Under the pieces are notes generated by a model, which saw only the letters and a program-made list of their open reading frames with translations, did not search any database and was not told the DNA's origin. This document shows positions 1-64,000 of a stretch of DNA of 64,000 nucleotides, one piece after another. The translations under genes were made by a program, and so were the position numbers. The DNA is taken from positions 62,001 through 126,000 of the forward strand of contig CASEZY010000003.1 in NCBI GenBank assembly GCA_949292635.1. The letters are read 5' to 3'. The stretch comes from an uncultured Methanomassiliicoccales archaeon. GTDB lineage: Archaea; Thermoplasmatota; Thermoplasmata; Methanomassiliicoccales; Methanomethylophilaceae. Within the stretch, counting starts at the first letter, position 1; each line of letters starts with the position of its first letter.

Positions 1-64
1 GCACCGAGATCAGGACGTACGTCAGCAAGAATATCGCGCCTGCGACGGTAAGCTCCCACTCCAT
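1..64 (-). CDS. N-terminus of a membrane permease (partial)
   Basis: Only the first 21 codons are in the window, running off its left edge. They start at an ATG on the minus strand (complement of 62-64) and encode a short polar start followed by an uninterrupted hydrophobic helix containing AIFLLTYVLIS. This resembles the first helix of ArsB/NhaD/SLC13-type permeases, but 21 residues are too few for a firm family call. It is divergent from cysS, with about 74 bp between the two starts. Confidence 0.45.
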   Translation of the reverse strand, partial: MEWELTVAGAIFLLTYVLISV

Positions 65-138
65 CGTGCGCGTGAGAGCGTGCCCGTAGAAATACACGCG
101 CACGGAAACTTATTAAGCGTGCCGTCGTACGCGGTGGC

Positions 139-1557
139 ATGGCCCTGAGGATACACAACACGCTGACCGGAAAGAAGGAGGACTTCGTCCCCGTGGAAGA
201 GGGGAAGGTCAGGATGTACGTGTGCGGCGTGACCGTCTACGACGACATTCACATGGGACACGCCAGGAGCATGATCGTCTTCGACATGGTGGCGAGATAC
301 CTGCGCCACTGCGGCTATCAGGTCACCCATGTCACCAACTTCACCGACGTGGACGACAAGATCATGATCAGGGCCGCCGAGAAGGGTATCGAGCCCCTGC
401 AGCTGTCGTCCATGTACATCGACGAGTTCTTCAAGGACGCTGAGAGTCTGGGGATCCGCAGGGCGGACATCTATCCCAAGGCCTCCGAGTGCATCGGCGA
501 CATCATCGCGATGGTCAAGGAGATCATCGACAACGGATACGGCTACGTCACCGATGACGGCAGCGTCTACTTCTCGGTGGAGAAGGTGAAGGACTACGGC
601 CGCCTCACCAACCAGAGGCTGGAGGACCTGGCCAATCAGGGCAGGCAGGTCATGGAGGACAGCGGCAAGCGGAACCCCAAGGACTTCGCCGTTTGGAAGG
701 CGGCCAAGGACGGGGAGATCTCCTGGGACTCGCCCTGGGGCAAGGGCAGGCCGGGATGGCACATCGAGTGCTCCGCCATGATCAGGAGGTACCTCGGAGG
801 TACCATCGACATCCACGGCGGAGGGAACGATCTGATATTCCCGCATCACGAGAACGAGATCCTGCAGACCGAGGCCGCCACCGGTGAACCATTATCCAAC
901 TACTGGATGCACAACGGTATGCTGCAGGTTAAGGGCGTGGGCATGAGCAAGGAGGAGAAGATGTCCAAGTCCCTGGGCAACTTCTTCAGGGTCAGGGACG
1001 TGGCGGCGAAGTTCGACTCCCACGTGATCCGCTTCTACTTTCTGAACACCCACTACCGCAGCCCCCTGGTATACGGGGAGGACATGCTCGAGGAGGCGTC
1101 CGCGGCGCTGGGCAGGCTGGTGAACAACTACCGCGCCCTGCAGTCCTGCGCGAAAGCTTCCGAAGGCACCGACGACGCATCCGAGGCCATAGAGGAGGCG
1201 AGGAAGGCCTTCGCCGACAGCATGGACGACGACTTCAACACCCGCGGCGCCTTGGAGGGATTGTTCGCGTTGGCCAAGACCACCAACCGCATGATCGGCG
1301 AGGGCACGCTCTCGTCCAAGGGCGCATCCGATGCCATCTCCTTCCTGAAGGAGGCTGACGACGTGTTCGGCATCCTGCCGGAGGACGGACAGGAGGATTC
1401 CGTCATGGACGATGTGATGAACATCCTTATCGACATCAGGGCCGAGCTGAGGAAGAGGAAGGCCTACGACTTGGCGGACACCATCCGTGACCGCCTCACC
1501 GAGGCGGGCATCCGCCTGGAGGACTCCTCAGAGGGTGCGAGATGGAAGCGGATTTGA
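139..1557 (+). CDS. cysS: Cysteinyl-tRNA synthetase
   Basis: Class I aminoacyl-tRNA synthetase that charges tRNA-Cys in the cytoplasm. The 472-residue length is normal for the family. The HIGH-type signature is seen as DIHMGHARS near residue 36, the zinc-binding Cys/His positions are present (YVCGVTVYD; HIECSAM; HHENE), and the KMSKS loop is intact as EEKMSKSLGN. The C-terminal helical region with DDDFNTRGAL is typical of CysRS. An AT-rich TTATTAAG about 25 nt before the ATG suggests a leaderless transcript. The 3' end overlaps the radical SAM gene by 16 nt, so the two are probably co-transcribed. Confidence 0.96.
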   Translation: MALRIHNTLTGKKEDFVPVEEGKVRMYVCGVTVYDDIHMGHARSMIVFDMVARYLRHCGYQVTHVTNFTDVDDKIMIRAAEKGIEPLQLSSMYIDEFFKDAESLGIRRADIYPKASECIGDIIAMVKEIIDNGYGYVTDDGSVYFSVEKVKDYGRLTNQRLEDLANQGRQVMEDSGKRNPKDFAVWKAAKDGEISWDSPWGKGRPGWHIECSAMIRRYLGGTIDIHGGGNDLIFPHHENEILQTEAATGEPLSNYWMHNGMLQVKGVGMSKEEKMSKSLGNFFRVRDVAAKFDSHVIRFYFLNTHYRSPLVYGEDMLEEASAALGRLVNNYRALQSCAKASEGTDDASEAIEEARKAFADSMDDDFNTRGALEGLFALAKTTNRMIGEGTLSSKGASDAISFLKEADDVFGILPEDGQEDSVMDDVMNILIDIRAELRKRKAYDLADTIRDRLTEAGIRLEDSSEGARWKRI

Positions 1558-2564
1558 AGGCCAAGGCGGAACTGGTCCTGGGAGGCGGCGTCAGGCTGCC
1601 CGAAGGGTTCGAGATCCCGGTGAGGCTGTCCCGTTCCACCGCAGGTCCAGGTGCGGGTTCGGGTTCCCTGGTGTTCTCCTTCGGCGGATACAGGGTGAAG
1701 AAGCCCGTGTCCTACGATTACGGCGAGTTCGATCTGCATATCGACGGCGAGAGACTCTCCCTCTGGCGGGACGGAGTGGTGATCGCGGATGATGTGGAGA
1801 TCGTCCCGGTGGGATTCCACGCTCCGGAGCAGGCGTTCTTCACCATAGACGAGAGGTGCATCTTCCGCTGCGCATATTGTGCGTCGCCCCATCTGGACAA
1901 GAGCATGTCCAAAGGCCTCACTCCGGAGAAGGTGGTCTCCATGATCCGCGAGTCCCCCCAAAGGGACTCCATCAAGGCCATAGCGTTCACCAGCGGGGTG
2001 GTGGAGAGCGTATCCCACACCGTCGATCTTTTCGTTAGATTCGTAAAAGCGGCCCGGGAGGCGTTCCCCGACCTGCCCATAGGCGTGGAACCTTATGTGG
2101 ACGACATGTGCCAGATCTCCATGTTGAAGGAGGCGGGAGCGGATGAGATCAAGATAAACGTGGAGGCGGCCACCCCGGAGCTCTTCGCCAGGGTGTGCCC
2201 CGACCTGGACTACGATTCGATCCCGGGGATGTTGAAGGAGGCGGTCAGGGTGTTCGGGAAGGGCAGGGTAGCCTCCAATCTGATCTACGGCATGGGCGAG
2301 ACCGATCAGGAGCTCCATGCCAAGATCGATGAGCTTGCGGACATGGGCGTTCTGGTGAACCTCCGTCTCCTGAAGGTCAGCATGACCAACATCGACAATC
2401 TCAGACAAGCGGGGGTGGAGCCGGTACCGGTGGACACCGAGAGGGCGCTGGCACTTTCATCTTATCAGAGCAGGGCGTTCGCCCGGAACGGTCTGGATCC
2501 CGGGGATTCCGAGACCATGTGCTTCAGCTGCGGATGCTGCGATATCATCCCCGTAAGGCCCTGA
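1542..2564 (+). CDS. Radical SAM protein
   Basis: Predicted [4Fe-4S]/S-adenosylmethionine enzyme of 340 residues. The cluster motif CX3CX2C is visible as CIFRCAYC (Cys106, Cys110, Cys113), followed by a partial TIM barrel with glycine-rich and acidic strand ends (AFTSGVVES; KINVEAATPE; LIYGMGETD). The N-terminal 100 residues look like a beta-rich accessory domain. The C-terminus ends in a Cys-rich CFSCGCC, which could bind a second metal or cluster. It overlaps cysS by 16 nt and the convergent tRNA thiolase by 20 nt. Substrate unknown; the tRNA-related neighbours only hint at RNA or amino-acid metabolism. Confidence 0.85.
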   Translation: MEADLKAKAELVLGGGVRLPEGFEIPVRLSRSTAGPGAGSGSLVFSFGGYRVKKPVSYDYGEFDLHIDGERLSLWRDGVVIADDVEIVPVGFHAPEQAFFTIDERCIFRCAYCASPHLDKSMSKGLTPEKVVSMIRESPQRDSIKAIAFTSGVVESVSHTVDLFVRFVKAAREAFPDLPIGVEPYVDDMCQISMLKEAGADEIKINVEAATPELFARVCPDLDYDSIPGMLKEAVRVFGKGRVASNLIYGMGETDQELHAKIDELADMGVLVNLRLLKVSMTNIDNLRQAGVEPVPVDTERALALSSYQSRAFARNGLDPGDSETMCFSCGCCDIIPVRP

Positions 2565-3462
2565 TCCTGGCCGAGAGCTGACAGGCCTTGCATTCCTTCC
2601 CAAGGGAGGGTTCCCCGCATTCGCATCTGTTCATCTTCGCCGACGGGAACATGTCGTACAGTGCCGGGCGCAGGGTGTCGTAGGACGACAGGATACTGAA
2701 TCTAGTGCCGGGGGAGCGGTCCTCCAGTCCGTCCACGACATCGCGATACTGGTTGCGGAGGGCCTCCTCCCAGTAGGGGCAGACGCCGTCGTGGAATGGG
2801 ACCTTGGCCACCAGCGCGTACAGGAGGGACTCCTTCTCGGGTATCATCCTCAGCGGGGCGATCCTGGGCGTGAGTCCCGGGATGATACGACTGTGAGGAC
2901 CCAACCTCGCAAGTCTCTCCACATCGCCCCGGGCGAAGTCCATGAGGATGGATTGCGCCATGTCGTCCAGGTTGTGCCCGGTGGCGAGGTACTTGGCGCC
3001 GATGGACTCGGAGACCATGTTCATGCACTTGCGGCGGAACACTCCGCAGTAGGTGCAGGGACTGCTGTCCCCGGAGAGTGGTGCGGTCTCATCCATGGTG
3101 ACGTCGAGAACGTCCCTGAACGATACCTGGTGATACGGGATGCCGTTCTCTTTGCAATAATCGGAGGCGATCCTCATACTGGGAGGCCGGTATCCCTCGA
3201 TCCCTTCGTCAACGGTGACGCAGTGTATCTCCACATCCCTGCGCTCCCCCAGGACCTTGTGCAGAAGGTGCAGGGTGACCATGCTGTCCTTCCCCCCGGA
3301 GACGGCGACGGTGATCACGCCACCGTTCTCCAGGTCGGCCTGACGGCGGATCTCTTTCTTCACCCTCCTCTCCACGTACCTCATGAGGTGGTCGTCGCAG
3401 AGGTGGGTGCCGTTGTATCTTATCAGGGTGATAGCGTCCTTCCCGCAGAGGTCGCACTTCAT
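2545..3462 (-). CDS. tRNA 2-thiolation PP-loop enzyme (TtuA/Ncs6 family)
   Basis: Predicted ATP-dependent tRNA sulfurtransferase of the TtuA/CTU1/Ncs6 family (305 residues), which adenylates a tRNA uridine and transfers sulfur. The PP-loop SGGKDS is near residue 55. Central cysteines (CTYCGVFRR) match the positions that hold the catalytic Fe-S cluster in TtuA. Zinc fingers lie at both ends: CDLC plus a later Cys/His pair at the N-terminus, and CECGEP...CKAC at the C-terminus. The family is firm; whether it acts at position 34 or 54 cannot be read from sequence. Its start overlaps the orc1/cdc6 stop by 4 nt. Confidence 0.85.
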   Translation of the reverse strand: MKCDLCGKDAITLIRYNGTHLCDDHLMRYVERRVKKEIRRQADLENGGVITVAVSGGKDSMVTLHLLHKVLGERRDVEIHCVTVDEGIEGYRPPSMRIASDYCKENGIPYHQVSFRDVLDVTMDETAPLSGDSSPCTYCGVFRRKCMNMVSESIGAKYLATGHNLDDMAQSILMDFARGDVERLARLGPHSRIIPGLTPRIAPLRMIPEKESLLYALVAKVPFHDGVCPYWEEALRNQYRDVVDGLEDRSPGTRFSILSSYDTLRPALYDMFPSAKMNRCECGEPSLGKECKACQLSARIRALRG

Positions 3463-4616
3463 TCCAGCATCTCCTCGATGGTGGACGTCAGTGTCTTGGC
3501 GGGGATGTCCTTCAGCGAGATGGACTTGGTGCGGCCGCCGGTCTCGTCGGAGACCATGGATGTCGTCACAAAGCCCAGTTTCTCCAGGTCCCGGACGTAG
3601 GTCCAGAACTGGGTGTGCTTCCTGGCGGGGGTCTCGAACTCCTCGCAGGCGATGTGATACGTCTTCTCCGCCGCCGCAAGAGTCACGGAGGAGCGGTTCT
3701 TGATGGACCTGCTGATGGCAAGCATGGTGAGGAGGTGGTTCTTGTCCAGCGATTCCATCTTCGATTTGGAGAACTCGGATATGCTCATCATGTTGGATTC
3801 GCGGACGTCCTCACCGGTGACGATGCCCTCGTCCTTGGTCTCGGCTATCCGCGCCGCCTTGTCCAACAATTCGATGGCGGTGCGGGCGTCGCCGATCTCC
3901 GCGGCTATCTCCGCGATCAGATTCAACGCGCCGTCGTCCACCCCGTCGTGGACGATGGCCTCCTCCGCCCTCGCCTTCACTATGGCGTACAGTTCGTCCT
4001 TCGTGTAGCGGGGGAACTTGACGGTGTTCGCTCTCTTGAACGAAGATCTCGAGGCGTCGTCCAAACGGTCCAGGATGTTCTCCTGGGAGATCATGATCAG
4101 GGAGATGGATACGTTGGATGCGCCCATCTCCTCGTTGCTCCTGGACAGCTGGTACACCAGGTCACCGGAGCCGCGTTTGAGGAGGACGTCCGCCTCGTCG
4201 AGTACAATCACCAACCTCGTGGCGGACTTCTTGATAAGACCCAGCAGCGACCTGTACATCTCCGCCGGGGAGAATCCCCTGTCCGGGAATCCGGGGTCGT
4301 AGTGCCTCAGCAGTTGAAGGAGGACGCCCGCCTCGGTGCTCTTCTGGCGGCAGTTGACGAACACATAGTCCATGCGGATGCCCTTGCCGGAACAGTAGTC
4401 CGCCATGTCCATGCAGAAGCGCTTGGCGGTGGCGGTCTTGCCGGTACCCACCGACCCGTTGATGAATGCGGTCTCGGAGAGGCCGTCGGTGACCACGGGG
4501 GCGAAGAGCATGGACAATGTGTCCATCTGGCTCTCTCTTCCCACCAGTCTCTCCGGGACGTAGTCGAAGGACAGCTTCGCCCTGTCCCGGATCAGCACCG
4601 ACGCCTTCTCGAACAT
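3459..4616 (-). CDS. Orc1/Cdc6 replication initiator-type AAA+ ATPase
   Basis: 385-residue archaeal Orc1/Cdc6 homologue. The AAA+ core shows Walker A GSVGTGKT (Lys60), Walker B VIVLDEAD and the sensor region LIMISQE, followed by a lid domain (IGDARTAIELLDKAARIAE) and a C-terminal winged helix. Family members bind origin ORB repeats and load MCM helicase. The gene is tightly packed: 4 nt overlap with the thiolase gene downstream and a 1-nt gap from the NIF3-like gene upstream, so there is no room for an origin next to it. It could be an initiator acting elsewhere or a secondary paralogue. Confidence 0.9.
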   Translation of the reverse strand: MFEKASVLIRDRAKLSFDYVPERLVGRESQMDTLSMLFAPVVTDGLSETAFINGSVGTGKTATAKRFCMDMADYCSGKGIRMDYVFVNCRQKSTEAGVLLQLLRHYDPGFPDRGFSPAEMYRSLLGLIKKSATRLVIVLDEADVLLKRGSGDLVYQLSRSNEEMGASNVSISLIMISQENILDRLDDASRSSFKRANTVKFPRYTKDELYAIVKARAEEAIVHDGVDDGALNLIAEIAAEIGDARTAIELLDKAARIAETKDEGIVTGEDVRESNMMSISEFSKSKMESLDKNHLLTMLAISRSIKNRSSVTLAAAEKTYHIACEEFETPARKHTQFWTYVRDLEKLGFVTTSMVSDETGGRTKSISLKDIPAKTLTSTIEEMLE

Positions 4617-4617
4617 C

Positions 4618-5598
4618 TCATAACCTGCTGTGTCTGATGAATCCGGAGCAGGGGATCACCTCCACCCCGTGCTTCTGCCACTCGTCGGCGATGATGTTGA
4701 TCCCCAGGGAGTCCGAGGACATGTGTCCCGAGACCACCAAATTCATGTGGTGCTTCCTGGCCTCCTCCACGTGGGATTCGGGGAAGTGCATGCCCACCAC
4801 GGTGCCGATGCCCGCCTTGGACAGTTCGGCGTAGATCTCCTTCGGTCCGGAGGTGCCGCCGTTCATCTTGCAGATCACCGGGCCGCACCTGGCGGTCTTG
4901 GAGCCCACGATGATCTTGGGCGGGGAGTTGTGCTTGGAAGCGGTGATGAACTCCGGTTCCTTCATCAGGATGTCGATGATGTCTCCGACGGTACGCGGAT
5001 GGTTCTCCTGCATGAGGTCGGTGAGATACGCCTGCACGCAGTTGTCCGCCGGGGTGTGGATGTTCATGATCGGGATCCCCAGGAGCCTGGCCGCATCCAC
5101 CGCCTGGTTGTAGTTCGCCGGAAGGACGTTGCGGAGGACCTCGTCCATCCTGCCCCTCATCAGTCCCTCGGACACGGTTATCGGTACGCCGGCGGCCGCG
5201 TACATATCGGTCTGCAGCCACATGACCTCCGGGAACGGGGTCCTCGCCAATCCGAGGGGGTGGTGCCCGACGATGGCGTCGATCCTCTCACCCTTCTCCC
5301 TCAGCCTGTCCGCCAGCAGCACCTCTCCGGTGCCGATGTCTATCCCCCACATGACCCTCTTCGCTTCGAGGTCGCCGTCCCCCCAGGAGAACCTGGAGTC
5401 CGCATACGGGTTCCACAGGCGCTCCATATCGAAGGCGTCCTTGGCGTAACCCTCCAGCTTCTTGTAGGAATCCTCGGTCTCCTTCAGGAGACGGTCCACC
5501 TCTTCCCTTCCGCGGGGGTCGTGGTCGATCCCCTTCTCGACGGCCGTCCTGTAGAGTTCGGACAGTTTCATGCCCCGGTGTATCCCCTGGGCGTTCAT
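4618..5598 (-). CDS. NIF3/DUF34-like protein
   Basis: 326-residue protein resembling the NIF3 (NGG1p-interacting factor 3) superfamily of probable metal-dependent hydrolases. Visible family landmarks are the GHHPLG motif, MNIHTPADN and the late VVSGHMSSDSLG, whose His/Asp residues would form the metal site. The N-terminal ~80 residues are helical and not part of the usual fold. Biochemical function is not established. Start is ambiguous: the ATG at 5598 or an internal ATG at 5571 that begins the more conserved-looking MKLSELY. It heads a tight minus-strand run with orc1/cdc6 and the thiolase and is divergent from rfcS. Confidence 0.65.
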   Translation of the reverse strand: MNAQGIHRGMKLSELYRTAVEKGIDHDPRGREEVDRLLKETEDSYKKLEGYAKDAFDMERLWNPYADSRFSWGDGDLEAKRVMWGIDIGTGEVLLADRLREKGERIDAIVGHHPLGLARTPFPEVMWLQTDMYAAAGVPITVSEGLMRGRMDEVLRNVLPANYNQAVDAARLLGIPIMNIHTPADNCVQAYLTDLMQENHPRTVGDIIDILMKEPEFITASKHNSPPKIIVGSKTARCGPVICKMNGGTSGPKEIYAELSKAGIGTVVGMHFPESHVEEARKHHMNLVVSGHMSSDSLGINIIADEWQKHGVEVIPCSGFIRHSRL

Positions 5599-5665
5599 TA
5601 ATCCTTTTGACGCGTGCGCCCATGCAATCCTTTAACCGTAACCACCTGCATGCCCGCCCGATACC

Positions 5666-6625
5666 ATGAAGGAGATCTGGACGGAGAAGTACAGGCCTAA
5701 GAATCTGGACGAGGTCGTTGGCCAGAGGCACGTGACCGAGCGCCTCAAGGCATACGTAGGCACCGGCAACATGCCGCATCTCCTGTTCACCGGTCCCGCG
5801 GGGACCGGGAAGACCACATGCTCGCTGGCACTTGCCAGGGAGATGTTCGGTTCCGAGTGGAAGGGCAACTTCATAGAGTTGAATGCGTCCGACGAGAGAG
5901 GTATCGACGTGGTGCGCGGCAAGATCAAGGAGTTCGCCCGCACGGCACCTCTCGGAGGCGCTGATTTCAAGATCATCTTCATGGACGAGGCCGACGCGCT
6001 GACGTCCGATGCCCAGGCTGCTTTGAGGAGGACGATGGAGCGCTACTCCCGCATCTGCCGCTTCATCCTCTCCTGCAACTACTCCTCCAAGATCATCGAC
6101 CCCATACAGTCCAGGTGCGCGGTGTTCAGGTTCAAGCCCCTGTCACAGGACGATGTGAAGGGATTCATCCGCCGCATCGTGGACGCCGAATCCATAGACA
6201 TAGAGCCGGATGCGGTGGACGGTCTGGTACATGTGGCCCGCGGGGACCTCCGCAGAGCGGTGAACTCCCTGCAGGTCGCCGCTTCCACGGGCAAGAAGGT
6301 GGATATGGATACGATCTACCAGGTCACCGGCATGGCCAACCCCGAGGAGGTCAGGACGATGTTGGAGATGGCCCTGGACGGAAACTTTGTGGGTGCCAGG
6401 GATCGTCTCGACGAAATAATGGTCACCTACGGCCTGTCGGGACAGGACATCATAAGGCAGATACACAGTTGCTTCTTCGACCTGAGCATCGACGACGCTT
6501 CCAAGGTCCGTCTGATGGACAAGACCGGGGAGATCGAGTTCCGCATCGTGGAAGGTAGCAACGAGCGCATCCAGCTGGAGGCGCTGCTGGCGTATCTGGT
6601 GATGATGGGTGGCTCCCGCCGCTGA
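5666..6625 (+). CDS. rfcS: Replication factor C small subunit (clamp loader)
   Basis: 319-residue AAA+ clamp-loader subunit that with the RFC large subunit loads PCNA on primed DNA. It shows the RFC-box start (WTEKYRPKNLDEVVGQ), Walker A GPAGTGKTT (Lys49), Walker B IIFMDEADALT, the SRC motif (QSRCAVFRF) containing the arginine finger, and sensor 2 in the GDLRRAVN stretch. Length and motif order are standard for archaeal RfcS. Transcribed alone; the AT-rich CTTTAACC about 35 nt before the ATG may serve as promoter in the divergent gap with the NIF3-like gene. Confidence 0.95.
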   Translation: MKEIWTEKYRPKNLDEVVGQRHVTERLKAYVGTGNMPHLLFTGPAGTGKTTCSLALAREMFGSEWKGNFIELNASDERGIDVVRGKIKEFARTAPLGGADFKIIFMDEADALTSDAQAALRRTMERYSRICRFILSCNYSSKIIDPIQSRCAVFRFKPLSQDDVKGFIRRIVDAESIDIEPDAVDGLVHVARGDLRRAVNSLQVAASTGKKVDMDTIYQVTGMANPEEVRTMLEMALDGNFVGARDRLDEIMVTYGLSGQDIIRQIHSCFFDLSIDDASKVRLMDKTGEIEFRIVEGSNERIQLEALLAYLVMMGGSRR

Positions 6626-7582
6626 TTACCTGCGGAAGAGGCTGAATCTCTTCTTCTTCGGAGGCGGCTCGCAGGCCAGGGGCTCAGGCTCCCTCTCTGC
6701 GTAAAGAAGGTCCGGTGTCAGGATCACCGGCACCTCAACGAGGTGGGATGTGGGGCCGCTCCATTTCCTGCGCTCCTTCCGTGCCTTGTCGATGGAGTCC
6801 AGGAAGGCGGTGGCCTCGGCGAAGCCGTTATCCTCCGCGATCTCCATGTATCTCTTGCCGTAGATCTCATCCTTCCCCACGCCCTGGCCGAGATAGTACA
6901 TCTTCCCGAGCATGAAGTAGCATCCGTACTCGTTCATCTCGGTGCCGTGGCGGAAGATCTTGGACGCCTGGATCAGATTCTGAGGGGTGCCGGTGCCGTT
7001 GTAGTACATCATGCCCACCCTATAGTATGCCGGCGGGTAGCGGTCCTTCATGGCGTCGTTGAAGAGGTCGTAGGCTCTCAGCGGGTCCTTCATCCCCAGG
7101 GCATCGGACATGAGGATGTCCCCCATGTCTATGCGGGCCTCGTTGCACTGCCTGTCGATGGAGAGCGAGAACCAACGAACGGCCTCGCCCACGTCCCTGG
7201 GGACGCCGTTGCCGTGGAAGTACATATGACCCAGATAGTACTGCGCTATGGCGTACCCCTTCTCGGCGGAGAGGGTGAACCACTTGGATGCCTGCACATA
7301 GTCCTGGGCGACGACGCCCTTGCCGTCGTAGTACATCTTGCCCAGCAGGAACTGTCCCCTGTCGTCGGTGTGACCGGCGGCCTGGGTGAACCACTTGAGG
7401 GCAGTCTCGCTGTTCTGTGTGACGGGTCCATTGGGTGTGATGAACAGCAGGCCGTAGTCGCACATGGCGCGGGTGTCCCCCGCTTCGGCCGCGGCCTTCA
7501 TCAGAGTGATGCCTTCCTGCACGGTCGCGGGGTCGGACAGCATGTCCAGTGCCTTGTCGTAATTGGGGTCGAGGTACGTCAT
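6626..7582 (-). CDS. Sel1-repeat protein paired with an Hsp70-like gene
   Basis: 318-residue protein built of about six Sel1-like (TPR-related) repeats of ~36 residues, each with the A-x4-G-x2-Y/F-x-G-x-G-V spacing, for example FLLGKMYYDGKGV and YYLGHMYFHGNGV. It has no signal peptide or membrane helix and ends in a basic tail rich in Lys and Arg. Sel1 repeats are protein-binding scaffolds. The ATG at 7582 overlaps the stop of the upstream Hsp70-like gene (ATGA), so the two are almost certainly co-translated and probably work together, perhaps as chaperone and adaptor; that role is an inference. Confidence 0.9.
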   Translation of the reverse strand: MTYLDPNYDKALDMLSDPATVQEGITLMKAAAEAGDTRAMCDYGLLFITPNGPVTQNSETALKWFTQAAGHTDDRGQFLLGKMYYDGKGVVAQDYVQASKWFTLSAEKGYAIAQYYLGHMYFHGNGVPRDVGEAVRWFSLSIDRQCNEARIDMGDILMSDALGMKDPLRAYDLFNDAMKDRYPPAYYRVGMMYYNGTGTPQNLIQASKIFRHGTEMNEYGCYFMLGKMYYLGQGVGKDEIYGKRYMEIAEDNGFAEATAFLDSIDKARKERRKWSGPTSHLVEVPVILTPDLLYAEREPEPLACEPPPKKKRFSLFRR

Positions 7583-9087
7583 TGGACCGTCATCACCTTC
7601 CTCATGGATTCTAGGGCCTCCTCGTTGCTCATCTGCACCGCCTTGCCCAGGTCGCATTTGGTGACGTTGCCGTTGCACTCCACCTCCAGGGACACGGTAC
7701 CGTCCACGCTGGCCTCCATGGTTATGTCTATGCGGGTCTTGCCTCTGGAGATCCTGCCCTCCAGCGGCACCATGAACGTGATCAACAGCCTGGAGGTGTC
7801 GATCTCGGAGATCTGTTGGGACGGAGGCGCCCTGGTGTCGCACACCTTGATCTCCAGCTCCTCCTGGTCGTCCTTCTTGGGGCGGCACTGGATCTTCCTC
7901 TTGAGGGGCAGGCGGGTGTTGCGGTAGATGATGTTCAGCACCTTCTCCTTCCCGTCCACGCCCATGACGATGCCGTATGTCTTGTTCAGTATCGGCGCCA
8001 GCGTGAGCTCCTTGTCCTTGAACAGGGAGCGTGCGTAGATGGCCGCGCCCCTTGCCACGGCGTGGGCAGGGTCGTATCTTATGATCTCCACGTCCGGGAA
8101 CGCGGCCTCCAGGGTGGACCTGATCAGCGGGGTGATGGAGGGCCTGCCCACCATCACGATCCTGTCCAATGATCCCATGGTGAGGCCGGCGCCCTTCACG
8201 GCGGCCCTGGTCATCTCCACCGTCCTGTCCACCAGGGGTTTGGTGGCCTCGTCCAACTCCCTGCGGTCCACGACGAACTTGACGTTCGTACCTCTGAGCG
8301 TGACTGTTCCCTGGGCCTTCTCGACCCTGTCCAGGACGATCTTCAGCCTCTCGGCCTCGTTGATTATCTGACTCCTCAGCAGGCTGTCGTTGTCCATCTC
8401 CGTGGGGGAGATGCCGGACATGGCCACCACCTTCTTCTGGATGATGGACGCCAGGTGCAGGTCCCAATCCCTGCCTCCCAGATATTTCGTGCCTTCGTTG
8501 CAGAGCACGGTGAAACCCTTCTCGTCCACGGTTATGACGGTGATATCGAAGGTGCCTCCGCCGATGTCGTAGATGGCCAGGTTCCCGGAGAAGTCCGGGG
8601 TGTCGTAGCAGTACGCGATCGCCGCGGCGTCGGATTCGTTGATGACCTCCGCGCTGCGGAGTCCCGCCAGGGTGGCCATGTTGAACACATCCTCCCTCTC
8701 GGCGTCGCCGAAGTCCGCAGGGACGGCGATGACCGCCCTCTCCGGCCTGAAGCCCTTCTCGTCCTCGAAGGTCTTCATCATCTTGCGGAGGATCATGGCG
8801 AAGAACTCCGTGACAGAGTACTCCTCGCCGAAGATGATCTGACGGTGGTCGGTGCCCACCATCCTCTTGAAGTTGGACTGCAGGTGGTACTTCTGCTCGT
8901 GCTCGACCCTGTCCAGGGCGGCATAGCCTGCGTATCTCCCTCCCGGCGTGACCATCACGACGGACGGGAACTGTGAGTATCCGTTGTCCCAGGTCTGTAT
9001 CTCGGGCGCCTCGCCGTCCCTGGTGTACGCCAGGACGGAGTTGGTCATGCCCAAGTCGATGCCGATGTAATACCCCTCTCCAGCCAT
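7579..9087 (-). CDS. Hsp70-like (DnaK-type) ATPase lacking the C-terminal lid
   Basis: 502-residue Hsp70 homologue, shorter than DnaK (~610-640). The nucleotide-binding domain carries phosphate-1 GIDLGMTNSV, phosphate-2 AIYDIGGGTFDITV and the adenosine motif IVMVGRPS. The last ~120 residues match only the beta-sandwich substrate domain; the helical lid and acidic tail are absent. It is first in an operon with a Sel1 protein (ATGA overlap). The GRPS in place of the usual GGS/T in the adenosine motif is unusual. It is probably a specialised chaperone rather than the housekeeping DnaK, since no dnaJ or grpE lies beside it. Confidence 0.9.
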   Translation of the reverse strand: MAGEGYYIGIDLGMTNSVLAYTRDGEAPEIQTWDNGYSQFPSVVMVTPGGRYAGYAALDRVEHEQKYHLQSNFKRMVGTDHRQIIFGEEYSVTEFFAMILRKMMKTFEDEKGFRPERAVIAVPADFGDAEREDVFNMATLAGLRSAEVINESDAAAIAYCYDTPDFSGNLAIYDIGGGTFDITVITVDEKGFTVLCNEGTKYLGGRDWDLHLASIIQKKVVAMSGISPTEMDNDSLLRSQIINEAERLKIVLDRVEKAQGTVTLRGTNVKFVVDRRELDEATKPLVDRTVEMTRAAVKGAGLTMGSLDRIVMVGRPSITPLIRSTLEAAFPDVEIIRYDPAHAVARGAAIYARSLFKDKELTLAPILNKTYGIVMGVDGKEKVLNIIYRNTRLPLKRKIQCRPKKDDQEELEIKVCDTRAPPSQQISEIDTSRLLITFMVPLEGRISRGKTRIDITMEASVDGTVSLEVECNGNVTKCDLGKAVQMSNEEALESMRKVMTVQ

Positions 9088-9142
9088 GCAACATCATTAC
9101 GCGTACGCGCATCCCTAATTGGCACTAGCATGGGAGGTCGTA

Positions 9143-9167
9143 TAAAAAAGGTTGGGGGAAGACCCCC
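9143..9167 (-). terminator. Hairpin plus T-run downstream of fhs
   Basis: Directly after the fhs stop, read on the minus strand, a 5-bp G/C hairpin (GGGGG-TCTT-CCCCC, 9154-9167) is followed by a run of six T (complement of 9144-9149). It fits the end of the fhs transcript. Confidence 0.6.
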
Positions 9168-9171
9168 TCTT

Positions 9172-10845
9172 TCATTTCAAGCCGACGATCCTTCCGTCGG
9201 GAAGCATGTCGATCCTGAGGGCGGCCGGCTCCTTGGGGAGTCCGGGCATCAGGTTCATGTCGCCGCAGACCGGGACCACGAATCCCGCTCCTCCGGAGAT
9301 GTTGACCTCCCTCACGTTCAGCTTCCATCCGGTGGGCGCACCTTTCTTGGACGGGTCGTCGGTGATGGACGCCTGGGTCTTCGCTATGCACACCGGGAAG
9401 GAGCCCATGCCGTTGGCCTCGATGGCCGCGATCGCCTTCTTGGCCTTGGAGGAGTACACCACGCCGTCGGCGCCGTAGATCTTGGTGGCCACGGCCTCGA
9501 TCTTCTCGGTGATGGGGATGTCCAGGTCGTAAAGGGGCTTGTAATCCGCCTTCTCGTGCTCCAGCACGTCCACCACGGCGTTGGCCAGCTCGATGCCGCC
9601 CTCTCCGCCCTTGGCGAAGACCTCGGACATGGCAGCCCTCGCGCCGACGTCCTTGCAGTGATTCCTGATGAGCTCCAGCTGCTCCTCGGTGTCGGAGGCG
9701 AAGCGGTTGATGGCCACGATGACGGGGCATCCGTAGAGGCCCAGGTTGGAGATGTGCTTGTCCAGGTTGTTGAAGCCCTTCACCATGGCCTCGGTGGTCA
9801 TGGTGCTCTCGTCCTTGATGTCGGCGCCGCCGTGCATCATCAGTGCGCGAACGGATGCCACCAGGACCACGGCATCCGGTGAGAAACCGGACTGCCTGCA
9901 GACGATGTCCATGAACTTCTCTGCGCCCAGGTCGGCGGCGAATCCCGCCTCGGTGACCGCGATGTCGCCCAGCTTGAGGGCCGCCCTGGTGGCGATGACG
10001 CTGTTGGCACCGTGGGCGATGTTGGCGAACGGGAATCCGTGGATGAATACCGGCGCCCCCTCCAGGGTCTGGACCAGATTGGGGTAGAAGGCGTCCTTCA
10101 GCAGCACCATCATGGATCCCACGCAGCCGATCTGCTTGGCCGTGACGAGATTGCCGCTGTAGTCGTAGCCGATGACGATGTTCTCCAGCCTGCGCCTCAG
10201 GTCCTCCCTGTCGTTGGCAAGTGCCAGTATGGCAGATATCTCGGATGCGGAGGTGATCAGGAAGCCGGCCTCCCTGGGCACTCCGCCCATGGTCTTGCCA
10301 CCAAGGCCGACGATGATGTTCCTCAGCTCCCTGGCGTTCATGTCCATGGCCTTCTTGAAGAGGATCCTGGTGGGGTCGATGCCCAGCGCGTTGCCCTTGG
10401 CGAGGTGGTTGTCCACCATCGTGGACAGAAGGTTGTGGGCGCTGGTGACGGCGTGGATGTCGCCGGTGAAGTGGAGGTCGATGTCCCACATGGGGTACAC
10501 CTGGGAGTATCCTCCGCCGGTGGCACCGCCCTTCACTCCGAAGGTGGGGCCCAGGGACGGCTCCCTCAGGGCGCCGACCACGTTCTTGCCGATCTTCTTC
10601 AGCCCCTGGATCAATCCGATGGAGGTGACGGTCTTGCCCTCTCCCGCCGGGGTGGCGGTGATGGCGGTGACCAGGACGAGCTTTCCGTCCTTCCTGTCGT
10701 TGTATTTGCTCAGGACATCAAGGGGGACCTTGGCCACGTGCTTTCCGTAGGGGTACAGGTCCTCCTTGTCGATGCCTATGCTCTCGGCGATCTCGCTGAT
10801 CGGTCTCACCTTGGCATCCATCGCAATCTCGATATCAGTCTTCAA
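9172..10845 (-). CDS. fhs: Formate--tetrahydrofolate ligase
   Basis: Catalyses ATP-dependent formation of 10-formyl-tetrahydrofolate from formate. The P-loop is seen as ITATPAGEGKTVTSIGL, followed by the family's LREPSLGPTFGVKGGA and GDIHAVTSAHNLL. The start is read as TTG at 10845, giving 557 residues and the usual N-terminus (KTDIEIAMDAK). The first ATG (10821) would cut the conserved DIEIA segment, and no upstream ATG suits. A hairpin terminator follows the stop. Tetrahydrofolate C1 enzymes occur in only some methanogens, where this gene usually supports purine and serine synthesis; a bacterial origin is possible but not shown here. Confidence 0.93.
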   Translation of the reverse strand: MKTDIEIAMDAKVRPISEIAESIGIDKEDLYPYGKHVAKVPLDVLSKYNDRKDGKLVLVTAITATPAGEGKTVTSIGLIQGLKKIGKNVVGALREPSLGPTFGVKGGATGGGYSQVYPMWDIDLHFTGDIHAVTSAHNLLSTMVDNHLAKGNALGIDPTRILFKKAMDMNARELRNIIVGLGGKTMGGVPREAGFLITSASEISAILALANDREDLRRRLENIVIGYDYSGNLVTAKQIGCVGSMMVLLKDAFYPNLVQTLEGAPVFIHGFPFANIAHGANSVIATRAALKLGDIAVTEAGFAADLGAEKFMDIVCRQSGFSPDAVVLVASVRALMMHGGADIKDESTMTTEAMVKGFNNLDKHISNLGLYGCPVIVAINRFASDTEEQLELIRNHCKDVGARAAMSEVFAKGGEGGIELANAVVDVLEHEKADYKPLYDLDIPITEKIEAVATKIYGADGVVYSSKAKKAIAAIEANGMGSFPVCIAKTQASITDDPSKKGAPTGWKLNVREVNISGGAGFVVPVCGDMNLMPGLPKEPAALRIDMLPDGRIVGLK

Positions 10846-10895
10846 TTGAATCCACCGAGACTGTGCATCAAGCTGCGGGCTTAATATGATGATTG

Positions 10896-11225
10896 TCAGT
10901 GGGCCGCCGCGCTTGCCGGTCTGGAGTACAGAACGCGGCTTCCGCCGACGTTTTTCGCCTCCTTGCCCTCGATGTCGGAATCGCCCTCTTCGTCGGATTG
11001 CTCCCGGTCGACGACGCTGACGTCGATGATCTGGTCCTGTACGAAGCGGGAGCTGCGGCTGTACTTCCTTCCGTTGGGGTATCTGTTCTTGTCGCGGAAC
11101 CACTCGATGTACGCTTCCTTCGCTTCCTCGGGAGCGTCGCTCCTGATCCCTTTGATCCCTGTCCTGCCCTCGTCGGGCCCGAACATCACCAGATACCTGT
11201 TGAACTTCCTGACATGTTCGTCCAT
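10896..11225 (-). CDS. Hypothetical small protein
   Basis: 109 residues, no recognised family. The N-terminal half is charged with aromatics (FNRYLVMFGPDEGRTGIKG; AYIEWFRDKNRYPNG); the C-terminal half is acidic and looks disordered (REQSDEEGDSDIEGKE). No signal peptide or membrane helix. Codon choice matches its neighbours, and an AT-rich upstream stretch (11270-11330) with several TATAAT/TTATAA boxes can serve as promoter, which supports it being real. Fifty nt separate it from fhs. Confidence 0.6.
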   Translation of the reverse strand: MDEHVRKFNRYLVMFGPDEGRTGIKGIRSDAPEEAKEAYIEWFRDKNRYPNGRKYSRSSRFVQDQIIDVSVVDREQSDEEGDSDIEGKEAKNVGGSRVLYSRPASAAAH

Positions 11226-11269
11226 GCTATATCCCGGAAGAATATTGAACGTGGGATTATTTCAAGTCA

Positions 11270-11335
11270 CTAATGTTATAATTTTTATAAACGTTATTTA
11301 TGTTATAATAGTTATAATAAATAGCCAGATGCGCG
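11270..11335 (-). promoter_or_regulatory. AT-rich promoter region with repeated TTATAAT
   Basis: A 65-bp block of very high A+T with three copies of the hexamer TTATAA/TTATAAT, in an otherwise GC-rich region. It lies upstream of the 109-residue hypothetical gene and beyond the 3' end of the Sel1 gene. The copy nearest 11275 is placed for a TATA box; the repeats could be regulator sites or simply AT-rich spacer. Confidence 0.35.
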
Positions 11336-11359
11336 AATGAAGTGAAAAATGTGAAGGGA

Positions 11360-12283
11360 TCAAGACTTCTTGGACTTGAATCCGGAGCCGCTCACGATCT
11401 TCTGGGCGTACTCATTCCCGTTGGCGGCGGACTTCTTCATCCATTCCAGGCCGGCGGCCATGTCCTGTTCCACCCCGTCACCCTCGAAGAGCATCTTGCC
11501 CACCCGGAACTGCGCATCCGGGTCGTCCAGCTCCGCCGCTTTGAGATAGAGCGCGTAGGCCTTCGCGTGATCCTCGGTGGTGGCCTCCCCCAGGAAGTAC
11601 ATCGTCGCTAGGTTGTAGATTGCGGGAGGATACCCGTTCTCCGCGGCGAGGCTGTACCAGCTGAACGCTTCAAAATCGTCCTTGTCCACGGCGGTGCCCT
11701 CGTAGTACATCACCGCGACCCTGAACTGCGCCTCCGGCAGCCCCTGCTTGGCGGATTTGAGGTACCAGTTGAACGCTCTGCGCAGGTCACGGTCGGTGCC
11801 GACACCCTCTTCCGAGAGCATGGCCACCTTGAACTGACTCAGGGAATCTCCCCTCTCGGCGGCCATCGAGAACCATTTGAAGGCCGCCACCATGTCCTGT
11901 TCGGTACCGATGCCGTAGAGGTGCATGGAGGCGATCTCGTTCATCGCCTCCACGCTGCCCTTCTCCGCGGCGAAGGCGAACATGCGAAGTGCCAGATCGG
12001 GATCCTTCTCCCCGCCGAGGCCGTGGAGGTATGCGATGCCGAGACAGCAGGTGCCCTCCGGGTCGCCCAGATCGGCGGCCCTGCGGTACAGCTCCCGCCC
12101 CTTGAAGTGGTCCCGCTCCACCCCCTCGCCGCTCATGTACATGTTGGCGAGACGGTCGATGGCGGGCACGAATCCCAGCTCCGCCGATCTTTCGTACAGA
12201 GGGAGCGCCTTCTCCGGCCCTTCGGCCGAATATGTGCGCTCCGCCTCCTCGAACAGACGCTGTCCCTCTCCGGGTTCGAACAT
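11360..12283 (-). CDS. Sel1-repeat protein
   Basis: Second Sel1-repeat protein (307 residues from the ATG at 12283; a TTG at 12298 would add five). Seven consecutive ~36-residue repeats are visible, for example RLANMYMSGEGV, EIASMHLYGIGT and RVGKMLFEGDGV. There is no signal peptide. It resembles the Sel1 protein paired with the Hsp70-like gene at 7.6-9.1 kb but stands alone here, immediately downstream of a nitrilase-family gene (31-nt gap). It is likely a protein-interaction scaffold; partner unknown. Confidence 0.88.
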   Translation of the reverse strand: MFEPGEGQRLFEEAERTYSAEGPEKALPLYERSAELGFVPAIDRLANMYMSGEGVERDHFKGRELYRRAADLGDPEGTCCLGIAYLHGLGGEKDPDLALRMFAFAAEKGSVEAMNEIASMHLYGIGTEQDMVAAFKWFSMAAERGDSLSQFKVAMLSEEGVGTDRDLRRAFNWYLKSAKQGLPEAQFRVAVMYYEGTAVDKDDFEAFSWYSLAAENGYPPAIYNLATMYFLGEATTEDHAKAYALYLKAAELDDPDAQFRVGKMLFEGDGVEQDMAAGLEWMKKSAANGNEYAQKIVSGSGFKSKKS

Positions 12284-12314
12284 GACCCGCACTCTCAATG
12301 GGGGTATTTGGTGC

Positions 12315-13145
12315 TTATCCGAACAGGGGGCACTTGTCCACCGCGGACGGGTCCGGTTCCACGGCCTTCACCGCATACACGGAACCGTCGCCGATGACTG
12401 TGGTGCCGGGTATCTTCCTGGCGGCGGTGTTGGCCTTCAGCTCGTCCACGTCGATGCGGATCTCCCTGACGTCGCTGCCGGAGGTGCATTTCTCCACTAT
12501 CTCGCCTGCGGCGTTGATGTAGGCGCTCCTGCCGGCCATGACCACGCCGGGGTCAGGTCCGGCCATGTTGCACAGCATGATGGGCATGGAGTACTTGGCC
12601 GCGGCGGCCATCGCTATCAGTATGAAACGGTCCATCTGAGGGTCGGTGAGCGCGGATATGCAGACGATCATGTCAGCCCCGTCCTCGGCGTACCTGCGGA
12701 CCAGGGCGTCCTCGCTCAGGTCGGCGCCCACGGTCAGTCCCATCCTGAGACCCTGGCGGTCCACGATCATGGGCGAGCTGCCGGGGGTGAAGATCTCGGA
12801 ATCGTCGAACACCCCGCCGGCGTCCATGACTATCTTGTCGTACTCCTTCAGATCGTAGCCGTCCACGACGACCGCGGAGTTCCTGAGGCCGTCGTCCTTG
12901 ATGATGGGGCAACCGCAGATGACGGTGCTTCCCTTGGCCTGGGACAGCTTGGCGACACTGGTGAGGACATCGTCCATCAACTTCTCCGCCTTCATCTCGG
13001 TGCGGTCCTTGGTGAGGCCGCTGCAGAACATCTCCGGGAACACGAAGACGTCGGAATCCACGTTGTTGATCCTCATCCTCGCCTTGAAGAAGTTGTTCTT
13101 GGGGTCGTTGATGATCCCTCTCGATTGGACCAAGGTGATTTTCAT
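12315..13145 (-). CDS. Carbon-nitrogen (nitrilase-superfamily) hydrolase
   Basis: 276-residue amidase of the nitrilase superfamily. The Glu of the catalytic triad lies in VFPEMFCSG, the Lys probably in the KEYDKIVMDAGG segment, but the expected catalytic Cys region reads GADMIVCISALTD, with Cys preceding Ile-Ser-Ala instead of the more usual C-x-D/E. These enzymes hydrolyse amides, ureas or nitriles. The substrate is not predictable. The start at 13145 gives the typical MKITLVQ N-terminus. It may be co-transcribed with the downstream Sel1 gene. Confidence 0.8.
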   Translation of the reverse strand: MKITLVQSRGIINDPKNNFFKARMRINNVDSDVFVFPEMFCSGLTKDRTEMKAEKLMDDVLTSVAKLSQAKGSTVICGCPIIKDDGLRNSAVVVDGYDLKEYDKIVMDAGGVFDDSEIFTPGSSPMIVDRQGLRMGLTVGADLSEDALVRRYAEDGADMIVCISALTDPQMDRFILIAMAAAAKYSMPIMLCNMAGPDPGVVMAGRSAYINAAGEIVEKCTSGSDVREIRIDVDELKANTAARKIPGTTVIGDGSVYAVKAVEPDPSAVDKCPLFG

Positions 13146-13235
13146 GACGTATAAACCAAAAAGTGCGATTATAAAGCTGGTTATACGGTATCATCGAAGG
13201 TTCTGACACACTTTTAATATGTGTCCGATTCATCA

Positions 13236-13856
13236 ATGCGTGATACAATGTTCGAAGACGACAGATCCGATTTCGGAGTCCCCGTGGCGGGATTCTTCAT
13301 CATGGGATTCGCCGGCCTGCTGCTGGCTCTTCTGCTTCTTAACGCTGAGTTCGAATTCACCACCGGTGCCTACAACAGCATCCCCTTGCTGATGATGATC
13401 GTCGGTGTCATCGGCATCGTGGTCGGTGCGGCGGCGGTGAGGAAGGCGTACCTGGTGGAGGGATTCTCCTTCGGTATGTTCTCGCTGTTCCTGTTCCTCA
13501 TACCCGACATCGCCGTCTCCGGCGCGACCGGCGGCCATCTGCTGCTGGGCATCATTGTCCTGCTGGCCTTCCTGTTCATCGCCTTCCTGTCCTATTCAGG
13601 CGGCGTGCTCGACCTGGCCATCGTCGATGTCATCCTCGGCATAGCCTTCCTGCTGATAGTGGGAGTCGAGGGCATGGCGCTTGCCGGGGGAATCCTGGTG
13701 TTGATCGCGGCGGTCATCTGCATCTACGTCTGCCTCAGCGACTGGCTCTTCGTTCAGGACATCATGAGGGAGTACGAGGCGGCTGTCTGCGAGTGCGGTT
13801 GCGGCGATGAGGACTGCGACTGTGAGGACGAGTGCCACTGTCACGACAAGGAATGA
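13236..13856 (+). CDS. Six-helix membrane protein with a Cys/His-rich tail
   Basis: 206 residues: a short charged N-terminus, about six hydrophobic helices (for example FFIMGFAGLLLALLLLN; LLLGIIVLLAFLFIAFLSY) and a cytoplasm-like tail in which 8 Cys and 2 His fall within the last ~27 residues (CECGCGDEDCDCEDEC, then HCHDKE). The layout recalls small transporters of the YaaH/GPR1 type but I cannot assign a family. The acidic Cys/His tail looks able to bind metal. The ATG at 13236 is preferred to a GTG at 13221 because the TATA-like TTTAATAT at 13213 is 23 nt before it. A hairpin terminator follows. Confidence 0.75.
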   Translation: MRDTMFEDDRSDFGVPVAGFFIMGFAGLLLALLLLNAEFEFTTGAYNSIPLLMMIVGVIGIVVGAAAVRKAYLVEGFSFGMFSLFLFLIPDIAVSGATGGHLLLGIIVLLAFLFIAFLSYSGGVLDLAIVDVILGIAFLLIVGVEGMALAGGILVLIAAVICIYVCLSDWLFVQDIMREYEAAVCECGCGDEDCDCEDECHCHDKE

Positions 13857-13862
13857 CTCTTA

Positions 13863-13895
13863 CGGGGCATCCGCCCCGGATCTCTTATTTTTTTG
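13863..13895 (+). terminator. Hairpin plus T-run
   Basis: A 6-bp stem CGGGGC/GCCCCG with an ATCC loop (13863-13878) is followed by a run of seven or more T ending near 13895, directly after the membrane-protein gene. Confidence 0.65.
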
Positions 13896-13946
13896 AACAT
13901 CGGAACGGACTCCCGTCCGAGAGTGACTTTTTGAGAAGACGAGTAG

Positions 13947-14021
13947 TGGGCCCGACGAGATTTGAACTCGAGACCTTCCGGTTATCAGCCGGACGCTCCA
14001 ACCAAGCTAAGCTACGGGCCC
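13947..14021 (-). tRNA. tRNA-Ile (GAT)
   Basis: Minus-strand cloverleaf of 75 nt. The acceptor GGGCCCG pairs with CGGGCCC, the anticodon stem CCGGC/ACCGG holds a loop with GAT, and the T-arm loop is TTCAAAT. The discriminator base is A and no CCA is encoded. The anticodon loop CTGATAA is standard for Ile. Confidence 0.93.
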
Positions 14022-14050
14022 AAGTTTGGTGAGACTGGGGATACCTATGT

Positions 14051-14060
14051 CTCATATAAA
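14051..14060 (-). promoter_or_regulatory. TATA-like box upstream of tRNA-Ile
   Basis: Read on the minus strand, TTTATATGAG lies about 30-38 nt before the mature tRNA 5' end, an acceptable position for an archaeal TATA box with a short 5' trailer. Confidence 0.45.
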
Positions 14061-14096
14061 GATTTGCAATGATGATCGTCCGCCAGGCCCGATGTT

Positions 14097-14405
14097 CAAT
14101 TCTTCAGACAGGACAGCGGTTTCACATGCACCCTGTCATCCTCGGTGTACGCAGCGTCTTCGACTGTGTAGGGGTGCCATGAGCCGAATGCCGAGGTTTG
14201 GATGATCTTCGGTCCATCGGGGGCATTCAGTCAGTCCTTCGGTGAGGTCTCTGCAGTGCGTATCATGTTTGGCGCGTCAAGTATTCGGGGGTGTATCGGC
14301 GTGTGCTTCGGATCTTGCCGCCTACGGCCATCTTCATCGGTACCGGATTCGTATGCTTCCACATTCAGAAGGTGAATCACTTCACCGCAGGCTCTGACCG
14401 GCTGT
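14097..14405 (-). pseudogene. Decayed coding remnant
   Basis: In the 530-bp gap between tRNA-Ile and the COG1325 gene, the minus strand holds two coding-looking pieces in different frames. The upstream piece (about 14225-14405) reads VRACGEVIHLLNVEAYESG and ends at a stop. The second (14097-14222) reads IIQTSAFGSWHPYTVEDAAY... and ends at a natural stop. No start codon with a promoter is visible. The pattern is that of a frameshifted, truncated gene. Product unknown. Confidence 0.4.
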
Positions 14406-14552
14406 GCGTTATTGTCGTTTACTTAAAGAGTATTTAAAGTTGGAGTTGGACACATTTTCATTGGAGGGGTCGGTCGCTCGGGAGCGAGCGACCTCGTTCC
14501 ACCCGTCCCTCAACGGACAAGAATAATAATCGCGGGAGGGCATCACCGACAC

Positions 14553-14999
14553 ATGCCCTCCGTGTTCCATTGGGTGAAGGTGAAGACGATCTGCTACGCC
14601 ACCGAGGACGAGGACCTGCTCTGCCGCATGACCGCAGGAATAGCAGGCACCGACGAGTTGGACGTGGACGTGTCCGAAGGCCTGCACGGCAACCCCATCA
14701 CGGTGATCGACGCCACCCTGAAGAAGAACCCTCAGTACGTAGCTTTATTCAAGGGATTGGGCGAGGACGTGATCCGGGAGCTCCTGGGACAGCTGGAGGA
14801 GAGGATCGACGAGGACTGCATCCTTTATGTTAGATTCGACAAGCAGAAGGCGGTGGAAGGGGTTTTGGAGATATCCCACGGAGGGGACGTGGTGTCCCTG
14901 ACGGGGAAGGTGATGGCCCACCCCGCCAGGAAGGAGGTGGCGGTGGAGACCGTCAGGAATTATCTTCTGGGTCTTCTTCCGGCTCCACAGTCACCTTGA
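14553..14999 (+). CDS. COG1325-type RNA-binding protein (exosome-associated in archaea)
   Basis: 148-residue protein matching the archaeal COG1325/DUF54 family, which has been proposed as exosome-linked because its gene often neighbours ribosomal and exosome genes. The start HWVKVKTICYATEDEDLL, the central NPITVIDATLKK and the ...DCILYVRFDKQKAV... are characteristic. There is no exosome or ribosomal gene beside it here. The 3' end overlaps the convergent CNNM gene by 47 nt. Confidence 0.75.
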   Translation: MPSVFHWVKVKTICYATEDEDLLCRMTAGIAGTDELDVDVSEGLHGNPITVIDATLKKNPQYVALFKGLGEDVIRELLGQLEERIDEDCILYVRFDKQKAVEGVLEISHGGDVVSLTGKVMAHPARKEVAVETVRNYLLGLLPAPQSP

Positions 15000-16242
15000 C
15001 TATCTTCACCCTCTTGTTGCGCACGGAGGTGACGGTCATCTCCATGCGCCCCTCGATGACGGAGTCCCCGGCGATGGGCGGCTTCTGCAGACGGTACTGT
15101 ATGTATCCGCCCACGGTGGAGCCGTCGTAGTCTCCCAGGGGGATGCGGAATCCAGTCTCCTCCATCAGGTCGTTGATGTTGGCGTCACCGAGCACGGTGA
15201 AGTCGCCGTCCTCGTCCCTGACGATGTCGTAGCGGACCTCGTCGCTCTCGTCCCAGATCTCGCCCACCAGCTCCTCCAAGATGTCCTCCAAGGCGACTAT
15301 GCCGATGGTGCCGCCGTAGTCGTCCACAACGACCAGCATCTGCACGGTGGACCTCTGTATCTCGTCCAGCGCATTGGCCAGGGTGGTGGATTCGGGCACG
15401 AACCTCACCCTGCGGATGATGGGCATGATGGATTCGTCGCGGTCCACAAGGAAGTATCTGGCGAAGAAGTCCTTGGAGTAGACCACACCGATGATCTTGT
15501 CGATGTTGCCGTCGTAGACAGGCAGTCTGGAGTATCCGGACTGGATGAACACGTTGCGGGCCTCGTCCATGGTGATGTCCTTGTCGATGCCCACGATGTC
15601 CACCCTGGGGGTGATGATCTCCTCCACGCACTTGTCGTCGAAGCGGATGGCGGACTTGATCAATTCGCTCTCCGCGGCTTCAAGGGTGCCTTCCTCCTCG
15701 ATCTCGTCCACCATGAGGACCAGCTCATCCTCGGTGAGGGTGGGGATCTCCCCGTTCTTCCTTATGACGCGGTTGGTGACACCCTGGGAGATCTTCTCGA
15801 AGATCAACGTCAGGGGGGTGAGGACCACGCTGATGAAGGATATCGCGGGAGTGATCCACAGGGCGAATCCCTCGGGCTTCGCCTTCGCCATGCATTTGGG
15901 GGTGATCTCCCCGCAGGCGAGGATGACGATGAGCATCACCACAGTGGCCACCAGGGCACCCTGTTCGCCGCCCATCAGGCGGGTGAAGAGCACGGTGCTC
16001 AGGGAGGAGGCGGTGATGTTCACCAGGTTGTTGCCCACCAGGATGGTGGTGAGCAACTTCTCGTAGTTGTCAAGCAGCTTGTTGGCCTTCGCGGCCCGAT
16101 GGTTGCCTTCCTCCGCCATCTTCTTGAGTTTGATGCGGTTGAGGCTGGTGAATGCGGTCTCCGTGGCGGAGAACATCGCAGAGAAGAGCACAAGGAGGGC
16201 AAGCACGGCCACGATCCCTATCATCATGGGGTCGAGGGCCAT
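14953..16242 (-). CDS. CNNM/CorC-type membrane protein (DUF21-CBS-CorC_HlyC)
   Basis: 429 residues in the standard order: an N-terminal transmembrane DUF21 domain (three to four helices up to about residue 190, including LVLFSAMFSATETAFTSLNR), a CBS pair (ITPRVDIVGIDKDITMDEAR...; VRFVPESTTLANAL...VVVDDYGGTIGIVALEDILEEL), and a C-terminal CorC_HlyC domain (GDFTVLGDANINDLMEETGF). Family members are Mg2+ exporters or regulators of cation flux. Length and motifs are complete. Short overlap with the convergent COG1325 gene. Confidence 0.92.
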   Translation of the reverse strand: MALDPMMIGIVAVLALLVLFSAMFSATETAFTSLNRIKLKKMAEEGNHRAAKANKLLDNYEKLLTTILVGNNLVNITASSLSTVLFTRLMGGEQGALVATVVMLIVILACGEITPKCMAKAKPEGFALWITPAISFISVVLTPLTLIFEKISQGVTNRVIRKNGEIPTLTEDELVLMVDEIEEEGTLEAAESELIKSAIRFDDKCVEEIITPRVDIVGIDKDITMDEARNVFIQSGYSRLPVYDGNIDKIIGVVYSKDFFARYFLVDRDESIMPIIRRVRFVPESTTLANALDEIQRSTVQMLVVVDDYGGTIGIVALEDILEELVGEIWDESDEVRYDIVRDEDGDFTVLGDANINDLMEETGFRIPLGDYDGSTVGGYIQYRLQKPPIAGDSVIEGRMEMTVTSVRNKRVKIVKVTVEPEEDPEDNS

Positions 16243-16389
16243 CTAATGCATCCCTGCCGTTTTGATCTGACTATTGTTCATATGGTTCACCATCGCCTTT
16301 GCGGCGATATGTGCCTGCGCAATTTCGTTATGTATATTAAAATCGCGGTGAGCGGGGTGATGGGAAGGGAAGGGGTTTGCGGTTCGGTT

Positions 16390-17004
16390 TCAGAAGAACT
16401 TCGCCTTGACGTCCGCGCTGAGCAGGTACAGGAAGGCCATCAGGTACATCACCACGGCCGCGACGACGTCCACGTACGCCAGTATCAGATAGATCCCCTC
16501 GTAGGAGCCGTTGGTCACTCCGAGGAGGGCGATCAGCAAGATGAGCACGAACGCGGCGAAGATGACGATCAGCATATAGTGGATCACCTTGTCGAAGATG
16601 TTCCTCGTGTTGTTGGTGACGATCCATCCCACAGCGAGGATGATCGCGGCAAGGACGATGGTGCCGATGCCGGAGGCCAGGTGCTGGTCGGCGCTGCCGA
16701 AGGCGGCGACGAAGACCCCGTTGATGATGCCGGTCACCCTGACAAGGAATATGTAGCCGGCGAGCACGCCGAACTTGGAGGAGATGCCTTCGGGGAACAC
16801 GGGTGCCAGAGGGCCGGGCCTCTGGGTGAAGACCATCACTCCCGCTAGCAGATAGAGCACCTCGGCGACGATTCCGCCGATGTTCTCCACGGTGAGGTTG
16901 CTGGTGTCCTTCACCAGCAAGGCTGTGCAGACGATCAGGTCCACCAGTCCGACGACGGCTATCAGCAGTCCGAAGTTCTTGGTGTCGTCCAGGAACGATG
17001 CCAT
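16390..17004 (-). CDS. Membrane protein of a local tandem family (copy 1)
   Basis: 204 residues from the ATG at 17004, with six or more hydrophobic helices and no recognised family. It begins MASFLDDTKNFGLLIA and ends LYLLSADVKAKFF; both ends are shared with the next copies. The central FPEGISSKFGVLAGYIFLV is also conserved. It is one of four paralogues in tandem (16.4-19.2 kb). The upstream frame is open to 17130 but the family alignment supports the internal start. Confidence 0.78.
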   Translation of the reverse strand: MASFLDDTKNFGLLIAVVGLVDLIVCTALLVKDTSNLTVENIGGIVAEVLYLLAGVMVFTQRPGPLAPVFPEGISSKFGVLAGYIFLVRVTGIINGVFVAAFGSADQHLASGIGTIVLAAIILAVGWIVTNNTRNIFDKVIHYMLIVIFAAFVLILLIALLGVTNGSYEGIYLILAYVDVVAAVVMYLMAFLYLLSADVKAKFF

Positions 17005-17189
17005 GTCACGGCCCAGGTGTGGCCGTATAAGACTGTATGCGGAAGGGTGCCCGAAGGTCACATCCTGGCTCATGTGCGGATGCGGGTATGGGGGGCGGCA
17101 CATATTCTTGGAACGTATGCAAAGGGCCATCGATTGACGGTACCATTGGATGGCGGTGAGATGAAAAGGAAAGGTAAGTGGTTTGCCGG

Positions 17190-17203
17190 GTCCCTTGCGG
17201 GAC
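17190..17203 (-). terminator. Hairpin after membrane protein copy 2
   Basis: A 5-bp stem GTCCC/GGGAC with a 4-nt loop begins at the base after the stop codon (minus strand) and is followed within about 20 nt by pyrimidine-rich CTTTCCTTTTC. The same hairpin recurs after the broken copy at 18105-18120. Confidence 0.5.
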
Positions 17204-17812
17204 TCAGAACTTCGCCTTGACCTCTGCGCTGAGCAGGTACAGGAAGGCCATCAGGTACATGACGATAGCAGCGATGGACTCCACGATGGCCAGGATCAGG
17301 TACATGTCGTGGTAGTAGTCACCGAGTCCGAAGATTCCGATGAGACCCAGGATGACGGACAACGCGAAGATGATGATCAGGATGTAGTAGATGACCTTGT
17401 CCAGAACGTTCTTCGTGTCGTTGGTTATGATCCAGCCCACAGCGATGATGATGATGGCGAGGACGATGGTTCCGATACCGGCCATCAGGTTGCCGTCCGC
17501 GCTGCTGAAAGCGGCAACGAAGATACCGTCGATGATGCCGGTGACTCCCACAAGGAAGATGTAGCCGGTCAGGACGCCGAACTTGGAGGAGATACCCTCA
17601 GGGAAGATCGGGGCCAGCGCTCCGGGCTTCTGAGTGTAGACCATGATGCCTGCGAACAGGTAGATCAGTCCGACGATTATGCCTCCGATATACATGAGGC
17701 TAAGGTTGTTCATATCCTCGATCAGCATCAGCACGCTGACTATGAGGTCAACGAGTCCGATGATGGCAATCATCAGTCCGAAGTTCTTGGTGTTATCCAG
17801 GAATGATGCCAT
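17204..17812 (-). CDS. Membrane protein of a local tandem family (copy 2)
   Basis: 202 residues from the ATG at 17812. Closest to copy 1: start MASFLDNTKNFGLMIA, core FPEGISSKFGVLTGYIFLV, end LYLLSAEVKAKF, with the same six-helix pattern. No catalytic or binding motif stands out. The open frame continues upstream to 18046, but that extension has no hydrophobic segments and no homology to the paralogues. The 307 bp upstream (17813-18119) hold no gene; TATTTAAGATT at about 17837 is a plausible promoter. Confidence 0.78.
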   Translation of the reverse strand: MASFLDNTKNFGLMIAIIGLVDLIVSVLMLIEDMNNLSLMYIGGIIVGLIYLFAGIMVYTQKPGALAPIFPEGISSKFGVLTGYIFLVGVTGIIDGIFVAAFSSADGNLMAGIGTIVLAIIIIAVGWIITNDTKNVLDKVIYYILIIIFALSVILGLIGIFGLGDYYHDMYLILAIVESIAAIVMYLMAFLYLLSAEVKAKF

Positions 17813-18104
17813 GAGAGGTAAGACGCGTTTACGGGTATTTAAGATTGTTTGAGTATGTTCAAAGATTTTGGCCCCTAAACAACGCATTCCTCTGCGTTTC
17901 GTATCAAAGCGGGCGAGGGTATCTCTATTAATGGTTTGCCATGAGCCAGCAATACGGCCGTTGCTTATACATAGGATTCGAAGCTCGGAGCGTTGTCGCA
18001 TCCGGGGATTCGGACTCTCCGTGCGAATCCAACGACGGAAGGACATCCACTGCCGATACGGCCTTGATTGTGCTCAAAATGTAGAAGGGGAAACGGTTTG
18101 GAGG

Positions 18105-18120
18105 AGTCCCTTGCGGGACT
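18105..18120 (-). terminator. Hairpin after broken membrane gene
   Basis: Six-bp stem AGTCCC/GGGACT with a TTGC loop at the 3' end of the broken copy, near-identical to the hairpin at 17190-17203, so it duplicated together with the gene. Confidence 0.45.
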
Positions 18121-18540
18121 CAGAAGATCCTCTCTTTGACCTCTGCGCTGAGCAGGTAGATGAAGACCACCAGTGTCATCACAATGTTCATCGCGTACCT
18201 GACGTACTCGGCGATCAGTGCGATGGTGTTGGAGTTGGCGGGCATGTCATGATCGCCCACACGCCCGAGACGGCGACCAGGAGGAACAGGATGATCAACA
18301 CGACGCAGAGGATCTTGTCCATGGTGCCCTTGTTGACGTTGCAGAGGGCCCAGACTATGATAGCCATGATCACACCGAAGACGGCGATTATCAGTCCGTC
18401 TACGCCGTCGAGGGTGGTGCAGAGACCCAGGACGGTCACGCAGAATCCAGCGAGGTAGACGTACCCGGTGACCACTCCGAACTTGGTGTCGATGCCACCT
18501 TCGAACATGGACGCAAGGGGACCGGTAATGACGTATCGAA
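18120..18540 (-). pseudogene. Frameshifted, 5'-truncated copy of the tandem membrane family
   Basis: Family homology is split between two frames. The frame holding FEGGIDTKFGVVTGYVYLAG (18215-18508) covers the centre, and a second frame supplies the conserved end VVFIYLLSAEVKERIF (18120-18240). The switch is around 18235-18245. The conserved N-terminus (M-S-F-x-D-N/D-T) is missing upstream of about 18540. Flanking intact paralogues and the retained hairpin show this is a decaying member. Confidence 0.7.
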
Positions 18541-18604
18541 GTCGATGCGGACCGGGCCTTCACCATCGCTGAGATGACGGAACGGGGGCCGTCCCCCCGG
18601 ACCA

Positions 18605-19195
18605 TCAGAACTTCGTCCTGACCTCAGGATCCAGCAGGTAGATGAAGGAGATCAGCACCATCAGTATCTCCAAGCCGGTCCTCACGTAGGTCGACGCAAG
18701 GATGAAGCTGTCCATGTAGTAGTTCTGCAGGTCGAAGAACAGGACGATCTCGTACACCATCAGTATGAAGTAGATCGCCAGCATGGCCGGCCACATGATC
18801 CTGTCCAACTTGGTCCTCTTGGGCATGGCGGATATGTGACCTGTACCCATGAGGGCAAGACCCAGCAGTATCAATATCGCGGCGGCGTAGGCGCCTTCGA
18901 TAACGTTGTACAGGCCGACGACGACGGTGACCAGGCCCACCATGAAGGAGTGTGCTATCAGGCAACCGAACTTGGATTCCATGCCCATGGGGAACAGGCG
19001 GGTCATGAAACCCGGACAGGCCCTCCTGGCTATCAGTATGCCGAAGGCCACATAGAACAGCCCGGTGAACACCCTCACGATCTCCAGGGACGTCACGCCG
19101 TCGGTCATGGATACGATCAGGAACGCCAAGCCGACGACGCCGATGGCGGCGATGGTCAGACCCCAGTTCCGGGTGTTGTCGAAGAACGAGCCCAT
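18605..19195 (-). CDS. Membrane protein of a local tandem family (copy 4)
   Basis: 196 residues from the ATG at 19195: MGSFFDNTRNWGLTIA at the start, FPMGMESKFGCLIAHSFMVG in the centre and IYLLDPEVRTKF at the end, so clearly related to copies 1-3 but more diverged. About six hydrophobic helices. Function unknown. It is preceded by TATTTAAC about 20 nt before the ATG, in position for a TATA box, so each copy probably has its own promoter. Confidence 0.75.
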   Translation of the reverse strand: MGSFFDNTRNWGLTIAAIGVVGLAFLIVSMTDGVTSLEIVRVFTGLFYVAFGILIARRACPGFMTRLFPMGMESKFGCLIAHSFMVGLVTVVVGLYNVIEGAYAAAILILLGLALMGTGHISAMPKRTKLDRIMWPAMLAIYFILMVYEIVLFFDLQNYYMDSFILASTYVRTGLEILMVLISFIYLLDPEVRTKF

Positions 19196-19359
19196 GTATC
19201 CGCCACGGAGAGCGCGGTATTTAACTTTCAAGATACCGGCACCCGTAGGAAGATCGCGAACCGACCCTGGGAATCATACGGGGAGCGAGATCGATCGGCG
19301 TCGCCGGCTACTGCCCCCTATAAATAATAAAAATAATATGCGTGAATAAAGGTGAAAGA

Positions 19360-19587
19360 ATGCCCGAACCTTTCGACTACGAAATCGTGGAGAAGATCGC
19401 TGTCCTCTCCACCTCCTCCAAGGGATGGACCAAGGAGCTCAATCTCATCAGCTGGAATCACAGGGACCCCAAGTTCGACATCAGGGAGTGGTCTCCCGAC
19501 GGCACCAAGATGGGGAAGGGCGTGACCCTCTCCAACGAGGAGGTCGCCTATCTCAAGGAGGCCCTGAACGCCAGGGAGGACATCTGA
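19360..19587 (+). CDS. PC4/YdbC-like single-stranded nucleic-acid-binding protein
   Basis: 75 residues from the ATG at 19360, which has AAAGGTGAAAG just before it; a GTG at 19342 in the same frame lacks such a site. The body WTKELNLISWNHRDPKFDIREWS...MGKGVTLSNEEV matches the YdbC branch of the PC4 fold, which binds single-stranded DNA/RNA as a dimer. Eight nt separate it from the HEAT-like gene downstream, so they may be co-transcribed. Confidence 0.75.
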   Translation: MPEPFDYEIVEKIAVLSTSSKGWTKELNLISWNHRDPKFDIREWSPDGTKMGKGVTLSNEEVAYLKEALNAREDI

Positions 19588-19594
19588 GACGGAT

Positions 19595-20464
19595 ATGGCG
19601 TCCTTCGACTCCGGCGTGACCGGCATCGAATACCTCACCCGTCTCAACCGGCGGGTGCAGGAGGCCGCTTCCGGCAGGAAGGGCGCCGTATCCGATGACA
19701 GGTTCCTCATAAACAACTACAGACCCGAATTCTATCAATACCTGGAGAGCCAGCTCTCCCACGAGAGCCCCCAGGTGCGGAGGGAGGTGATCAACCTCCT
19801 GAGGCAGGTGGGGGAGACCGCCGCCCGGGAACGCATCAAAAGGATGCGCATCGAGGATACCGAATACGTGATGCTGGCGTGCTTGGGTTATCTCTCTGCG
19901 ATGGACCAGGCGGACACCGCCGTTCCGGATCTCCTGGATACCTTGCAGCACACCAGGGGCAACGAGTTCGCCCTTGCCGCCCGCAGACTGGGATCCATAG
20001 CCCGTCCCGATGACATCCCCGCCATCCGGAAGGAGTACGGCAGGGTGGACGGGGAGATGCGGGAGCATGTGGCGGTGACCCTGGAGAAGATCATCTCCCG
20101 CTATCCGCAGCTGGAGCCGCAACGCCGCTTCATCATGTCCGATCCGGTGTTCCCGGACGAGAAGGCTTTCATCGCTTACGCGGAGAAGGCTATCGACTAT
20201 CTCGGGGTGAAATACCACGAGAGCATCGAGCCCCGCAAGAGGGTCTCGGAGCGCACGTACAACAACGTGGCCGCATCCATCAGGAAGATGCAGATCCGCC
20301 TGTACAACGAGCGGGACAACCTCCGCTACTACGGCCAGGACGCTCAGGACAGCTTCTCCTACCTGGAGGATCTGGTGATCTGGGCGGCAGAGGACCTGGC
20401 AGGGAAAGAGGTGGTGATGGAGAAGCCCACCGTCAGCCGGGTGTCCGGGATAGACGGCATCTGA
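19595..20464 (+). CDS. HEAT-repeat-like helical protein
   Basis: 289 residues, mostly helical. The middle (about residues 50-170) has HEAT/armadillo-type repeats with recurring V/L-x2-L-x2-V/I patterns (SPQVRREVINLLRQVGE; LALARRLGSIARPDDIPAI-like). The C-terminal part is charged and helical with no known domain. No membrane segment. Probably a protein-interaction scaffold. It closely follows the PC4-like gene. Confidence 0.6.
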   Translation: MASFDSGVTGIEYLTRLNRRVQEAASGRKGAVSDDRFLINNYRPEFYQYLESQLSHESPQVRREVINLLRQVGETAARERIKRMRIEDTEYVMLACLGYLSAMDQADTAVPDLLDTLQHTRGNEFALAARRLGSIARPDDIPAIRKEYGRVDGEMREHVAVTLEKIISRYPQLEPQRRFIMSDPVFPDEKAFIAYAEKAIDYLGVKYHESIEPRKRVSERTYNNVAASIRKMQIRLYNERDNLRYYGQDAQDSFSYLEDLVIWAAEDLAGKEVVMEKPTVSRVSGIDGI

Positions 20465-20527
20465 CATTGTCACGCATCCCTCCCAAGACCGACAACGGTT
20501 TATAAGTGGCAAACAGGTCCGTCGCTC

Positions 20528-20722
20528 ATGGCTTACGCGAGAGACGGATACAGGGACCGTCGCCCTTCCCAGCCCAGGGAGTACACGAAGGCGGTCTGTG
20601 CGGACTGCGGTGCCGAGTGCGAGGTGCCGTTCAAGCCCACCCAGGGCAAACCTGTCTACTGCAGGGATTGCTACAAGAAGCACGCTCCCCCCAAGAGGGA
20701 GAACAGGCGCAGCCTCTTCTGA
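20528..20722 (+). CDS. Small CxxC...CxxC zinc-ribbon protein
   Basis: 64 residues: a basic N-terminus, then CADCGAEC...CRDC, the zf-CXXC arrangement with about 17 residues between the pairs, and a basic tail. Short proteins of this kind are common in archaea and are predicted RNA- or DNA-binding. TTTATAAG at about 20497 is 28 nt before the ATG, indicating a leaderless transcript. Confidence 0.8.
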   Translation: MAYARDGYRDRRPSQPREYTKAVCADCGAECEVPFKPTQGKPVYCRDCYKKHAPPKRENRRSLF

Positions 20723-20764
20723 GGTCTGCGCCCCTATTTTTAATTCGCATGTGCATGTGGGGTC

Positions 20765-21223
20765 ATGGACCCCACCACCATCGCTTTGATACTCCTAATC
20801 ATAGGCGCGGTACTCCTGATAGCCGAGGCCCTGAGCCCCGGCGTGTTCCTGGTGATACCCGGGGCCGTCCTGGTGATCCTGGGGATCGCGGGATGGATCT
20901 CCCCGGACTTCCTCACCACGATCTACGCTCCGATAGTGGGTGTGATCGTGGCCGTGCCGGTGACCGCCGCCACACTCGTGCTCTACAAGCGTCTGGGCCG
21001 TCCGGAGCCCCCGTCCACCACCGTCACCGATTCGCTGGTGGGCAGGACCGGGAAGGTCATCGCCCCCACCTCCCCTGACGACCTGAAGGGCAAGGTGCGC
21101 ATAGGCTCCGACATATGGAGTGCCAGATCCGACGTTCCCATATCCGAGGAGGAGGAGGTCGTGGTGGTGCATGCCGAGGGTGTGCACGTGAAGGTGGAGC
21201 GGGTCGAGGAGGGAACCCAATGA
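20765..21223 (+). CDS. NfeD-family membrane protein
   Basis: 152 residues: two or three hydrophobic helices in the first 70 residues (LILLIIGAVLLIAEAL; VLVILGIAGWISPDF), then an OB-fold domain with VGRTGKVI...LKGKVRIGSDIWSARSD, typical of NfeD. Such proteins pair with SPFH/stomatin proteins to control membrane microdomains. The stop codon overlaps the ATG of the downstream SPFH gene (ATGA), the classical gene pair. Confidence 0.9.
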   Translation: MDPTTIALILLIIGAVLLIAEALSPGVFLVIPGAVLVILGIAGWISPDFLTTIYAPIVGVIVAVPVTAATLVLYKRLGRPEPPSTTVTDSLVGRTGKVIAPTSPDDLKGKVRIGSDIWSARSDVPISEEEEVVVVHAEGVHVKVERVEEGTQ

Positions 21224-22317
21224 ACGACATATATCTGGTCCTGCTGGCGGTCTTCATCATAGCTGCCATAGTGATGGTACTCAGCGGTGTGAAGATCGTC
21301 CAGCCCTACGAGCAGGCCATCTATATGAGGCTGGGTAAGTTCGTCAGGGTGCTGAACCAGGGTCTCAACATCGTCTGCCCGCTGATCAACGTCGTCGTCA
21401 AACTCGATCTCCGTACCCAGGTGCTGGACGTCCCCAGCCAGGAGGTCATCACCAAGGACAACTCCCCGGTGAACGTGGACGCGATCATCTACATCAAGGT
21501 CACCGACCCCAAGAACGCCTTCTTCGAGGTCACAGAATATCGTACGGCTACAGTGTATCTGGCACAGACCACTCTGAGGTCCATAATCGGAGAGATGGAG
21601 CTGGACGAGATCCTCTCCAGCAGGGAGAAGATCAACATCCACCTGAGGGACATCCTGGACGAGTCCACCGACAAGTGGGGCGTCAAGATCGAGGCGGTGG
21701 AGATCCGCGAGGTGGACCCCGCCATGAAGGTCAAGGAGTCCATGGAGGAGCAGACCTCCGCGGAGAGGAGGCGCCGTGCGGCCATCCTGCAGGCGGACGG
21801 CATGAAGCGCGCCGCCATCCTGGAGGCCGAGGGACAGAAGAAGTCCATGATCCTCCAGGCCGAGGGTAAGAAGCAGTCCATGATCCTGGAGGCGGAGGGA
21901 AAGAGGCTGGCCACCATCCTGGAGAGCCAGGGAGAGGCCCAGAAGCTGAGGATAACCTCAGTGGGCGCCGCCGCATTGGATTCCAAGGCGCTGTCGGTGC
22001 TGTCCATGGAGACTCTGAAGACCATCAGCGACGGGCAGTCCTCCAAGGTCTACTTCCCGCTGGAATTGACCAAGTTGGTCGAAGGCATCTCCGGCTACAT
22101 GGGCACCGGTTCCAACGTGCCGGAGCGCGAAGTCTCCGATATCGGCGAGATCGAGGCGGCAGTGGGCTCCGCGGACGACATCCTCGGACCGATACCGACT
22201 CCGGAGGAGATAAAGAGCCAGATGGAGGAACTCGACCTGGAGATGGAGAAGGACCGCAAGGAATCCGAGGCTCTGGTGAAGACCACAAGCTCCGAGTCCA
22301 CCGTCGACGTGGACTGA
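21220..22317 (+). CDS. SPFH/Band 7 (stomatin-like) protein
   Basis: 365 residues from the ATG at 21220. One N-terminal membrane helix (LVLLAVFIIAAIVMVL), an SPFH domain (VQPYEQAIYMRLGKFVRVLNQ; DVPSQEVITKDNSPVNVDAIIY), then a long coiled coil with an 11-residue repeat of the form A-I-L-E-A-E-G-x-K between about residues 185 and 245, and an acidic tail. It forms oligomers at the inner face of the membrane. It is co-translated with NfeD. Confidence 0.93.
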   Translation: MNDIYLVLLAVFIIAAIVMVLSGVKIVQPYEQAIYMRLGKFVRVLNQGLNIVCPLINVVVKLDLRTQVLDVPSQEVITKDNSPVNVDAIIYIKVTDPKNAFFEVTEYRTATVYLAQTTLRSIIGEMELDEILSSREKINIHLRDILDESTDKWGVKIEAVEIREVDPAMKVKESMEEQTSAERRRRAAILQADGMKRAAILEAEGQKKSMILQAEGKKQSMILEAEGKRLATILESQGEAQKLRITSVGAAALDSKALSVLSMETLKTISDGQSSKVYFPLELTKLVEGISGYMGTGSNVPEREVSDIGEIEAAVGSADDILGPIPTPEEIKSQMEELDLEMEKDRKESEALVKTTSSESTVDVD

Positions 22318-22545
22318 TCATTCTTCCCGGCGGGACTCCTCCCGCCTCTTCTTCTTTTGCACCCTCATGTCCACCAGCAGGTTCAGGCGAAGGCCCATGA
22401 ACCCGAACACCGCTGCCGCGACGCCTATGCACATGAGGATCACGCCGGGGATGGTGTTCCGCATCATCACGAGACCCAGACCTATGAGAATCATCGCCGC
22501 GCCCAGGAAGAACAGTGCGCGCATGGGGCCTTTGGAGTACCACAT
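22318..22545 (-). CDS. Small two-helix membrane protein
   Basis: 75 residues with two hydrophobic helices (ALFFLGAAMILIGLGLVMM; VILMCIGVAAAVFGFMGL) and a strongly basic C-terminus (QKKKRREESRREE). No known family. It is convergent with the SPFH gene, whose stop ends at the adjacent base. Confidence 0.6.
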   Translation of the reverse strand: MWYSKGPMRALFFLGAAMILIGLGLVMMRNTIPGVILMCIGVAAAVFGFMGLRLNLLVDMRVQKKKRREESRREE

Positions 22546-22623
22546 ATCGCAGCGGTAATCGTCGTATGGTTGAAAAACGGAACGGTGGTGGTTGGGGACG
22601 GGCTTGCGCCCGTCCTAAGGGAT

Positions 22624-23019
22624 TCAAGCGATCTTCTTGCCCGCACCGGGGCCTGCGCTCTCGTCGTAGACCTCCTTGACGGTGAAGGTCCAGACGGCGT
22701 TCGCCTTGAGGTTGATCTTGGCCAGGTTGCCGTTGAGGGCATCCAGGACGGGTCCGGAGTCCAGGCGTCCTGCGACCTCGCAGCGGGCCTCGTAGGCCTC
22801 CTTGCCGGCGACGACCTCCAGGGCCACCTTCTTGTTCTCGGCCATGTTGGCCTTGGCGGTGTTCATGAGGATCTCGCCCACGGCGAGGGTGCTGTCGTCG
22901 ATCACGAAGATGCTGCCGCAGACGATGGCGTGGGGCTGACCGTCCTTGGAGGCGGTGGTCAGGACCTTGACGGTGTCCGGGCGGCTGAACAGTTCCTTGA
23001 CATTTGCAGGCAACGGCAT
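22624..23019 (-). CDS. Pyridoxamine 5'-phosphate oxidase-like FMN-binding protein
   Basis: 131 residues of the split-barrel flavin-binding superfamily: LFSRPDTVKVLTTASKDGQPHAIVCGS is the classic first strand pair, followed by NTAKANMAENKKVALEVVAG. Members use FMN, F420 or heme; the substrate here is not predictable. It stands alone, with a short basal promoter region upstream. Confidence 0.8.
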   Translation of the reverse strand: MPLPANVKELFSRPDTVKVLTTASKDGQPHAIVCGSIFVIDDSTLAVGEILMNTAKANMAENKKVALEVVAGKEAYEARCEVAGRLDSGPVLDALNGNLAKINLKANAVWTFTVKEVYDESAGPGAGKKIA

Positions 23020-23122
23020 TTCATATCACCTGCATGTGAATCGGTGTGCCGAGTATTTGTATGGTTCAGATACACCGGTGTAACTAAAGGGAGAAACCCG
23101 GAAAGGGTGGTTCGGAAGAGGA

Positions 23123-23230
23123 TCAGTCCTCTTCCTCGACCTTGGCGAAGCGGTTGTAGATCAGGAGGGAGGCCAGGTAGACGGCTCCGATGATCACAAT
23201 CAACGCGAAGTCGATCATCTCGAACTGCAT
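23123..23230 (-). CDS. Single-helix membrane miniprotein
   Basis: 35 residues from the ATG at 23230: one hydrophobic helix (FALIVIIGAVYLASLLIY) followed by a charged tail (NRFAKVEEED). The frame is open further upstream to 23401 but that extension reads like non-coding sequence, and TATTTATCC at about 23253 suits a start at 23230. No family known. Confidence 0.45.
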   Translation of the reverse strand: MQFEMIDFALIVIIGAVYLASLLIYNRFAKVEEED

Positions 23231-23443
23231 GGCCTCCCCAATGACTGCCAGGTATTTATCCGATTCTATGTCCGGATTCCAAGGGCTGCGAATCCGGGGA
23301 TTCGGCACTGGGTCTTGCGTCCGGATTCCTGCGGATTCCGCAGATATCCTGCGATTTTTCTGCGCAATGCGTACGGGAACATCCGCAAAACCGTTGTACA
23401 CTGGGTCACGGTTTTATACCGTGAAGTCCTACCCAGCGAAAGC

Positions 23444-24382
23444 ATGACGACGTATGACCTGGTTATTATCGGAGCAGGGCCCGGAGGGTTGACGGCTGGC
23501 ATCTACGCCAGATCCAAGATGATGAAGACCCTCATACTGGACGCCGGGAAGGTGGGCGGACAGCTGGTGAGCCTGTATCCCGAGAAGGGTATCCACAACT
23601 ATCCCGGATACGAGACCATCCAGGCCAGGAAGCTCTCCGACAAGCTCTACGCCCAGGCGGAGTCCATGGAGTGCGAGATCCACGACTGCGAGAAGGTCAC
23701 GGAGATCGTCAACGGAGAGGAGGAGTACATCGTCAAGACCACCAAGGCCGAGTATTCCGCCAAGTCCATCATCGTCGCCATCGGCATGGGCATGTTCAAG
23801 CCCAAAAGGATGGGCGTCCCCGGGGAGCAGGAGCTCGAGGGGAAGGGACTCACCTACATCCTCCCGGTGAAGGAGGAGTTGGTGACCAAGAAGGTGGTCA
23901 TGTTCGGCGGAGGCAACAGCGCCATCGACATGGCGTTGGTCTCCGCAACTGTCACCAATACCACCCTTGTGCACAGGAAGGATACCTTCCGTGCCGATGA
24001 GGCCACCGTCATGACGTTGGGCAAGAGCCGCGTCAAGACCATCATGAGCGCCAACCTGGTGTCCGTGAACGGGAGCGAGCAGGTGGAGTCCGTCACCCTC
24101 AAGCAGGGCGAGGAGGTCTTCGACGTGCCCGCGGATCTCGTGGTGATCAACATCGGCATATCATCCGACCTGGAGGACCTGAAGGTCTGGGGCATCGAGC
24201 TCACCGACACCGGCCTGATCAAGGTGGACTACGACATGCGTACCAACCGCCCCGGCATCTTCGCCTGCGGCGACGTGATCGATTATCCGGGAAAGTACAA
24301 GCAGATCATCACCGCCTGCGGCGAGGCCGCCACCGCGGTGAACAGCGCGTACAAGTTCGTCAAGAAGCCCTACTGGGCGTGA
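23444..24382 (+). CDS. Thioredoxin-reductase-like flavoprotein lacking the CXXC motif
   Basis: 312-residue FAD/NAD(P)H oxidoreductase. FAD-binding GAGPGGLTAG is at the N-terminus, the NAD(P)H-binding GGGNSAIDMA in the centre and the FAD-binding GIFACGDVIDYP near the end. In thioredoxin reductases a redox-active CXXC sits before the NAD(P) loop; here that place reads LTYILPVKEEL with no cysteines. This fits the ferredoxin-NAD(P) reductase type (YumC-like) within the same superfamily. A ferredoxin gene follows 90 nt downstream on the other strand. Confidence 0.85.
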   Translation: MTTYDLVIIGAGPGGLTAGIYARSKMMKTLILDAGKVGGQLVSLYPEKGIHNYPGYETIQARKLSDKLYAQAESMECEIHDCEKVTEIVNGEEEYIVKTTKAEYSAKSIIVAIGMGMFKPKRMGVPGEQELEGKGLTYILPVKEELVTKKVVMFGGGNSAIDMALVSATVTNTTLVHRKDTFRADEATVMTLGKSRVKTIMSANLVSVNGSEQVESVTLKQGEEVFDVPADLVVINIGISSDLEDLKVWGIELTDTGLIKVDYDMRTNRPGIFACGDVIDYPGKYKQIITACGEAATAVNSAYKFVKKPYWA

Positions 24383-24474
24383 TCATCCCGTCACACTCGA
24401 CGCGGGCACTTTTGGATCTTGGCAGAATGAAGTAGGGAAGGGGTTTGTACGTACCCTGTGAGGGATGCGTACGT

Positions 24475-24639
24475 TTACTCCTCGATAGCGTTGGAGGGGC
24501 ACTCGTCGACGCAGGCTCCGCAGTCGACGCACTTGCCAGCGTCGATGACTGCGATGTCGTCGACGGTGATAGCGTCCTGGGGGCAGACGTCAGCGCAGGC
24601 TCCGCAGCCAACGCAGTCATCAGCTTTCACTGTAGGCAT
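24475..24639 (-). CDS. 2[4Fe-4S] ferredoxin
   Basis: 54 residues with two complete CX2CX2CX3CP cluster motifs ([12 protein letters not shown] and [12 protein letters not shown]), a typical small clostridial-type electron carrier. Start at the ATG at 24639. It is convergent with the flavoprotein gene, which may use it as redox partner. Confidence 0.95.
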
Positions 24640-24712
24640 TTTTAGACCTCGAACCAAAATTTTGCTTGATGTATTTAACAGGTTCTCCGCCGGGTTCTTT
24701 TCGGTATTCCTA

Positions 24713-24736
24713 CTTATTTATATGTAGGTAAACCTA
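24713..24736 (-). promoter_or_regulatory. TATA-like box with an adjoining palindrome upstream of ferredoxin
   Basis: On the minus strand CATATAAATAAG (24713-24724) is a strong TATA-like box. Abutting it upstream is the perfect palindrome TAGGT-AA-ACCTA (24725-24736), similar in character to DtxR/IdeR-type metal-regulator half-sites. The arrangement suggests regulation of the ferredoxin gene, perhaps by iron. A second TATA-like box at about 24670 lies closer to the start. Confidence 0.35.
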
Positions 24737-24796
24737 AAATCACCCTTGCGCTCACCATATTTAAACGGCGATGAAAGGACCGTCAGACGGCGGTCC

Positions 24797-24961
24797 TCAC
24801 TCCTCCATGGCGCCGTTGGGGCACTCGTCCACGCAGGTACCGCATTCCACGCACTCGCTGCCTATGACCGCCTTCCCGCCCTCGATCTCGATGGCCTCCA
24901 CGGGACATACGTCCTCACAGGATCCGCAGCCGTTGCACTTCTCTATGTTCACTGTGGGCAT
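24797..24961 (-). CDS. 2[4Fe-4S] ferredoxin
   Basis: 54 residues, two CX2CX2CX3CP motifs (CNGCGSCEDVCP; CVECGTCVDECP). It is a close paralogue of the ferredoxin at 24475-24639, about 160 nt away in the same orientation, so the pair probably arose by tandem duplication. Start at the ATG at 24961. Confidence 0.94.
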   Translation of the reverse strand: MPTVNIEKCNGCGSCEDVCPVEAIEIEGGKAVIGSECVECGTCVDECPNGAMEE

Positions 24962-25075
24962 CCGCTCACCTCGTGTTAGAAGCGCCTTGCGGACTATATT
25001 ATCGCTTCCAGGGGAGGCCACCATATCGCTGGTGGTCGGGTGCAGGTTTTAATCCGGATTCGCGTATGGTCAGGC

Positions 25076-26065
25076 ATGGAGTGCTACGCCGGCATGATCT
25101 GGGAGGATGAGCCGTTCGAGGGATACATCTGCGTAGACAACGGCATCGTCAGCGAGATAGGTCGCGGGAAGGCACCGGAAGGCGCTCATTTCTCAAGATT
25201 CATCATCCCGCCGGTGGTGGACACCCACACGCATCTCGGGGATGCGGGACTGGACCTGAAAGGTGCTAAGTATTCCCTGGAGGAGCTGGTGGCCCCGCCG
25301 AACGGTCTCAAACATCGCTATCTTCGGTCCACACCCCGTGAGAAGATAGTGGATGACATGAAGGTATACTGCCGTTCCCTGAAGGCCTCCGGGGTGTCCC
25401 GGGTGGTGGATTTCCGGGAAGGGGGGCTGAGAGGCGTGCGTATGCTCAGGGAGGCCTGTCCCGACGCTGTGATACTCGGAAGACCTGTGTCGGATGAGTT
25501 CAACGCCAACGAGATCGATGCCATCCTCAAGGAGGCCGATGGTATCGGCATCTCCAGCATCAGCGACATGCCTGTCGCATACGCGGAGGCGATAGCCGAT
25601 GCGGTGCACAGGGCGGGGAAGACCCTGGCGATCCACGTCAGCGAGCGGATACGGGAGGACATGGATACGGTACTGTCCCTCCAGCCGGACTTCGTGGTGC
25701 ACATGTGCATGGGCACCGATCGGGATCTTCGAGCATTGGCGGACGCGGATGTGCCCATATCCGTCTGTGCCCGCAGCAACCTCTACTTCGGCAGGGTGCC
25801 TCCCCTGAAGAGGATGTGCGACGCCGGCGTCGACATAATGATCGGGACGGACAACGCCATGCTGTTCCCCCCGGACATCATGGGGGAGATGGACGTGTTC
25901 CAACAACTCTGCGAGCAGCAGGGATGTCATCCCTCAACCCTACCACGCGCATCCGCGCGTTCTTCCAAACTATTAAGTCAAGGCGTCATCCTAGGGGTGG
26001 CCGTCGGAGATGCTGTCGCAGCGGTACCCGGTGACACGGTGACCGTCGTCGGCAGAACATGCTGA
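25076..26065 (+). CDS. Amidohydrolase-superfamily enzyme
   Basis: 329 residues from the ATG at 25076. TIM-barrel metal-dependent hydrolase: the HxH motif is VDTHTHLGD, a later metal His is in TLAIHVSE, another in VVHMCMG, and the metal Asp is in IGTDNAM. It fits the cytosine-deaminase/chlorohydrolase branch. The short N-terminal beta domain (GYICVDNGIVSEIG) is typical. The last 40 residues are low in similarity to the family. Substrate unknown. UspA starts 15 nt downstream. Confidence 0.8.
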   Translation: MECYAGMIWEDEPFEGYICVDNGIVSEIGRGKAPEGAHFSRFIIPPVVDTHTHLGDAGLDLKGAKYSLEELVAPPNGLKHRYLRSTPREKIVDDMKVYCRSLKASGVSRVVDFREGGLRGVRMLREACPDAVILGRPVSDEFNANEIDAILKEADGIGISSISDMPVAYAEAIADAVHRAGKTLAIHVSERIREDMDTVLSLQPDFVVHMCMGTDRDLRALADADVPISVCARSNLYFGRVPPLKRMCDAGVDIMIGTDNAMLFPPDIMGEMDVFQQLCEQQGCHPSTLPRASARSSKLLSQGVILGVAVGDAVAAVPGDTVTVVGRTC

Positions 26066-26079
26066 CAGGAGTGAATGGA

Positions 26080-26523
26080 ATGGCTTTCAAGAACATTCTG
26101 GTGCCCACCGACGGTAGCGAGTTCACCAAGCTCGCCATCCAGACCGCGGTGGACTTGGCAAAGGAAGTGGGAGGAAGCGTGACGGCGCTCTATGTCATCG
26201 ACCAGACGGTCTTCGGGAACGTGCCCATGGACTCGTCGGTCACCGCCATATACGATATGATGAGCGCCGAGGGACACAAGGCTACCGAGTACGTCAGGGA
26301 GCGCTGCCAGGAGGCAGGCATCCAGGTGACGGAGAAGGTGGTGGACGGGTCCCCCGTGAAGGCAATCGTGGACGCATCCCCGAACTACGACGTGATCGTC
26401 ATGGGAACACTCGGCAGGACTGGTCTCGCGAAGCTCATGATGGGTAGCGTGGCCGAGCGTGTGGTCAGATATGCCCACTGCCCTGTCCTGGTGGTCAGGT
26501 CGCCGGAGACTGATAGTAAATGA
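26080..26523 (+). CDS. Universal stress protein (UspA family)
   Basis: 147 residues from the ATG at 26080. The N-terminal ILVPTDGSEFTKLAIQTAVDLA and C-terminal VMGTLGRTGLAKLMMGSVAERVVRYAHCPVLVVR contain the ATP-binding G-x2-G-x9-G-S/T motif. Its stop overlaps the ATG of the CBS gene, so the two are in one operon. Confidence 0.93.
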   Translation: MAFKNILVPTDGSEFTKLAIQTAVDLAKEVGGSVTALYVIDQTVFGNVPMDSSVTAIYDMMSAEGHKATEYVRERCQEAGIQVTEKVVDGSPVKAIVDASPNYDVIVMGTLGRTGLAKLMMGSVAERVVRYAHCPVLVVRSPETDSK

Positions 26524-27374
26524 AGACAGTAGCAGACGTGATGACCAACATGCCGATCGTGGTCAGGGTTCCCGGCAACAGGAACGACGCGATCAACCTG
26601 ATGGTCAGGAACAAGCTCACCGGACTCCCCGTGGTCAGGGAGTCCGACGGACAGCTCATGGGGATCGTGTCCAGGCGCGACGTTTTCAGGAACGTCAGCG
26701 AGGACCAGTTGTCCCTCATCATGAAGAAGAACCCCATCGTGATCTCTCCCGAGGCTACCATCGAGGACGCGGCCCGCATCTTCCACGAGAAGAGGATCCA
26801 CAGGCTGCCCGTGGTGGAGAACGGGAAGCTGGTGGGCATCATCACACCCACCGACCTGATCCGCGAGATCAGGCACATGCGCACCTCCAGGACATCGGAG
26901 GACGCCATCCGCCTCAAGTGCGTCACCTGCTACGAAGGGGACCCCCTCTCGTACGTGGTCGCCGCCATGCGCATCAGCGACGTGTCGGCCATGCCGGTGC
27001 TTGACGGACACGGAAAGCTGTCCGGGATCATCACCGACAGGGATCTGTTCGTTGATCAGACCAAGGACCTGGAGGTCATGAGGGAGATGGGCCTGGACGA
27101 CACCTGCAGCGACCTGGCGGGATACCGCAACGTGCTGCCCCTGTTCTATATGGCGACGCACGAGGACGAGCTCCCCGAGAACGCGCTGGTCAAGAGCTAC
27201 ATGGTCCCCAACCCCACCACGGTGTTCATGAAGACCCCTCTGAACGAGGTGGCCAAGGTCATGGACGTCAACGACTTCGGTCAGATCCCCGTGCACGGGG
27301 ACAAGGACGAGCTTGTGGGCATGATCTACGATGTGGACGTGCTCGTGGCACTCATCGGTGATGAGAATGAGTGA
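26520..27374 (+). CDS. Protein with four CBS domains
   Basis: 284 residues made of two Bateman modules (four CBS motifs: ...LTGLPVVRESDGQLMGIVSRRD; ...IHRLPVVENGKLVGIITPTD; ...VSAMPVLDGHGKLSGIITDRD; ...FGQIPVHGDKDELVGMIYDVD). CBS pairs bind adenine nucleotides or SAM. No effector domain is attached, so it probably acts as an energy sensor for a partner. It overlaps uspA at the start and glyS at the end. Confidence 0.9.
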   Translation: MKTVADVMTNMPIVVRVPGNRNDAINLMVRNKLTGLPVVRESDGQLMGIVSRRDVFRNVSEDQLSLIMKKNPIVISPEATIEDAARIFHEKRIHRLPVVENGKLVGIITPTDLIREIRHMRTSRTSEDAIRLKCVTCYEGDPLSYVVAAMRISDVSAMPVLDGHGKLSGIITDRDLFVDQTKDLEVMREMGLDDTCSDLAGYRNVLPLFYMATHEDELPENALVKSYMVPNPTTVFMKTPLNEVAKVMDVNDFGQIPVHGDKDELVGMIYDVDVLVALIGDENE

Positions 27375-29067
27375 TGTGGACCCCTCGGAGCTGCTGGCCC
27401 TCTGCAAGCGCCGCGGCTTCATCTGGCCCTCCTTCGAGATCTACGGGGGGGTGGCCGGCATGTTCGACTACGGACCCCTGGGCTGCGCCCTCAGGAACAA
27501 CATCGTCGACGTCTGGAGAGCGATCTACAAGGGCCGCGAGGGCTTCGTGGAGATCGATTCCGAGACCGTGAACCCCAGGGAGGTGTTCAAGGCCTCCGGA
27601 CACGTGGACGAGTTCTCCGACCTGATCACCTACTGCAAGCAGTGCCAGGCACCCTTCAGGGCGGACCACCTGGTGAAGGAGTTCTACGACAACCCGGACG
27701 TCCTTACTCCCAAGCAGCTGGAGGAGGCGTTCGTCAAGCATAACATCCGCTGTCCGGAGTGCGGCGGGGAGCTGGGCTCCGTCGAGGAATTCAACCTGAT
27801 GTTCAAGACCACCATCGGACCCGGTTCGTCCAGGGTGGGATACCTGAGGCCGGAGACCGCCCAGGGCATATTCGTGAACTACTCCAACCTCTACCGCTAC
27901 AACAGGGAGAAGCTCCCCCTTGGTGTGATACAGACGGGAAGGGGCTACCGCAACGAGATCGCCCCCCGTCAGGGCATGATCCGCATGCGCGAGTTCAACA
28001 TGATGGAGGTGGAGCTCTTCGTCAGCCCGGAGGACAAGGACTGGCCCAGATTCCCCGACATCGCGGACAAGGAGATCACCCTCGTGCCGAACACCACCTG
28101 CGAGCCGGTCACCATGACCGTTGGTGAAGCGGTGGAGAAGGGCATCATCGCCAACCGTGTGCTGGCATATTTCGTCTACACCACCAAGCAGTTGCTGGAG
28201 CGCCTGGGCATCGACCCCAAGAGGCTCAGGTTCAGACAGCACCTGGCGGACGAGATGGCACACTACGCCGCGGACTGCTGGGACGCGGAGGTTTTATTGT
28301 CGTACGGGTGGATCGAGATCACAGGTATCGCCGACAGGGGATGCTGGGACCTGTCCCGTCATGCGGAGTTCTCCGGTCAGGATCTGACCCATTTCATCAG
28401 GTACGACGAGCCGGTGGAGATGGAGGTCGAGAGGATCCGCGCCAAGCACAAGGCTCTCGGCCCTAGGTTCAAGGGCAAGGCCAAGGACATCGCCGCCGCC
28501 ATGGAGGCAAAGGATGTCTCAGACGTGAAGAACGGAGTGCTGGCACTGCAGATCGACGGGGATACCGTGGAGCTCACCGAGGAGTTCTTCGAAGTCGTAA
28601 AGACAAAGGAGAAGGTGGCCGGAAGGAGGGTCATACCCCATGTGATCGAACCCTCACACGGACTGGATCGTATCTTCTACTCCGTGCTGGAGCACGCCTA
28701 CGACCGGGACAGCGAGGAGGAGTACACCGTCCTGCGCCTGAAGCCCGAAGTGGCACCCATCAAGGCGGGAGTGTTCCCCCTGATGGAGAAGGACGGCCTG
28801 GACGACATAGCCAGGGACATCTACACCAAGCTCCACGCCACCGGCATCGAGTCCTACTACGACGGCTCCGGTACCATAGGGAAGCGCTACGCCCGCATGG
28901 ATGAGGCAGGGACCCCGTTCTGCATCACGGTGGACTACGACACCAAGGAGGACGGCACCGTCACCATCCGCGACAGGGACACCAAGAGCCAGCGCCGCAT
29001 TCCCGTGGAGGATGTGGAGCGCGTGATGCGTGCCCTCATCGCCGGGGCGGACTTCCAAAACGCTTGA
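27367..29067 (+). CDS. glyS: Glycyl-tRNA synthetase (archaeal/eukaryal alpha2 type)
   Basis: 566-residue class II synthetase. Motif 1 lies in the GMFDYGPLGCALRNNIVDVW region, motif 2 is GRGYRNEIAPRQGMIRMREF and motif 3 is SHGLDRIFYSVLEHAY; a C-terminal anticodon-binding domain follows (VAPIKAGVFPL...ARMDEAGTPFCITVDYDT). The start is the ATG at 27367, overlapping the end of the CBS gene. A strong hairpin terminator follows. Confidence 0.95.
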   Translation: MSDVDPSELLALCKRRGFIWPSFEIYGGVAGMFDYGPLGCALRNNIVDVWRAIYKGREGFVEIDSETVNPREVFKASGHVDEFSDLITYCKQCQAPFRADHLVKEFYDNPDVLTPKQLEEAFVKHNIRCPECGGELGSVEEFNLMFKTTIGPGSSRVGYLRPETAQGIFVNYSNLYRYNREKLPLGVIQTGRGYRNEIAPRQGMIRMREFNMMEVELFVSPEDKDWPRFPDIADKEITLVPNTTCEPVTMTVGEAVEKGIIANRVLAYFVYTTKQLLERLGIDPKRLRFRQHLADEMAHYAADCWDAEVLLSYGWIEITGIADRGCWDLSRHAEFSGQDLTHFIRYDEPVEMEVERIRAKHKALGPRFKGKAKDIAAAMEAKDVSDVKNGVLALQIDGDTVELTEEFFEVVKTKEKVAGRRVIPHVIEPSHGLDRIFYSVLEHAYDRDSEEEYTVLRLKPEVAPIKAGVFPLMEKDGLDDIARDIYTKLHATGIESYYDGSGTIGKRYARMDEAGTPFCITVDYDTKEDGTVTIRDRDTKSQRRIPVEDVERVMRALIAGADFQNA

Positions 29068-29075
29068 AACCGACA

Positions 29076-29110
29076 CCGCCCGGGAGCGGATCCCGGGCGG
29101 TTGTTACTGT
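29076..29110 (+). terminator. Hairpin terminator of glyS
   Basis: A perfect 9-bp stem CCGCCCGGG/CCCGGGCGG with a 7-nt loop (29076-29100) is followed by T-rich sequence (TTGTTACTGTTTTCC). Confidence 0.7.
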
Positions 29111-29219
29111 TTTCCCATATGGTGTTAAATACTGCGAAATTCGCAGTATCGCATCGAATTAGTCACTTTTCGGAGACTATATATGGTGAATATCGTGATA
29201 TGATTCCCGAGGTGTAAAA

Positions 29220-30398
29220 GTGGGAATAATCGACCTACAAGATCATAAGAAGCTTGAGATCCTCCGTTCTCAGATCGACGGCTTCAAGGTCGCAGACGTT
29301 ATGAACACCGAGTATCCCACCCTGTCCCCCGACGACAGGGTGAGGGACATCCTGTCGCAGATGAAGGCGACCGGATTCCAGGATATACCAATCATGGAGA
29401 ACGGCGAATTCGTCGGGATGGTAAGCTACGGCACCCTGCTCAAGAAGAAAGGGGTCACCGGCGACTCGAAGATCAGAGGTCTGATGGCCGGAAGCTCCAC
29501 CGTCGCCCCCGACGACACCCTGATGGACGCCGCCGAGAAGATGGTGGTCTCCAACAGCAGACAGATGGCCGTCGTCACCGGCAGCGGCAAGAAGAAGCTG
29601 GCCGGCATAATCTCCAGGGGAGATATCGTCGGAGTGGTCTCCAAGCTCAAGACGATCAACGAGATCGCCGTCTGGGAGATCATGACCGCCCCCGCGGAGA
29701 GTGTGAGGGAGTCCGATACAATGGCGGATGCCATCGAGCTCATGCGCAGCCTGGACATCAGGACGGTGCCCGTCCTCTCCCCCGACGGCGACGTCAAGGG
29801 CATGGTGGGCATGCACGAGGTCATCGACAACAACTGGACCGCCGGATACCGCTCGCTGTCCGATATGGGCGACCAGGTGAAGATCCAGGTGGGCTCCGTG
29901 TGCACCAACCACGCGGTCACCGTGCCCTGGGACACCGACATCGAGAGCGTCGCGGAGCTCATGCTGGAGCACAAGATCTCCACCGTCCCCGTGATGGAGA
30001 ACGGGGAGCTGAAGGGCGTGGTCACCCAGTACGACATACTGGAAGTGGTGGCCGCCTGCCGCGAGAGGGAGATGCTGTTCGTGCAGCTGTCCGGACTGTC
30101 CGACAGCGACAAGGAGTACACCGACCAGATCTATGCGGATATACAATCGGAGATAACCAAGATCTCCAAGGTGGGAAGACCCAGCTCGCTGACCCTGCAC
30201 TACGGCAAGTACAACGACAACGGCGGACGCCAGAAGTACAGCGTCACAGCCAGGCTCGCCCTGGACAGCGATGTCTTCACCGCGAAGGAGGTCGGCTGGG
30301 ACATGGTCAAGGTGTCCAGCGATCTGATGAAGAAGATCACCTCCGCCGTCATGGACCGCAAGGACGCCAAGGACACCTTCCGGAAGAGGAAGAAGTAA
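29220..30398 (+). CDS. CBS-domain protein with a C-terminal extra domain
   Basis: 392 residues starting with GTG at 29220, preceded by GAGGTG at a good distance. Four CBS motifs fill about residues 15-290 (for example TGFQDIPIMENGEFVGMVSYG and STVPVMENGELKGVVTQYD). The last ~90 residues (LTLHYGKYNDNGGRQKYSVTARLALDS...MDRKDAKDTFRKRKK) resemble the small alpha/beta HPF/YfiA-type ribosome-binding domain. This points to a nucleotide-sensing ribosome-hibernation-like factor; the domain match is by eye only. Hairpin terminator downstream. Confidence 0.8.
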   Translation: MGIIDLQDHKKLEILRSQIDGFKVADVMNTEYPTLSPDDRVRDILSQMKATGFQDIPIMENGEFVGMVSYGTLLKKKGVTGDSKIRGLMAGSSTVAPDDTLMDAAEKMVVSNSRQMAVVTGSGKKKLAGIISRGDIVGVVSKLKTINEIAVWEIMTAPAESVRESDTMADAIELMRSLDIRTVPVLSPDGDVKGMVGMHEVIDNNWTAGYRSLSDMGDQVKIQVGSVCTNHAVTVPWDTDIESVAELMLEHKISTVPVMENGELKGVVTQYDILEVVAACREREMLFVQLSGLSDSDKEYTDQIYADIQSEITKISKVGRPSSLTLHYGKYNDNGGRQKYSVTARLALDSDVFTAKEVGWDMVKVSSDLMKKITSAVMDRKDAKDTFRKRKK

Positions 30399-30405
30399 AC
30401 CCACC

Positions 30406-30444
30406 GGCGTCTCCTCCCCGGAGACGCCTTCACAACCTTTTTTT
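30406..30444 (+). terminator. Hairpin terminator of the CBS gene
   Basis: A perfect 9-bp stem GGCGTCTCC/GGAGACGCC with a 5-nt loop (30406-30428) is followed by a run of seven T (30437-30443). The T-run adjoins the TATA-like region of valS. Confidence 0.75.
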
Positions 30445-30468
30445 ATACTATTATAATACGCAGTACCC

Positions 30469-33084
30469 ATGTCGCAGTACGATGTCGCAGCCGCCGAGAA
30501 GCGCTGGGAGCAGATGTGGAAGGATAGGGAGATCTACCGTTTCGATCCGAAGTCCGACAAGCCCGTATTCAGCATCGACAACCCTCCCCGCTACACGTCC
30601 GGGTCGTTGCACCTTGGACACGCCACCGGCTATTCGCTGATCGACTTCGCCGCCCGCTACAAGAGGATGCAGGGGTACAACGTGTTCTTCCCCCTGTGCT
30701 TCGATGTGAACGGTACACCCATCGAGGTGAAGGTGGAGAAGAAGCACGGCATCAACAAGCTGGACACCCCCAGGGCGGAGTACCGCAAGTACTGCGAGGA
30801 ATATGCGGAATCCTTCATCGCCCAGATGACCCACCACTTCGAGATCCTGGGAGAGTCCATGGACCCCTCGATATATTATCAGACGAACGCACCCTACTAC
30901 CGCAGGGTCACGCAGCTGACGCTGGTGGATCTGTTCAAACGCGGGCTGCTATACAAGGCCAACTTCCCCGTGAACTGGTGCCCCTCGTGCATGACCGCCC
31001 TGGCGGACGCCGAGGTGGAGTACCGCGACAACGTCAACAAGCTCAACTACATCGTCTTCAAGGTGAAGGACAGCGATGAGCAGATGATCATCGCCACCTC
31101 CCGTCCGGAGCTGCTGAGCACCTGCCAGAGCGTGGCCGTCCACCCTGACGACAAGTCCAAGGCACACCTGGTGGGCAAGACCCTCATCACGCCTCTTTAC
31201 AACAAGGAGGTCCCGGTCATCGCCGACCCCAAGGTCAAGATGGACTACGGCACCGGGAACGTGATGATCTGTACGATCGGGGACAAGGATGACCTCGAAT
31301 GGTGCCTTCTTTATCACTATCCCTTGCAGAAAGCCATCGACGAGATGGGCAAGATGACCGCCATCACCGGCAAGTACGAGGGCATGAAGGTCCTGGAGGC
31401 CAGGGAGGCGATCATACAGGATTTGAAGGACGCCGGACTGCTGATCAAGCAGGAGGACAACCCTCAGCAGCTATCCATCTGCTGGAGATGCCACAACCCC
31501 GTGGAGTACCTGCAGGTGCCCCAGTGGTTCTTGAAGACCTTAGATTACAGGGACAAGATCTTGGAGAGGTCAGGCTCGATCGAGTGGCACCCTGAATTCA
31601 TGCGGTCTCGCTTGGTGGATTGGACCAACTCCCTGGCTTGGGACTGGGTCATCTCCAGGCAGAGGATCTTCGCCACACCCATCCCCATCTGGGAGTGCGA
31701 GGACTGCGGCCACGCCGTCTGCGCGACGGAGGACATGTGCTATTGTGATCCGTACTATGATGCCGCTCCGGTGGACAAGTGCCCCAAGTGCGGCGGAAAG
31801 ATGGTCGGATGCCCCGACGTCTGCGACACCTGGGTGGATTCGTCCATATCTTCGCTGTACAACACCTTCTACGGAAGGGATGAGGAACTGCACAAGAAGC
31901 TCTTCCCCATGTCACTGAGGCCTCAGTCCCACGACATCATACGCACCTGGGCGTTCTACAGCATCCTTCGTGCGGAACAGCTCGAGCAGAAGATCCCCTG
32001 GCACGACATCATGATCCACGGGTTCATCATGGCCCCGGACGGGACTCCCATGCACTCGTCCATCGGCAACGTCATCGACCCCATACCGATCCTGGAGGAG
32101 TATGGTGCGGACGCTTTGAGGTACTACGCCGCCACGTGTTCCCTGGGAATCGATCACGCATTCAGGGAGAAGGACGTCATCCGCGGGCGCAAGCTGCTGA
32201 CCAAGGTGTACAACCTGGGACAGTTCGCCAAGAGGTACATCACAGAGAAGCCCGGGGAGATGCCGGAAGGTCTGCACCTCTCGGACCGCTGGATCCTCAC
32301 CATGTACAGCCGCGCTGTACGCTACGCGACGATCTACCTTGACCAATATCTGTTCGATAAGGCCGCCCGTGTAATCGAAAGTTATACATGGCATGAACTC
32401 GCGGACCACTACGTGGAGATGGTCAAGGGACGTACGGACGATGCGGTCAAGTACACCCTCTACACCGTGATTCTCGGTTCCATCAAGATGCTGGCCCCCA
32501 TTATGCCGCATGTTACCGAAGAGGTATACCAGGAGCTTTTCAGGGATTTCGAGGGTATCGAGTCCATCCACCTGACATCTTGGCCTGTCGAGGTCCTGGA
32601 TGACAACGTGGCTGCGGAAGAGGGCGAGGTTCTTAAGGAGGTTATCGCGAACGTCAGGTCGTGGAAGGCCGAGAAGAAGATCCCTCTCAATGCCTCGATC
32701 AGGCTGATGGAGGTCATTGGCCCCACCGCTTCCAAGCTGGAACCTGCCAGGTCCGATATTATCGGAACTCTCAAAGTCGAGGAGCTCAAGATGCAGGCGG
32801 ATGCGGAACTCACCCGCAACGTTGTCGGCATCAAGCCGGTGCATGCCAAGCTCGGTCCGCTGTTCAAGGCTAAGGCGAAGGCTGTTATCGCGGCTCTTTC
32901 TGCGATGGACGTTGCCGATGCCGCCTCTCAGTTGGACAAGACAGGCAAGATCGTCCTCGATGTAGAGGGTGAGCAGGTCGAACTACAGGCGGATCTGGTC
33001 GCTGTCGACACCGAGCTCATGCTTGATGGTAGAGCGGTGGAGACGCTGCAGGTCAACGATTTGTTGATTGCGATCGAGCTCTGA
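30469..33084 (+). CDS. valS: Valyl-tRNA synthetase
   Basis: 871-residue class I synthetase. HIGH is seen as GSLHLGHATG near residue 48, and the editing-domain region contains ATSRPELLSTCQSVAVHP. The KMSKS loop is non-canonical: APDGTPMHSSIGN. Two zinc-type Cys clusters are present (CWRC; CEDC...CPKC). The C-terminal anticodon domain is complete and ends in VNDLLIAIEL. TTTTTATACTATTATAAT 25-30 nt before the ATG indicates a leaderless transcript. From about 32330 to the stop the codon choice shifts toward GTT, GCT and CTT. A second copy of the 3' end lies at 39675-39731 (see findings). Confidence 0.95.
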   Translation: MSQYDVAAAEKRWEQMWKDREIYRFDPKSDKPVFSIDNPPRYTSGSLHLGHATGYSLIDFAARYKRMQGYNVFFPLCFDVNGTPIEVKVEKKHGINKLDTPRAEYRKYCEEYAESFIAQMTHHFEILGESMDPSIYYQTNAPYYRRVTQLTLVDLFKRGLLYKANFPVNWCPSCMTALADAEVEYRDNVNKLNYIVFKVKDSDEQMIIATSRPELLSTCQSVAVHPDDKSKAHLVGKTLITPLYNKEVPVIADPKVKMDYGTGNVMICTIGDKDDLEWCLLYHYPLQKAIDEMGKMTAITGKYEGMKVLEAREAIIQDLKDAGLLIKQEDNPQQLSICWRCHNPVEYLQVPQWFLKTLDYRDKILERSGSIEWHPEFMRSRLVDWTNSLAWDWVISRQRIFATPIPIWECEDCGHAVCATEDMCYCDPYYDAAPVDKCPKCGGKMVGCPDVCDTWVDSSISSLYNTFYGRDEELHKKLFPMSLRPQSHDIIRTWAFYSILRAEQLEQKIPWHDIMIHGFIMAPDGTPMHSSIGNVIDPIPILEEYGADALRYYAATCSLGIDHAFREKDVIRGRKLLTKVYNLGQFAKRYITEKPGEMPEGLHLSDRWILTMYSRAVRYATIYLDQYLFDKAARVIESYTWHELADHYVEMVKGRTDDAVKYTLYTVILGSIKMLAPIMPHVTEEVYQELFRDFEGIESIHLTSWPVEVLDDNVAAEEGEVLKEVIANVRSWKAEKKIPLNASIRLMEVIGPTASKLEPARSDIIGTLKVEELKMQADAELTRNVVGIKPVHAKLGPLFKAKAKAVIAALSAMDVADAASQLDKTGKIVLDVEGEQVELQADLVAVDTELMLDGRAVETLQVNDLLIAIEL

Positions 33085-33102
33085 TATCATTCAAAACAAT
33101 CA

Positions 33103-33119
33103 GGTGGGGTAACCCCACC
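33103..33119 (+). terminator. Hairpin after valS
   Basis: A 7-bp stem GGTGGGG/CCCCACC with a TAA loop, followed by CAATCTATTTTATTGG. It differs from the hairpin that follows the duplicated valS 3' end at 39727-39746. Confidence 0.6.
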
Positions 33120-33243
33120 CAATCTATTTTATTGGAATCTGGTGTGTAATCTGACTTGTAGTTACAGGCATGTGTCAGTTGTCTGATTCTGAACCTTCAG
33201 GGGTTTGACGGGCGAACGAAGTCGATTGGCAACCGGAGTTCAT

Positions 33244-33470
33244 TTTTCAATCCACGCACCCGCGAGGGGTGCGACGAACATCGATGGGTTTGGAATCAAT
33301 ATGCCTCTTGGCATTTCAATCCACACACCTATGAGAGGTGTGATTGTTAATGAGTTTGAGTGGAGTACAGAGGCTTTTCACCCATACATCCACTAGGATT
33401 CAACCATAGGTGATAAAGACGATCTCGAGTGATGTCTTTTTCAATCCACGTGCCCGCGAGGGAACGAAAC
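33244..33470 (-). CRISPR. Degenerate type I-C CRISPR array (fossil)
   Basis: Four repeat-like units of about 32 bp at about 33244, 33313, 33375 and 33438, spaced 62-69 bp. Units 1 and 2 keep the type I-C form: TTTCAATCCAC followed by a palindromic half (CGCACC...GGTGCG in unit 1, CACACC...GGTGTG in unit 2). Unit 3 keeps little beyond the TTTTCA...CATCCAC pattern; unit 4 keeps TTTTCAATCCACG. No two repeats are identical. Read on the minus strand, the array lies downstream of cas7 in the usual I-C order. Whether it is still processed is unknown. The rest of the 412-bp gap between valS and cas7 holds the valS terminator. Confidence 0.75.
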
Positions 33471-33496
33471 AATATGTTTGTGGAGTTCCGACCGTT

Positions 33497-34339
33497 TTAA
33501 TAGTATTCGGAAATCACCTCCGTCTCAATCCCAGGCAGGTCTTCAACTTGTATTTCATAGTCTGATAGTCTAGCAGGTGTGTCACAGAACGTTGTGACTC
33601 TGAGGGAGTTGTGAACCTTCGCAGTGGAAAATCTTCCCAGCGCTGAATCGTGCCTCCACCAGATTGTCTGTATGATCTCCATACTGCCATCAGGTCTGGA
33701 TGATGAACTATCGTTAATCAGGAGTGTGCTCAGCGCTTTTTTGAGAGTATCTGCATCATCATCGTCGAATCCGGTCTTTGATGCCAACTGAGGGTTGATA
33801 CTCCCCTTCAGGATATACAGCCCGTGATGGACACGATATTTCATTCCCATGGTGTCCGAGCCTTTCTTGTCTTTGGTCTCAGAGTTTACAGACTTGGTAA
33901 TCTGTGTGTTTACGATATTGATCGGTGCGACACTGATGGCCGGATGTACGGACACCGGGCCTTTGATGCCGATAGAGACTCCATGAGGGCCGTCTGACCC
34001 GAACGCGAACAGCTGTCCGAATGCACGAACATCAAACCACCTTTCACACGCCCGTTCAGTGAAGGATCCGTTCTTCTTCGATTCCCTGATCAATGGTTCC
34101 GCTCTGTCCCTCAGACTCTCCATCCCATCGTCCGCGCGGTCAGCGGATTGGACGAAGATGTTTTCGCCCATATCTTGGAGTCTGTTGCGAAGTTTACGTT
34201 TGATGCAGACATCGGAGATCTCACCGTGACCGTCGATGGTCGTTCTGGGGCGGTTGCCGTTCAAAGGATCTCCGTTGGGGTTGGCATTGTTAACGGAGAT
34301 GATCTGTGCGAAGTCGATTTTGTTTCTGATGTGATTCAT
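33497..34339 (-). CDS. cas7: Type I-C Cascade backbone protein Cas7 (Csd2)
   Basis: 280 residues with the Csd2 start (NKIDFAQIISVNNANPNGDPLNGNRPR), where the family conserves N-A-N-P-N-G-D-P, and later HHGLYILKGSINPQLA. Cas7 forms the crRNA-binding filament of Cascade. Its ATG overlaps the cas8c stop by 4 nt. Last gene of the cas3-cas5-cas8c-cas7 operon; cas4, cas1 and cas2, which normally follow, are absent. Confidence 0.95.
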   Translation of the reverse strand: MNHIRNKIDFAQIISVNNANPNGDPLNGNRPRTTIDGHGEISDVCIKRKLRNRLQDMGENIFVQSADRADDGMESLRDRAEPLIRESKKNGSFTERACERWFDVRAFGQLFAFGSDGPHGVSIGIKGPVSVHPAISVAPINIVNTQITKSVNSETKDKKGSDTMGMKYRVHHGLYILKGSINPQLASKTGFDDDDADTLKKALSTLLINDSSSSRPDGSMEIIQTIWWRHDSALGRFSTAKVHNSLRVTTFCDTPARLSDYEIQVEDLPGIETEVISEYY

Positions 34340-36162
34340 TCTTTCTCCTCCCTTATTCTGAATTGTTTCTCTTTCTGACAGTGATATGCTATCAGGAACT
34401 CTCCCGACAACCGGCTGTTGTCCATGTATTCATCAATGGCGAATTTTGACATGACTTCCGAGATTTGCCGCTCATAATAGTTGGCCTGCCTGCCCAGGCG
34501 TGTAATGTAGGGGACAAGCGACAGTTCGATATCCCTCCAGGTAGCAAATGGGAATTCCGAGAACCGTTGCATCATCCTGATAGCATTGGTCGGTCTGTTC
34601 TCGCCCGACGATCTTAATGCCGCACCTTCCAACAGGTCCGCGAGTGCCAACAGCCTGCCGTACAGATAGTCCCTGCTGCATCTTCCTTCTTCTAAAACCA
34701 TCTCGTATGTCCCTCCTTTTGATTTTTTGTACAGTGAGCAAGCAATCGCCAAAGTTTTCTGCCAGTCCCACTTCGAGTTGAATGACATGGGGTTCGAAGC
34801 CCTTCTGACGACGGATTCAACGATGTCTACCGGAATCTGGGTCCCGTCGATGATGCATGACAGGATACGGTTCAACGTGACTGTTACAAGTCTTTCATGA
34901 ACTATGGGGCCGTATGCGGCCATTGCGATGTCCTTGGGCGATGGTGCGCCGATATAGGAATGCCTACTTCCGTCGCTTGATACACGGTTGTGTCTCCAGG
35001 CGCATTGGTTGTGCCACCTCTCCAGTGTTTCCAGGAAATCGGATCCATCCTTGTCTCTGAAAAGAGTGACGGCAATCCTCCCTTTGTTCTCTGAAGCCGA
35101 ATCCAGTGCCATCAGGTAGACATTGGAGTCGATGATCTCAGAATTGTAACCGCGAATCCTATTGTTGATGTGTTTAGCAGCGGCAACATTCGTGTACACG
35201 ACGTTCTCCGGGGCTTCGATCATCTCGTATGGATCGTCCAATGGGTTCATGACATGGGCATCAGCGGTGTTCCAAGCGACGACGCACAGCGTCCCATGAC
35301 GATATCCTTGTCTACCGATCAGCCATCTCAGGGCATTGTGGGCCTTCTGGGAGGTTTCGGAACCTATGCCGCAGGCCTGTTCCGCCGTTTCAAAACGTCC
35401 GCGGTATGTGAATTCTGATTTGTCACTGCTGGATATGATCTTGCAATTATCAGCCGGGCTGCGTATTTCCTTTGGATGCTTATGCATCAAGGTTGTAATT
35501 TTTCCGGTGACGTAGCACAGCCCAACCTTGGAATCTAATTGTTGGTTGTAGTCTATCCATGAACCAATGACGTCCTTGTCGTACCACGTGTCCAAGAGGC
35601 GGTCACCTGTATACACAGACCATCTAACGAACGCATCCTGCTGCTTCGCTGTTTTGGACATGGACAGCTTCCACTCGTCCCGGGAGTCGGACAGTAGACC
35701 ATTGTCATCCTCTACCAGTAGTCCGCCGTCGATGAGATCATCGTAGATCGTCCCTTTTCTGAGGTATGAGTGCACCGCTTTGATATGGGGGCTACCGGAG
35801 ATGTCACACCACCTATCCAGCTGTTCCATGTATATGCGGTGGGCTGCTCCGTAATTGATCTTAGACTTCTTGCAATGGGCAGATAGATCACTGACGAGGT
35901 AGGGGAGTTTCTCCGTGAGTCCATGCGGCAATATATTCGTGGTTCTCCCAATAGATTCATTGGTAGACTGAATAATCGTTCTCTGCCGCCCCTTCGGTAT
36001 CGCCTCAACGTTCAGACAGTTACCTTCCGAATCTAACGTGATCCCAATGTGTGCCCTGCCCGGCGAGTGATATATCGGCAGCAGGGGTGTTCCGCCGTCA
36101 TTCAGTCTCGAGACATCGTAGCACCTGTCGTATGTTTCGGCAAGAGCTTTCATCCAACTCAT
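34336..36162 (-). CDS. cas8c: Type I-C Cascade large subunit Cas8c (Csd1)
   Basis: 608 residues from the ATG at 36162, which overlaps the cas5 stop (ATGA); the open frame reaches 36228 but the extension is non-homologous. Csd1-like layout: MKALAETYDRCYDVSRL...LLPIYHSPGRAHIGITLD at the start, the middle with CYVTGKITTLMHKHPKEIRSP, and a helical C-terminus. In I-C the large subunit reads the PAM and its C-terminal region can also be translated separately as Cas11; a start for that is not evident from eye inspection. Confidence 0.93.
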   Translation of the reverse strand: MSWMKALAETYDRCYDVSRLNDGGTPLLPIYHSPGRAHIGITLDSEGNCLNVEAIPKGRQRTIIQSTNESIGRTTNILPHGLTEKLPYLVSDLSAHCKKSKINYGAAHRIYMEQLDRWCDISGSPHIKAVHSYLRKGTIYDDLIDGGLLVEDDNGLLSDSRDEWKLSMSKTAKQQDAFVRWSVYTGDRLLDTWYDKDVIGSWIDYNQQLDSKVGLCYVTGKITTLMHKHPKEIRSPADNCKIISSSDKSEFTYRGRFETAEQACGIGSETSQKAHNALRWLIGRQGYRHGTLCVVAWNTADAHVMNPLDDPYEMIEAPENVVYTNVAAAKHINNRIRGYNSEIIDSNVYLMALDSASENKGRIAVTLFRDKDGSDFLETLERWHNQCAWRHNRVSSDGSRHSYIGAPSPKDIAMAAYGPIVHERLVTVTLNRILSCIIDGTQIPVDIVESVVRRASNPMSFNSKWDWQKTLAIACSLYKKSKGGTYEMVLEEGRCSRDYLYGRLLALADLLEGAALRSSGENRPTNAIRMMQRFSEFPFATWRDIELSLVPYITRLGRQANYYERQISEVMSKFAIDEYMDNSRLSGEFLIAYHCQKEKQFRIREEKE

Positions 36163-36842
36163 TCCGCACCACATCTGATTCCTACTCTGCGAGGTGTGTA
36201 GTTCTTGATGTGCTTGGACAGCGGGCACTGGTCGGGACGGATGAAATCCACGATGCCATCCCTCATCTCCGGGTACCAGAAACGTGCACGCAGGGAATCG
36301 TCTCCCGTCTCGTCGGCATAGTCGAAGCCGTGGAACATGATGTCAAACGTGCGGTCCGAGCCGTCGTAGGCGCCGGGACCTTCACCGAATGTGCAGGGCT
36401 CCACGTATCCCTGGCATTCGCGGGTTCCCAGGAAGATGTCCCTGTATCCTCCTTTGCTCAGGGCGCGATGGGCTATGTCGGAGTGCTTCCGCTCGTTGCA
36501 ATCGCCAGCTAGGTCCGGTCTGTGGGGGTTCCATATGAACCTGGCCCTGACCTGATACTCTACATTGTGGAGATATGTGTGAACGGTTCTGTCGTACGGG
36601 CTGTTGCTCCTGTTGTAATGGAGCGCTAGCATATTGACGGATTCGTTGAGGATCGGGTTGATGACGCGGAGCCTTTCGATGATCCAGATGATCGTCGGTT
36701 TCCAGTAGATGCTCTCGACTATGCCCTTTAGCGCCTGATATGTGGGTATGGGATAGGATGTTTTCTCGCCCCCGATCTTGGAGACGGGGTCACAGAACAT
36801 GGCGCGGCGGCCCCAAAGACGGAATTCTATAACGTTGTTCAT
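36159..36842 (-). CDS. cas5: Type I-C Cas5 (Cas5c/d), crRNA-processing subunit
   Basis: 227 residues: MNNVIEFRLWGRRAMFCDPVSKIGGEKTSYPIPTYQALKGIVESIYWKP is the RAMP start with the ferredoxin-like first strand, and FLGTRECQGYVEPCTFGEG follows in the middle. In type I-C this subunit replaces Cas6 as the pre-crRNA nuclease, using Tyr/Lys/His residues that I cannot place exactly. Its start is just downstream of the cas3 stop. Confidence 0.93.
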   Translation of the reverse strand: MNNVIEFRLWGRRAMFCDPVSKIGGEKTSYPIPTYQALKGIVESIYWKPTIIWIIERLRVINPILNESVNMLALHYNRSNSPYDRTVHTYLHNVEYQVRARFIWNPHRPDLAGDCNERKHSDIAHRALSKGGYRDIFLGTRECQGYVEPCTFGEGPGAYDGSDRTFDIMFHGFDYADETGDDSLRARFWYPEMRDGIVDFIRPDQCPLSKHIKNYTPRRVGIRCGAE

Positions 36843-36843
36843 C

Positions 36844-39192
36844 TCACACCTCGTAATGTTCCTTCATCTTTCCAAGAACGAACCCCAAGTCTGCATCGTA
36901 GTGTCCTTCTCTCAGACAGTACAACGAGCTGCCGTCTACGATCTCGTAAACGATCCCTTGGCGGATGGCCTCGTCAAGACGGTACGTGTTGACGGAGTAC
37001 TGTTGGAGGGCATTGATCGTCGCCTTGGGATCAGAGCATGTGGGGTCCGCATCCCCAATCTCGGAGATGAGTCTCCGTGCCGTGTCATCGTAGGGTACGA
37101 TGATGCTCTGCATCCTCCCGATGGCACTGAATATGGAGTTAGCGGTGCGGAAGGACTGCCTGGAGTATAGCGGCGGATTCCTTCCGTTGATCGAACGATA
37201 TGCATGCACGGCGTTGCTGTTCGATGACAGCATGTTGCAAAGGTCCTCGCCGCGCCCGACCGGATACGCCATGTCCCCGGTCCTCTTGGACGAGAACATC
37301 TCATAATATCTGTCCATGGTCGCCGGGTCGGCGGGATCGTGCGTACCATCTCCGAGCATGGCGTCTGATACCCTACGCCCTTCGTAGATGTCGACCAGGG
37401 GGCCAAGTTCCTCGTCGGTCTTGACCACGATGACATCTCCGACCGCTCTTCTACCATGGCGATTGCAGCGTCCTGCAGCCTGTACGATGGAATCCAGGCC
37501 GGCAAGGGAGCGGATGACCATGTCGAAATCCATATCCGCGCCGGTTTCCAGGACCTGTGTGCTCACGCATATCAGGCGACCGTTTGACTCCAGCCCTTCA
37601 CGGATCTCTTCCATCCTGTCCCTGCGATGCCTTGGGCACATGTCCGTGCTGAGATGATAGGTCGGGATGTGGCGGCCTCTGGATCTGAGATGCAGGAAGA
37701 CCTCCTTCGCCATCCTCTTGGTGTTGACGATGACGAGAACGTTCCGGTGTTTGCCGATGCACTTTTTCGCAAGGTCCGCCAGATATCCGGGGCCTTCGGC
37801 CTTCGCTCCGGGGTTCGCGTACCATATCCTCGTGTGGCGCATGCTTTGGAACAGGCTTCCGGTGTCGGGGACGATCTCCGGTTCCTTGTCCATGATCAGC
37901 GGGAACCTCTCTGTTCTGTGCAGCAGGGGCTGGGTGGCAGAAGTGAGGACAACGCTGCTTCCGCAGTGCTGGGTGAGGAAGTTCACGGCCGCGTTGAAGA
38001 GGTATCTGACCTTGACCGGGAGACACTGTATCTCGTCGAAGATGATGACGGCGTTGGCCAGATTGTGCATCCTCCTGACCTTCCTGGTCCCTGATGAGTA
38101 GAACGTCTCCAGGAACTGGACCATGGTGGTGAAGATCACGGGGCCGTCCCAGGAGTCGGTCGCAGAGTCCCAGGCATCCGTATCACCGTCCCCGACGTCT
38201 ACGTTGGAATGGCATTCCGTGACGATCGGTGCCCCTCCATCCCTTTCGAGGATGCCTTTGATGACCGCGGCGTTCTGGTCGATGACCGAGAGATACGGAG
38301 AGACAACAACAATGCGCCTCATCCCGTGTACGATCAGATGGTTCAGGGCGAATCTGAACCCGGAGATTGTCTTTCCGCCGCCGGTGGGGGCCGTTAATGA
38401 GTATGCGCCTCTCGGCCTCGACGAGGATTCGAGACATCCCTCCGAGATGCGGTGCCGGAGCCTGTCGATGGGTGTGTCTTTTGGTACGGACCCCAGATGT
38501 TCCTCGAGGCGGCGGCTCAGCTCTCTCCAGTCCGTGTTCTTAGACATATACTCCTCGTTCCGGACGAAGGATGCGGTATCGATGCGATCCGCATCGACCA
38601 GGCAGCTGAGGATCATCCTGATCAAGAGTCCGAGCCGGAGTCTCTTCTCGCTGCCGTCCGCATGGGATATAATGATCCTCTGGATGAGAGCCGAGAGCTC
38701 ATCGACGGCGGGCGCATACTCATGTATGGTGTGCAGGAGGAGTCCCTCATCGATGCGGTGGAGGGTTTCCTTCAGGAAGTTCTGCCCATGGAGCCTCCTA
38801 TCGAAATTGTCGATACCGTCGGGTGTCAGGCAGTCGATTAGTCCGGTGTGGTGGGACATCACGGCAATCTCGGCCATCTCGGATGCGAGACATTGGTGTC
38901 CATCACCATCCCTCAGGATGCGGAGCAACTGTGCGCCGGCGGTGGAATGTATCACGTCGCCGCGCTTCTGCTTCGGGTCATAACCGAGGATGTACGCGAA
39001 GAAGTCCGGGTGGGCCTTGCCGATGTCGTGGATTAGGCCTGTCAGATAGGCCATCCTTCCGATTCCGATGGCGCTGCCGAAGGATCCTGCCAGGCGGGCC
39101 GTGTTGTAGAGGTGCTCCTCCAGTGATTGGATCCTTCCCGTCTCGTCGATATGAGCAATGTTCCCGAATTCCAGACTCTCGATCATCTTCAT
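36844..39192 (-). CDS. cas3: CRISPR-associated nuclease-helicase Cas3
   Basis: 782 residues with an HD nuclease domain first (LIHDIGKAHPDF, His55-Asp56; MSHHTGL later) and an SF2 helicase second: Walker A TAPTGGGKT at about residue 270, DEIQ box in VIIFDEIQCLPV, SAT motif VVLTSATQPLL and motif VI QAAGRCNRHG. All nuclease and helicase motifs look intact, so interference could still work. First gene of the operon. Confidence 0.95.
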   Translation of the reverse strand: MKMIESLEFGNIAHIDETGRIQSLEEHLYNTARLAGSFGSAIGIGRMAYLTGLIHDIGKAHPDFFAYILGYDPKQKRGDVIHSTAGAQLLRILRDGDGHQCLASEMAEIAVMSHHTGLIDCLTPDGIDNFDRRLHGQNFLKETLHRIDEGLLLHTIHEYAPAVDELSALIQRIIISHADGSEKRLRLGLLIRMILSCLVDADRIDTASFVRNEEYMSKNTDWRELSRRLEEHLGSVPKDTPIDRLRHRISEGCLESSSRPRGAYSLTAPTGGGKTISGFRFALNHLIVHGMRRIVVVSPYLSVIDQNAAVIKGILERDGGAPIVTECHSNVDVGDGDTDAWDSATDSWDGPVIFTTMVQFLETFYSSGTRKVRRMHNLANAVIIFDEIQCLPVKVRYLFNAAVNFLTQHCGSSVVLTSATQPLLHRTERFPLIMDKEPEIVPDTGSLFQSMRHTRIWYANPGAKAEGPGYLADLAKKCIGKHRNVLVIVNTKRMAKEVFLHLRSRGRHIPTYHLSTDMCPRHRRDRMEEIREGLESNGRLICVSTQVLETGADMDFDMVIRSLAGLDSIVQAAGRCNRHGRRAVGDVIVVKTDEELGPLVDIYEGRRVSDAMLGDGTHDPADPATMDRYYEMFSSKRTGDMAYPVGRGEDLCNMLSSNSNAVHAYRSINGRNPPLYSRQSFRTANSIFSAIGRMQSIIVPYDDTARRLISEIGDADPTCSDPKATINALQQYSVNTYRLDEAIRQGIVYEIVDGSSLYCLREGHYDADLGFVLGKMKEHYEV

Positions 39193-39300
39193 ATTACCGA
39201 TTACACTCGGTTGATATGTGTGATGCAGTTCTAGTATATCAATATATCATTTAGATGAAATTAATATATCAATGGATATTGATTAAATAATGAAACAAAT
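39193..39300 (-). promoter_or_regulatory. AT-rich promoter/operator region of the I-C cas operon
   Basis: Upstream of cas3. An ACCGA/TCGGT inverted repeat (about 39196-39211) touches the start, CACATATCAA about 25 nt upstream is a TATA-like box on the minus strand, and beyond it several ATATATCA units and an ATCAAT/ATTGAT inverted repeat (about 39272-39287) form a block of extreme A+T. It would suit a repressor-controlled promoter. Confidence 0.4.
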
Positions 39301-39386
39301 GTATGGTGCTGGGCCAGTAGTCTACTGACAGGGTGGGGGTAGGGGCCCCAATCAACAGTTTTCGATGTTTCATGCCCTGATCCAAA

Positions 39387-39660
39387 ATGCTAGAATATGG
39401 TGTGACCGGGAAGGGCAACACCGTCGGTAACGGTACGTACGAGGCTTGCGGAAACCACTCCTGCAAGTTCTCCGCAAGGAATGCGGCCATCTATTCAACA
39501 TCCGCACAGGTAATGTTTACGAAGGCCTCAGGATCGAGAACGAAAAAATCGAGATTGGCCTCAGGCGTCTCAAAGGGGGCTTCAGCCTTTGTGTCACTGC
39601 GTGTTCGGACAGATGCAGTGTGTACGGCGTGCGTCTACGGTCCCTTCGGGCGTCTAGCCA
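39387..39660 (+). pseudogene. Possible degraded transposase fragment
   Basis: In the 700-bp gap between cas3 and the helicase gene. One frame reads ECGHLFNIRTGNVYEGLR followed by a helix with LRRLKGGFSL, which looks like the zinc-ribbon/helix start of IS1-type transposases (C-x2-C...F-x-RTG-x-x-Y/F-x-G-L-R). The preceding part with GNGTY...CGNHSCK is in another frame. No intact ORF, no terminal inverted repeat found. Identification by eye, tentative. Confidence 0.3.
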
Positions 39661-39674
39661 CATTGGTCGCGTGA

Positions 39675-39731
39675 GGGAGAACGGTTGAGACGCTACAGGT
39701 CAACGACCTGTTGATTGCGATCGAGCTGTGA
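39675..39731 (+). repeat. Duplicated valS 3' end (insertion scar)
   Basis: A 57-bp copy of the end of valS (33028-33084). The last 50 bp differ at only five positions, and all five are synonymous (V, L, D, L, L codons); one further change gives Ala to Thr. It still encodes GRTVETLQVNDLLIAIEL and a stop. Upstream of it the homology breaks off. It is followed by its own hairpin terminator. Together with valS it brackets the type I-C locus as imperfect direct repeats 6.6 kb apart. Confidence 0.88.
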
Positions 39732-39746
39732 GGGGAGACCCTCACA
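39727..39746 (+). terminator. Hairpin at the duplicated valS end
   Basis: A perfect 8-bp stem TGTGAGGG/CCCTCACA with a GAGA loop overlaps the stop codon of the valS remnant. It is probably the original valS terminator. Confidence 0.6.
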
Positions 39747-39891
39747 ACTCCAACACCTTTTGTGATCTGAGACCATCCGCCGGCAAGATATCGGTGATGT
39801 GCCAGTAGTAATAATTCGCTTATGACGGTCATATTGAGGATGTGTCCACATATGGAAACAATTAATCTGTTACATCGGCTAACCCGTACCC

Positions 39892-42687
39892 ATGGCCGCT
39901 CCCAACGCCAGACCTCCTGCCAGTAACATCGACTTGGTCAATCATGCATTGGAAATCATAAAGCCCCGGCTTCAGGACTTCGTGATCCGTAGCATGGAGG
40001 ATACCTTCGGCAGCAGGTGGTGGGACGATTGTGTGGTCGCTCGTAAGTTAGTCCTGAACGCCAGCAATTATCTACCGACCGGAGACGCGTCAGAAGCTGC
40101 CATCCGTTCATACATGGACATCACCCTCTGCATGAACATCATCTCGCAATATAAACTGGTCAACGACAGCAGTGTCAGGAGTGCCAATAATCCGCTCCAG
40201 GCGGTCCGCCGCGTGAGGAACTTCCAGAGTCACAACGGCCGTACCGATATTACCGACTCCGAGGCCGCCGGCATGGTCATGCAGGTGATAGCCCTCGATG
40301 AGTATATGTCCCTGGGCTGTGCGGACGGGCTCTGGGAGATTATGAGGTATCTGGGGCCTGCCGGCGTGAAGGTGGACCATCCCGTTGAGTGGAAGGACGT
40401 CACGACGGTAAAAACAGCAGGGAAGGAAGGTTCCGCTCCGGCGCATGTGCCATCTGAGAACGGTTCTCAGGCAGTGGAGGTTCGTGTCGTCGGTGAGACT
40501 GGGTCTCGCAATGACGACAAAACTAGCGTATCTGCCATGTGCATAGATGCCTGCGAGAGCTTCCGCCGGCGGCTGGAGGAGAAGCAGAAGGGCAATGGCA
40601 GCGTCGGACGTTCCACCTCCGAGATAAAGAGCATAACGCCATCCAACGGCGTTTACCACCTGTCATTGTATCACCCCATCATCCCGGATGAAAGCATGGG
40701 TATCACCATCGGCGGGTACGCCTTCGAATCCGACCGTGTCCGGTTCGAGAATTACAAGAAGGCCACCCAGACCATAGATCTGATAACAGAGGACCCAGAT
40801 CTGCGGCGTCTATTGGACTCCAATGACCCGGGACTGAAGAAGATCCTGTTCACCGATATGCTGTGGATCGTCAATCGTACCCGGGACTTCTATTCCTCGT
40901 TCAGTTATCATCTCGACAATCCGTCGATATGCGGTGCGCCGTCAGAACCTCTTGGAAAGACGTATCTGAATCTCTCCGACGAGCAGCGTAAGGCGGTGGA
41001 GATGAGCATGTCTGAGCCGCTGTCCTATGTCTGGGGTGTTCCCGGATCCGGTAAGACCCAGTACGTGCTAGCGACCACCATCATTGAATGTATCCGCAAA
41101 GGTCAAAGGGTTGCTGTGGTGGCACCCACCAACTCCGCCTTGGAGCAGGTGCTCAGAGGCCTTCTGCATTCGTTCGAGGGCATTCCCGAAGAGGAGAGGA
41201 TCATCAATCCAAGGGAGGATGTGGTGAGGATCGGAACTCCTACGTCGGAGTTCATGGACAACTATGGATACGTCTGCTACAGGAAGGACATGGTCAAGAA
41301 GATGGACGATCTGTTCAACGAGCTGTTGGAGCTCAGGGACATTCTCTCCGAGCGCAGATATGACGAATATCGTGGTCTCTGCGAATCCTCTTTGGAGAAA
41401 GCATCCTCGCTGGGTCAACATGACATCCAGGGCAGGAGGGCTGTGGTCTCCGCTTTGAAGCCGTTGATCGACCTCGTGAACGGGGACATGCGTCTTCGCC
41501 ATGAGAACATCTCCGTATTCGAGGACACCCTCAAGAGGGACATAAAGGCGTTGTACGACACCCTCTATCAGAACAGGGACAGGAGCGCGTATCTGAAAAG
41601 TAAGTTCCCCTCCATGTCCGTACAGAGTCTGGAGAAGGAGGTCGCGGACCGGGAGAAGAGGTTCGATGCCATGCGCAGACAGGGCGGTGTAGCCACCCCC
41701 GAGACGGCCAAGGTGGTGGCCATGACGCTCCCGCGCTTCATCATATCCTACGGTCCCTCTGCCGCGGACGGGAGGATCCCGCTGGACGTGGACCATGTGT
41801 TCGTGGACGAGGCGGGTTACTGCAACTGCATCCAGACCTACACGTTGTACTCCCTCGGTGTTCCGATAACGTTCCTGGGAGACCACATGCAGCTGGAGCC
41901 GGTCTGTGAGATCGAGTCGAAGCTTCTGAAGGCCGATTGCCTGAGCGGTGGTCAAGGCGGTCACGATTTCCTTTGGGATATGTCCTCTCTGCACTCTGAG
42001 CATCTGATGGACGGTGATATGGACAAGCTTTCCCGGACGTATCTGTTCGAGGATGAACCTGATTTCGCACATACGGCATATTCGCCGCTGACTACCACTC
42101 ACAGGTTCGGTTCGAACCTGGCGGAGGCGTTGGGTCGCTATGTCTACACCAAGGATGGTATCATCAGTGCCAGTGACCGTCCCTTGGAGGTCAAGATCAT
42201 AAGCGCATATGTGGACAAGTTCAATGAGAAGCAGGACAGGTTCCGGCGCCCCAATTCCGACGAGGAGCAGGCGAAGAAGTACTACAGGACCAACTCCGCC
42301 GAGGCGAAGGAGGTGTTCGGATACATCCGTGAGAACCTCTCGAAATCCGACGACTATGTGGTGCTCACGCCCTATACGGATCAACGCAAATATCTGCAGG
42401 AAGCGATTCCTCGGGATCGGGTCCTGACCATACACAGCTCTCAGGGGAGGGAGTGGGACACCGTCATCATATCGCTGGTGGATTGCCGTGCCAATGAGAA
42501 TCAAGGTGTCCTGATGCGCTTCACCAGCATCTTGCCTATCCCCGGAGAGGAGATCAAGGGTCTCAAGGTGATGAACACCGCACTGTCCAGGGCGAAGAAG
42601 AGGTTGGTCCTGGTCTGCGATGCGGAGTTCTGGGCATCCCGCAACGGTGAGCTCGTGGGGGACGTGGTGCGCTCGAATTACCCGTGA
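39892..42687 (+). CDS. HEPN-domain superfamily 1 helicase (probable defence protein)
   Basis: 931 residues. The N-terminal ~150 residues match a Swt1-like HEPN domain (RLQDFVIRSMEDTFGSRWWDD...) with an RX4H ribonuclease motif, RNFQSH (Arg109-His114). From about residue 360 follows a Upf1-like SF1 helicase: Walker A WGVPGSGKTQ, Walker B VDEAGYCN, motif III GDHMQLEPV, motif V SSQGREWDTV and motif VI NTALSRAKKRL. Such HEPN-helicase fusions are found in defence islands, where the HEPN RNase is thought to kill or arrest infected cells. It lies between the I-C locus and two CARF regulators, whose nucleotide-sensing fold often accompanies HEPN RNases. Confidence 0.85.
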   Translation: MAAPNARPPASNIDLVNHALEIIKPRLQDFVIRSMEDTFGSRWWDDCVVARKLVLNASNYLPTGDASEAAIRSYMDITLCMNIISQYKLVNDSSVRSANNPLQAVRRVRNFQSHNGRTDITDSEAAGMVMQVIALDEYMSLGCADGLWEIMRYLGPAGVKVDHPVEWKDVTTVKTAGKEGSAPAHVPSENGSQAVEVRVVGETGSRNDDKTSVSAMCIDACESFRRRLEEKQKGNGSVGRSTSEIKSITPSNGVYHLSLYHPIIPDESMGITIGGYAFESDRVRFENYKKATQTIDLITEDPDLRRLLDSNDPGLKKILFTDMLWIVNRTRDFYSSFSYHLDNPSICGAPSEPLGKTYLNLSDEQRKAVEMSMSEPLSYVWGVPGSGKTQYVLATTIIECIRKGQRVAVVAPTNSALEQVLRGLLHSFEGIPEEERIINPREDVVRIGTPTSEFMDNYGYVCYRKDMVKKMDDLFNELLELRDILSERRYDEYRGLCESSLEKASSLGQHDIQGRRAVVSALKPLIDLVNGDMRLRHENISVFEDTLKRDIKALYDTLYQNRDRSAYLKSKFPSMSVQSLEKEVADREKRFDAMRRQGGVATPETAKVVAMTLPRFIISYGPSAADGRIPLDVDHVFVDEAGYCNCIQTYTLYSLGVPITFLGDHMQLEPVCEIESKLLKADCLSGGQGGHDFLWDMSSLHSEHLMDGDMDKLSRTYLFEDEPDFAHTAYSPLTTTHRFGSNLAEALGRYVYTKDGIISASDRPLEVKIISAYVDKFNEKQDRFRRPNSDEEQAKKYYRTNSAEAKEVFGYIRENLSKSDDYVVLTPYTDQRKYLQEAIPRDRVLTIHSSQGREWDTVIISLVDCRANENQGVLMRFTSILPIPGEEIKGLKVMNTALSRAKKRLVLVCDAEFWASRNGELVGDVVRSNYP

Positions 42688-42852
42688 CGTATTCCGGACG
42701 GTGGCAAACAGTCAAAAATAATCTTTGATTGTCATCAAATCCCAATATATGTCTATCAGACAATCTTACCATCATGGATAAAGGGAAGATAGGCATGTCT
42801 CCGCGGTCTGTCGCGGATGTGGTACGGAACGGAAGCGCCGTGGGGTGCTGAG

Positions 42853-43521
42853 ATGCACATCCACATCGCGCCGGTGGGGTTCAGCAGGGAGCCGGTGCTG
42901 AAGGTGATCAGCAGGCTCCCGGGGATAGATGTGTTGTACCTTCTGCACACGGACAACCCGGTGTCGCTGGAAACCGCCCGGAGCATCAGGGACACCGTGT
43001 CCTGCATGATTCCCTCCATCAACCTTATCACCATCCCGTTCTCGGATTTCATGGGGATTGTGGCGACGATCTACAGCATCTTCGAGGACACCAAGGCAAA
43101 GGATGCGGAGTTCTCGGTGAACATAACCGGCGGCACCAATCTGATGGCCGCCGCGGTCTGCTACAGCTCGTATTACATCAGAGCTAAGATCTACTACTCC
43201 CTGAACAGCACCGACCCCATAGAGAGCCAGGTGATCGAGATCAATGCCCCCAAGGCGGTGGACGTCAGCGGCTACAGGGAGCTCACCCGGGATATCCTGC
43301 TGTACATGCTGGAATGCAGACGCAGGGACATCATGGTCACCAATTCCGATATCTCATCGAGATTCGGCATCAACAAGCAGAAGGCGGCGTACCACGTGAA
43401 GATACTGGCACATGACGGTCTCGTGGAGAAGAGGCCGTTCGTGGAAGGCGGTGTGCCGGATGCCCGCAGGAACGCCCTGGTGCTCACGGCACAGGGCGTG
43501 ATGATCGCCAACACCCTGTGA
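42853..43521 (+). CDS. CARF-winged-helix regulator (Csa3-like), copy A
   Basis: 222 residues from the ATG at 42853. The N-terminal Rossmann-like CARF domain begins MHIHIAPVGF and holds the ligand-loop motif VNITGGTNLMAAA; the C-terminal winged helix (DISSRFGINKQKAAYHVKILAHDGLV) would bind DNA. Such proteins sense cyclic oligoadenylates or related nucleotides and control CRISPR or defence genes. The stop is immediately followed by the end of copy B on the other strand, with no intergenic base. Codon choice is that of the host. Confidence 0.85.
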   Translation: MHIHIAPVGFSREPVLKVISRLPGIDVLYLLHTDNPVSLETARSIRDTVSCMIPSINLITIPFSDFMGIVATIYSIFEDTKAKDAEFSVNITGGTNLMAAAVCYSSYYIRAKIYYSLNSTDPIESQVIEINAPKAVDVSGYRELTRDILLYMLECRRRDIMVTNSDISSRFGINKQKAAYHVKILAHDGLVEKRPFVEGGVPDARRNALVLTAQGVMIANTL

Positions 43522-44187
43522 TCATTCACAGAGCCAGCTTGCCACAAGCCTGCCCTGTCCGGTCAGCTTGATGCTGTTGACCCTGTTGTTGGTCCTGCCC
43601 CCGGATTCCACTCCGCGGACCTTCTCCAGTAAGCCTTCCTCTTCCAACACGCGGAGGTGGTAGGATACGGTCTGCTTGTTCAGGCCGAAGGCGTCGGAGA
43701 TCATGGATGCGGTAAGTATGTCCTCCTGGCACTCCAGCACGTAGCGGAGGATGTCCTGGGTCTTGCCCTTGATGCGGTGCAGGTCCGGGGTCCTGGGGGT
43801 GGGTATCCATATGAGCTGCTCGGAGGCGCTCTTCTCCGGGTCCCGCAGGACGTAGCATATCTTGGCACCGACGAAGAACGCCGTGGAGCATGCCGCGGCG
43901 GCCATGAGGTTGGTGCCGCCGGTGATGTTGATGGAGAATGTGTTCTTGCTGCCCTCGTCCCTGAATATGGAGTATATGGTGTCCACGATGCTCTGGAAGT
44001 CGAAGCCGCTTATGGTGCGCATCTCCACATCCACCATCGCCCTGCCGAAGAAGTCCTCCAGGATGTGGGCGGATTCGGAGAACGCCCCGCTGATGAGGAT
44101 ATACACCTTGTCGATGCCGGGGATGGCGTTGAACGCCTTGATCACTGGTTCCACCGCCTGGCCGGCGGTGGCGATGTGGATGTGCAT
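43522..44187 (-). CDS. CARF-winged-helix regulator (Csa3-like), copy B
   Basis: 221 residues, paralogous to copy A: MHIHIATAGQAVEPVIKAF, then INITGGTNLMAAA and a wHTH (MISDAFGLNKQTVSYHLRVLEEEGLL). It is convergent with copy A and divergent from the Hsp70-like gene, 77 nt away, so it could control that promoter. The CARF loops of the two copies are nearly identical (N-I-T-G-G-T-N-L-M-A-A-A), which suggests the same ligand. Confidence 0.85.
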   Translation of the reverse strand: MHIHIATAGQAVEPVIKAFNAIPGIDKVYILISGAFSESAHILEDFFGRAMVDVEMRTISGFDFQSIVDTIYSIFRDEGSKNTFSINITGGTNLMAAAACSTAFFVGAKICYVLRDPEKSASEQLIWIPTPRTPDLHRIKGKTQDILRYVLECQEDILTASMISDAFGLNKQTVSYHLRVLEEEGLLEKVRGVESGGRTNNRVNSIKLTGQGRLVASWLCE

Positions 44188-44264
44188 GGTAATAAAATTA
44201 GTTTTACCGTATTAGAATTTTCCTAAATATCTATGCAATCATATTACTGTCCGAGGTAAAGAAA

Positions 44265-45836
44265 ATGATAATCGGGATAGACTTCGGAACCTGCTATTCC
44301 AGTGCCGCGATCATGAACGGGCTCATACCCGTCACCACCTTCCTCAAAGACTCCACGGGCATGGGGGTCCCCTCATTGTTCATGTACTCCCAGGAGGAGG
44401 GCAGGGAGATGTACGGCGAGGAGTGCGAGACCGGTGCCGCCTTCAGGCACTCCTCGGACATCATCCGCTACATGAAGAGGACGGTCCGCGAGGACCCCGC
44501 CAACCTGGAGAAGACGGTATCCAGCGGAGGGAAGGAGTACAGGCTCAGCGAGGTCATCGAGAAGTACCTGACGTTCCTGATCAACGAGATCCGCACCGCC
44601 GCCATCAGGTCCGGGGAGTACGCCAACAACGAGATCGAGGCGGTGACCATCACCGCCCCGGTGGGCATCGCCAGCGGCCAGATGATGGCCTCCGAGTACA
44701 ACCGTCTGATCCAGGAGGCGGTGATGCGCATCACCGGCCTTCCCAAGGAGGACGTGAGGGTGCTGCAGGAGCCCGTTGCGGCTGCGGTTTCATATCTGTA
44801 CTCCCAGGATGTGAGGACCCACTACGACGGCATCCAGAAGATCCTGGTCTTCGACCTTGGCGGCGGAACGCTGGACGTGAGCATCGTGGAGCACGACCCC
44901 GCCACCATGGAATACAGGATCCTTGCGAAGGAGGGCGACCTGGAACTCGGCGGCAACGATTGGGATGCCGCCCTGAGGGACAGGATCATGGAGAAGGTGG
45001 GCCTGAAATGGCAGGGCACCCCGGAGGAGACCGCCAGGTTCGTGAAGGTGGTCACCAGGACCAAGGTGGAGCTGTCGGACGCTGACGAGTCGGTGGTGGT
45101 GTTCACCATGAACGGTCAGGACAGGTTCACCCGCATATCCCGCAGGGAGTTCGAGGACTGCACCTCCCATCTGCTGGAGAGGGCGATGGACGTGATGCAG
45201 CGTGCCTTGGACTTCGATCCCGAATGCGCCCCGGACAGGATCGTGCTGGTGGGCGGGAGCAGCAACATGCCCCAGATCGCCAGGGGGATCATCGAGAGGA
45301 CGGGATACGCCCCGGAGGACGTGTGCGTGTACGAGCCGTCGAAGGCGATCGTGAAGGGGGCGGCGGTGTTCGCCAAGCTCAACCACGCCTCGGACGGTTC
45401 CGCCGTCGGACCCAGGGTGCTGGACATGGCCACCCTCACCTACGGGTTCGACTCACGCTATCACGGCGAGAGGGAATGCATCTACAACATGATCTACAAG
45501 GGGGACCGCTTCGACGAGGACGGCCGTATAATCAGGAAGTCGGAATCCAGCTTCATCCCCCTGAGGGACAACCAGACCGTGGTCACCTTCGAGGTATATG
45601 AGTCCGAGTTCTCCCGGGAGGATTGTTTCGAGGAGAACTGGATCGACATGGGCTCCGGCGAGACCTACAACGGACTGAGGGTCTCGGTGCAGGTGCCGCC
45701 GGAGTACTTCGGCAAGGCCCGCGGGTTCCACATGTGGGCCACCATGTCCCTGGATTCCAACGGGATATTGGACATAACCGTCACCGATGCCGCCGGCAGG
45801 AGGCTGGCGTACGGCTCCACCGCCCTGGGGGAGTGA
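44265..45836 (+). CDS. Hsp70-like ATPase in the defence island
   Basis: 523 residues. It has phosphate-1 IGIDFGTCYSSAAI, phosphate-2 LVFDLGGGTLDVSIV and adenosine motif IVLVGGSSNMPQIA, then a beta-sandwich-like C-terminal part; the helical lid is missing. It is distant from the Hsp70-like protein at 7.6-9.1 kb and contains extra insertions. It is in an operon with the GrpE-like gene downstream (2-nt gap) and divergent from CARF copy B. Probably a specialised chaperone; substrate unknown. Confidence 0.87.
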   Translation: MIIGIDFGTCYSSAAIMNGLIPVTTFLKDSTGMGVPSLFMYSQEEGREMYGEECETGAAFRHSSDIIRYMKRTVREDPANLEKTVSSGGKEYRLSEVIEKYLTFLINEIRTAAIRSGEYANNEIEAVTITAPVGIASGQMMASEYNRLIQEAVMRITGLPKEDVRVLQEPVAAAVSYLYSQDVRTHYDGIQKILVFDLGGGTLDVSIVEHDPATMEYRILAKEGDLELGGNDWDAALRDRIMEKVGLKWQGTPEETARFVKVVTRTKVELSDADESVVVFTMNGQDRFTRISRREFEDCTSHLLERAMDVMQRALDFDPECAPDRIVLVGGSSNMPQIARGIIERTGYAPEDVCVYEPSKAIVKGAAVFAKLNHASDGSAVGPRVLDMATLTYGFDSRYHGERECIYNMIYKGDRFDEDGRIIRKSESSFIPLRDNQTVVTFEVYESEFSREDCFEENWIDMGSGETYNGLRVSVQVPPEYFGKARGFHMWATMSLDSNGILDITVTDAAGRRLAYGSTALGE

Positions 45837-45838
45837 GC

Positions 45839-46729
45839 ATGGGACGTCGGGACAAGAAGGAGAGGACCCTCACATACGGCTATGCCGTGGTGAGGGTGGG
45901 CTGCGTCTGCGGTCGTCACGAGGTGGGCACCAACAGTAGGGGGGACGTGGTGTGCAAGAGCTGCGGGAGACCCCTGGCCCTTGCCACCGGGTTTCGGGTG
46001 TTCGGTACGGAGACGGATGCGTTGCTGTCGAGATTCGACGAGGACGAGGGGATCCGCGGGGCGCTGGAATCCCATCTGAGGGAGACGGCATGCCCGGAGG
46101 AGATCGACGAGACGGAGAGGCTGAGGGCCAGGGTGGAGGAGCTGGAGGAAGAGCTTACCAGAATCATCGAGGGGCACGAGGCGGAGATTTCGGGGATCAA
46201 GGAGCAATTCGGGGAGGAGATCTCCAGGATCGTCGGGGAATCGAACGAGAAGATCTTGCGTCTGGACGGAGAGAGGAGGCTGCTGAGGGAGAGGTCCTCC
46301 GCACTCGAATCGGAGGTGGCGGAACTGAACGCCACGATGAGGCACCTGAGGAACGAGATCGAGCGCATGCGTGCGGTGGATGTGCGTTCCATAGCGGAGG
46401 AGGTCATGATCTATGCAGCCGGTGTGGACAACACCCTGTGCGAGTCGGAGAGCCTGGATGATGCCAGGGAAAGGGTGGATATGCGCACCCACCGGCTGAT
46501 CAGCGCCGTCGGCAGCAAGGGGATGCATGTGACCTTCCACCGCAGGGGGGACCCGGTGGGGGAGGGAAGGATGGACATCACGCCGATCCCCACGGACAAT
46601 CCGGAGAAGGACATGACGGTGCAGAGGTCCACCCGTTACGGGTGCTCCTTTGACAACGATGTATACGCGGATGTGCCGGAGGAGTTGTCGGTGTTCAGGT
46701 GTCAGGCAATGCGGATCGATGAGTGTTAG
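45839..46729 (+). CDS. Zinc-ribbon/coiled-coil protein with a GrpE-like C-terminus
   Basis: 296 residues. The N-terminus has a zinc ribbon (CVCGRHEVGTNSRGDVVCKSCG), followed by a coiled coil of about 130 residues rich in E, R and L (LRARVEELEEELTRIIEG...), and a C-terminal ~90 residues with the GrpE-like order: helix (VDNTL...), a GMHVTFHRRGDPV turn, then DMTVQRSTRYGCSFDNDV and a final beta segment. It begins 2 nt after the Hsp70-like gene, so a nucleotide-exchange factor for it is the simplest reading. The GrpE match is by layout only. Confidence 0.6.
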   Translation: MGRRDKKERTLTYGYAVVRVGCVCGRHEVGTNSRGDVVCKSCGRPLALATGFRVFGTETDALLSRFDEDEGIRGALESHLRETACPEEIDETERLRARVEELEEELTRIIEGHEAEISGIKEQFGEEISRIVGESNEKILRLDGERRLLRERSSALESEVAELNATMRHLRNEIERMRAVDVRSIAEEVMIYAAGVDNTLCESESLDDARERVDMRTHRLISAVGSKGMHVTFHRRGDPVGEGRMDITPIPTDNPEKDMTVQRSTRYGCSFDNDVYADVPEELSVFRCQAMRIDEC

Positions 46730-46837
46730 TGGAGATGTTATTCACACTTTCTGGTTAAATGGTTATTCATTTCATTCTGATCCGTTATTGTTAACAATAG
46801 ATCGTATTGTCAAAAAGTCGAATCTTTGGTTCCATAT

Positions 46838-46890
46838 TGGCATCTTCGTGTGTCGAATGCGTTTGACGCATTCTGACCGCGAAGATGCCA
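46838..46890. other. Large imperfect palindrome at the distal end of the II-A array
   Basis: Two 25-nt arms around a TTG loop: outer 11 bp (TGGCATCTTCG/CGAAGATGCCA) and inner 8 bp (GAATGCGT/ACGCATTC) pair perfectly, with a 6-nt internal mismatch. It ends three bases before the last repeat. On the array's transcribed (minus) strand a T5 run follows at about 46812-46816. It may terminate the pre-crRNA or be the end of a mobile element. Confidence 0.7.
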
Positions 46891-46893
46891 GTA

Positions 46894-48184
46894 GTTGGGG
46901 AACCCTCAAGATTGACAACACTCTCAAACTTATTGTATGTGTCTAAATGAGATTCAATGGTTGGGGAACCCTCAAGATTGACAACACTCTCAAACACAGT
47001 AGAGCCGGAGACAGTCACCGTATCGGTTGGGGAACCCTCAAGATTGACAACACTCTCAAACTCTTCATTCTCGCCATTTTGCAATTTAATAGTTGGGGAA
47101 CCCTCAAGATTGACAACACTCTCAAACCAGGGTGGATACCCGTGTCCCTGCCGTCCTGTTGGGGAACCCTCAAGATTGACAACACTCTCAAACGTTTGAG
47201 CGTGGGATTCGACAGAAGAGAACGTTGGGGAACCCTCAAGATTGACAACACTCTCAAACCAGATTCAACCGACCTGTCTGAGATGATGCGTTGGGGAACC
47301 CTCAAGATTGACAACACTCTCAAACTATGACGTGCTAGTATTAATAATTTTGTATGTTGGGGAACCCTCAAGATTGACAACACTCTCAAACAATGAAAAT
47401 GTGGGGGACGGAGTGTACAAGGTTGGGGAACCCTCAAGATTGACAACACTCTCAAACTGCGGCCGATGATTCATGGTATCACCTCACGTTGGGGAACCCT
47501 CAAGATTGACAACACTCTCAAACGTCCCTGCGCTGGGAATTGTTCGAGTTAAGGTTGGGGAACCCTCAAGATTGACAACACTCTCAAACATTGTTTGGGG
47601 CGAGCGTTACACTAGTTGCGTTGGGGAACCCTCAAGATTGACAACACTCTCAAACTGACCGGGCCTAAATCGGAGTTCCGCACCGGTTGGGGAACCCTCA
47701 AGATTGACAACACTCTCAAACCTTACATTCGTCATATCTATCTTCTCCGTTGTTGGGGAACCCTCAAGATTGACAACACTCTCAAACACGACTGGGCACG
47801 CGAAGAGCGGAACGGCGGTTGGGGAACCCTCAAGATTGACAACACTCTCAAACTCGCGGGACGTTGCGATCAGATAATGCGCGGTTGGGGAACCCTCAAG
47901 ATTGACAACACTCTCAAACAAAATACGGGATTCCGTCCTAGATACCCCTAGTTGGGGAACCCTCAAGATTGACAACACTCTCAAACTATCTTACTCCCTG
48001 ACTTTGACAGAAGCCTGTTGGGGAACCCTCAAGATTGACAACACTCTCAAACACCAGTGAATGCCACCGCGCCGGACCGGTGGTTGGGGAACCCTCAAGA
48101 TTGACAACACTCTCAAACATTAAAATATCTCCAAACCTTCTTAGCACCGTTGGGGAACCCTCAAGATTGACAACACTCTCAAAC
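46894..48184 (-). CRISPR. Type II-A CRISPR array, 20 repeats / 19 spacers
   Basis: Twenty copies of a 36-bp repeat that appear identical. On the transcribed minus strand they begin GTTTGAGAGTGTTGTC and end GGTTCCCCAAC. Spacers are 30 bp (one of 31). All repeats, including the distal one, look perfect, so the array is probably active. The leader side is at 48184, next to csn2. No spacer was seen to match the rest of the window by eye. Confidence 0.98.
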
Positions 48185-48868
48185 CTCAAATAGGTTGCCA
48201 TTGGGCCCAATCTCAAGCTCACAGCGGTCTGTATCTATGATTTTGGTCGGGACGTTATCATTTGGAAATGTATTCTCAATCAACAAAATGGGTGTGTTTG
48301 AATACTCCAGTTGTTTCACCAGTTCCGAATAGTCCTCTTTGCTGAGGAATTTGTCAAGATTGACTATTATGGCAAGTCTCTTGGATCCATATTCGGACAT
48401 CAGTCTGACATATTCGCACACCCTCTCCGGTAGTGATTCCGGTTCAATCATTCCTACGGACATGACTTTCAGCAACGCTTGGATCGTCACGTCCCCAGAA
48501 GAGGATCCTGCTTCGATCTCTGTGGAAACCGTTGTGATGTAGTTGGTCAGAGCAGATATCGCGTCTTGAACCTCTAGGAAACTGTCACCGCATTCCAGTT
48601 CCTTGGTGATGGTCTTGTGCAGCCCTGTTATGATCTCCTTGGCATTGCAGGTGATGGAAAACGGGTCGATGATCATATGTGTATTCTTGGACAACTCGAT
48701 GTTCTTGGAACCGTCAGATAATACGAACCGACCATCGTATCCTGAGATCTGGCTTTGGAGTTCGCCCACGGCACGTCCCAGTTCACCGGGCTCCTCTATG
48801 GTCAACCGCCTCAGTGCATGTTCGTTAAAATCAATCGGAGTGGAGAAGAGAAAATGGCTGAGCATCAT
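48179..48868 (-). CDS. csn2: Type II-A adaptation protein Csn2
   Basis: 229 residues of the Csn2 family, which forms a DNA-end-binding ring used in spacer uptake. Seen are SGYDGRFVLSDGSKNIELSKNTHMIIDPFSI at residues 42-72 and ...RLAIIVNLDKFLSKEDYSELVKQ in the C-terminal half. It overlaps cas2 by 4 nt. The last Val codon and the TGA stop are the first six bases of the first CRISPR repeat (GTTTGA). Confidence 0.92.
   Translation of the reverse strand: MMLSHFLFSTPIDFNEHALRRLTIEEPGELGRAVGELQSQISGYDGRFVLSDGSKNIELSKNTHMIIDPFSITCNAKEIITGLHKTITKELECGDSFLEVQDAISALTNYITTVSTEIEAGSSSGDVTIQALLKVMSVGMIEPESLPERVCEYVRLMSEYGSKRLAIIVNLDKFLSKEDYSELVKQLEYSNTPILLIENTFPNDNVPTKIIDTDRCELEIGPNGNLFEV
48185..48191 (-). 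promoter_or_regulatory. Leader-anchoring motif ATTTGAG inside csn2
   Basis: Read on the minus strand, the seven bases before the first repeat are ATTTGAG, matching the leader-anchoring sequence that guides spacer integration in streptococcal type II-A systems. Here the motif is coding sequence (the Leu-Phe-Glu end of csn2), so the leader and csn2 share DNA. Confidence 0.75.
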
Positions 48869-49170
48869 AGTACCACGAATCTGTCAAGGGTGTCAAGTAC
48901 CTCTTTTTGCGCTTCACCGACGATTATCTCAATCTGTTGGAACTGGCGTTCGGTAACCGTAAGCATTTGAACGTTCCCTTTCGGAGGTCTGTGGCTGATG
49001 ACATCCTTTTTGATTGTCTGAACTGCGGCGCCATTCATGGCTATCTTACAGTAGACGGATTTTTGGACCATGATGAAGCCGTGAACTTGGAGGTACTTAC
49101 GGAATTTCGTATAGTTCCGCCTGTCCTCGGATGTCTCGACCGGCAGGTCAAAGTATACAATCAGTCTCAT
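48865..49170 (-). CDS. cas2: CRISPR adaptation nuclease Cas2
   Basis: 101 residues from the ATG at 49170: MRLIVYFDLPVETSEDRRNYTKFRKYL is the ferredoxin-like Cas2 start with the conserved Asp in FDLP, and RPPKGNVQMLTVTERQFQ follows. It overlaps cas1 by 23 nt and csn2 by 4 nt. The Cas1-Cas2 complex integrates spacers. Confidence 0.95.
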   Translation of the reverse strand: MRLIVYFDLPVETSEDRRNYTKFRKYLQVHGFIMVQKSVYCKIAMNGAAVQTIKKDVISHRPPKGNVQMLTVTERQFQQIEIIVGEAQKEVLDTLDRFVVL

Positions 49171-50047
49171 CGCCCGTATCCTCATAGTCACAGAAAACCA
49201 TCATCTCCGGATCGTTGTTCTCTAGAGCTTCGGTGACGCTCTTCACATAAATCGGCAGAGCGGTGTTCAGATACATCCGCTTGCCATTGAGCATCACTGG
49301 TGTGTTGAGTATGGCAGCCATGCTTCTTTTGCAGGAGATATCAAACTCATCCGGCAACAGTTTCAGAGTCAGACTGTCAACCAGGGGACGAAGGGGTTCG
49401 ATGATATCACAGCCCAGATTGAACTGGTTGTAGGTGTTGTCATGGAAGATGCCAATCTGAGTTGTGTACCCGAGACAAACGATCTCTCTGTTTATGGCTG
49501 ACAAAAGAATCGCATACCCGTAGTTCAGACAAGCATTGATAGCCCCGCCATTCTTCCGGGAGAATGTAATACCGAAGAGGGAATTGAAGTAGACCTTGGC
49601 GGCGTGCCCTTCGCGATTGGTCCCATCCATCCATTCAACGTTCTCCGCATAGCCGAACAGCATGGCGGCTCGATCGGTATCATAGTGATTCAGGAGGGTG
49701 GCCTGGTTGATGATCTTCTGTCTGACGATGGCGGCCCAAACGTTACCTTTGGAATCCTCGGTCCACCTTATCTGACTGCGGAGTTTTGCCGGGGAGTCGT
49801 GACACCCACAGTATGGTACAATCTCTCCGTAGGGGTTGTGGGTCTCGTCACAGAATATCACCTTGATCTTCCGCTTGGTCAGTTCGCAGAGGAGCATGGC
49901 CGTCATGGACACTGCGGTACTTTCAATCAGCAACACGGAGATTTCGGAAAGGTGGACCTTCCTAATCTCCGTGTTGCGAATCACCATGTATCCAAGTTTG
50001 AGATCAAGCTTGGAGTTGCTGGAAATCACCACCGTTCTCCAGGTCAT
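49148..50047 (-). CDS. cas1: CRISPR integrase Cas1 (type II)
   Basis: 299 residues, type II branch: WRTVVISSNSKLDLKLGYMVIR at the start, then the metal-binding Glu in LNYGYAILLSAINREIV, His in IGIFHDNTYNQFNLGCDIIEPLRP (with Asp). Length and motif order match Firmicutes type II-A Cas1. It starts 2 nt after cas9. Confidence 0.95.
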   Translation of the reverse strand: MTWRTVVISSNSKLDLKLGYMVIRNTEIRKVHLSEISVLLIESTAVSMTAMLLCELTKRKIKVIFCDETHNPYGEIVPYCGCHDSPAKLRSQIRWTEDSKGNVWAAIVRQKIINQATLLNHYDTDRAAMLFGYAENVEWMDGTNREGHAAKVYFNSLFGITFSRKNGGAINACLNYGYAILLSAINREIVCLGYTTQIGIFHDNTYNQFNLGCDIIEPLRPLVDSLTLKLLPDEFDISCKRSMAAILNTPVMLNGKRMYLNTALPIYVKSVTEALENNDPEMMVFCDYEDTGDETDCIL

Positions 50048-50049
50048 GC

Positions 50050-53000
50050 TCAGTTCAACTTCACTCTATTTTCTATGAGCCCAGAAGGTGACTGATTGAC
50101 AAGCCAGACGTCAACATCTGATGGCAATTGACAATTAAACTGAATCCTCCCAGTAGTTGCTACACCACCTATTTTCTTAAGATTTGCATACACTGGTTTA
50201 CATTGGAACGGCTGTAAGGCCTGATTCAATATTTCCGCCTGAGTCATCAGGTCACTGGATATGAATGCATCTAGACATTTCTTAAGATTGGAGGAGAATG
50301 AACCCAAACTCTTGCTGTATGGATGTTTAAGACTCTTCTCCATCAGGACATTATATAGGCATACATTTTCTTCTGCAGATATCCCATAGTAGTCTGGGCT
50401 TTTCACCGTTTTATTTTTGAAATCTTCGCTTATGTCAAACAGTTTTCTACAATATTTGTATAGTGTGTCAGGAAGCAAGAGCGGGAGTGCCGGTTGGAAA
50501 ATGATGTAGTCATTGGTTCTTTTTCCAGTACGGTACGGTATCCCATCGCGTTCTATCAGGCTGTCCATCTTAATACACGGTAATATGACCTTTACATCCA
50601 TCCCCTTTAGTTTTGAGAAGTGAGCTTCTAGTTCAGCCTTGTTTTTAAGAAGGTGCACTTTGTGGAGATGCAATACCTGCAATGCCCGAATTGTTTTACC
50701 TTTTTCCTTGTACTCTATCAATGAATAGCAAGCCCCTTTCTCATTATCAAATCCACCATAACGATCGGATGGCCTGTTCTGTTTCCTATCGAAGAGGGTC
50801 GCTTTGGCCCTTGTAAGGTTGTCATCAAACAGCGGCCCCTTCTGCATGTATGTGTGTCTGGTGGACAGGATGTTATCTCTGCGCATGTACTTGCGAACAG
50901 TCGCCTCTGTCCCTTCCGGCCCTGGGATCCATGCGGTGACCCCATCACGGATGACGGGGTTGTTGTACATCTTTGCCAGGTTGTAATGCTCTCCAGAACC
51001 TACGAATCTGGACACATCCTCGGCGAACTTGGTATGGTATGTGTTGCCGACGACTATGTTCAAGTACGCATCCTTGGCGTGGTGAAGATCGTTCACCGAT
51101 CTGCACTTCAGCAGATCCAGTTTGTTACGGAAATCCGATACCAGTCCGGCCCTGGAATAGACGACCTTGGTATTTTCGCCGAACATCTGGTTGAGGACAT
51201 CGATCGTGGTGGATACTGACTGGTTGGTCTCTACCAACTGACGGTTGATGAACTTGGCCAGCTCATCCTCGGTGAACGGGGTGCTGCGGACTAAACGTGA
51301 GTACTTCTCCTTGGTGATGTACTCCTTTCTCAGCAGTTCGTCCCAGAGAGCCTTCTGCTCTTTGCGTATCTCCGGCGGAAGCGGATACCTGTCGCTTTTG
51401 GCCTGGTTGCACGCCTTGTGGGCTAGTACAAGGTTGTTGTGTATGCTGTCGTCCTTGATCTTCGACTGAGGGTAGATATGATCCCTGTCAACGAGCTCTG
51501 TGTTGTCGATGTCGTTGATGTCGATGGTCTTGCCGCAATACATGCATCTGCCGAGTTGGGTGAGATAGAGGTACAGACTGCGTTTCTTGAGTTCCGCCTC
51601 TTCTTTACTGTCCAGGAGGTTGATCCAATATGGGTCTTCCCCGCAGTTCTTGTACAGTTCTGCAAGTTTGGTCTTACGGGAGTCCTTTCTCTTGCCCTTC
51701 TCGTCGCCGGTAGCATCGCGGGTGGTCTCCACGAACACCTTCTTGGGCGGGTGCCCTACACACTTCACGATATCCTTCACAACGGCAATCGTACGCCAAA
51801 CGCTGCGCTTGACGGCGGGAGACACATATCTGGCCTCCAGTGACTTGTATGTGACCTCTTGGTCAGCGGTTTGCGCCTTGTTGTGCTTGTCGATCTGGTC
51901 TTTGAATGAGTATTTGTGCAGAAGCTCCATCAGATTGTCGTTGGTGGATTCCAACATCCCCATGATATTGGTCCTCTGTCCCGTCTCTCTGCAGGTGTCA
52001 TAGAGCCCGGTGAGCAGTTTGGACGACAGTCTGCCCCAGCCGATGAAAGTGAGTTTGGACAGCTGCTCAATCTCCTTGTCGGTGAGCTCGCCGGAGTGAT
52101 CTTTCTTCAATTTGGCTTTTATACGGATCCTTTCGCCAAAGACGGTGATGGTCCTTATGACGTCCTCGGCGAGCCTGTGATCGTTCACTTTGTCGCCAAT
52201 GATCTTTTTGAGGGTGTGCAGTGGTTTAAGATTGGATTTTATCGGATCGTCCACACCGGTGATCTCCGGCTTCTCGGTGGCATCGATGAGCCCCTCTCTC
52301 TTCAGATAATCGGTGATGACCTTCTTGGTGACCTTTCCACTGTTATTCACGAACAGGTCCGTGATCAACTTTTTCTTAAGACCGACGGGAATGAGGTCGC
52401 CGTTGATTCTGAGTTTGTTGATCTCGTTATAGAGTGTGAAGTACGAGTACAAAATGGAGTTCTTGGGCAGCACTTTCTCCCCCACCATGTATGTACAGTA
52501 GTTGGTGAGCCTGTCCATGAAGTTCTCCGCGGACTTGTCGTAATCGATTATCTTCTCGATGTTCCACGGTGTGATGTGTTCGAAGGAGTTGCGTACGGCC
52601 CAGGCCTTCTCCGATCTGGTATCCAGCGGACCAACATAGTATGGGATCCTGAATTCCTGTATCATCAACATCTTGGTGGCAACATCGAAACCGCTGTCAT
52701 CCACCCGCGTCAGGAACGGGTAGTGCTTCGATACATTCTTCAATAGGGCATTGAGCTCCTTCCTGTGAACGGTGTAGGGCAGGATGCTGTTGTTCCTGCT
52801 GGTCTGCTTCGGCATGAATGTGCCTTCTTTCAGACGTGCCATCATGTCCGCCAGGTTCTCATCGTCCTTTGCCGAAGTCTTATCGAGAATCTTGTAGACG
52901 AATTCGCAGAACTCTTCCTGATTGCAAGTCTTTTCGGGCTTACCTTTGCCACAGACGTTGACATATGAGCAATAGTTCCCTTTCATGCTCTTGTCCTTGG

Positions 53001-54015
53001 CCTTGAAGATGTCGTTGTATTTGTCGGGAACATACTGTTTAACCACTCTTTTCAGAAGGCGGAGGTCCGCGGTATGTTGCTCGAATTCTGCAATTTTGAC
53101 TTCGGAGATGCAATTATGACCGGAAAGGATGGAGGATAGTGCTCCCCAATCATACAGCTGCTTGGCGATCCTCAGTGTGCGCATCTGGTCCGGATACGAG
53201 TCCTCCAGTTCAGCGATGGCATCTTCGGCCGAGGCCTCTTTGAATGATACGGACGAATTGTTCAGCTCATCATCACCGAATATGATCCCGAGTTTCACCT
53301 TCCCGCCGGCTAGTAGGCCGATGATATCTCCGGTGGCATCGCCACATTCGATGACATCTTTGAGCAGTTTCTTCTTGTCGGTGATCCCTATATTCCTGTT
53401 CTTCAGTATGTCGGCAAGCTTGTCCTTGTCTGCGATGCTGAGTTCGATATCGTACTTCTCCAAGTCGTTGACGAACTCGTTGACCATGTCCTCGAACTTG
53501 GGGTCTTCGTCGGATTCGTCGGTCTTGAAAAGGAAGTGCCCTCTGAACTTGATGATGTTGTGGCATGCAAGGTAGACCAACCGTATGTCTGGTTTCTCAT
53601 CCGTCTCCATGAGATATTTGCGGAGGTGGTAGATCGTCGGGAATCTGCGGTGATATTCCTTATCGTCGAATCCAGGGTCGTTGAACAGGCTGTTCTTCTG
53701 GTTCACCCTCTTGTCATCGGCGAAGAGGCCGCTGTCGTCAAGCCTTTCGAAGAAACTGGGGTCCACCTTACAGATCTCTTCGGAGAAGAGTTCGCGCAGA
53801 AGCGTGATCCTCTGTTTCCTTCTGTTCAGGCGGCGTCTTGCTACCCTGTGCAAACGGCGGTCCTTGGCGGTCTTCCCCTCTTCGAAGAGATGGATGCCCC
53901 ACATGGCCTTCCTGCAATACTCCAGGATGTTGTAATCCGGGTCGGTCACTGCCCAACCCACAGAATTGGTTCCGATATCTAGGCCGAGATAGTAGTCCTT
54001 GATCTCCTTGCTCAT
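50050..54015 (-). CDS. cas9: Type II-A Cas9
   Basis: 1321 residues from the ATG at 54015 (AGGTG just upstream); the open frame to 54051 adds 12 unlikely residues. Catalytic residues are intact and near the S. pyogenes positions: RuvC-I Asp13 (YLGLDIGTNSVGWAV), RuvC-II Glu763 (VFVETTR), HNH His846 (DRDHIYPQSK), RuvC-III His979/Asp982 (HHAKDAYLN). The Arg-rich bridge helix (HRVARRRLNRRKQR) follows RuvC-I, and the C-terminal region has a DRYGGFDNEKG block of the type II-A PAM-interacting domain. First gene of cas9-cas1-cas2-csn2. Confidence 0.98.
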   Translation of the reverse strand: MSKEIKDYYLGLDIGTNSVGWAVTDPDYNILEYCRKAMWGIHLFEEGKTAKDRRLHRVARRRLNRRKQRITLLRELFSEEICKVDPSFFERLDDSGLFADDKRVNQKNSLFNDPGFDDKEYHRRFPTIYHLRKYLMETDEKPDIRLVYLACHNIIKFRGHFLFKTDESDEDPKFEDMVNEFVNDLEKYDIELSIADKDKLADILKNRNIGITDKKKLLKDVIECGDATGDIIGLLAGGKVKLGIIFGDDELNNSSVSFKEASAEDAIAELEDSYPDQMRTLRIAKQLYDWGALSSILSGHNCISEVKIAEFEQHTADLRLLKRVVKQYVPDKYNDIFKAKDKSMKGNYCSYVNVCGKGKPEKTCNQEEFCEFVYKILDKTSAKDDENLADMMARLKEGTFMPKQTSRNNSILPYTVHRKELNALLKNVSKHYPFLTRVDDSGFDVATKMLMIQEFRIPYYVGPLDTRSEKAWAVRNSFEHITPWNIEKIIDYDKSAENFMDRLTNYCTYMVGEKVLPKNSILYSYFTLYNEINKLRINGDLIPVGLKKKLITDLFVNNSGKVTKKVITDYLKREGLIDATEKPEITGVDDPIKSNLKPLHTLKKIIGDKVNDHRLAEDVIRTITVFGERIRIKAKLKKDHSGELTDKEIEQLSKLTFIGWGRLSSKLLTGLYDTCRETGQRTNIMGMLESTNDNLMELLHKYSFKDQIDKHNKAQTADQEVTYKSLEARYVSPAVKRSVWRTIAVVKDIVKCVGHPPKKVFVETTRDATGDEKGKRKDSRKTKLAELYKNCGEDPYWINLLDSKEEAELKKRSLYLYLTQLGRCMYCGKTIDINDIDNTELVDRDHIYPQSKIKDDSIHNNLVLAHKACNQAKSDRYPLPPEIRKEQKALWDELLRKEYITKEKYSRLVRSTPFTEDELAKFINRQLVETNQSVSTTIDVLNQMFGENTKVVYSRAGLVSDFRNKLDLLKCRSVNDLHHAKDAYLNIVVGNTYHTKFAEDVSRFVGSGEHYNLAKMYNNPVIRDGVTAWIPGPEGTEATVRKYMRRDNILSTRHTYMQKGPLFDDNLTRAKATLFDRKQNRPSDRYGGFDNEKGACYSLIEYKEKGKTIRALQVLHLHKVHLLKNKAELEAHFSKLKGMDVKVILPCIKMDSLIERDGIPYRTGKRTNDYIIFQPALPLLLPDTLYKYCRKLFDISEDFKNKTVKSPDYYGISAEENVCLYNVLMEKSLKHPYSKSLGSFSSNLKKCLDAFISSDLMTQAEILNQALQPFQCKPVYANLKKIGGVATTGRIQFNCQLPSDVDVWLVNQSPSGLIENRVKLN

Positions 54016-54053
54016 TACAACACCTGTGTCGTTAATTATCCAAGTTTGCACAA

Positions 54054-54063
54054 ACTATTAAAA
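54054..54063. promoter_or_regulatory. Shared TATA-like box between cas9 and tracrRNA
   Basis: ACTATTAAAA lies between the divergent cas9 and tracrRNA. Forward, with AAA before it as BRE-like, it is about 26 nt before the predicted tracrRNA start at 54086. Reverse (TTTTAATA) it lies about 40 nt before the cas9 ATG. No good bacterial -10/-35 pair is visible. Confidence 0.5.
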
Positions 54064-54085
54064 GATGTTTTGAAATTGGAGTTCC

Positions 54086-54165
54086 GACAACACAAGTTCA
54101 AATAAGGCATTGCCGGAATCGCCCGTAAGGGCCCCGCAATCGGCGGGATTGTGCTGTCACTTTTC
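54086..54165 (+). ncRNA. tracrRNA of the type II-A system
   Basis: Anti-repeat GACAACAC-AAGT-TCAAAT (54086-54103) pairs with the crRNA repeat start: lower stem GUUUGA/UCAAAU (6 bp), a GA/AAGU bulge, and upper stem GUGUUGUC/GACAACAC (8 bp), the same layout as S. pyogenes. AAGGC...GCC (nexus) follows, then hairpins GCCC-GTAA-GGGC (54121-54132) and CCCGC-AATCG-GCGGG (54133-54147) and a short T-run at about 54161. It is transcribed divergently from cas9, as in S. pyogenes. Exact ends are inferred. The remainder of the gap to 54358 holds no gene. Confidence 0.9.
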
Positions 54166-54358
54166 CTTATTTCACGGAAATATATGTTGTTTCTACTGTA
54201 GCACTTTTTGTGTCGAAAAAGTTGTGTTTATGGGATTGTAAGTTGAGCCTTTTCTTGCACGGTGCATGCAAATTGGATCAGAACTCTGGCAATACGTTCG
54301 TATCCAGTAGAGTTGCGGTAGAAAAAGGTGGTCTGTGCTGTTAATAATCAGGACGTGT

Positions 54359-55987
54359 CTATTGGACGTTCATCGCCCTGCCCGAGGACCTAAGCGCATC
54401 TGTGTTCAATTCACTCCCGTCAAGCACCAACTTCCCGTTGATGAACACCTTCTCGATCCCGAAGGCCCTCTGCTGATCCGGCACACCGTTCTTTACGGCA
54501 GCTTCATCGAAGACGGTCACGTCGGCGAAGCACCCCTTCCTCAGGTAGCCCCTATCCCGAAGCATGAACCTGTCCGCCGTGGCCCCGGTCATCCTGCGGA
54601 CGGTGTTCGGCAATGTATCTCCCGTACCCAACAGCGAATCCCTCAGGAACTTGGGGAAGCAGTCGTAGATCGCCGGCTTCTGAATGCCGTAGTCCTCCAC
54701 CCAGGCGTCCGTCATGTACAGGCATAACGGATTCTTCTCGAACTCGCTTATGATCTCCGGGGTGGTGCACGGTCCAAGACTTATCCTTCCGTGGAATCCG
54801 CTTAACTCGCAGAGTTTGAGATACATATCCACGTCGCCCATCCCCTCCTCCTGAGCGATCCGATGCACCGATTTGCCCTCGAACCTCTCGTATCCCGGGC
54901 CTATGTACGCGACGACCATGTCATCGAAGCCGAATCCCAGCAGACGCGTGGCGGCGGCAGCCAGGATCTTCAGCCTCATCCTCACGAAAGCGGAATCTCT
55001 TTTCTCCCGGGGCATCGCCTGATACCACACAGGAAGGATCACCGTGATCACCGACAGTCCCCGCAGCTGGTTGTAGATGTCGAACATCACATCCACGCCC
55101 TCACTGCGCATATGGTTGACCAGCCTCACGAACTCGTCCTTGTCCCCCAGGGACTTGCGCCCCATGAAGATGGCGTGGGAGATCTGCAGCTTGAGGTCCG
55201 TGCCCTTCGAGATCTCCACCAGCTCGTCCACCGCCCTCAGCAGATGGGACCTCCCGAACAGGCCCTTGTACGACGTGGATATCTTCGACAGTGCGCGGGA
55301 GTGCACCGTCAACGGCTTACCGTACTTCACGCACAGAGCCGCGACCTTCCTCAATTCGTCAAGGTCGGCGTACATCCCCGGCTCGTACATCAGCCCCAGC
55401 GACAACCCCGCGGCACCTTCCCTGAGGCCGTCCTCCATCAGACGGAGCATGTGCCCCTCCTCCTCTTCGGTGAGCTTCCCGCTGTGGTTGCCGCCCACCG
55501 CCGCCCTGGCGGTGCAGTGACCCACGATCACCGCGATGTTGCACGGTGTGTTGCCGTCTATCGCCTTCAGATAGTCACCGACGGAGCCGTAGGCTCCGGT
55601 GGAATCCCTGAAGTTGAACAGCCCGCCGCCCATCTCGTCCAGATGCTCATCATTGTCGAAGCCTACCGCGGAGATCCCGCAGTTGCCGGTCACGAATGAC
55701 GTTATGCCCTGGCGGATGAAGGGTTCGAAGTACGGCAATGGATCGTTCTTGGTGGCGAACCAGTCGTTGTGGGAATGCGCATCTATGAACCCCGGGGCCA
55801 CCGACTTGCCTGATACGTTGATTATCTCCGCGTCGGCGTCGATGTGCTCCGCAACGTCGATTATACGGTCGCCGTCGATCAGCACATCCCCCATGAAGGG
55901 CTCGGAACCGGTGCCGTCGTAGATCTTCCCGTTCCTCAGCAGGATCAACGGCGGCGCCCCCGGTTCAGTCCTGAACGACTTCCACAC
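54359..55987 (-). CDS. N-acyl-D-amino-acid deacylase-type amidohydrolase
   Basis: 542 residues of the D-aminoacylase/dihydroorotase-like branch. N-terminal beta domain (LLRNGKIYDGTGSEPFMGDVLIDG), HxH-type metal site DAHSHNDW, GITSFVTGNCGIS with the metal Cys, and later VGHCTARAAVGG, LQISHAIFMG and the C-terminal GYLRKGCFADVTVFD. It would hydrolyse N-acyl-D-amino acids or related amides. Its start overlaps the DEAD-box helicase gene by 23 nt. Confidence 0.88.
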   Translation of the reverse strand: MWKSFRTEPGAPPLILLRNGKIYDGTGSEPFMGDVLIDGDRIIDVAEHIDADAEIINVSGKSVAPGFIDAHSHNDWFATKNDPLPYFEPFIRQGITSFVTGNCGISAVGFDNDEHLDEMGGGLFNFRDSTGAYGSVGDYLKAIDGNTPCNIAVIVGHCTARAAVGGNHSGKLTEEEEGHMLRLMEDGLREGAAGLSLGLMYEPGMYADLDELRKVAALCVKYGKPLTVHSRALSKISTSYKGLFGRSHLLRAVDELVEISKGTDLKLQISHAIFMGRKSLGDKDEFVRLVNHMRSEGVDVMFDIYNQLRGLSVITVILPVWYQAMPREKRDSAFVRMRLKILAAAATRLLGFGFDDMVVAYIGPGYERFEGKSVHRIAQEEGMGDVDMYLKLCELSGFHGRISLGPCTTPEIISEFEKNPLCLYMTDAWVEDYGIQKPAIYDCFPKFLRDSLLGTGDTLPNTVRRMTGATADRFMLRDRGYLRKGCFADVTVFDEAAVKNGVPDQQRAFGIEKVFINGKLVLDGSELNTDALRSSGRAMNVQ

Positions 55988-57392
55988 GGATGTGCTTGCC
56001 CTTGTGCTTCGCCTTGGTCAGGTCCATGGTCATGCGGTTGGCGAAGTCCCTGTGCACCTGCACCAGGGACTCGTCGGCGCCCAGCTCGATCTTGCCGATG
56101 GAGGTGTCGTGGATCCTGGCGTTGCGGATGATGAAGTCCGCCAGCGAGACCTTACCGTAGCCGTCGTCCTTGCCCAGGTTCACCTTGAAGTAAACCATGC
56201 CGAAGGGATCCGCGATCTGGTCGTAATCGATGACCTTCTTCACCTTGTCCTTGGCCCCCTCGGGGAGCTCCGGCACCGCCATCTTCTCGATCAGCATGTC
56301 GGTGCGCCTCTGGAACTCGGTGACCAGGTGCTCTTCGGATGATGTCACAAAGGACACCGCGGTGCCCTCCTTCCCGGCCCTTCCGGTCCTGCCGATCCTG
56401 TGGATGTAGGTGTCCACCATCTCCGGCATGTCGTAGTTGATCACGTAGGTGATGTCCTCGATGTCGAGTCCTCTGGCGGCAACGTCGGTGGCGATGAGAA
56501 TATCTATTTTATCGGTGCGGAGGTCGTTAATGACTCTCTCCCTCTTCGTCTGCGGCAGATCGCCGTGGATGGCCTCCACCTTGTATCCCAGCTTGTCCAG
56601 GCGCTCCTCCAGCATGTCCACCATCTTGATGGTCTGGCAGAAGATGATGAACTTGTCCTTCTCACCGGAGTCCAGCAGCCTGCACAGGGCCCAGGACTTG
56701 TTACGCCTGCCCACGGGGATGTAGTACTGTTTGGTGAGGTCCAGAACGACCTCGTCCTCGGAGACGGTGATCTCCTTGGGCTCCTTCATGTAATCATAGG
56801 CGAGACGCTTCACGTTCTCGGCCATGGTGGCGGAGAACAGCAGGGTCTGCCTCTCCCTGGACATGGCCTTCAACAGGAACTCGATGTCCTCGATGAATCC
56901 CATGTCCAGCATGCGGTCCGCCTCGTCGAGGACGAAGACCTGAATGTGGGTGAGGTTCAGCGCTCCCCTGGTGACCAGATCCCTCACTCTACCGGGGGTA
57001 CCGGCGATTATGTCCGCACCCTTGGCGATGGTGGTTATCTGCTTCTCGATGTCGGCCTTCCCGCCCTGGCCCCCGTATACCGGCACGCAGACGTGGCCGG
57101 TGTACTTGGCCAGCTTGGTCATCTCCCTGTAGCACTGCAGGGCCAGCTCCCTGGTCGGGAGGAGAATGATTGATGTGGGCAGCTGCTGCCCGGCGGGGAT
57201 CCTTCCCAGGATGATGGAGCCGAAGGCACCGGTCTTTCCGGTACCGGTCTGGGCCTGCCCGAACATGTCGCGGCCCTCGATGCCCAAACGGATGGTGGCG
57301 GTCTGGATGGGGGTGGGCTCCTCCCATCCCATGTCAGTCATCGCCTTGGCGACCTCTTCCGGGACGCCGATCTGTGTGAAATTCTCGATCAT
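55965..57392 (-). CDS. DEAD-box RNA helicase
   Basis: 475 residues. Q motif at the start, motif I AQTGTGKTGAF, Ia PTRELALQ, II VLDEADRM, III FSATM and VI HRIGRTGRAG, followed by a ~75-residue C-terminal domain (...FKVNLGKDDGYGKVSLADFI...RNARIHDTSIGKIEL) like the RNA-binding domain of DbpA/CsdA. It probably acts in rRNA maturation or cold stress. TTTATAAG at about 57457, some 65 nt upstream of the start, is the likely promoter. Confidence 0.94.
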   Translation of the reverse strand: MIENFTQIGVPEEVAKAMTDMGWEEPTPIQTATIRLGIEGRDMFGQAQTGTGKTGAFGSIILGRIPAGQQLPTSIILLPTRELALQCYREMTKLAKYTGHVCVPVYGGQGGKADIEKQITTIAKGADIIAGTPGRVRDLVTRGALNLTHIQVFVLDEADRMLDMGFIEDIEFLLKAMSRERQTLLFSATMAENVKRLAYDYMKEPKEITVSEDEVVLDLTKQYYIPVGRRNKSWALCRLLDSGEKDKFIIFCQTIKMVDMLEERLDKLGYKVEAIHGDLPQTKRERVINDLRTDKIDILIATDVAARGLDIEDITYVINYDMPEMVDTYIHRIGRTGRAGKEGTAVSFVTSSEEHLVTEFQRRTDMLIEKMAVPELPEGAKDKVKKVIDYDQIADPFGMVYFKVNLGKDDGYGKVSLADFIIRNARIHDTSIGKIELGADESLVQVHRDFANRMTMDLTKAKHKGKHIRVEVVQD

Positions 57393-57524
57393 GTGATCAT
57401 ATCCTGCCTGAGACTCGAACCCAGACTTCCTTTTCTCGCCCCTCGTATATACTTATCTTATAAAGGGATGCGCCGAGGGGCAGGGTGATCCGACGGGGCG
57501 CGGAGACATTCCCGCTTCGGCCAT

Positions 57525-57597
57525 CAAATAATTTAATTCACATAAATTAAATCTTAATAAATTATATTGTAATTTAATTATCACAACCATTATATTG
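57525..57597 (+). promoter_or_regulatory. AT-rich promoter region
   Basis: About 70 bp of nearly pure A+T with several TTTAATT/AATTATA units before the ATPase gene, in a region otherwise over 55% GC. The TTATATTG near 57590 is about 28 nt before the preferred ATG at 57619 and fits a TATA box for a leaderless mRNA. Confidence 0.45.
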
Positions 57598-57618
57598 GCA
57601 AGCTGTGATGACACATCC

Positions 57619-58956
57619 ATGTTCATAGGGCGCGAGCACGAATTGGAGCTGCTGAATCGCAGGTACGACGGTGACACATTCCAATTCGTTCCCGTCTACG
57701 GTCGCCGGAGGGTGGGGAAGACCGCTCTGCTGCGGGAGTTCTGTAAGAGAAAGGACTGTGTGTTCTTCACTCCGGTCGAAGGCGCCCTGGACTACAACAT
57801 GAGCTCTCTGGCCTCCGTCATCGTCGGTGCCAAGGTCAATGCGGATATGGATTCGGTCCTGGGGATGATCCGCGAGAGGGCCTCGAAGGAGAGGTTCCTG
57901 CTGGTGATAGACGAGTATCCCCGTATCATAAAGAAGGCTCCGGAGTTCCAGGACCGTCTGCAGGAGCTCATCGACGAGATCCATGATGATTCCAAGCTCT
58001 TCCTGATCCTCTGCGGGTCGTCCATCGGCATCATGGAGCATCAGGTGTTGGGATACAAGAGCCCGCTATACGGGAGGCGCACCGGCAGCCTGGAGCTGAA
58101 ACCGCTGGACTTCTGGACAAGCATGCGCTTCCTCGAGGGCTTCGAGATGAAGGATGCGCTCAGGATCTACGGGATGGTGGGAGGGATCCCCATGTATCTC
58201 CGTCTGTTCGATGCGAAAAAGAGCATCAGGGATAACATCGCGGACCTGTTCTTCGAGGAGGACTCGTTCTTCTTCAACGAGCACACCCTCACACTGATGG
58301 AGGAGTTCGAGAACCCCGCTACGTACTATCTGGTGATAGAGGCCGTCGCCAGCGGGCACAGCAAGACCTCGGAGGTAGCCTCCTATGCGAGGTTGGACCA
58401 GCCCATCGCGGCCATCCACCTGAAGACCCTGACGGACATAGGCATAATCTCCAAGGTCAGGCCGGTGGACAATCCCGACGGGAAGAAGACCCGTTATCTC
58501 GTGTCGGACCCGTTCATGAGGTTCCAGCTCGGACGGGTGCTTCCGGCCAGGATGGGACTCTACGAACCGCAGGAGGCGGCGGAGAAGGTCCTGAAGCTTC
58601 TGGACGGGGATATGGGTGTGGTGTTCGAAGGGATATGCACGGAGTATCTGCTACGGAGGTTCGGCGGCATACCCGGCAAGTGGTGGGGCAACGATCCTTC
58701 CACCAAGACCTCGGAGGAGATCGACATCGTGATCACCACCTCTCCGGGGGAGGGTATCTTCGCCGAATGCAAGTTCACTTCGAAACCGGTGGGCAGGGAC
58801 GTCCTTGACACACTGATGCGCAGGTCGTCGTTGGTGAAAGGGTACCAACGCCGCACATATGCGATATTCTCAAAGAGCGGGTTCGAAGGGATCGTACCCC
58901 GGGAGGATGTCCTCCTGTTCAGCTTGGACGATGTGATGATGCGTCCCGAGCGTTGA
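57619..58956 (+). CDS. Archaeal ATPase (AAA, with DUF234-type C-terminus)
   Basis: 445 residues from the ATG at 57619 (the open frame starts with TTG at 57595). Walker A is VYGRRRVGKTALL, Walker B LLVIDEYPRI, then a winged helix (SKTSEVASYARLDQPIAAIHLKTLTDIGII) and a C-terminal nuclease-like domain with E-I-D-I-V...F-A-E-C-K-F-T, the pattern of a PD-(D/E)XK fold (Asp-x11-Glu-x-Lys). Common in archaea as multi-copy ATPases of unknown role, sometimes linked to mobile elements or toxins. Confidence 0.85.
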   Translation: MFIGREHELELLNRRYDGDTFQFVPVYGRRRVGKTALLREFCKRKDCVFFTPVEGALDYNMSSLASVIVGAKVNADMDSVLGMIRERASKERFLLVIDEYPRIIKKAPEFQDRLQELIDEIHDDSKLFLILCGSSIGIMEHQVLGYKSPLYGRRTGSLELKPLDFWTSMRFLEGFEMKDALRIYGMVGGIPMYLRLFDAKKSIRDNIADLFFEEDSFFFNEHTLTLMEEFENPATYYLVIEAVASGHSKTSEVASYARLDQPIAAIHLKTLTDIGIISKVRPVDNPDGKKTRYLVSDPFMRFQLGRVLPARMGLYEPQEAAEKVLKLLDGDMGVVFEGICTEYLLRRFGGIPGKWWGNDPSTKTSEEIDIVITTSPGEGIFAECKFTSKPVGRDVLDTLMRRSSLVKGYQRRTYAIFSKSGFEGIVPREDVLLFSLDDVMMRPER

Positions 58957-59046
58957 TGCACCGATATGCGGTCTCGCATCGTCAGGTAATGTCCCCACAA
59001 AGGGGGCATCTTTCTTTTATATCGGGAATCCATCAAGGGCGATACC

Positions 59047-59121
59047 GCGAGTGTGATGTAGGGGTTAACATCCAAGCTTCCCAAGCTTGAGCCCCGGGTT
59101 CGATTCCCGGCACTCGCACCA
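59047..59121 (+). tRNA. tRNA-Gly (CCC)
   Basis: Acceptor GCGAGTG/CACTCGC, D-arm GTAGGGGTTAACAT, anticodon stem CAAGC/GCTTG with loop TTCCCAA, T-arm GGGTTCGATTCCC. Discriminator A and an encoded CCA (to 59121). Confidence 0.92.
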
Positions 59122-59166
59122 TAAACAAAATCTTTAAATCACATGGCTCAATGCCAGTGCAACCAC

Positions 59167-59241
59167 GCGAGTGTGATGTAGAGGTTATCATCCAAGCTTG
59201 CCAAGTTTGGTACCCGGGTTCAATTCCCGGCACTCGCACCA
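59167..59241 (+). tRNA. tRNA-Gly (GCC)
   Basis: Nearly identical to the tRNA-Gly just upstream except for the anticodon loop TTGCCAA, two stem changes and T-loop base. The acceptor stem is identical and CCA is encoded. Tandem duplication 120 bp apart. The sequence between 59242 and 59368 holds no gene. Confidence 0.92.
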
Positions 59242-59368
59242 TCTCTTCCTTCTCGAAGTCACTGTCACGATCAGTTACGCACGCCGTTAATGCGTGTTAC
59301 GAATTGTCTGGTGGACGCATAATCCAAATGGTTATGAAGGTCACACCCGATGGGGTCCGCGGTATACC

Positions 59369-59992
59369 ATGAGCATCAAGATGTCCCCCGTCCTGCTGTC
59401 ACCCAGCGGCAGGATGGTGGCAGTCTTCGGGGGCGGGAACGTGGCCCTCCGCAAGTGCCGTCATTTCGACGGATTCCGCATCAGGGTGATCGCGGAGTCC
59501 ATACTCCCGGAGCTGAGGGACATCGCCGAGGACTGCGTGGAGGTTCATATCGACGGGGATTCCGTCTCGAAATACATCCATGATGCGGACATAGTCGTGG
59601 CAGCCACCGATTCCCATGCTCTGAACGATGCGATACGCGACGTCTCCATGTCCATGGGGAAGATGACCAACTCCGCCCACGGCGGCGGTGACGTTCTGAT
59701 CCCGTCGGTATTGAAGAGGAGGGGATACACAGTGACGGTGTCCTCCGAGGGCCGCGTCCCCGCGTTCCCTCCCTACGTTATCGAACAGTTGGATCCGTTC
59801 CTTGACGAGTCTTATGACGACATGGTGGACCTCCTGGTCCGTCTTAGAGCGGAGATAAGGAACCGTATCCCCACCCAGCCCGGACGTGCGGAGTTCCTGG
59901 CCAAGGTGTTGCATGATGAGGACATCTGGCACTTGCTACGTGATGGCGATCCGGGAGGTGCGTACGCCAAGGCCGAGGGGATGATACCGTGA
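59369..59992 (+). CDS. Precorrin-2 dehydrogenase / sirohydrochlorin ferrochelatase-like (SirC/CysG N-terminal type)
   Basis: 207 residues from the ATG at 59369. The N-terminal NAD-binding fold (MVAVFGGGNVALRKCRHF) and Asp/Ser pattern (VVAATDSHALND; VTVSSEGRVPAFP) match the CysG/Met8/SirC family, which makes sirohydrochlorin (and siroheme) from precorrin-2. First gene of the tetrapyrrole operon; it overlaps hemA by 4 nt. Confidence 0.88.
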   Translation: MSIKMSPVLLSPSGRMVAVFGGGNVALRKCRHFDGFRIRVIAESILPELRDIAEDCVEVHIDGDSVSKYIHDADIVVAATDSHALNDAIRDVSMSMGKMTNSAHGGGDVLIPSVLKRRGYTVTVSSEGRVPAFPPYVIEQLDPFLDESYDDMVDLLVRLRAEIRNRIPTQPGRAEFLAKVLHDEDIWHLLRDGDPGGAYAKAEGMIP

Positions 59993-61227
59993 TCGTCAGC
60001 ATGCATGTGACCCACACCTCCGCCGGAAGCGTGGAAGGCCTGAACCGTGTGGTGGCGATACTTGAGAACGAGTTCGCCGGCGGCATGAAGGAGGTCCGTG
60101 CGGTTACCGAGTATATCATCGTCAGGAGCTGCAACCGTCTGGAAGTGTATACGGCAACCACCGACAACCGGGCCACCAGGGACGACCTGGAGAACGTTAT
60201 CCACCGGGTGGTGCCCTCATCCAACATCTCCTACGTGCTGGAGGACAGGGACAGCATCAAGCATCTCTTCGCGGTGGTCTGCGGCCTGGATTCCCTGATC
60301 GTCGGGGAGGACCAGATCCAGCACCAGGTCCGCGAATGCTACATGAAGGCCAAGGACGAGGGGCATGTGGGCTCCATGCTCACCAGGCTTTTCGACAAGG
60401 CGATGATCGTGGGCAAGCGGGTCCGTTCCGAGACCGCCCTGAACAAGGGTGCGGTGTCCATCGGCTCCGCCTCCGTGGAATTGGCTGAGAGCAAGATCGG
60501 CGACCTGCGGGGGAAGAGCATCACCATCCTGGGGGCCGGGGACATGGCCTCCGTCATCGCCAAGAACCTCATAGGAAAGAATCTGGGCACGGTGTTCGTG
60601 TCCAACCGCACATATGCCAGAGCCATGGAGTTGGCTTCCGAGTTGGGAGGCACGGCGGTCAGCATGCAGCGGATGAGCGAGGCCATGGGGGACAGCGATC
60701 TAGTGTTGGTAGCCACATCAGCACCTCATACCGTCGTGCACAGGAAACAGGTGGAGGCGGCAATGAGCCAGCGTCCCGAAAGGAGGATGCTGATCATTGA
60801 TGTTTCAGTACCGAGGAACGTGGACGAGGACGTGGCCGAGGTCCCCGGTGTGGACCTGGACACCATGGATTCCCTCATGGACATAGCGGCGGAGAACGCC
60901 AACCGCCGCAGGAACGAGATCGTCTCCGCGGAGAAGATCATCACGCAAGAGTTGCAGAGGATGGACACCGAGGCCAAGGAGCAGCTGGCCAACGATGTCA
61001 TCCGCCGCATCGGCGTGAAGCTGGCGGAGATCCGCGACCATGAACTGCAGACGGCGATGTCCAGAGCGGATAACGCGGACATCGACGAATTACTCAACGA
61101 CTTCTCACGGGCGCTGGTCAGCAAGATCACCGCCGATGTCTACAAGAATCTCAGAGAGGCTTCCAGGAACGGCCGCACCGACGCCTGCAGCGCGGCGGCG
61201 GAACTCTTCGGATTGGAGGATGAATGA
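59989..61227 (+). CDS. hemA: Glutamyl-tRNA reductase
   Basis: 412 residues. The catalytic Cys is in IIVRSCNRLEVYT, with VCGLDSLIVGEDQIQHQVR, the Rossmann ILGAGDMASVIAKNL and C-terminal dimerisation helix. It reduces Glu-tRNA to glutamate-1-semialdehyde. Overlap of 4 nt with the sirC-like gene; the stop codon sits in the hemB ribosome-binding area (GGAGG at 61215). Confidence 0.94.
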   Translation: MIVSMHVTHTSAGSVEGLNRVVAILENEFAGGMKEVRAVTEYIIVRSCNRLEVYTATTDNRATRDDLENVIHRVVPSSNISYVLEDRDSIKHLFAVVCGLDSLIVGEDQIQHQVRECYMKAKDEGHVGSMLTRLFDKAMIVGKRVRSETALNKGAVSIGSASVELAESKIGDLRGKSITILGAGDMASVIAKNLIGKNLGTVFVSNRTYARAMELASELGGTAVSMQRMSEAMGDSDLVLVATSAPHTVVHRKQVEAAMSQRPERRMLIIDVSVPRNVDEDVAEVPGVDLDTMDSLMDIAAENANRRRNEIVSAEKIITQELQRMDTEAKEQLANDVIRRIGVKLAEIRDHELQTAMSRADNADIDELLNDFSRALVSKITADVYKNLREASRNGRTDACSAAAELFGLEDE

Positions 61228-61228
61228 C

Positions 61229-62197
61229 ATGATGTATCCCGATGTGCGCCTCAGGAGACTGAGACAGAGCCAGAGGATGAGGGATCTGGTCTGCGAGACC
61301 AGGCTTCACCCCGATCAGCTGATATTGCCGATATTCTTCGACGCCAACCTGGACAAGGTGAAGACCACAGGCTCCATGCCCGGTGTGCCCACCTATCCCC
61401 TGAAGGGCTATGAGGACATAGCCAGTGATATACAGGGTGCGGGCGTCAACTCCGTGCTGGTGTTCGGGGTGCCCGACCATAAGGACCCTATCGGCACCGG
61501 TGCCTGGGAGAGGGACGGCGTCGTTCAGAAGGCGATCCGTGGACTGAAGGAGACCTCCGACATGATGGTCATCGCCGACCTCTGCCTCTGCGAGTACACC
61601 GACCACGGACACTGCGGGAAGTTGGACGAAGAAGGCTCCGTGATCAACGACGAGACCATCGAACTGTACGGCCGCACCGCCGTTTCCCAGGCGGACGCAG
61701 GCGCGGATATCATCGCCCCCAGCGGCATGATGGACGGGCAGATCGCCGCCATCAGGAGGGCTCTTGACGACGCCGGGCACAAGGACGTGCCGATCATGGC
61801 CTACAGCGCCAAGTTCCACAGCGCCTACTACGGACCCTTCAGGGACGTGGCCTGCTCCGCCCCCGGCAAGGGGAATCGTGCGGGATATCAGATGCAGGCC
61901 GCCAACCGCAGAGAGGCCATGCGCGAGATAGAGTTCGACGTGGCCGAAGGCGCAGACATGATCATGGTGAAGCCCGCCGGACCTTATCTGGACATAATCA
62001 GGGAGGCAAGGGACCGCTTCGACCTGCCTCTGGCAGCATATCAGGTATCCGGAGAGTATGCAATGATAAAGGCTGCCGCTGCAAACGGATGGATCGACGG
62101 CGACAGGGTGATGAGGGAGTCGCTTCTAGGAATCGCCCGCGCCGGCGCCGACATGATAATCACATATTTCGCGAAGGACATGGCGGGATTGCTATGA
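61229..62197 (+). CDS. hemB: Porphobilinogen synthase (delta-aminolevulinate dehydratase)
   Basis: 322 residues from the ATG at 61229 (an ATG at 61220 overlaps the SD; another at 61232 is also possible). Zn-type metal site DLCLCEYTDHGHCG, active Lys in AYSAKFHSAYYGPFRD and MVKPAGPYLDI. It condenses two ALA molecules. Overlaps hemL by 4 nt. Confidence 0.95.
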   Translation: MMYPDVRLRRLRQSQRMRDLVCETRLHPDQLILPIFFDANLDKVKTTGSMPGVPTYPLKGYEDIASDIQGAGVNSVLVFGVPDHKDPIGTGAWERDGVVQKAIRGLKETSDMMVIADLCLCEYTDHGHCGKLDEEGSVINDETIELYGRTAVSQADAGADIIAPSGMMDGQIAAIRRALDDAGHKDVPIMAYSAKFHSAYYGPFRDVACSAPGKGNRAGYQMQAANRREAMREIEFDVAEGADMIMVKPAGPYLDIIREARDRFDLPLAAYQVSGEYAMIKAAAANGWIDGDRVMRESLLGIARAGADMIITYFAKDMAGLL

Positions 62198-63462
62198 CGG
62201 GATCCAAGGAACTCTATCTGGAATCCAGGGAGCTGACCCCCGGCGGGGTCTCCAGCCCTGTGAGGGCGTTCCGCCCCTACCCCCTCTTCATCTCCAAGGG
62301 AGAGGGCTGCATGATGACCGACACCGAGGGCAACGAGTACCTGGACATGTGCATGTCATACGGACCCCTGATCGCAGGTCACGCCAACCCTGTGGTGCTG
62401 GATGCCGTCAGGGAGCAGATCGCCAAAGGCACCGTTTACGGAGCACCCTCCGAACCGGAGCTGGCACTCATCAAGAGGATCCATGCGAACGTCCCGTCGG
62501 CGGAGATGGTCAGGCTTGCCTGCTCCGGCACCGAGGCCACCATGCACGCCATCCGCCTCGCCAGGGGATACACCGGAAAGAAGGGCATCGTGAAGATGAA
62601 CGGAGGGTTCCACGGCGCCCACGATTCCGTTCTCGTGAATGCGGGATCCGGTTCCGCCGGAGGCGTTCCTTCCTCCGCAGGAGTGCTGGAGGCTACCGCT
62701 TCATACACCTACACAGCTGAATACAACGACATCGAGTCCATGAGCGCTCTGCTGGACTCCAACAACGACATCGCCTGCGTGATCATGGAGCCCGTGCTGG
62801 GCAACGTGGGCGTCGTTACACCCAAGGGCAACTACCTGCAGGAGGTCCGCAAGCTCACCGCCGAGCATGATGTCGTGCTGATCTTCGACGAGGTCATCAC
62901 CGGCTTCAGGCTCTCCGCCGGAGGCGCACAGGCGCTGTACGGCGTCACCCCCGACCTGACCACCATGGGCAAGATCATCGGCGGAGGATTCCCCGCCGGG
63001 GCATTCGCAGGTAAGAAGGAGATCATGGAGAACGTGGCTCCTCAGGGTCCCGTCTATGCGGCAGGCACCTTCGCCGGCAACCCCGTCTCGGCTGCTGCGG
63101 GTCTGGCACAGATCGAACTGATGCTGAAGGACGACAACTACCGCACACTGAACGTCCGCACCAGCAAGCTCGCCAAGGCGGTGGAGGACCTCATCTCCGA
63201 CGCCGGTCTGGAGGGATGCGTGAACTACGCCGGATCCATGATGTCCGTGTTCTTCGGAATCACTTCTGCAACTACGGGCAAGGAGGCCATGAAGGCCGAC
63301 CGCGCCATGTTCGACAGGCTGTTCCGCTCCATGTTGAAGAAGGGCATCTACCTCCCGCCCTCAGCCATGGAGGTGGACTTCCTCTCGTTGGCACATGACG
63401 ACGATGCGGTGAAGAGGTTCGAAGAGGCCTTCGCCGGCTCCGTCAGGGATGTGAAGGGATGA
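62194..63462 (+). CDS. hemL: Glutamate-1-semialdehyde 2,1-aminomutase
   Basis: 422-residue PLP enzyme of the class III aminotransferase family: start ELTPGGVSSPVRAF, GTEATMHAIRLARGYTGKKGIVKMNGGFHG, LIFDEVITGFRL and the PLP Lys in MGKIIGGGFPAGAFAG. It converts GSA to ALA. Starts within the hemB stop and ends 4 nt into hemC. Confidence 0.96.
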   Translation: MTGSKELYLESRELTPGGVSSPVRAFRPYPLFISKGEGCMMTDTEGNEYLDMCMSYGPLIAGHANPVVLDAVREQIAKGTVYGAPSEPELALIKRIHANVPSAEMVRLACSGTEATMHAIRLARGYTGKKGIVKMNGGFHGAHDSVLVNAGSGSAGGVPSSAGVLEATASYTYTAEYNDIESMSALLDSNNDIACVIMEPVLGNVGVVTPKGNYLQEVRKLTAEHDVVLIFDEVITGFRLSAGGAQALYGVTPDLTTMGKIIGGGFPAGAFAGKKEIMENVAPQGPVYAAGTFAGNPVSAAAGLAQIELMLKDDNYRTLNVRTSKLAKAVEDLISDAGLEGCVNYAGSMMSVFFGITSATTGKEAMKADRAMFDRLFRSMLKKGIYLPPSAMEVDFLSLAHDDDAVKRFEEAFAGSVRDVKG

Positions 63463-64000
63463 GAGTAGGCAGCAGGGAGAGCAAGCTCGCCATGCGGCAG
63501 ACGGAGATCTTCTGCCAGAGGATGGCCATTCTTAACCCCGAGGAGGAGTGCCAGGTCATCGGAATCAAGTCTCTGGGAGATATCGATCTCACGTCCCCGC
63601 TGAACCAGATGTCCGCCACCGGCGCCTTCGTCCGCGAATTGGACGAGGCGATCCTCAAGGGAAGCATCGACGTGTCCGTCAACTCCCTGAAGGACATCCC
63701 CACGGTGGTGGCCGACGGCCTCACCGTCGGTGCAATCCTGAAGAGGGACTCGGACGAGGATGTGATGCTTCCCTGCTCGATAGACCAACTTCCCCAAGGG
63801 GCCAAGGTGGGTACCGCGTCGGTACGCAGGGAGATGATGCTCCGGGAGATCCGCCCGGATCTGGAGATTGTCCCGCTCAGAGGCAACATCCACACCCGCC
63901 TCTCCAAGTTGGACAGGGGCGAGTTCGATGCGATCATACTTGCCAAGGCGGGTCTGGACCGCATGGGCATCGAAAGGCCGATGCACATTCTGGACAAGCA
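63459..64000 (+). CDS. hemC: Hydroxymethylbilane synthase (partial, cut by window end)
   Basis: First 180 codons of porphobilinogen deaminase: MRVGSRESKLAMRQTE, SVNSLKDIPTVV (the usual S-x-H-S-x-K-D-x-P here has Asn for His), GTASVRREMMLREIRPDLE and RGNIHTRLSKLD. The cofactor-binding Cys lies beyond the window. Continues the sirC-hemA-hemB-hemL operon. Confidence 0.95.
   Translation, partial: MRVGSRESKLAMRQTEIFCQRMAILNPEEECQVIGIKSLGDIDLTSPLNQMSATGAFVRELDEAILKGSIDVSVNSLKDIPTVVADGLTVGAILKRDSDEDVMLPCSIDQLPQGAKVGTASVRREMMLREIRPDLEIVPLRGNIHTRLSKLDRGEFDAIILAKAGLDRMGIERPMHILDK

Follow-up and report, generated by a model that had tools for sequence, protein, structure and literature searches.

A displaced valS 3' end beside an integrase-free type I-C CRISPR-Cas block in a Methanomethylophilaceae archaeon

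Defence islands often sit between core genes without an integrase, and the route by which they enter is mostly inferred. In Escherichia coli, 56 of 60 recombinants carried gene-end duplications, which were ascribed to one crossover with a circular molecule from which part of the gene end was missing, the circle itself being most likely formed by linearisation, trimming and re-circularisation (PMC3240628). The lacZ-end duplications of that system resemble the locus described here in possessing an intact gene with an incoming end, a cargo, and a partial second end cut at an illegitimate junction. A second likeness is found in Rhs/T6SS effector arrays, where a new module displaces the old end of a gene and this end survives downstream as an orphan (PMC5361080). 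Finally, integrase-free hotspots (PMC5635113) share with this locus the core flanks, here valS and a DEAD-box helicase gene, the variable cargo and the lack of a recognisable integrase in the block.

In the window (the whole 64,000-nucleotide stretch of DNA that was analysed, from a genome designated G000), valS is followed by a block at 33060-39671 that groups together cas7-cas8c-cas5-cas3, a decayed array and a truncated transposase gene. A second copy of the valS end is located 6.6 kb downstream of the attached one. The closest relative compared is Ca. Methanomethylophilaceae E17 bin108 (G005, L037; CALULN010000001.1), whose valS is 91% identical at the amino acid level. Features of the locus are as follows.

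30469..33084, + strand: valS, an intact ORF of 871 aa with a putatively donor-derived tail; orthologues in 61 of 61 genomes searched
33028..33084, + strand: attached valS 3' end, the first repeat copy (sequence comparison)
33049..33059, + strand: probable crossover zone CAGGTCAACGA, identical in both copies and G005 (three-way comparison); orphan counterpart at 39696-39706
33103..33119, + strand: hairpin GGTGGGGTAACCCCACC in the presumed incoming valS 3' UTR (z -1.75)
33243..33470, + strand: decayed I-C-type CRISPR array of about four repeats (sequence repeats)
33497..34339, - strand: cas7 (Csd2; PF05107, TIGR02589)
34336..36228, - strand: cas8c (Csd1; PF09709, TIGR01863)
36159..36842, - strand: cas5c (PF09704, TIGR01876)
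36844..39192, - strand: cas3 (HD and helicase; TIGR01587, TIGR01596)
39330..39671, + strand: frameshifted transposase gene of which the 5' part remains, truncated at the orphan start; about 75% nucleotide identity with a longer gene of this kind in G019 (L164)
39675..39731, + strand: orphan (displaced) valS 3' end, continuing into sequence found after valS in G005
39727..39746, + strand: hairpin belonging to the displaced valS end; G005 has the same sequence behind its valS
39892..46729, no strand assigned: right flank, once joined directly to a valS end, with HEPN-helicase, two CARF-HTH, HSP70-like and coiled-coil ORFs; start and end of the stretch also in G005
55965..57392, - strand: DEAD-box helicase gene, bounds the variable interval on the right; 48 of 66 relatives' loci have an orthologue downstream of valS

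The recurrence of the 57-bp valS end (33028-33084) at 39675-39731, reported in an earlier note on this DNA, is borne out. The two copies are identical at 50 of 57 positions, the runner-up match of the attached copy in the rest of the window reaches 30 of 57, and the pair is the sole strong one genome-wide (E 2e-14). Seven sites differ, five of them within the last 50 bp (positions 12, 21, 33, 34 and 54) and all synonymous, as had been claimed; of the two further differences, that at position 3 is synonymous and that at position 7 replaces Ala by Thr in the orphan. The longest exact run common to both copies is 19 bp and is therefore too short for a k-mer assembly chimera. The orphan encodes just 18 codons of a housekeeping gene, with no function apparent.

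In G005, valS ends ...CTGTTGATCGCCATAGAGCTGTGAGGGGAGACCCTCACAATTCC and then runs straight into the counterpart of window 39732-40568, at 94% identity. In this relative valS leads on into the counterpart of the DNA behind the second copy, which identifies the orphan as a displaced valS end; the block at 33060-39671 appears to have come in joined to a donor valS end. Such an empty site had been predicted from the insertion reading of the earlier note, which finds support here, as neither outcome named as contrary to it came true: G005 is free of the block and carries the hairpin sequence after valS, and the duplicated end is not universal. Among 147 genomes of the order, searched with a profile of the last 26 ValRS residues, a clear displaced end was found in G000 and in one other genome (G007) only. 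Three further candidates were rejected: G117 has a complete valS with an in-frame TAG, G111 owes its signal to overlapping contig ends, and the match in G062 lies at a contig edge.

The right flank is 94% identical to that of G005 over 900 bp, exceeding the core and neighbouring genes (about 87%). Compared with this one close relative, valS is a mosaic, with tracts at 98-99% and others at 72-77%, the low C-terminal identity being partly expected from a C-terminal domain that is more variable in all relatives. Because the N-terminal valS tract (99%) and the flank (94%) exceed the roughly 87% of neighbouring genes, they suggest recent exchange between these lineages. The right flank of G005 may thus have been acquired by recombination, and an ancestral state in G005 is not guaranteed; that the right flank was once attached to a valS end is shown by the orphan itself.

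Comparison of the two copies with G005 places changes found in the orphan only at positions 7, 12 and 21, and changes found in the attached copy only at positions 33, 34 and 54. These six informative bases form a perfect left/right split, with a chance of 1 in 20 in the expected direction. Host-like sequence is found in the attached copy to the left of CAGGTCAACGA and in the orphan to the right of it, where the orphan leads into the host flank; from this pattern we infer a crossover in the 11-bp stretch CAGGTCAACGA. The left part of the orphan reads GRTVETLQ, and ValRS of other species carry GKTVET and GRTVDT; as T at that position occurs in other species' ValRS, this part is plausibly genuine donor valS. 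At the displaced end, the perfect 8-bp hairpin that had been described as a terminator is present (TGTGAGGG-GAGA-CCCTCACA; -19.3 kcal/mol over a 54-nt stretch, z -2.9) and overlaps the valS stop codon of the orphan copy, and its role as a terminator is presumptive.

Profile matches for cas7, cas8c, cas5 and cas3 agree with the type I-C identity given to the block from its letters alone; cas5c, cas8c and cas7 were assigned by I-C profiles and cas3 by general Cas3 profiles only. The genes stand in the canonical cas3-cas5c-cas8c-cas7 order. The block differs from type I-C systems in its decayed array of about four repeats and in the absence of the adaptation genes cas4-cas1-cas2; cas7 adjoins the array remnant and then valS. 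In the I-C loci of relatives G115, G119 and G023, by contrast, a cas4-like ORF follows cas7, with a cas1-like ORF next in G115 and G119. A functional CRISPR array is not found in the block, no other array with its repeat occurs in the genome, and the sole Cas1 found in the genome is part of a type II locus. Judged by its gene content, the block is best read as an interference-only I-C remnant, which is probably decaying. A gene formerly proposed at 39387-39674 as an IS1595-like transposase was dropped, as a Pfam search of the fragment gave no match, and was replaced by the nucleotide match to the transposase gene of G019. An origin of the block from a donor is supported by the rarity of I-C genes (6 of 147 genomes of the order, and none of five same-genus relatives, G005 included), by the GC3 of cas7 and cas8c (0.58-0.61, compared with 0.81 for valS), and by a natural-looking valS 3' UTR hairpin at the block start.

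The insertion lies in a variable interval. The DEAD-box helicase gene is located downstream of valS in 48 of 66 relatives' loci (two stretches of G005 are counted among the 66), 5 bp to 10.9 kb away and convergent in most, and the gap in the window is 22.9 kb. The site is regarded as a hotspot because the helicase gene follows valS in so many loci at varying distance. Between these conserved flanking core genes, the window contains the I-C block, HEPN-helicase, two CARF-HTH, HSP70-like and coiled-coil ORFs, an amidohydrolase-like ORF, and a CRISPR array accompanied by csn2, cas1 and cas9. The interval also houses an archaeal II-A Cas9 locus.

The second case belongs to another genus. In G007 (JAAYNL010000019.1) an ABC transporter cluster separates valS from a second copy of its end, located 6.4 kb downstream. 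The two copies match over about 117 bp; 76 of the first 77 bp are identical, and the 10 differences in the last 40 bp do not alter the protein. The last gene of the insert, which is chlD-like, is truncated at the orphan start and is 82% identical to a longer copy further right. Compared with G000, the crossover positions differ and the inserts share no genes, and both end in a broken gene. No orthologous valS-chlD order was found in relatives. As the G007 repeat opens with a 56-bp exact run, near a common assembler overlap length (k = 55), this candidate second displaced end needs read-level proof. Related ABC-transporter cargo, akin to the G007 insert, is also encountered behind valS in G099. 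A search for displaced gene ends in 1.39 Mb of sequence returned only valS in G000 and G007, leaving aside a 44/60 match in L053; a candidate at window positions 17204-18046 of G000 was rejected as belonging to a tandem paralogue family. It is a speculative and rather unlikely generalisation that insertions in Methanomethylophilaceae recurrently enter at the valS 3' end without an integrase, cargo of related species being ratcheted in behind valS by recombination in the last 60-120 bp of the gene and the displaced ends being scars that record the order of insertion.

As a mechanism we propose, with about even confidence, the single-crossover integration of a circularised donor fragment at the valS end. 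The donor would be another archaeon of the same family in which valS is followed by I-C genes. A linear fragment would have carried only the last ~57 bp of donor valS, followed by the I-C genes and the beginning of a transposase gene. Circularisation by joining of its two ends would have placed the truncated transposase gene next to the truncated valS end. Through one crossover in this 57-bp stretch, at CAGGTCAACGA, the host valS would then have kept its protein while its last ~25 bp and 3' UTR were taken from the donor, and the host's own last ~25 bp and hairpin would have been displaced to 39707-39746. We infer the circular intermediate, the single crossover and the donor from several observations: G005 is without the block, the informative bases split perfectly, the orphan is cut at an illegitimate junction where it adjoins the truncated transposase gene, and the block contains no integrase. 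In known systems, crossovers are inefficient when confined to 57 bp of imperfect homology. The proposal is further weakened by a split of six bases only, by the polarity of G005, which is not fully safe, and by the failure to find a donor in a search with the incoming valS 3' UTR and cas8c, the 3' UTR having no convincing match in 147 genomes.

The main rival, possible although not probable, is homology-facilitated illegitimate recombination, in which the donor valS tail and I-C genes were copied into the chromosome and their right end was attached, by chance, by microhomology or by a template switch, just inside the host valS end, thereby duplicating the latter. The same junction of a broken gene with an orphan end would be expected, and in G007 the junction between the truncated chlD and the orphan valS falls at a shared GGCA (within CGTCGatGGCA/CGTCGgcGGCA). 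Such recombination has been suggested as the origin of displaced 3' ends in T6SS effector and Rhs genes (PMC5361080), but it was rare in the E. coli experiment and yielded deletions, not duplications (PMC3240628). It also predicts a host-derived left part of the orphan, whereas this part is less like G005 than the attached copy is.

It is doubtful that a mobile element with an attP that resembles the valS 3' end and rebuilds the gene integrated site-specifically and has since lost its recombinase gene. Short direct repeats are present at both ends of the block and one of them restores the essential target gene, which is the usual look of islands in gene 3' ends; moreover, valS is hit again in another genus (G007), and two serine recombinases are encoded elsewhere in the genome, on another contig. 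Loss of an integrase after integration is possible. However, as the earlier note had stated, no integrase is found inside the block, and none, nor any other recombinase, lies beside it. Neither insert (G000 or G007) carries a recombinase, and the 99.9%-complete genome contains no intact tyrosine recombinase (PF00589), only one broken match. Orphan valS ends occur in just 2 of 147 genomes, the attP-like valS-end motif has no match in viral contigs, and the two inserts have no gene in common, each terminating in a broken one.

A swap of the whole interval from valS to the DEAD-box helicase gene by double homologous recombination in these flanking core genes, with the orphan already in the donor, is improbable. 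Conserved flanks with variable content and the mosaic of valS against G005 are consistent with it, and integrase-free hotspots do exchange via recombination in flanking core genes (PMC5635113); yet it would merely move the origin of the orphan to another genome, and the right flank is common to G005, which is without I-C genes. An assembly artefact joining two strains is highly improbable, for although the draft assembly consists of 21 contigs, a single contig of 160 kb spans both junctions and no usual k-mer could join the copies across their shared run.

Single-crossover integration of a circularised fragment thus has counterparts among described systems, from which the present locus also departs. 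The E. coli lacZ-end system involved laboratory plasmids, a selectable marker and duplications of 109-950 bp (PMC3240628), whereas here a natural interspecies insertion in an archaeon would have used 57 bp. In Rhs/T6SS arrays, function is the presumed reason why the displaced end persists together with its immunity gene (PMC5361080), unlike the 18-codon orphan. The integrase-free hotspots are bacterial and involve replacement by double recombination (PMC5635113), while the archaeal insertion described here appears additive and leaves a scar, which suggests that such hotspots can gain accessory content by addition as well as by replacement. The locus keeps this scar in readable form, with an essential gene bearing an incoming end, a displaced old end, a broken junction gene and a block-free relative, and may serve as a natural example of defence genes entering a chromosome in the absence of an integrase. 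As a signature to be searched for across genomes, it offers the displaced ends of flanking core genes. Processes of these kinds have been described before; the novelty of the locus lies in how well a natural scar of such an event has been preserved at a hotspot of defence genes in an archaeon.

The 5' third of valS, the valyl-tRNA synthetase gene (window 30439-31238), is about 98% identical to that of the closest relative compared, G005, against about 87% for neighbouring genes, and this segment appears to be a recombination tract within an essential gene. In another member of the order, G117, an in-frame TAG lies close to the valS 3' end (G117:C191; L147 about 3350-3580). It may represent read-through, pyrrolysine use being known for this order, or an assembly error. 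A search of the whole genome of the window gave just one Phage_integrase match (G000:C3:159692-160135), close to a contig end; it is a pseudogene, broken and interrupted internally by two stops.

The sequence to the right of the orphan valS 3' end carries the following features:

39892-42687, HEPN-Swt1 helicase
42817-44187, two CARF-HTH genes (Csa3/HFX_2341-like) on opposite strands
46900-54051, archaeal type II CRISPR-Cas9 locus (array, Csn2, Cas1 and Cas9)

The two CARF-HTH genes adjoin an HSP70-like gene and the helicase, and together these form a possible additional defence or regulatory module. G005 shares this flank (L037 13449-14218) but has lost the counterpart of window 40569-46503, and its flank is followed by an array with the I-E-like repeat GGATCACCCCCGCGTATGCGGGGAGCAC in place of the II-A locus. 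Window and G005 thus have differing CRISPR arrays behind one common marker.

The type II locus combines an array of 36-bp repeats with profile matches for Csn2 (TIGR01866), a type II kind of Cas1 (TIGR03639) and a 1333-aa Cas9 (TIGR01865, E 1e-256), in which RuvC and HNH motifs were seen by eye. Contamination is an unlikely source of this locus, as homologues occur in 8 of 147 genomes of the order, among them the single-contig genome G020 (53%). Reports of Cas9 in archaea come mainly from ARMAN lineages.

Follow-up and report, generated by a model that had tools for sequence, protein, structure and literature searches.

How a complete type II-A CRISPR-Cas9 locus came to lie in the chromosome of a methanogenic archaeon, and whether it works there, is the question raised by the DNA described here. 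The locus lies in a window of 64,000 nucleotides (the whole stretch that was analysed; contig CASEZY010000003.1 of assembly GCA_949292635.1, positions 62,001 to 126,000), and a first-pass annotation had taken it to be newly acquired, by horizontal transfer, from a gut Firmicute. Sequence comparison points elsewhere: the locus is very probably a working type II-A immune system and a member of a long-established archaeal II-A branch in the Methanomethylophilaceae.

The first-pass annotation had claimed a complete II-A locus with a 20-repeat array and a tracrRNA, and this description was borne out by intact cas9, cas1, cas2 and csn2 genes, in that order on the minus strand, by their profile matches and by identical repeats, the tracrRNA being predicted (Table 1). 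The spacers are of 30 nt, except one of 31 nt. The catalytic residues that had been named for Cas9 were also correct: D13, E763, H979 and D982 of RuvC and H846 of HNH are all kept in the window protein and are invariant in six archaeal Cas9s despite identities of 41-56%. The Csn2 is a short form, and its similarity to Csn2 chains of solved structure is weak but significant. Its gene runs into the first repeat, so there is no separate leader in the window locus; the overlap, as read from the sequence, has the first repeat supplying the TGA stop codon of csn2, and csn2 likewise extends into the array in two related genomes, G020 and G110. The ATTTGAG motif was found at the same place before the first repeat in 6/6 archaeal arrays. 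It is the leader end of group-1 II-A systems and is required for II-A acquisition in Streptococcus thermophilus (PMC5382924). The II-A cas1 is the single PF01867 match genome-wide. The G+C content of the locus is 0.48-0.51, compared with about 0.60 in its surroundings.

Table 1. Features of the II-A locus and its neighbours, in window coordinates
Feature	Position	Strand	Description
Type I-C effectors cas3, cas5c, cas8c, cas7c	33497-39192		all full length
Swt1-like HEPN and AAA helicase protein; two divergent CARF-HTH (Csa3-like) proteins	39892-44187		between I-C and II-A
HSP70-like protein	44265-45836		after the CARF-HTH proteins, along with a coiled-coil protein
CRISPR array	46894-48184	-	20 identical 36-nt repeats GTTTGAGAGTGTTGTCAATCTTGAGGGTTCCCCAAC, 19 spacers
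csn2	48179-48868	-	229 aa; TIGR01866 125.7 bits (cut-off 35); PADLOC Csn2 169 bits
Leader end motif ATTTGAG	48185-48191	-	abuts first repeat, within csn2 3' end
cas2	48865-49191	-	108 aa; TIGR01573 70 bits
cas1	49148-50047	-	299 aa; TIGR03639 (type II Cas1) 295 bits
cas9	50050-54015	-	1321 aa from ATG, stop TGA; TIGR01865 855 bits; Pfam Cas9_REC/PI/BH/HNH_4
TATA-like box ATTAAAAG	54057-54064	+	proposed tracrRNA promoter; ends 21 nt before anti-repeat
Predicted tracrRNA	54086 to about 54166	+	anti-repeat GACAACACAAGTTCAAAT, nexus AAGGC, two G+C-rich hairpins, T-rich end

The host, a methanogen, belongs to the archaeal Methanomassiliicoccales group. McrA was found in its genome (G000), together with matches, in pieces, to an archaeal SSU rRNA model; since the same model matches bacteria too, McrA is the stronger sign of an archaeal host. 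The genome is 99.9% complete and is held in 21 contigs, a fragmentation that would allow for an assembly or binning artefact in which a piece of bacterial contig had been placed in an archaeal bin. Such an origin is scarcely credible, as the locus is embedded in a contig of 160 kb, its right flank (54356-57471) matches a genome of the same genus (G005) at 90% nucleotide identity, and the homologous locus of G020 is found on one contig of 1.89 Mb. A chimeric contig is unlikely on the same grounds, other genomes also carrying the locus, and the archaeal chromosome that the first-pass annotation gave as the location is upheld.

The homology with G005 breaks off sharply at 54356, just beyond the end of an amidohydrolase gene, and beyond that point G005 carries a type I-E set of cas3, cas8e, cas11, cas7, cas5, cas6 and cas1. 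The I-E set lies next to the same amidohydrolase gene (L237, G005:C13:92000-108000, at 6767-15058). The position of the I-E genes, at the site of the window II-A, identifies one chromosomal site that is occupied by II-A in the window species and by I-E in a sister species, and on this alignment it is a site at which CRISPR types are exchanged. The type I-C effectors of the window have no cas4, cas1 or cas2 beside them and just three degenerate repeats (33243-33462), and judged by this gene content the nearby I-C set is a decaying second CRISPR system. The II-A locus appears to be the sole system of the genome to have kept adaptation genes of its own. The genes at 39892-44187, with the HSP70-like and coiled-coil proteins, make up a defence island.

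The first-pass annotation had also suggested a search of related Methanomassiliicoccales, and this proved productive. Of 147 genomes from the order, 8 gave a Cas9 above cut-off, all of them in one family, the Methanomethylophilaceae, with complete II-A loci in five besides that of the window (G020, G110, G015, G002 and G071) and a cas9 at a contig edge in G012. The relatives were found by an alignment scan; a single-protein scan of genome contigs gave none. In a sample of 390 genomes from across the phylum, the same family was the only one with a Csn2 above cut-off. The archaeal II-A arrays range from 16 to 75 repeats and no spacer is common to two loci.

Three observations stand beside this distribution. 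A 10-kb contig binned as Methanimicrococcus (Methanosarcinales; L057, WRDC01000056.1) encodes a Cas9 that falls inside the archaeal II-A group, and shares its tracrRNA form and its TATA-like spacing with the other archaeal loci; either the II-A system has spread to a second order or the contig is wrongly binned. The single-contig archaeal genome G014 has an open Cas9-like frame of 946 codons (L029 6562-9402, G014:C1) that matches REC and HNH but lacks the RuvC segments of the two ends. No cas1, cas2, csn2 or array lies nearby, and the frame is either a remnant or a re-used Cas9. One in-frame TAG each was found in cas1 of G020 (codon 94; L023) and csn2 of G071 (codon 61; L027), and as PylS is present in both genomes pyrrolysine may be read at these codons. 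The window genome has no PylS above cut-off and no in-frame TAG.

The tracrRNA gene lies just upstream of cas9 on the opposite strand, and in the window its product is predicted to pair with the repeat through an upper stem of 8 bp and a lower stem of 7 bp, with fold z-scores of -2.95 for the tracrRNA and -3.47 for a repeat-tracr chimera. A tracrRNA with the nexus AAGGC is common to seven archaeal loci and absent from every tracrRNA found in the bacterial loci examined, and the pairing of its hairpins is kept via two-sided changes among these seven sequences only. Those of G110 and G002 were picked up by a motif search and missed by a duplex-energy search. In 7/7 archaeal loci the best TATA-like box, scored with a matrix that is our own approximation, ends 21-22 nt upstream of the anti-repeat; in 0/2000 shuffled controls did the best boxes of all seven loci fall within 17-27 nt. 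Transcription in archaea starts roughly 21-22 nt past the TATA box, so the tracrRNA would begin at the anti-repeat, and it probably starts already trimmed. In the archaeal loci the pairing of repeat and anti-repeat ends near the predicted start, after an upper stem of 8-12 nt, with weak scattered pairing past it in G002 and G020, whereas in the four bacterial loci compared the pairing continues, in two of them beyond a small internal loop (read by eye). The tracrRNA gene looks as though it has been refitted to archaeal transcription.

The nearest archaeal Cas9 is 56% identical to that of the window, archaeal identities range from 41 to 56%, and those with bacteria reach at most 42% across 80 loci from public genomes, a set that was chosen via two Cas9 peptide motifs, so that closer bacterial relatives could be missing from it. 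Trees of Cas9 and Cas1 with II-A, II-B, II-C and archaeal members had been proposed in the first-pass annotation; those built contained the II-A and archaeal members. A branch with support of 100 set all archaeal Cas9s apart (a FastTree of 77 rows and an IQ-TREE of 33), and one with support of 94 did so for all seven archaeal Cas1s. In the Cas9 tree, which has no II-B or II-C outgroup, the archaeal proteins form their own branch beside Clostridia Cas9s from csn2-bearing loci. Most of the bacteria next to them are Clostridia that have II-A operons, and the Firmicutes named earlier are likely to be the ultimate source.

The recency of that transfer is a different matter. A recent arrival of II-A from bacteria in this archaeon alone would be in keeping with the low G+C of the locus, with the rarity of the system in the order (8/147 genomes) and with the abrupt end of the G005 flank homology at 54356, but it is very improbable given Cas9 identities that are higher to archaea than to any bacterium in the set, a single archaeal group in both trees, and a tracrRNA form that is common to the archaeal loci, was unseen in the bacterial loci examined and is preceded by a constant promoter-like spacing. 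Had the window genome gained the locus recently, another archaeon would be the likelier donor, since G000 has a Cas9 that groups with those of genus g4, and G002, a member of the same genus as G000, one that groups with g12. This disagreement between Cas9 grouping and host genus also implies that the loci have moved between archaea or have been unevenly lost. The same disagreement, along with the patchy distribution, would equally be expected from several separate transfers into archaea out of one unsampled bacterial group, and the collection scan, which sampled Cas9 through two motifs only, leaves room for such a group. That history is unlikely, though it carries more weight than a recent arrival, because the AAGGC tracrRNA occurs in all archaeal members and in no bacterial one of the set examined, and because the TATA-like spacing of 7/7 loci suggests long residence in archaea. 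Taken from the trees and the tracrRNA, the history was probably one old entry from Firmicutes, followed by exchange and loss among archaea.

Whether the system works depends in part on the host. If maturation of crRNA in II-A systems needs RNase III and bacterial promoters, the locus could be a non-functional passenger. Archaea have been stated to lack RNase III (PMC12669027). RNase III-like genes were nevertheless found in 91 of the 147 genomes of the order, G000 included. The G000 protein (L044 3405-4328, G000:C1) scores below the TIGR02191 cut-off and above the Pfam RNase III cut-offs, and carries a pair of RNase III domains, of which the second is degenerate in its motifs, in an arrangement that resembles a one-chain dimer. 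The ERLEFLGD-type motif is kept (QRLEFLGDS in G000), as is a downstream D..EA motif; no Pfam match to a dsRNA-binding domain was found in this protein. An RNase III match is missing in Cas9-positive G071, which is 86% complete, and in G014, which has the Cas9 remnant only.

A sign of use comes from a spacer of a related locus. Spacer 5 of G110 matches 28/30 positions in two IMG/VR contigs and 25/30 in a provirus gene of G118, and the gene matched in the two contigs also occurs in proviruses of the same archaeal family; the best match of 514 bacterial II-A spacers against the same 433 kb was 24/30. The two mismatches in the 28/30 match fall at positions 22 and 28, on the side where the seed is expected, a placement that might, in this single case, have been left by viral escape. 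The 19 spacers of the window itself had no target in annotated phages, 102 family genomes or the viral contigs searched. A set of 41 spacers gave no match to annotated phages and weak partial matches only, not counted as targets, to the 102 family genomes. The best match of a window spacer, that of spacer 18 in G024, was rejected, as 21 nt pair at the 5' end and the 3' seed end fails, and an exact scan for spacer 18 among viral contigs gave nothing. Matches with 5-6 mismatches in housekeeping genes (L141, L035, L139) were taken as chance, and a scan with the L163 terminase returned distant contigs only.

The lack of protospacers for the window's own spacers and the degenerate stand-alone Cas9 of G014 are what a passenger might be expected to show. 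A passenger is nonetheless quite improbable when the host has an RNase III-like gene, the catalytic residues have been kept across 41-56% identity, the arrays hold 16 to 75 repeats with nothing shared between loci, and a G110 spacer has a 28/30 viral match. These conserved features suggest that the window system is very probably functional.

A working system with a long archaeal past might be pictured as follows. The module would have entered the archaeal group once from Firmicutes and later been exchanged among its members and lost from some, using, at least here, a site where whole CRISPR loci swap. Cas1, Cas2, Csn2 and Cas9 would insert new spacers at the junction of ATTTGAG and repeat, at the csn2 end, and the array would be transcribed together with the operon. 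On the opposite strand an archaeal TATA promoter would set the 5' end of the tracrRNA at the anti-repeat, giving from the outset a short anti-repeat (an upper stem of 8-12 nt and a lower stem of 7 nt) instead of a long one trimmed by RNase III. The crRNA would be matured by an RNase III-like enzyme of the host or by another RNase, and Cas9 would cut viral DNA through its HNH and RuvC sites. A fuller version, in which an ancient, self-sustaining archaeal II-A has a tracrRNA born trimmed, a duplex cut by the small archaeal RNase III, and pyrrolysine at TAG in cas1 or csn2 of some hosts, is tentative and stands a little short of an even chance.

Type II-A has been treated as bacterial, and here it would form a lasting branch in Thermoplasmatota-type methanogens. 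The crossing of domains by a tracrRNA system becomes testable in terms of a new promoter, a shorter anti-repeat and a host RNase. The group is also a source of Cas9s that are about 40% identical to bacterial ones and presumably work inside methanogens, and different CRISPR types have been shown to occupy one site in sister species.

Class 2 systems have been described in archaea before. A 2025 survey (PMC12669027) placed type II-D in DPANN, with a scatter of other class 2 systems across Methanobacteriota and Thermoproteota. The open literature searched gave no account of II-A from Methanomassiliicoccales, which does not exclude one. Type V-A of Methanomethylophilus alvus and Methanoplasma termitum (PMC7145573) is a class 2 system from the same archaeal group as the window, but its effector is Cas12a, whereas the window locus has Cas9, csn2 and a tracrRNA. 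Type II-D (Cas9d) of DPANN archaea (PMC12669027) likewise combines Cas9 and a tracrRNA in an archaeon, and was rejected as a class for the window since its Cas9 of 1321 aa scores 76.8 bits on NF049971, against a Cas9d cut-off of 375, and csn2 is present. Type II-B was rejected because the fourth gene is csn2 and there is no cas4 between array and cas9, and type II-C, which has neither csn2 nor cas4, is ruled out by csn2. By every feature that could be tested the window locus is type II-A, in an unexpected host. It shares with the II-A systems of Firmicutes (S. pyogenes, S. thermophilus and the gut Clostridia L059 and L060) the order cas9-cas1-cas2-csn2, repeats of 36 nt with spacers of 30 nt, the ATTTGAG leader end, a tracrRNA beside cas9 and the domain layout of Cas9, residues 6-1017 of which match solved chains of the S. 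pyogenes protein. It differs from them in its archaeal host, in a Cas9 at most 42% identical to theirs and in the AAGGC nexus, and with the other archaeal loci it has an anti-repeat whose pairing ends after 8-12 nt and a TATA-like promoter spacing.
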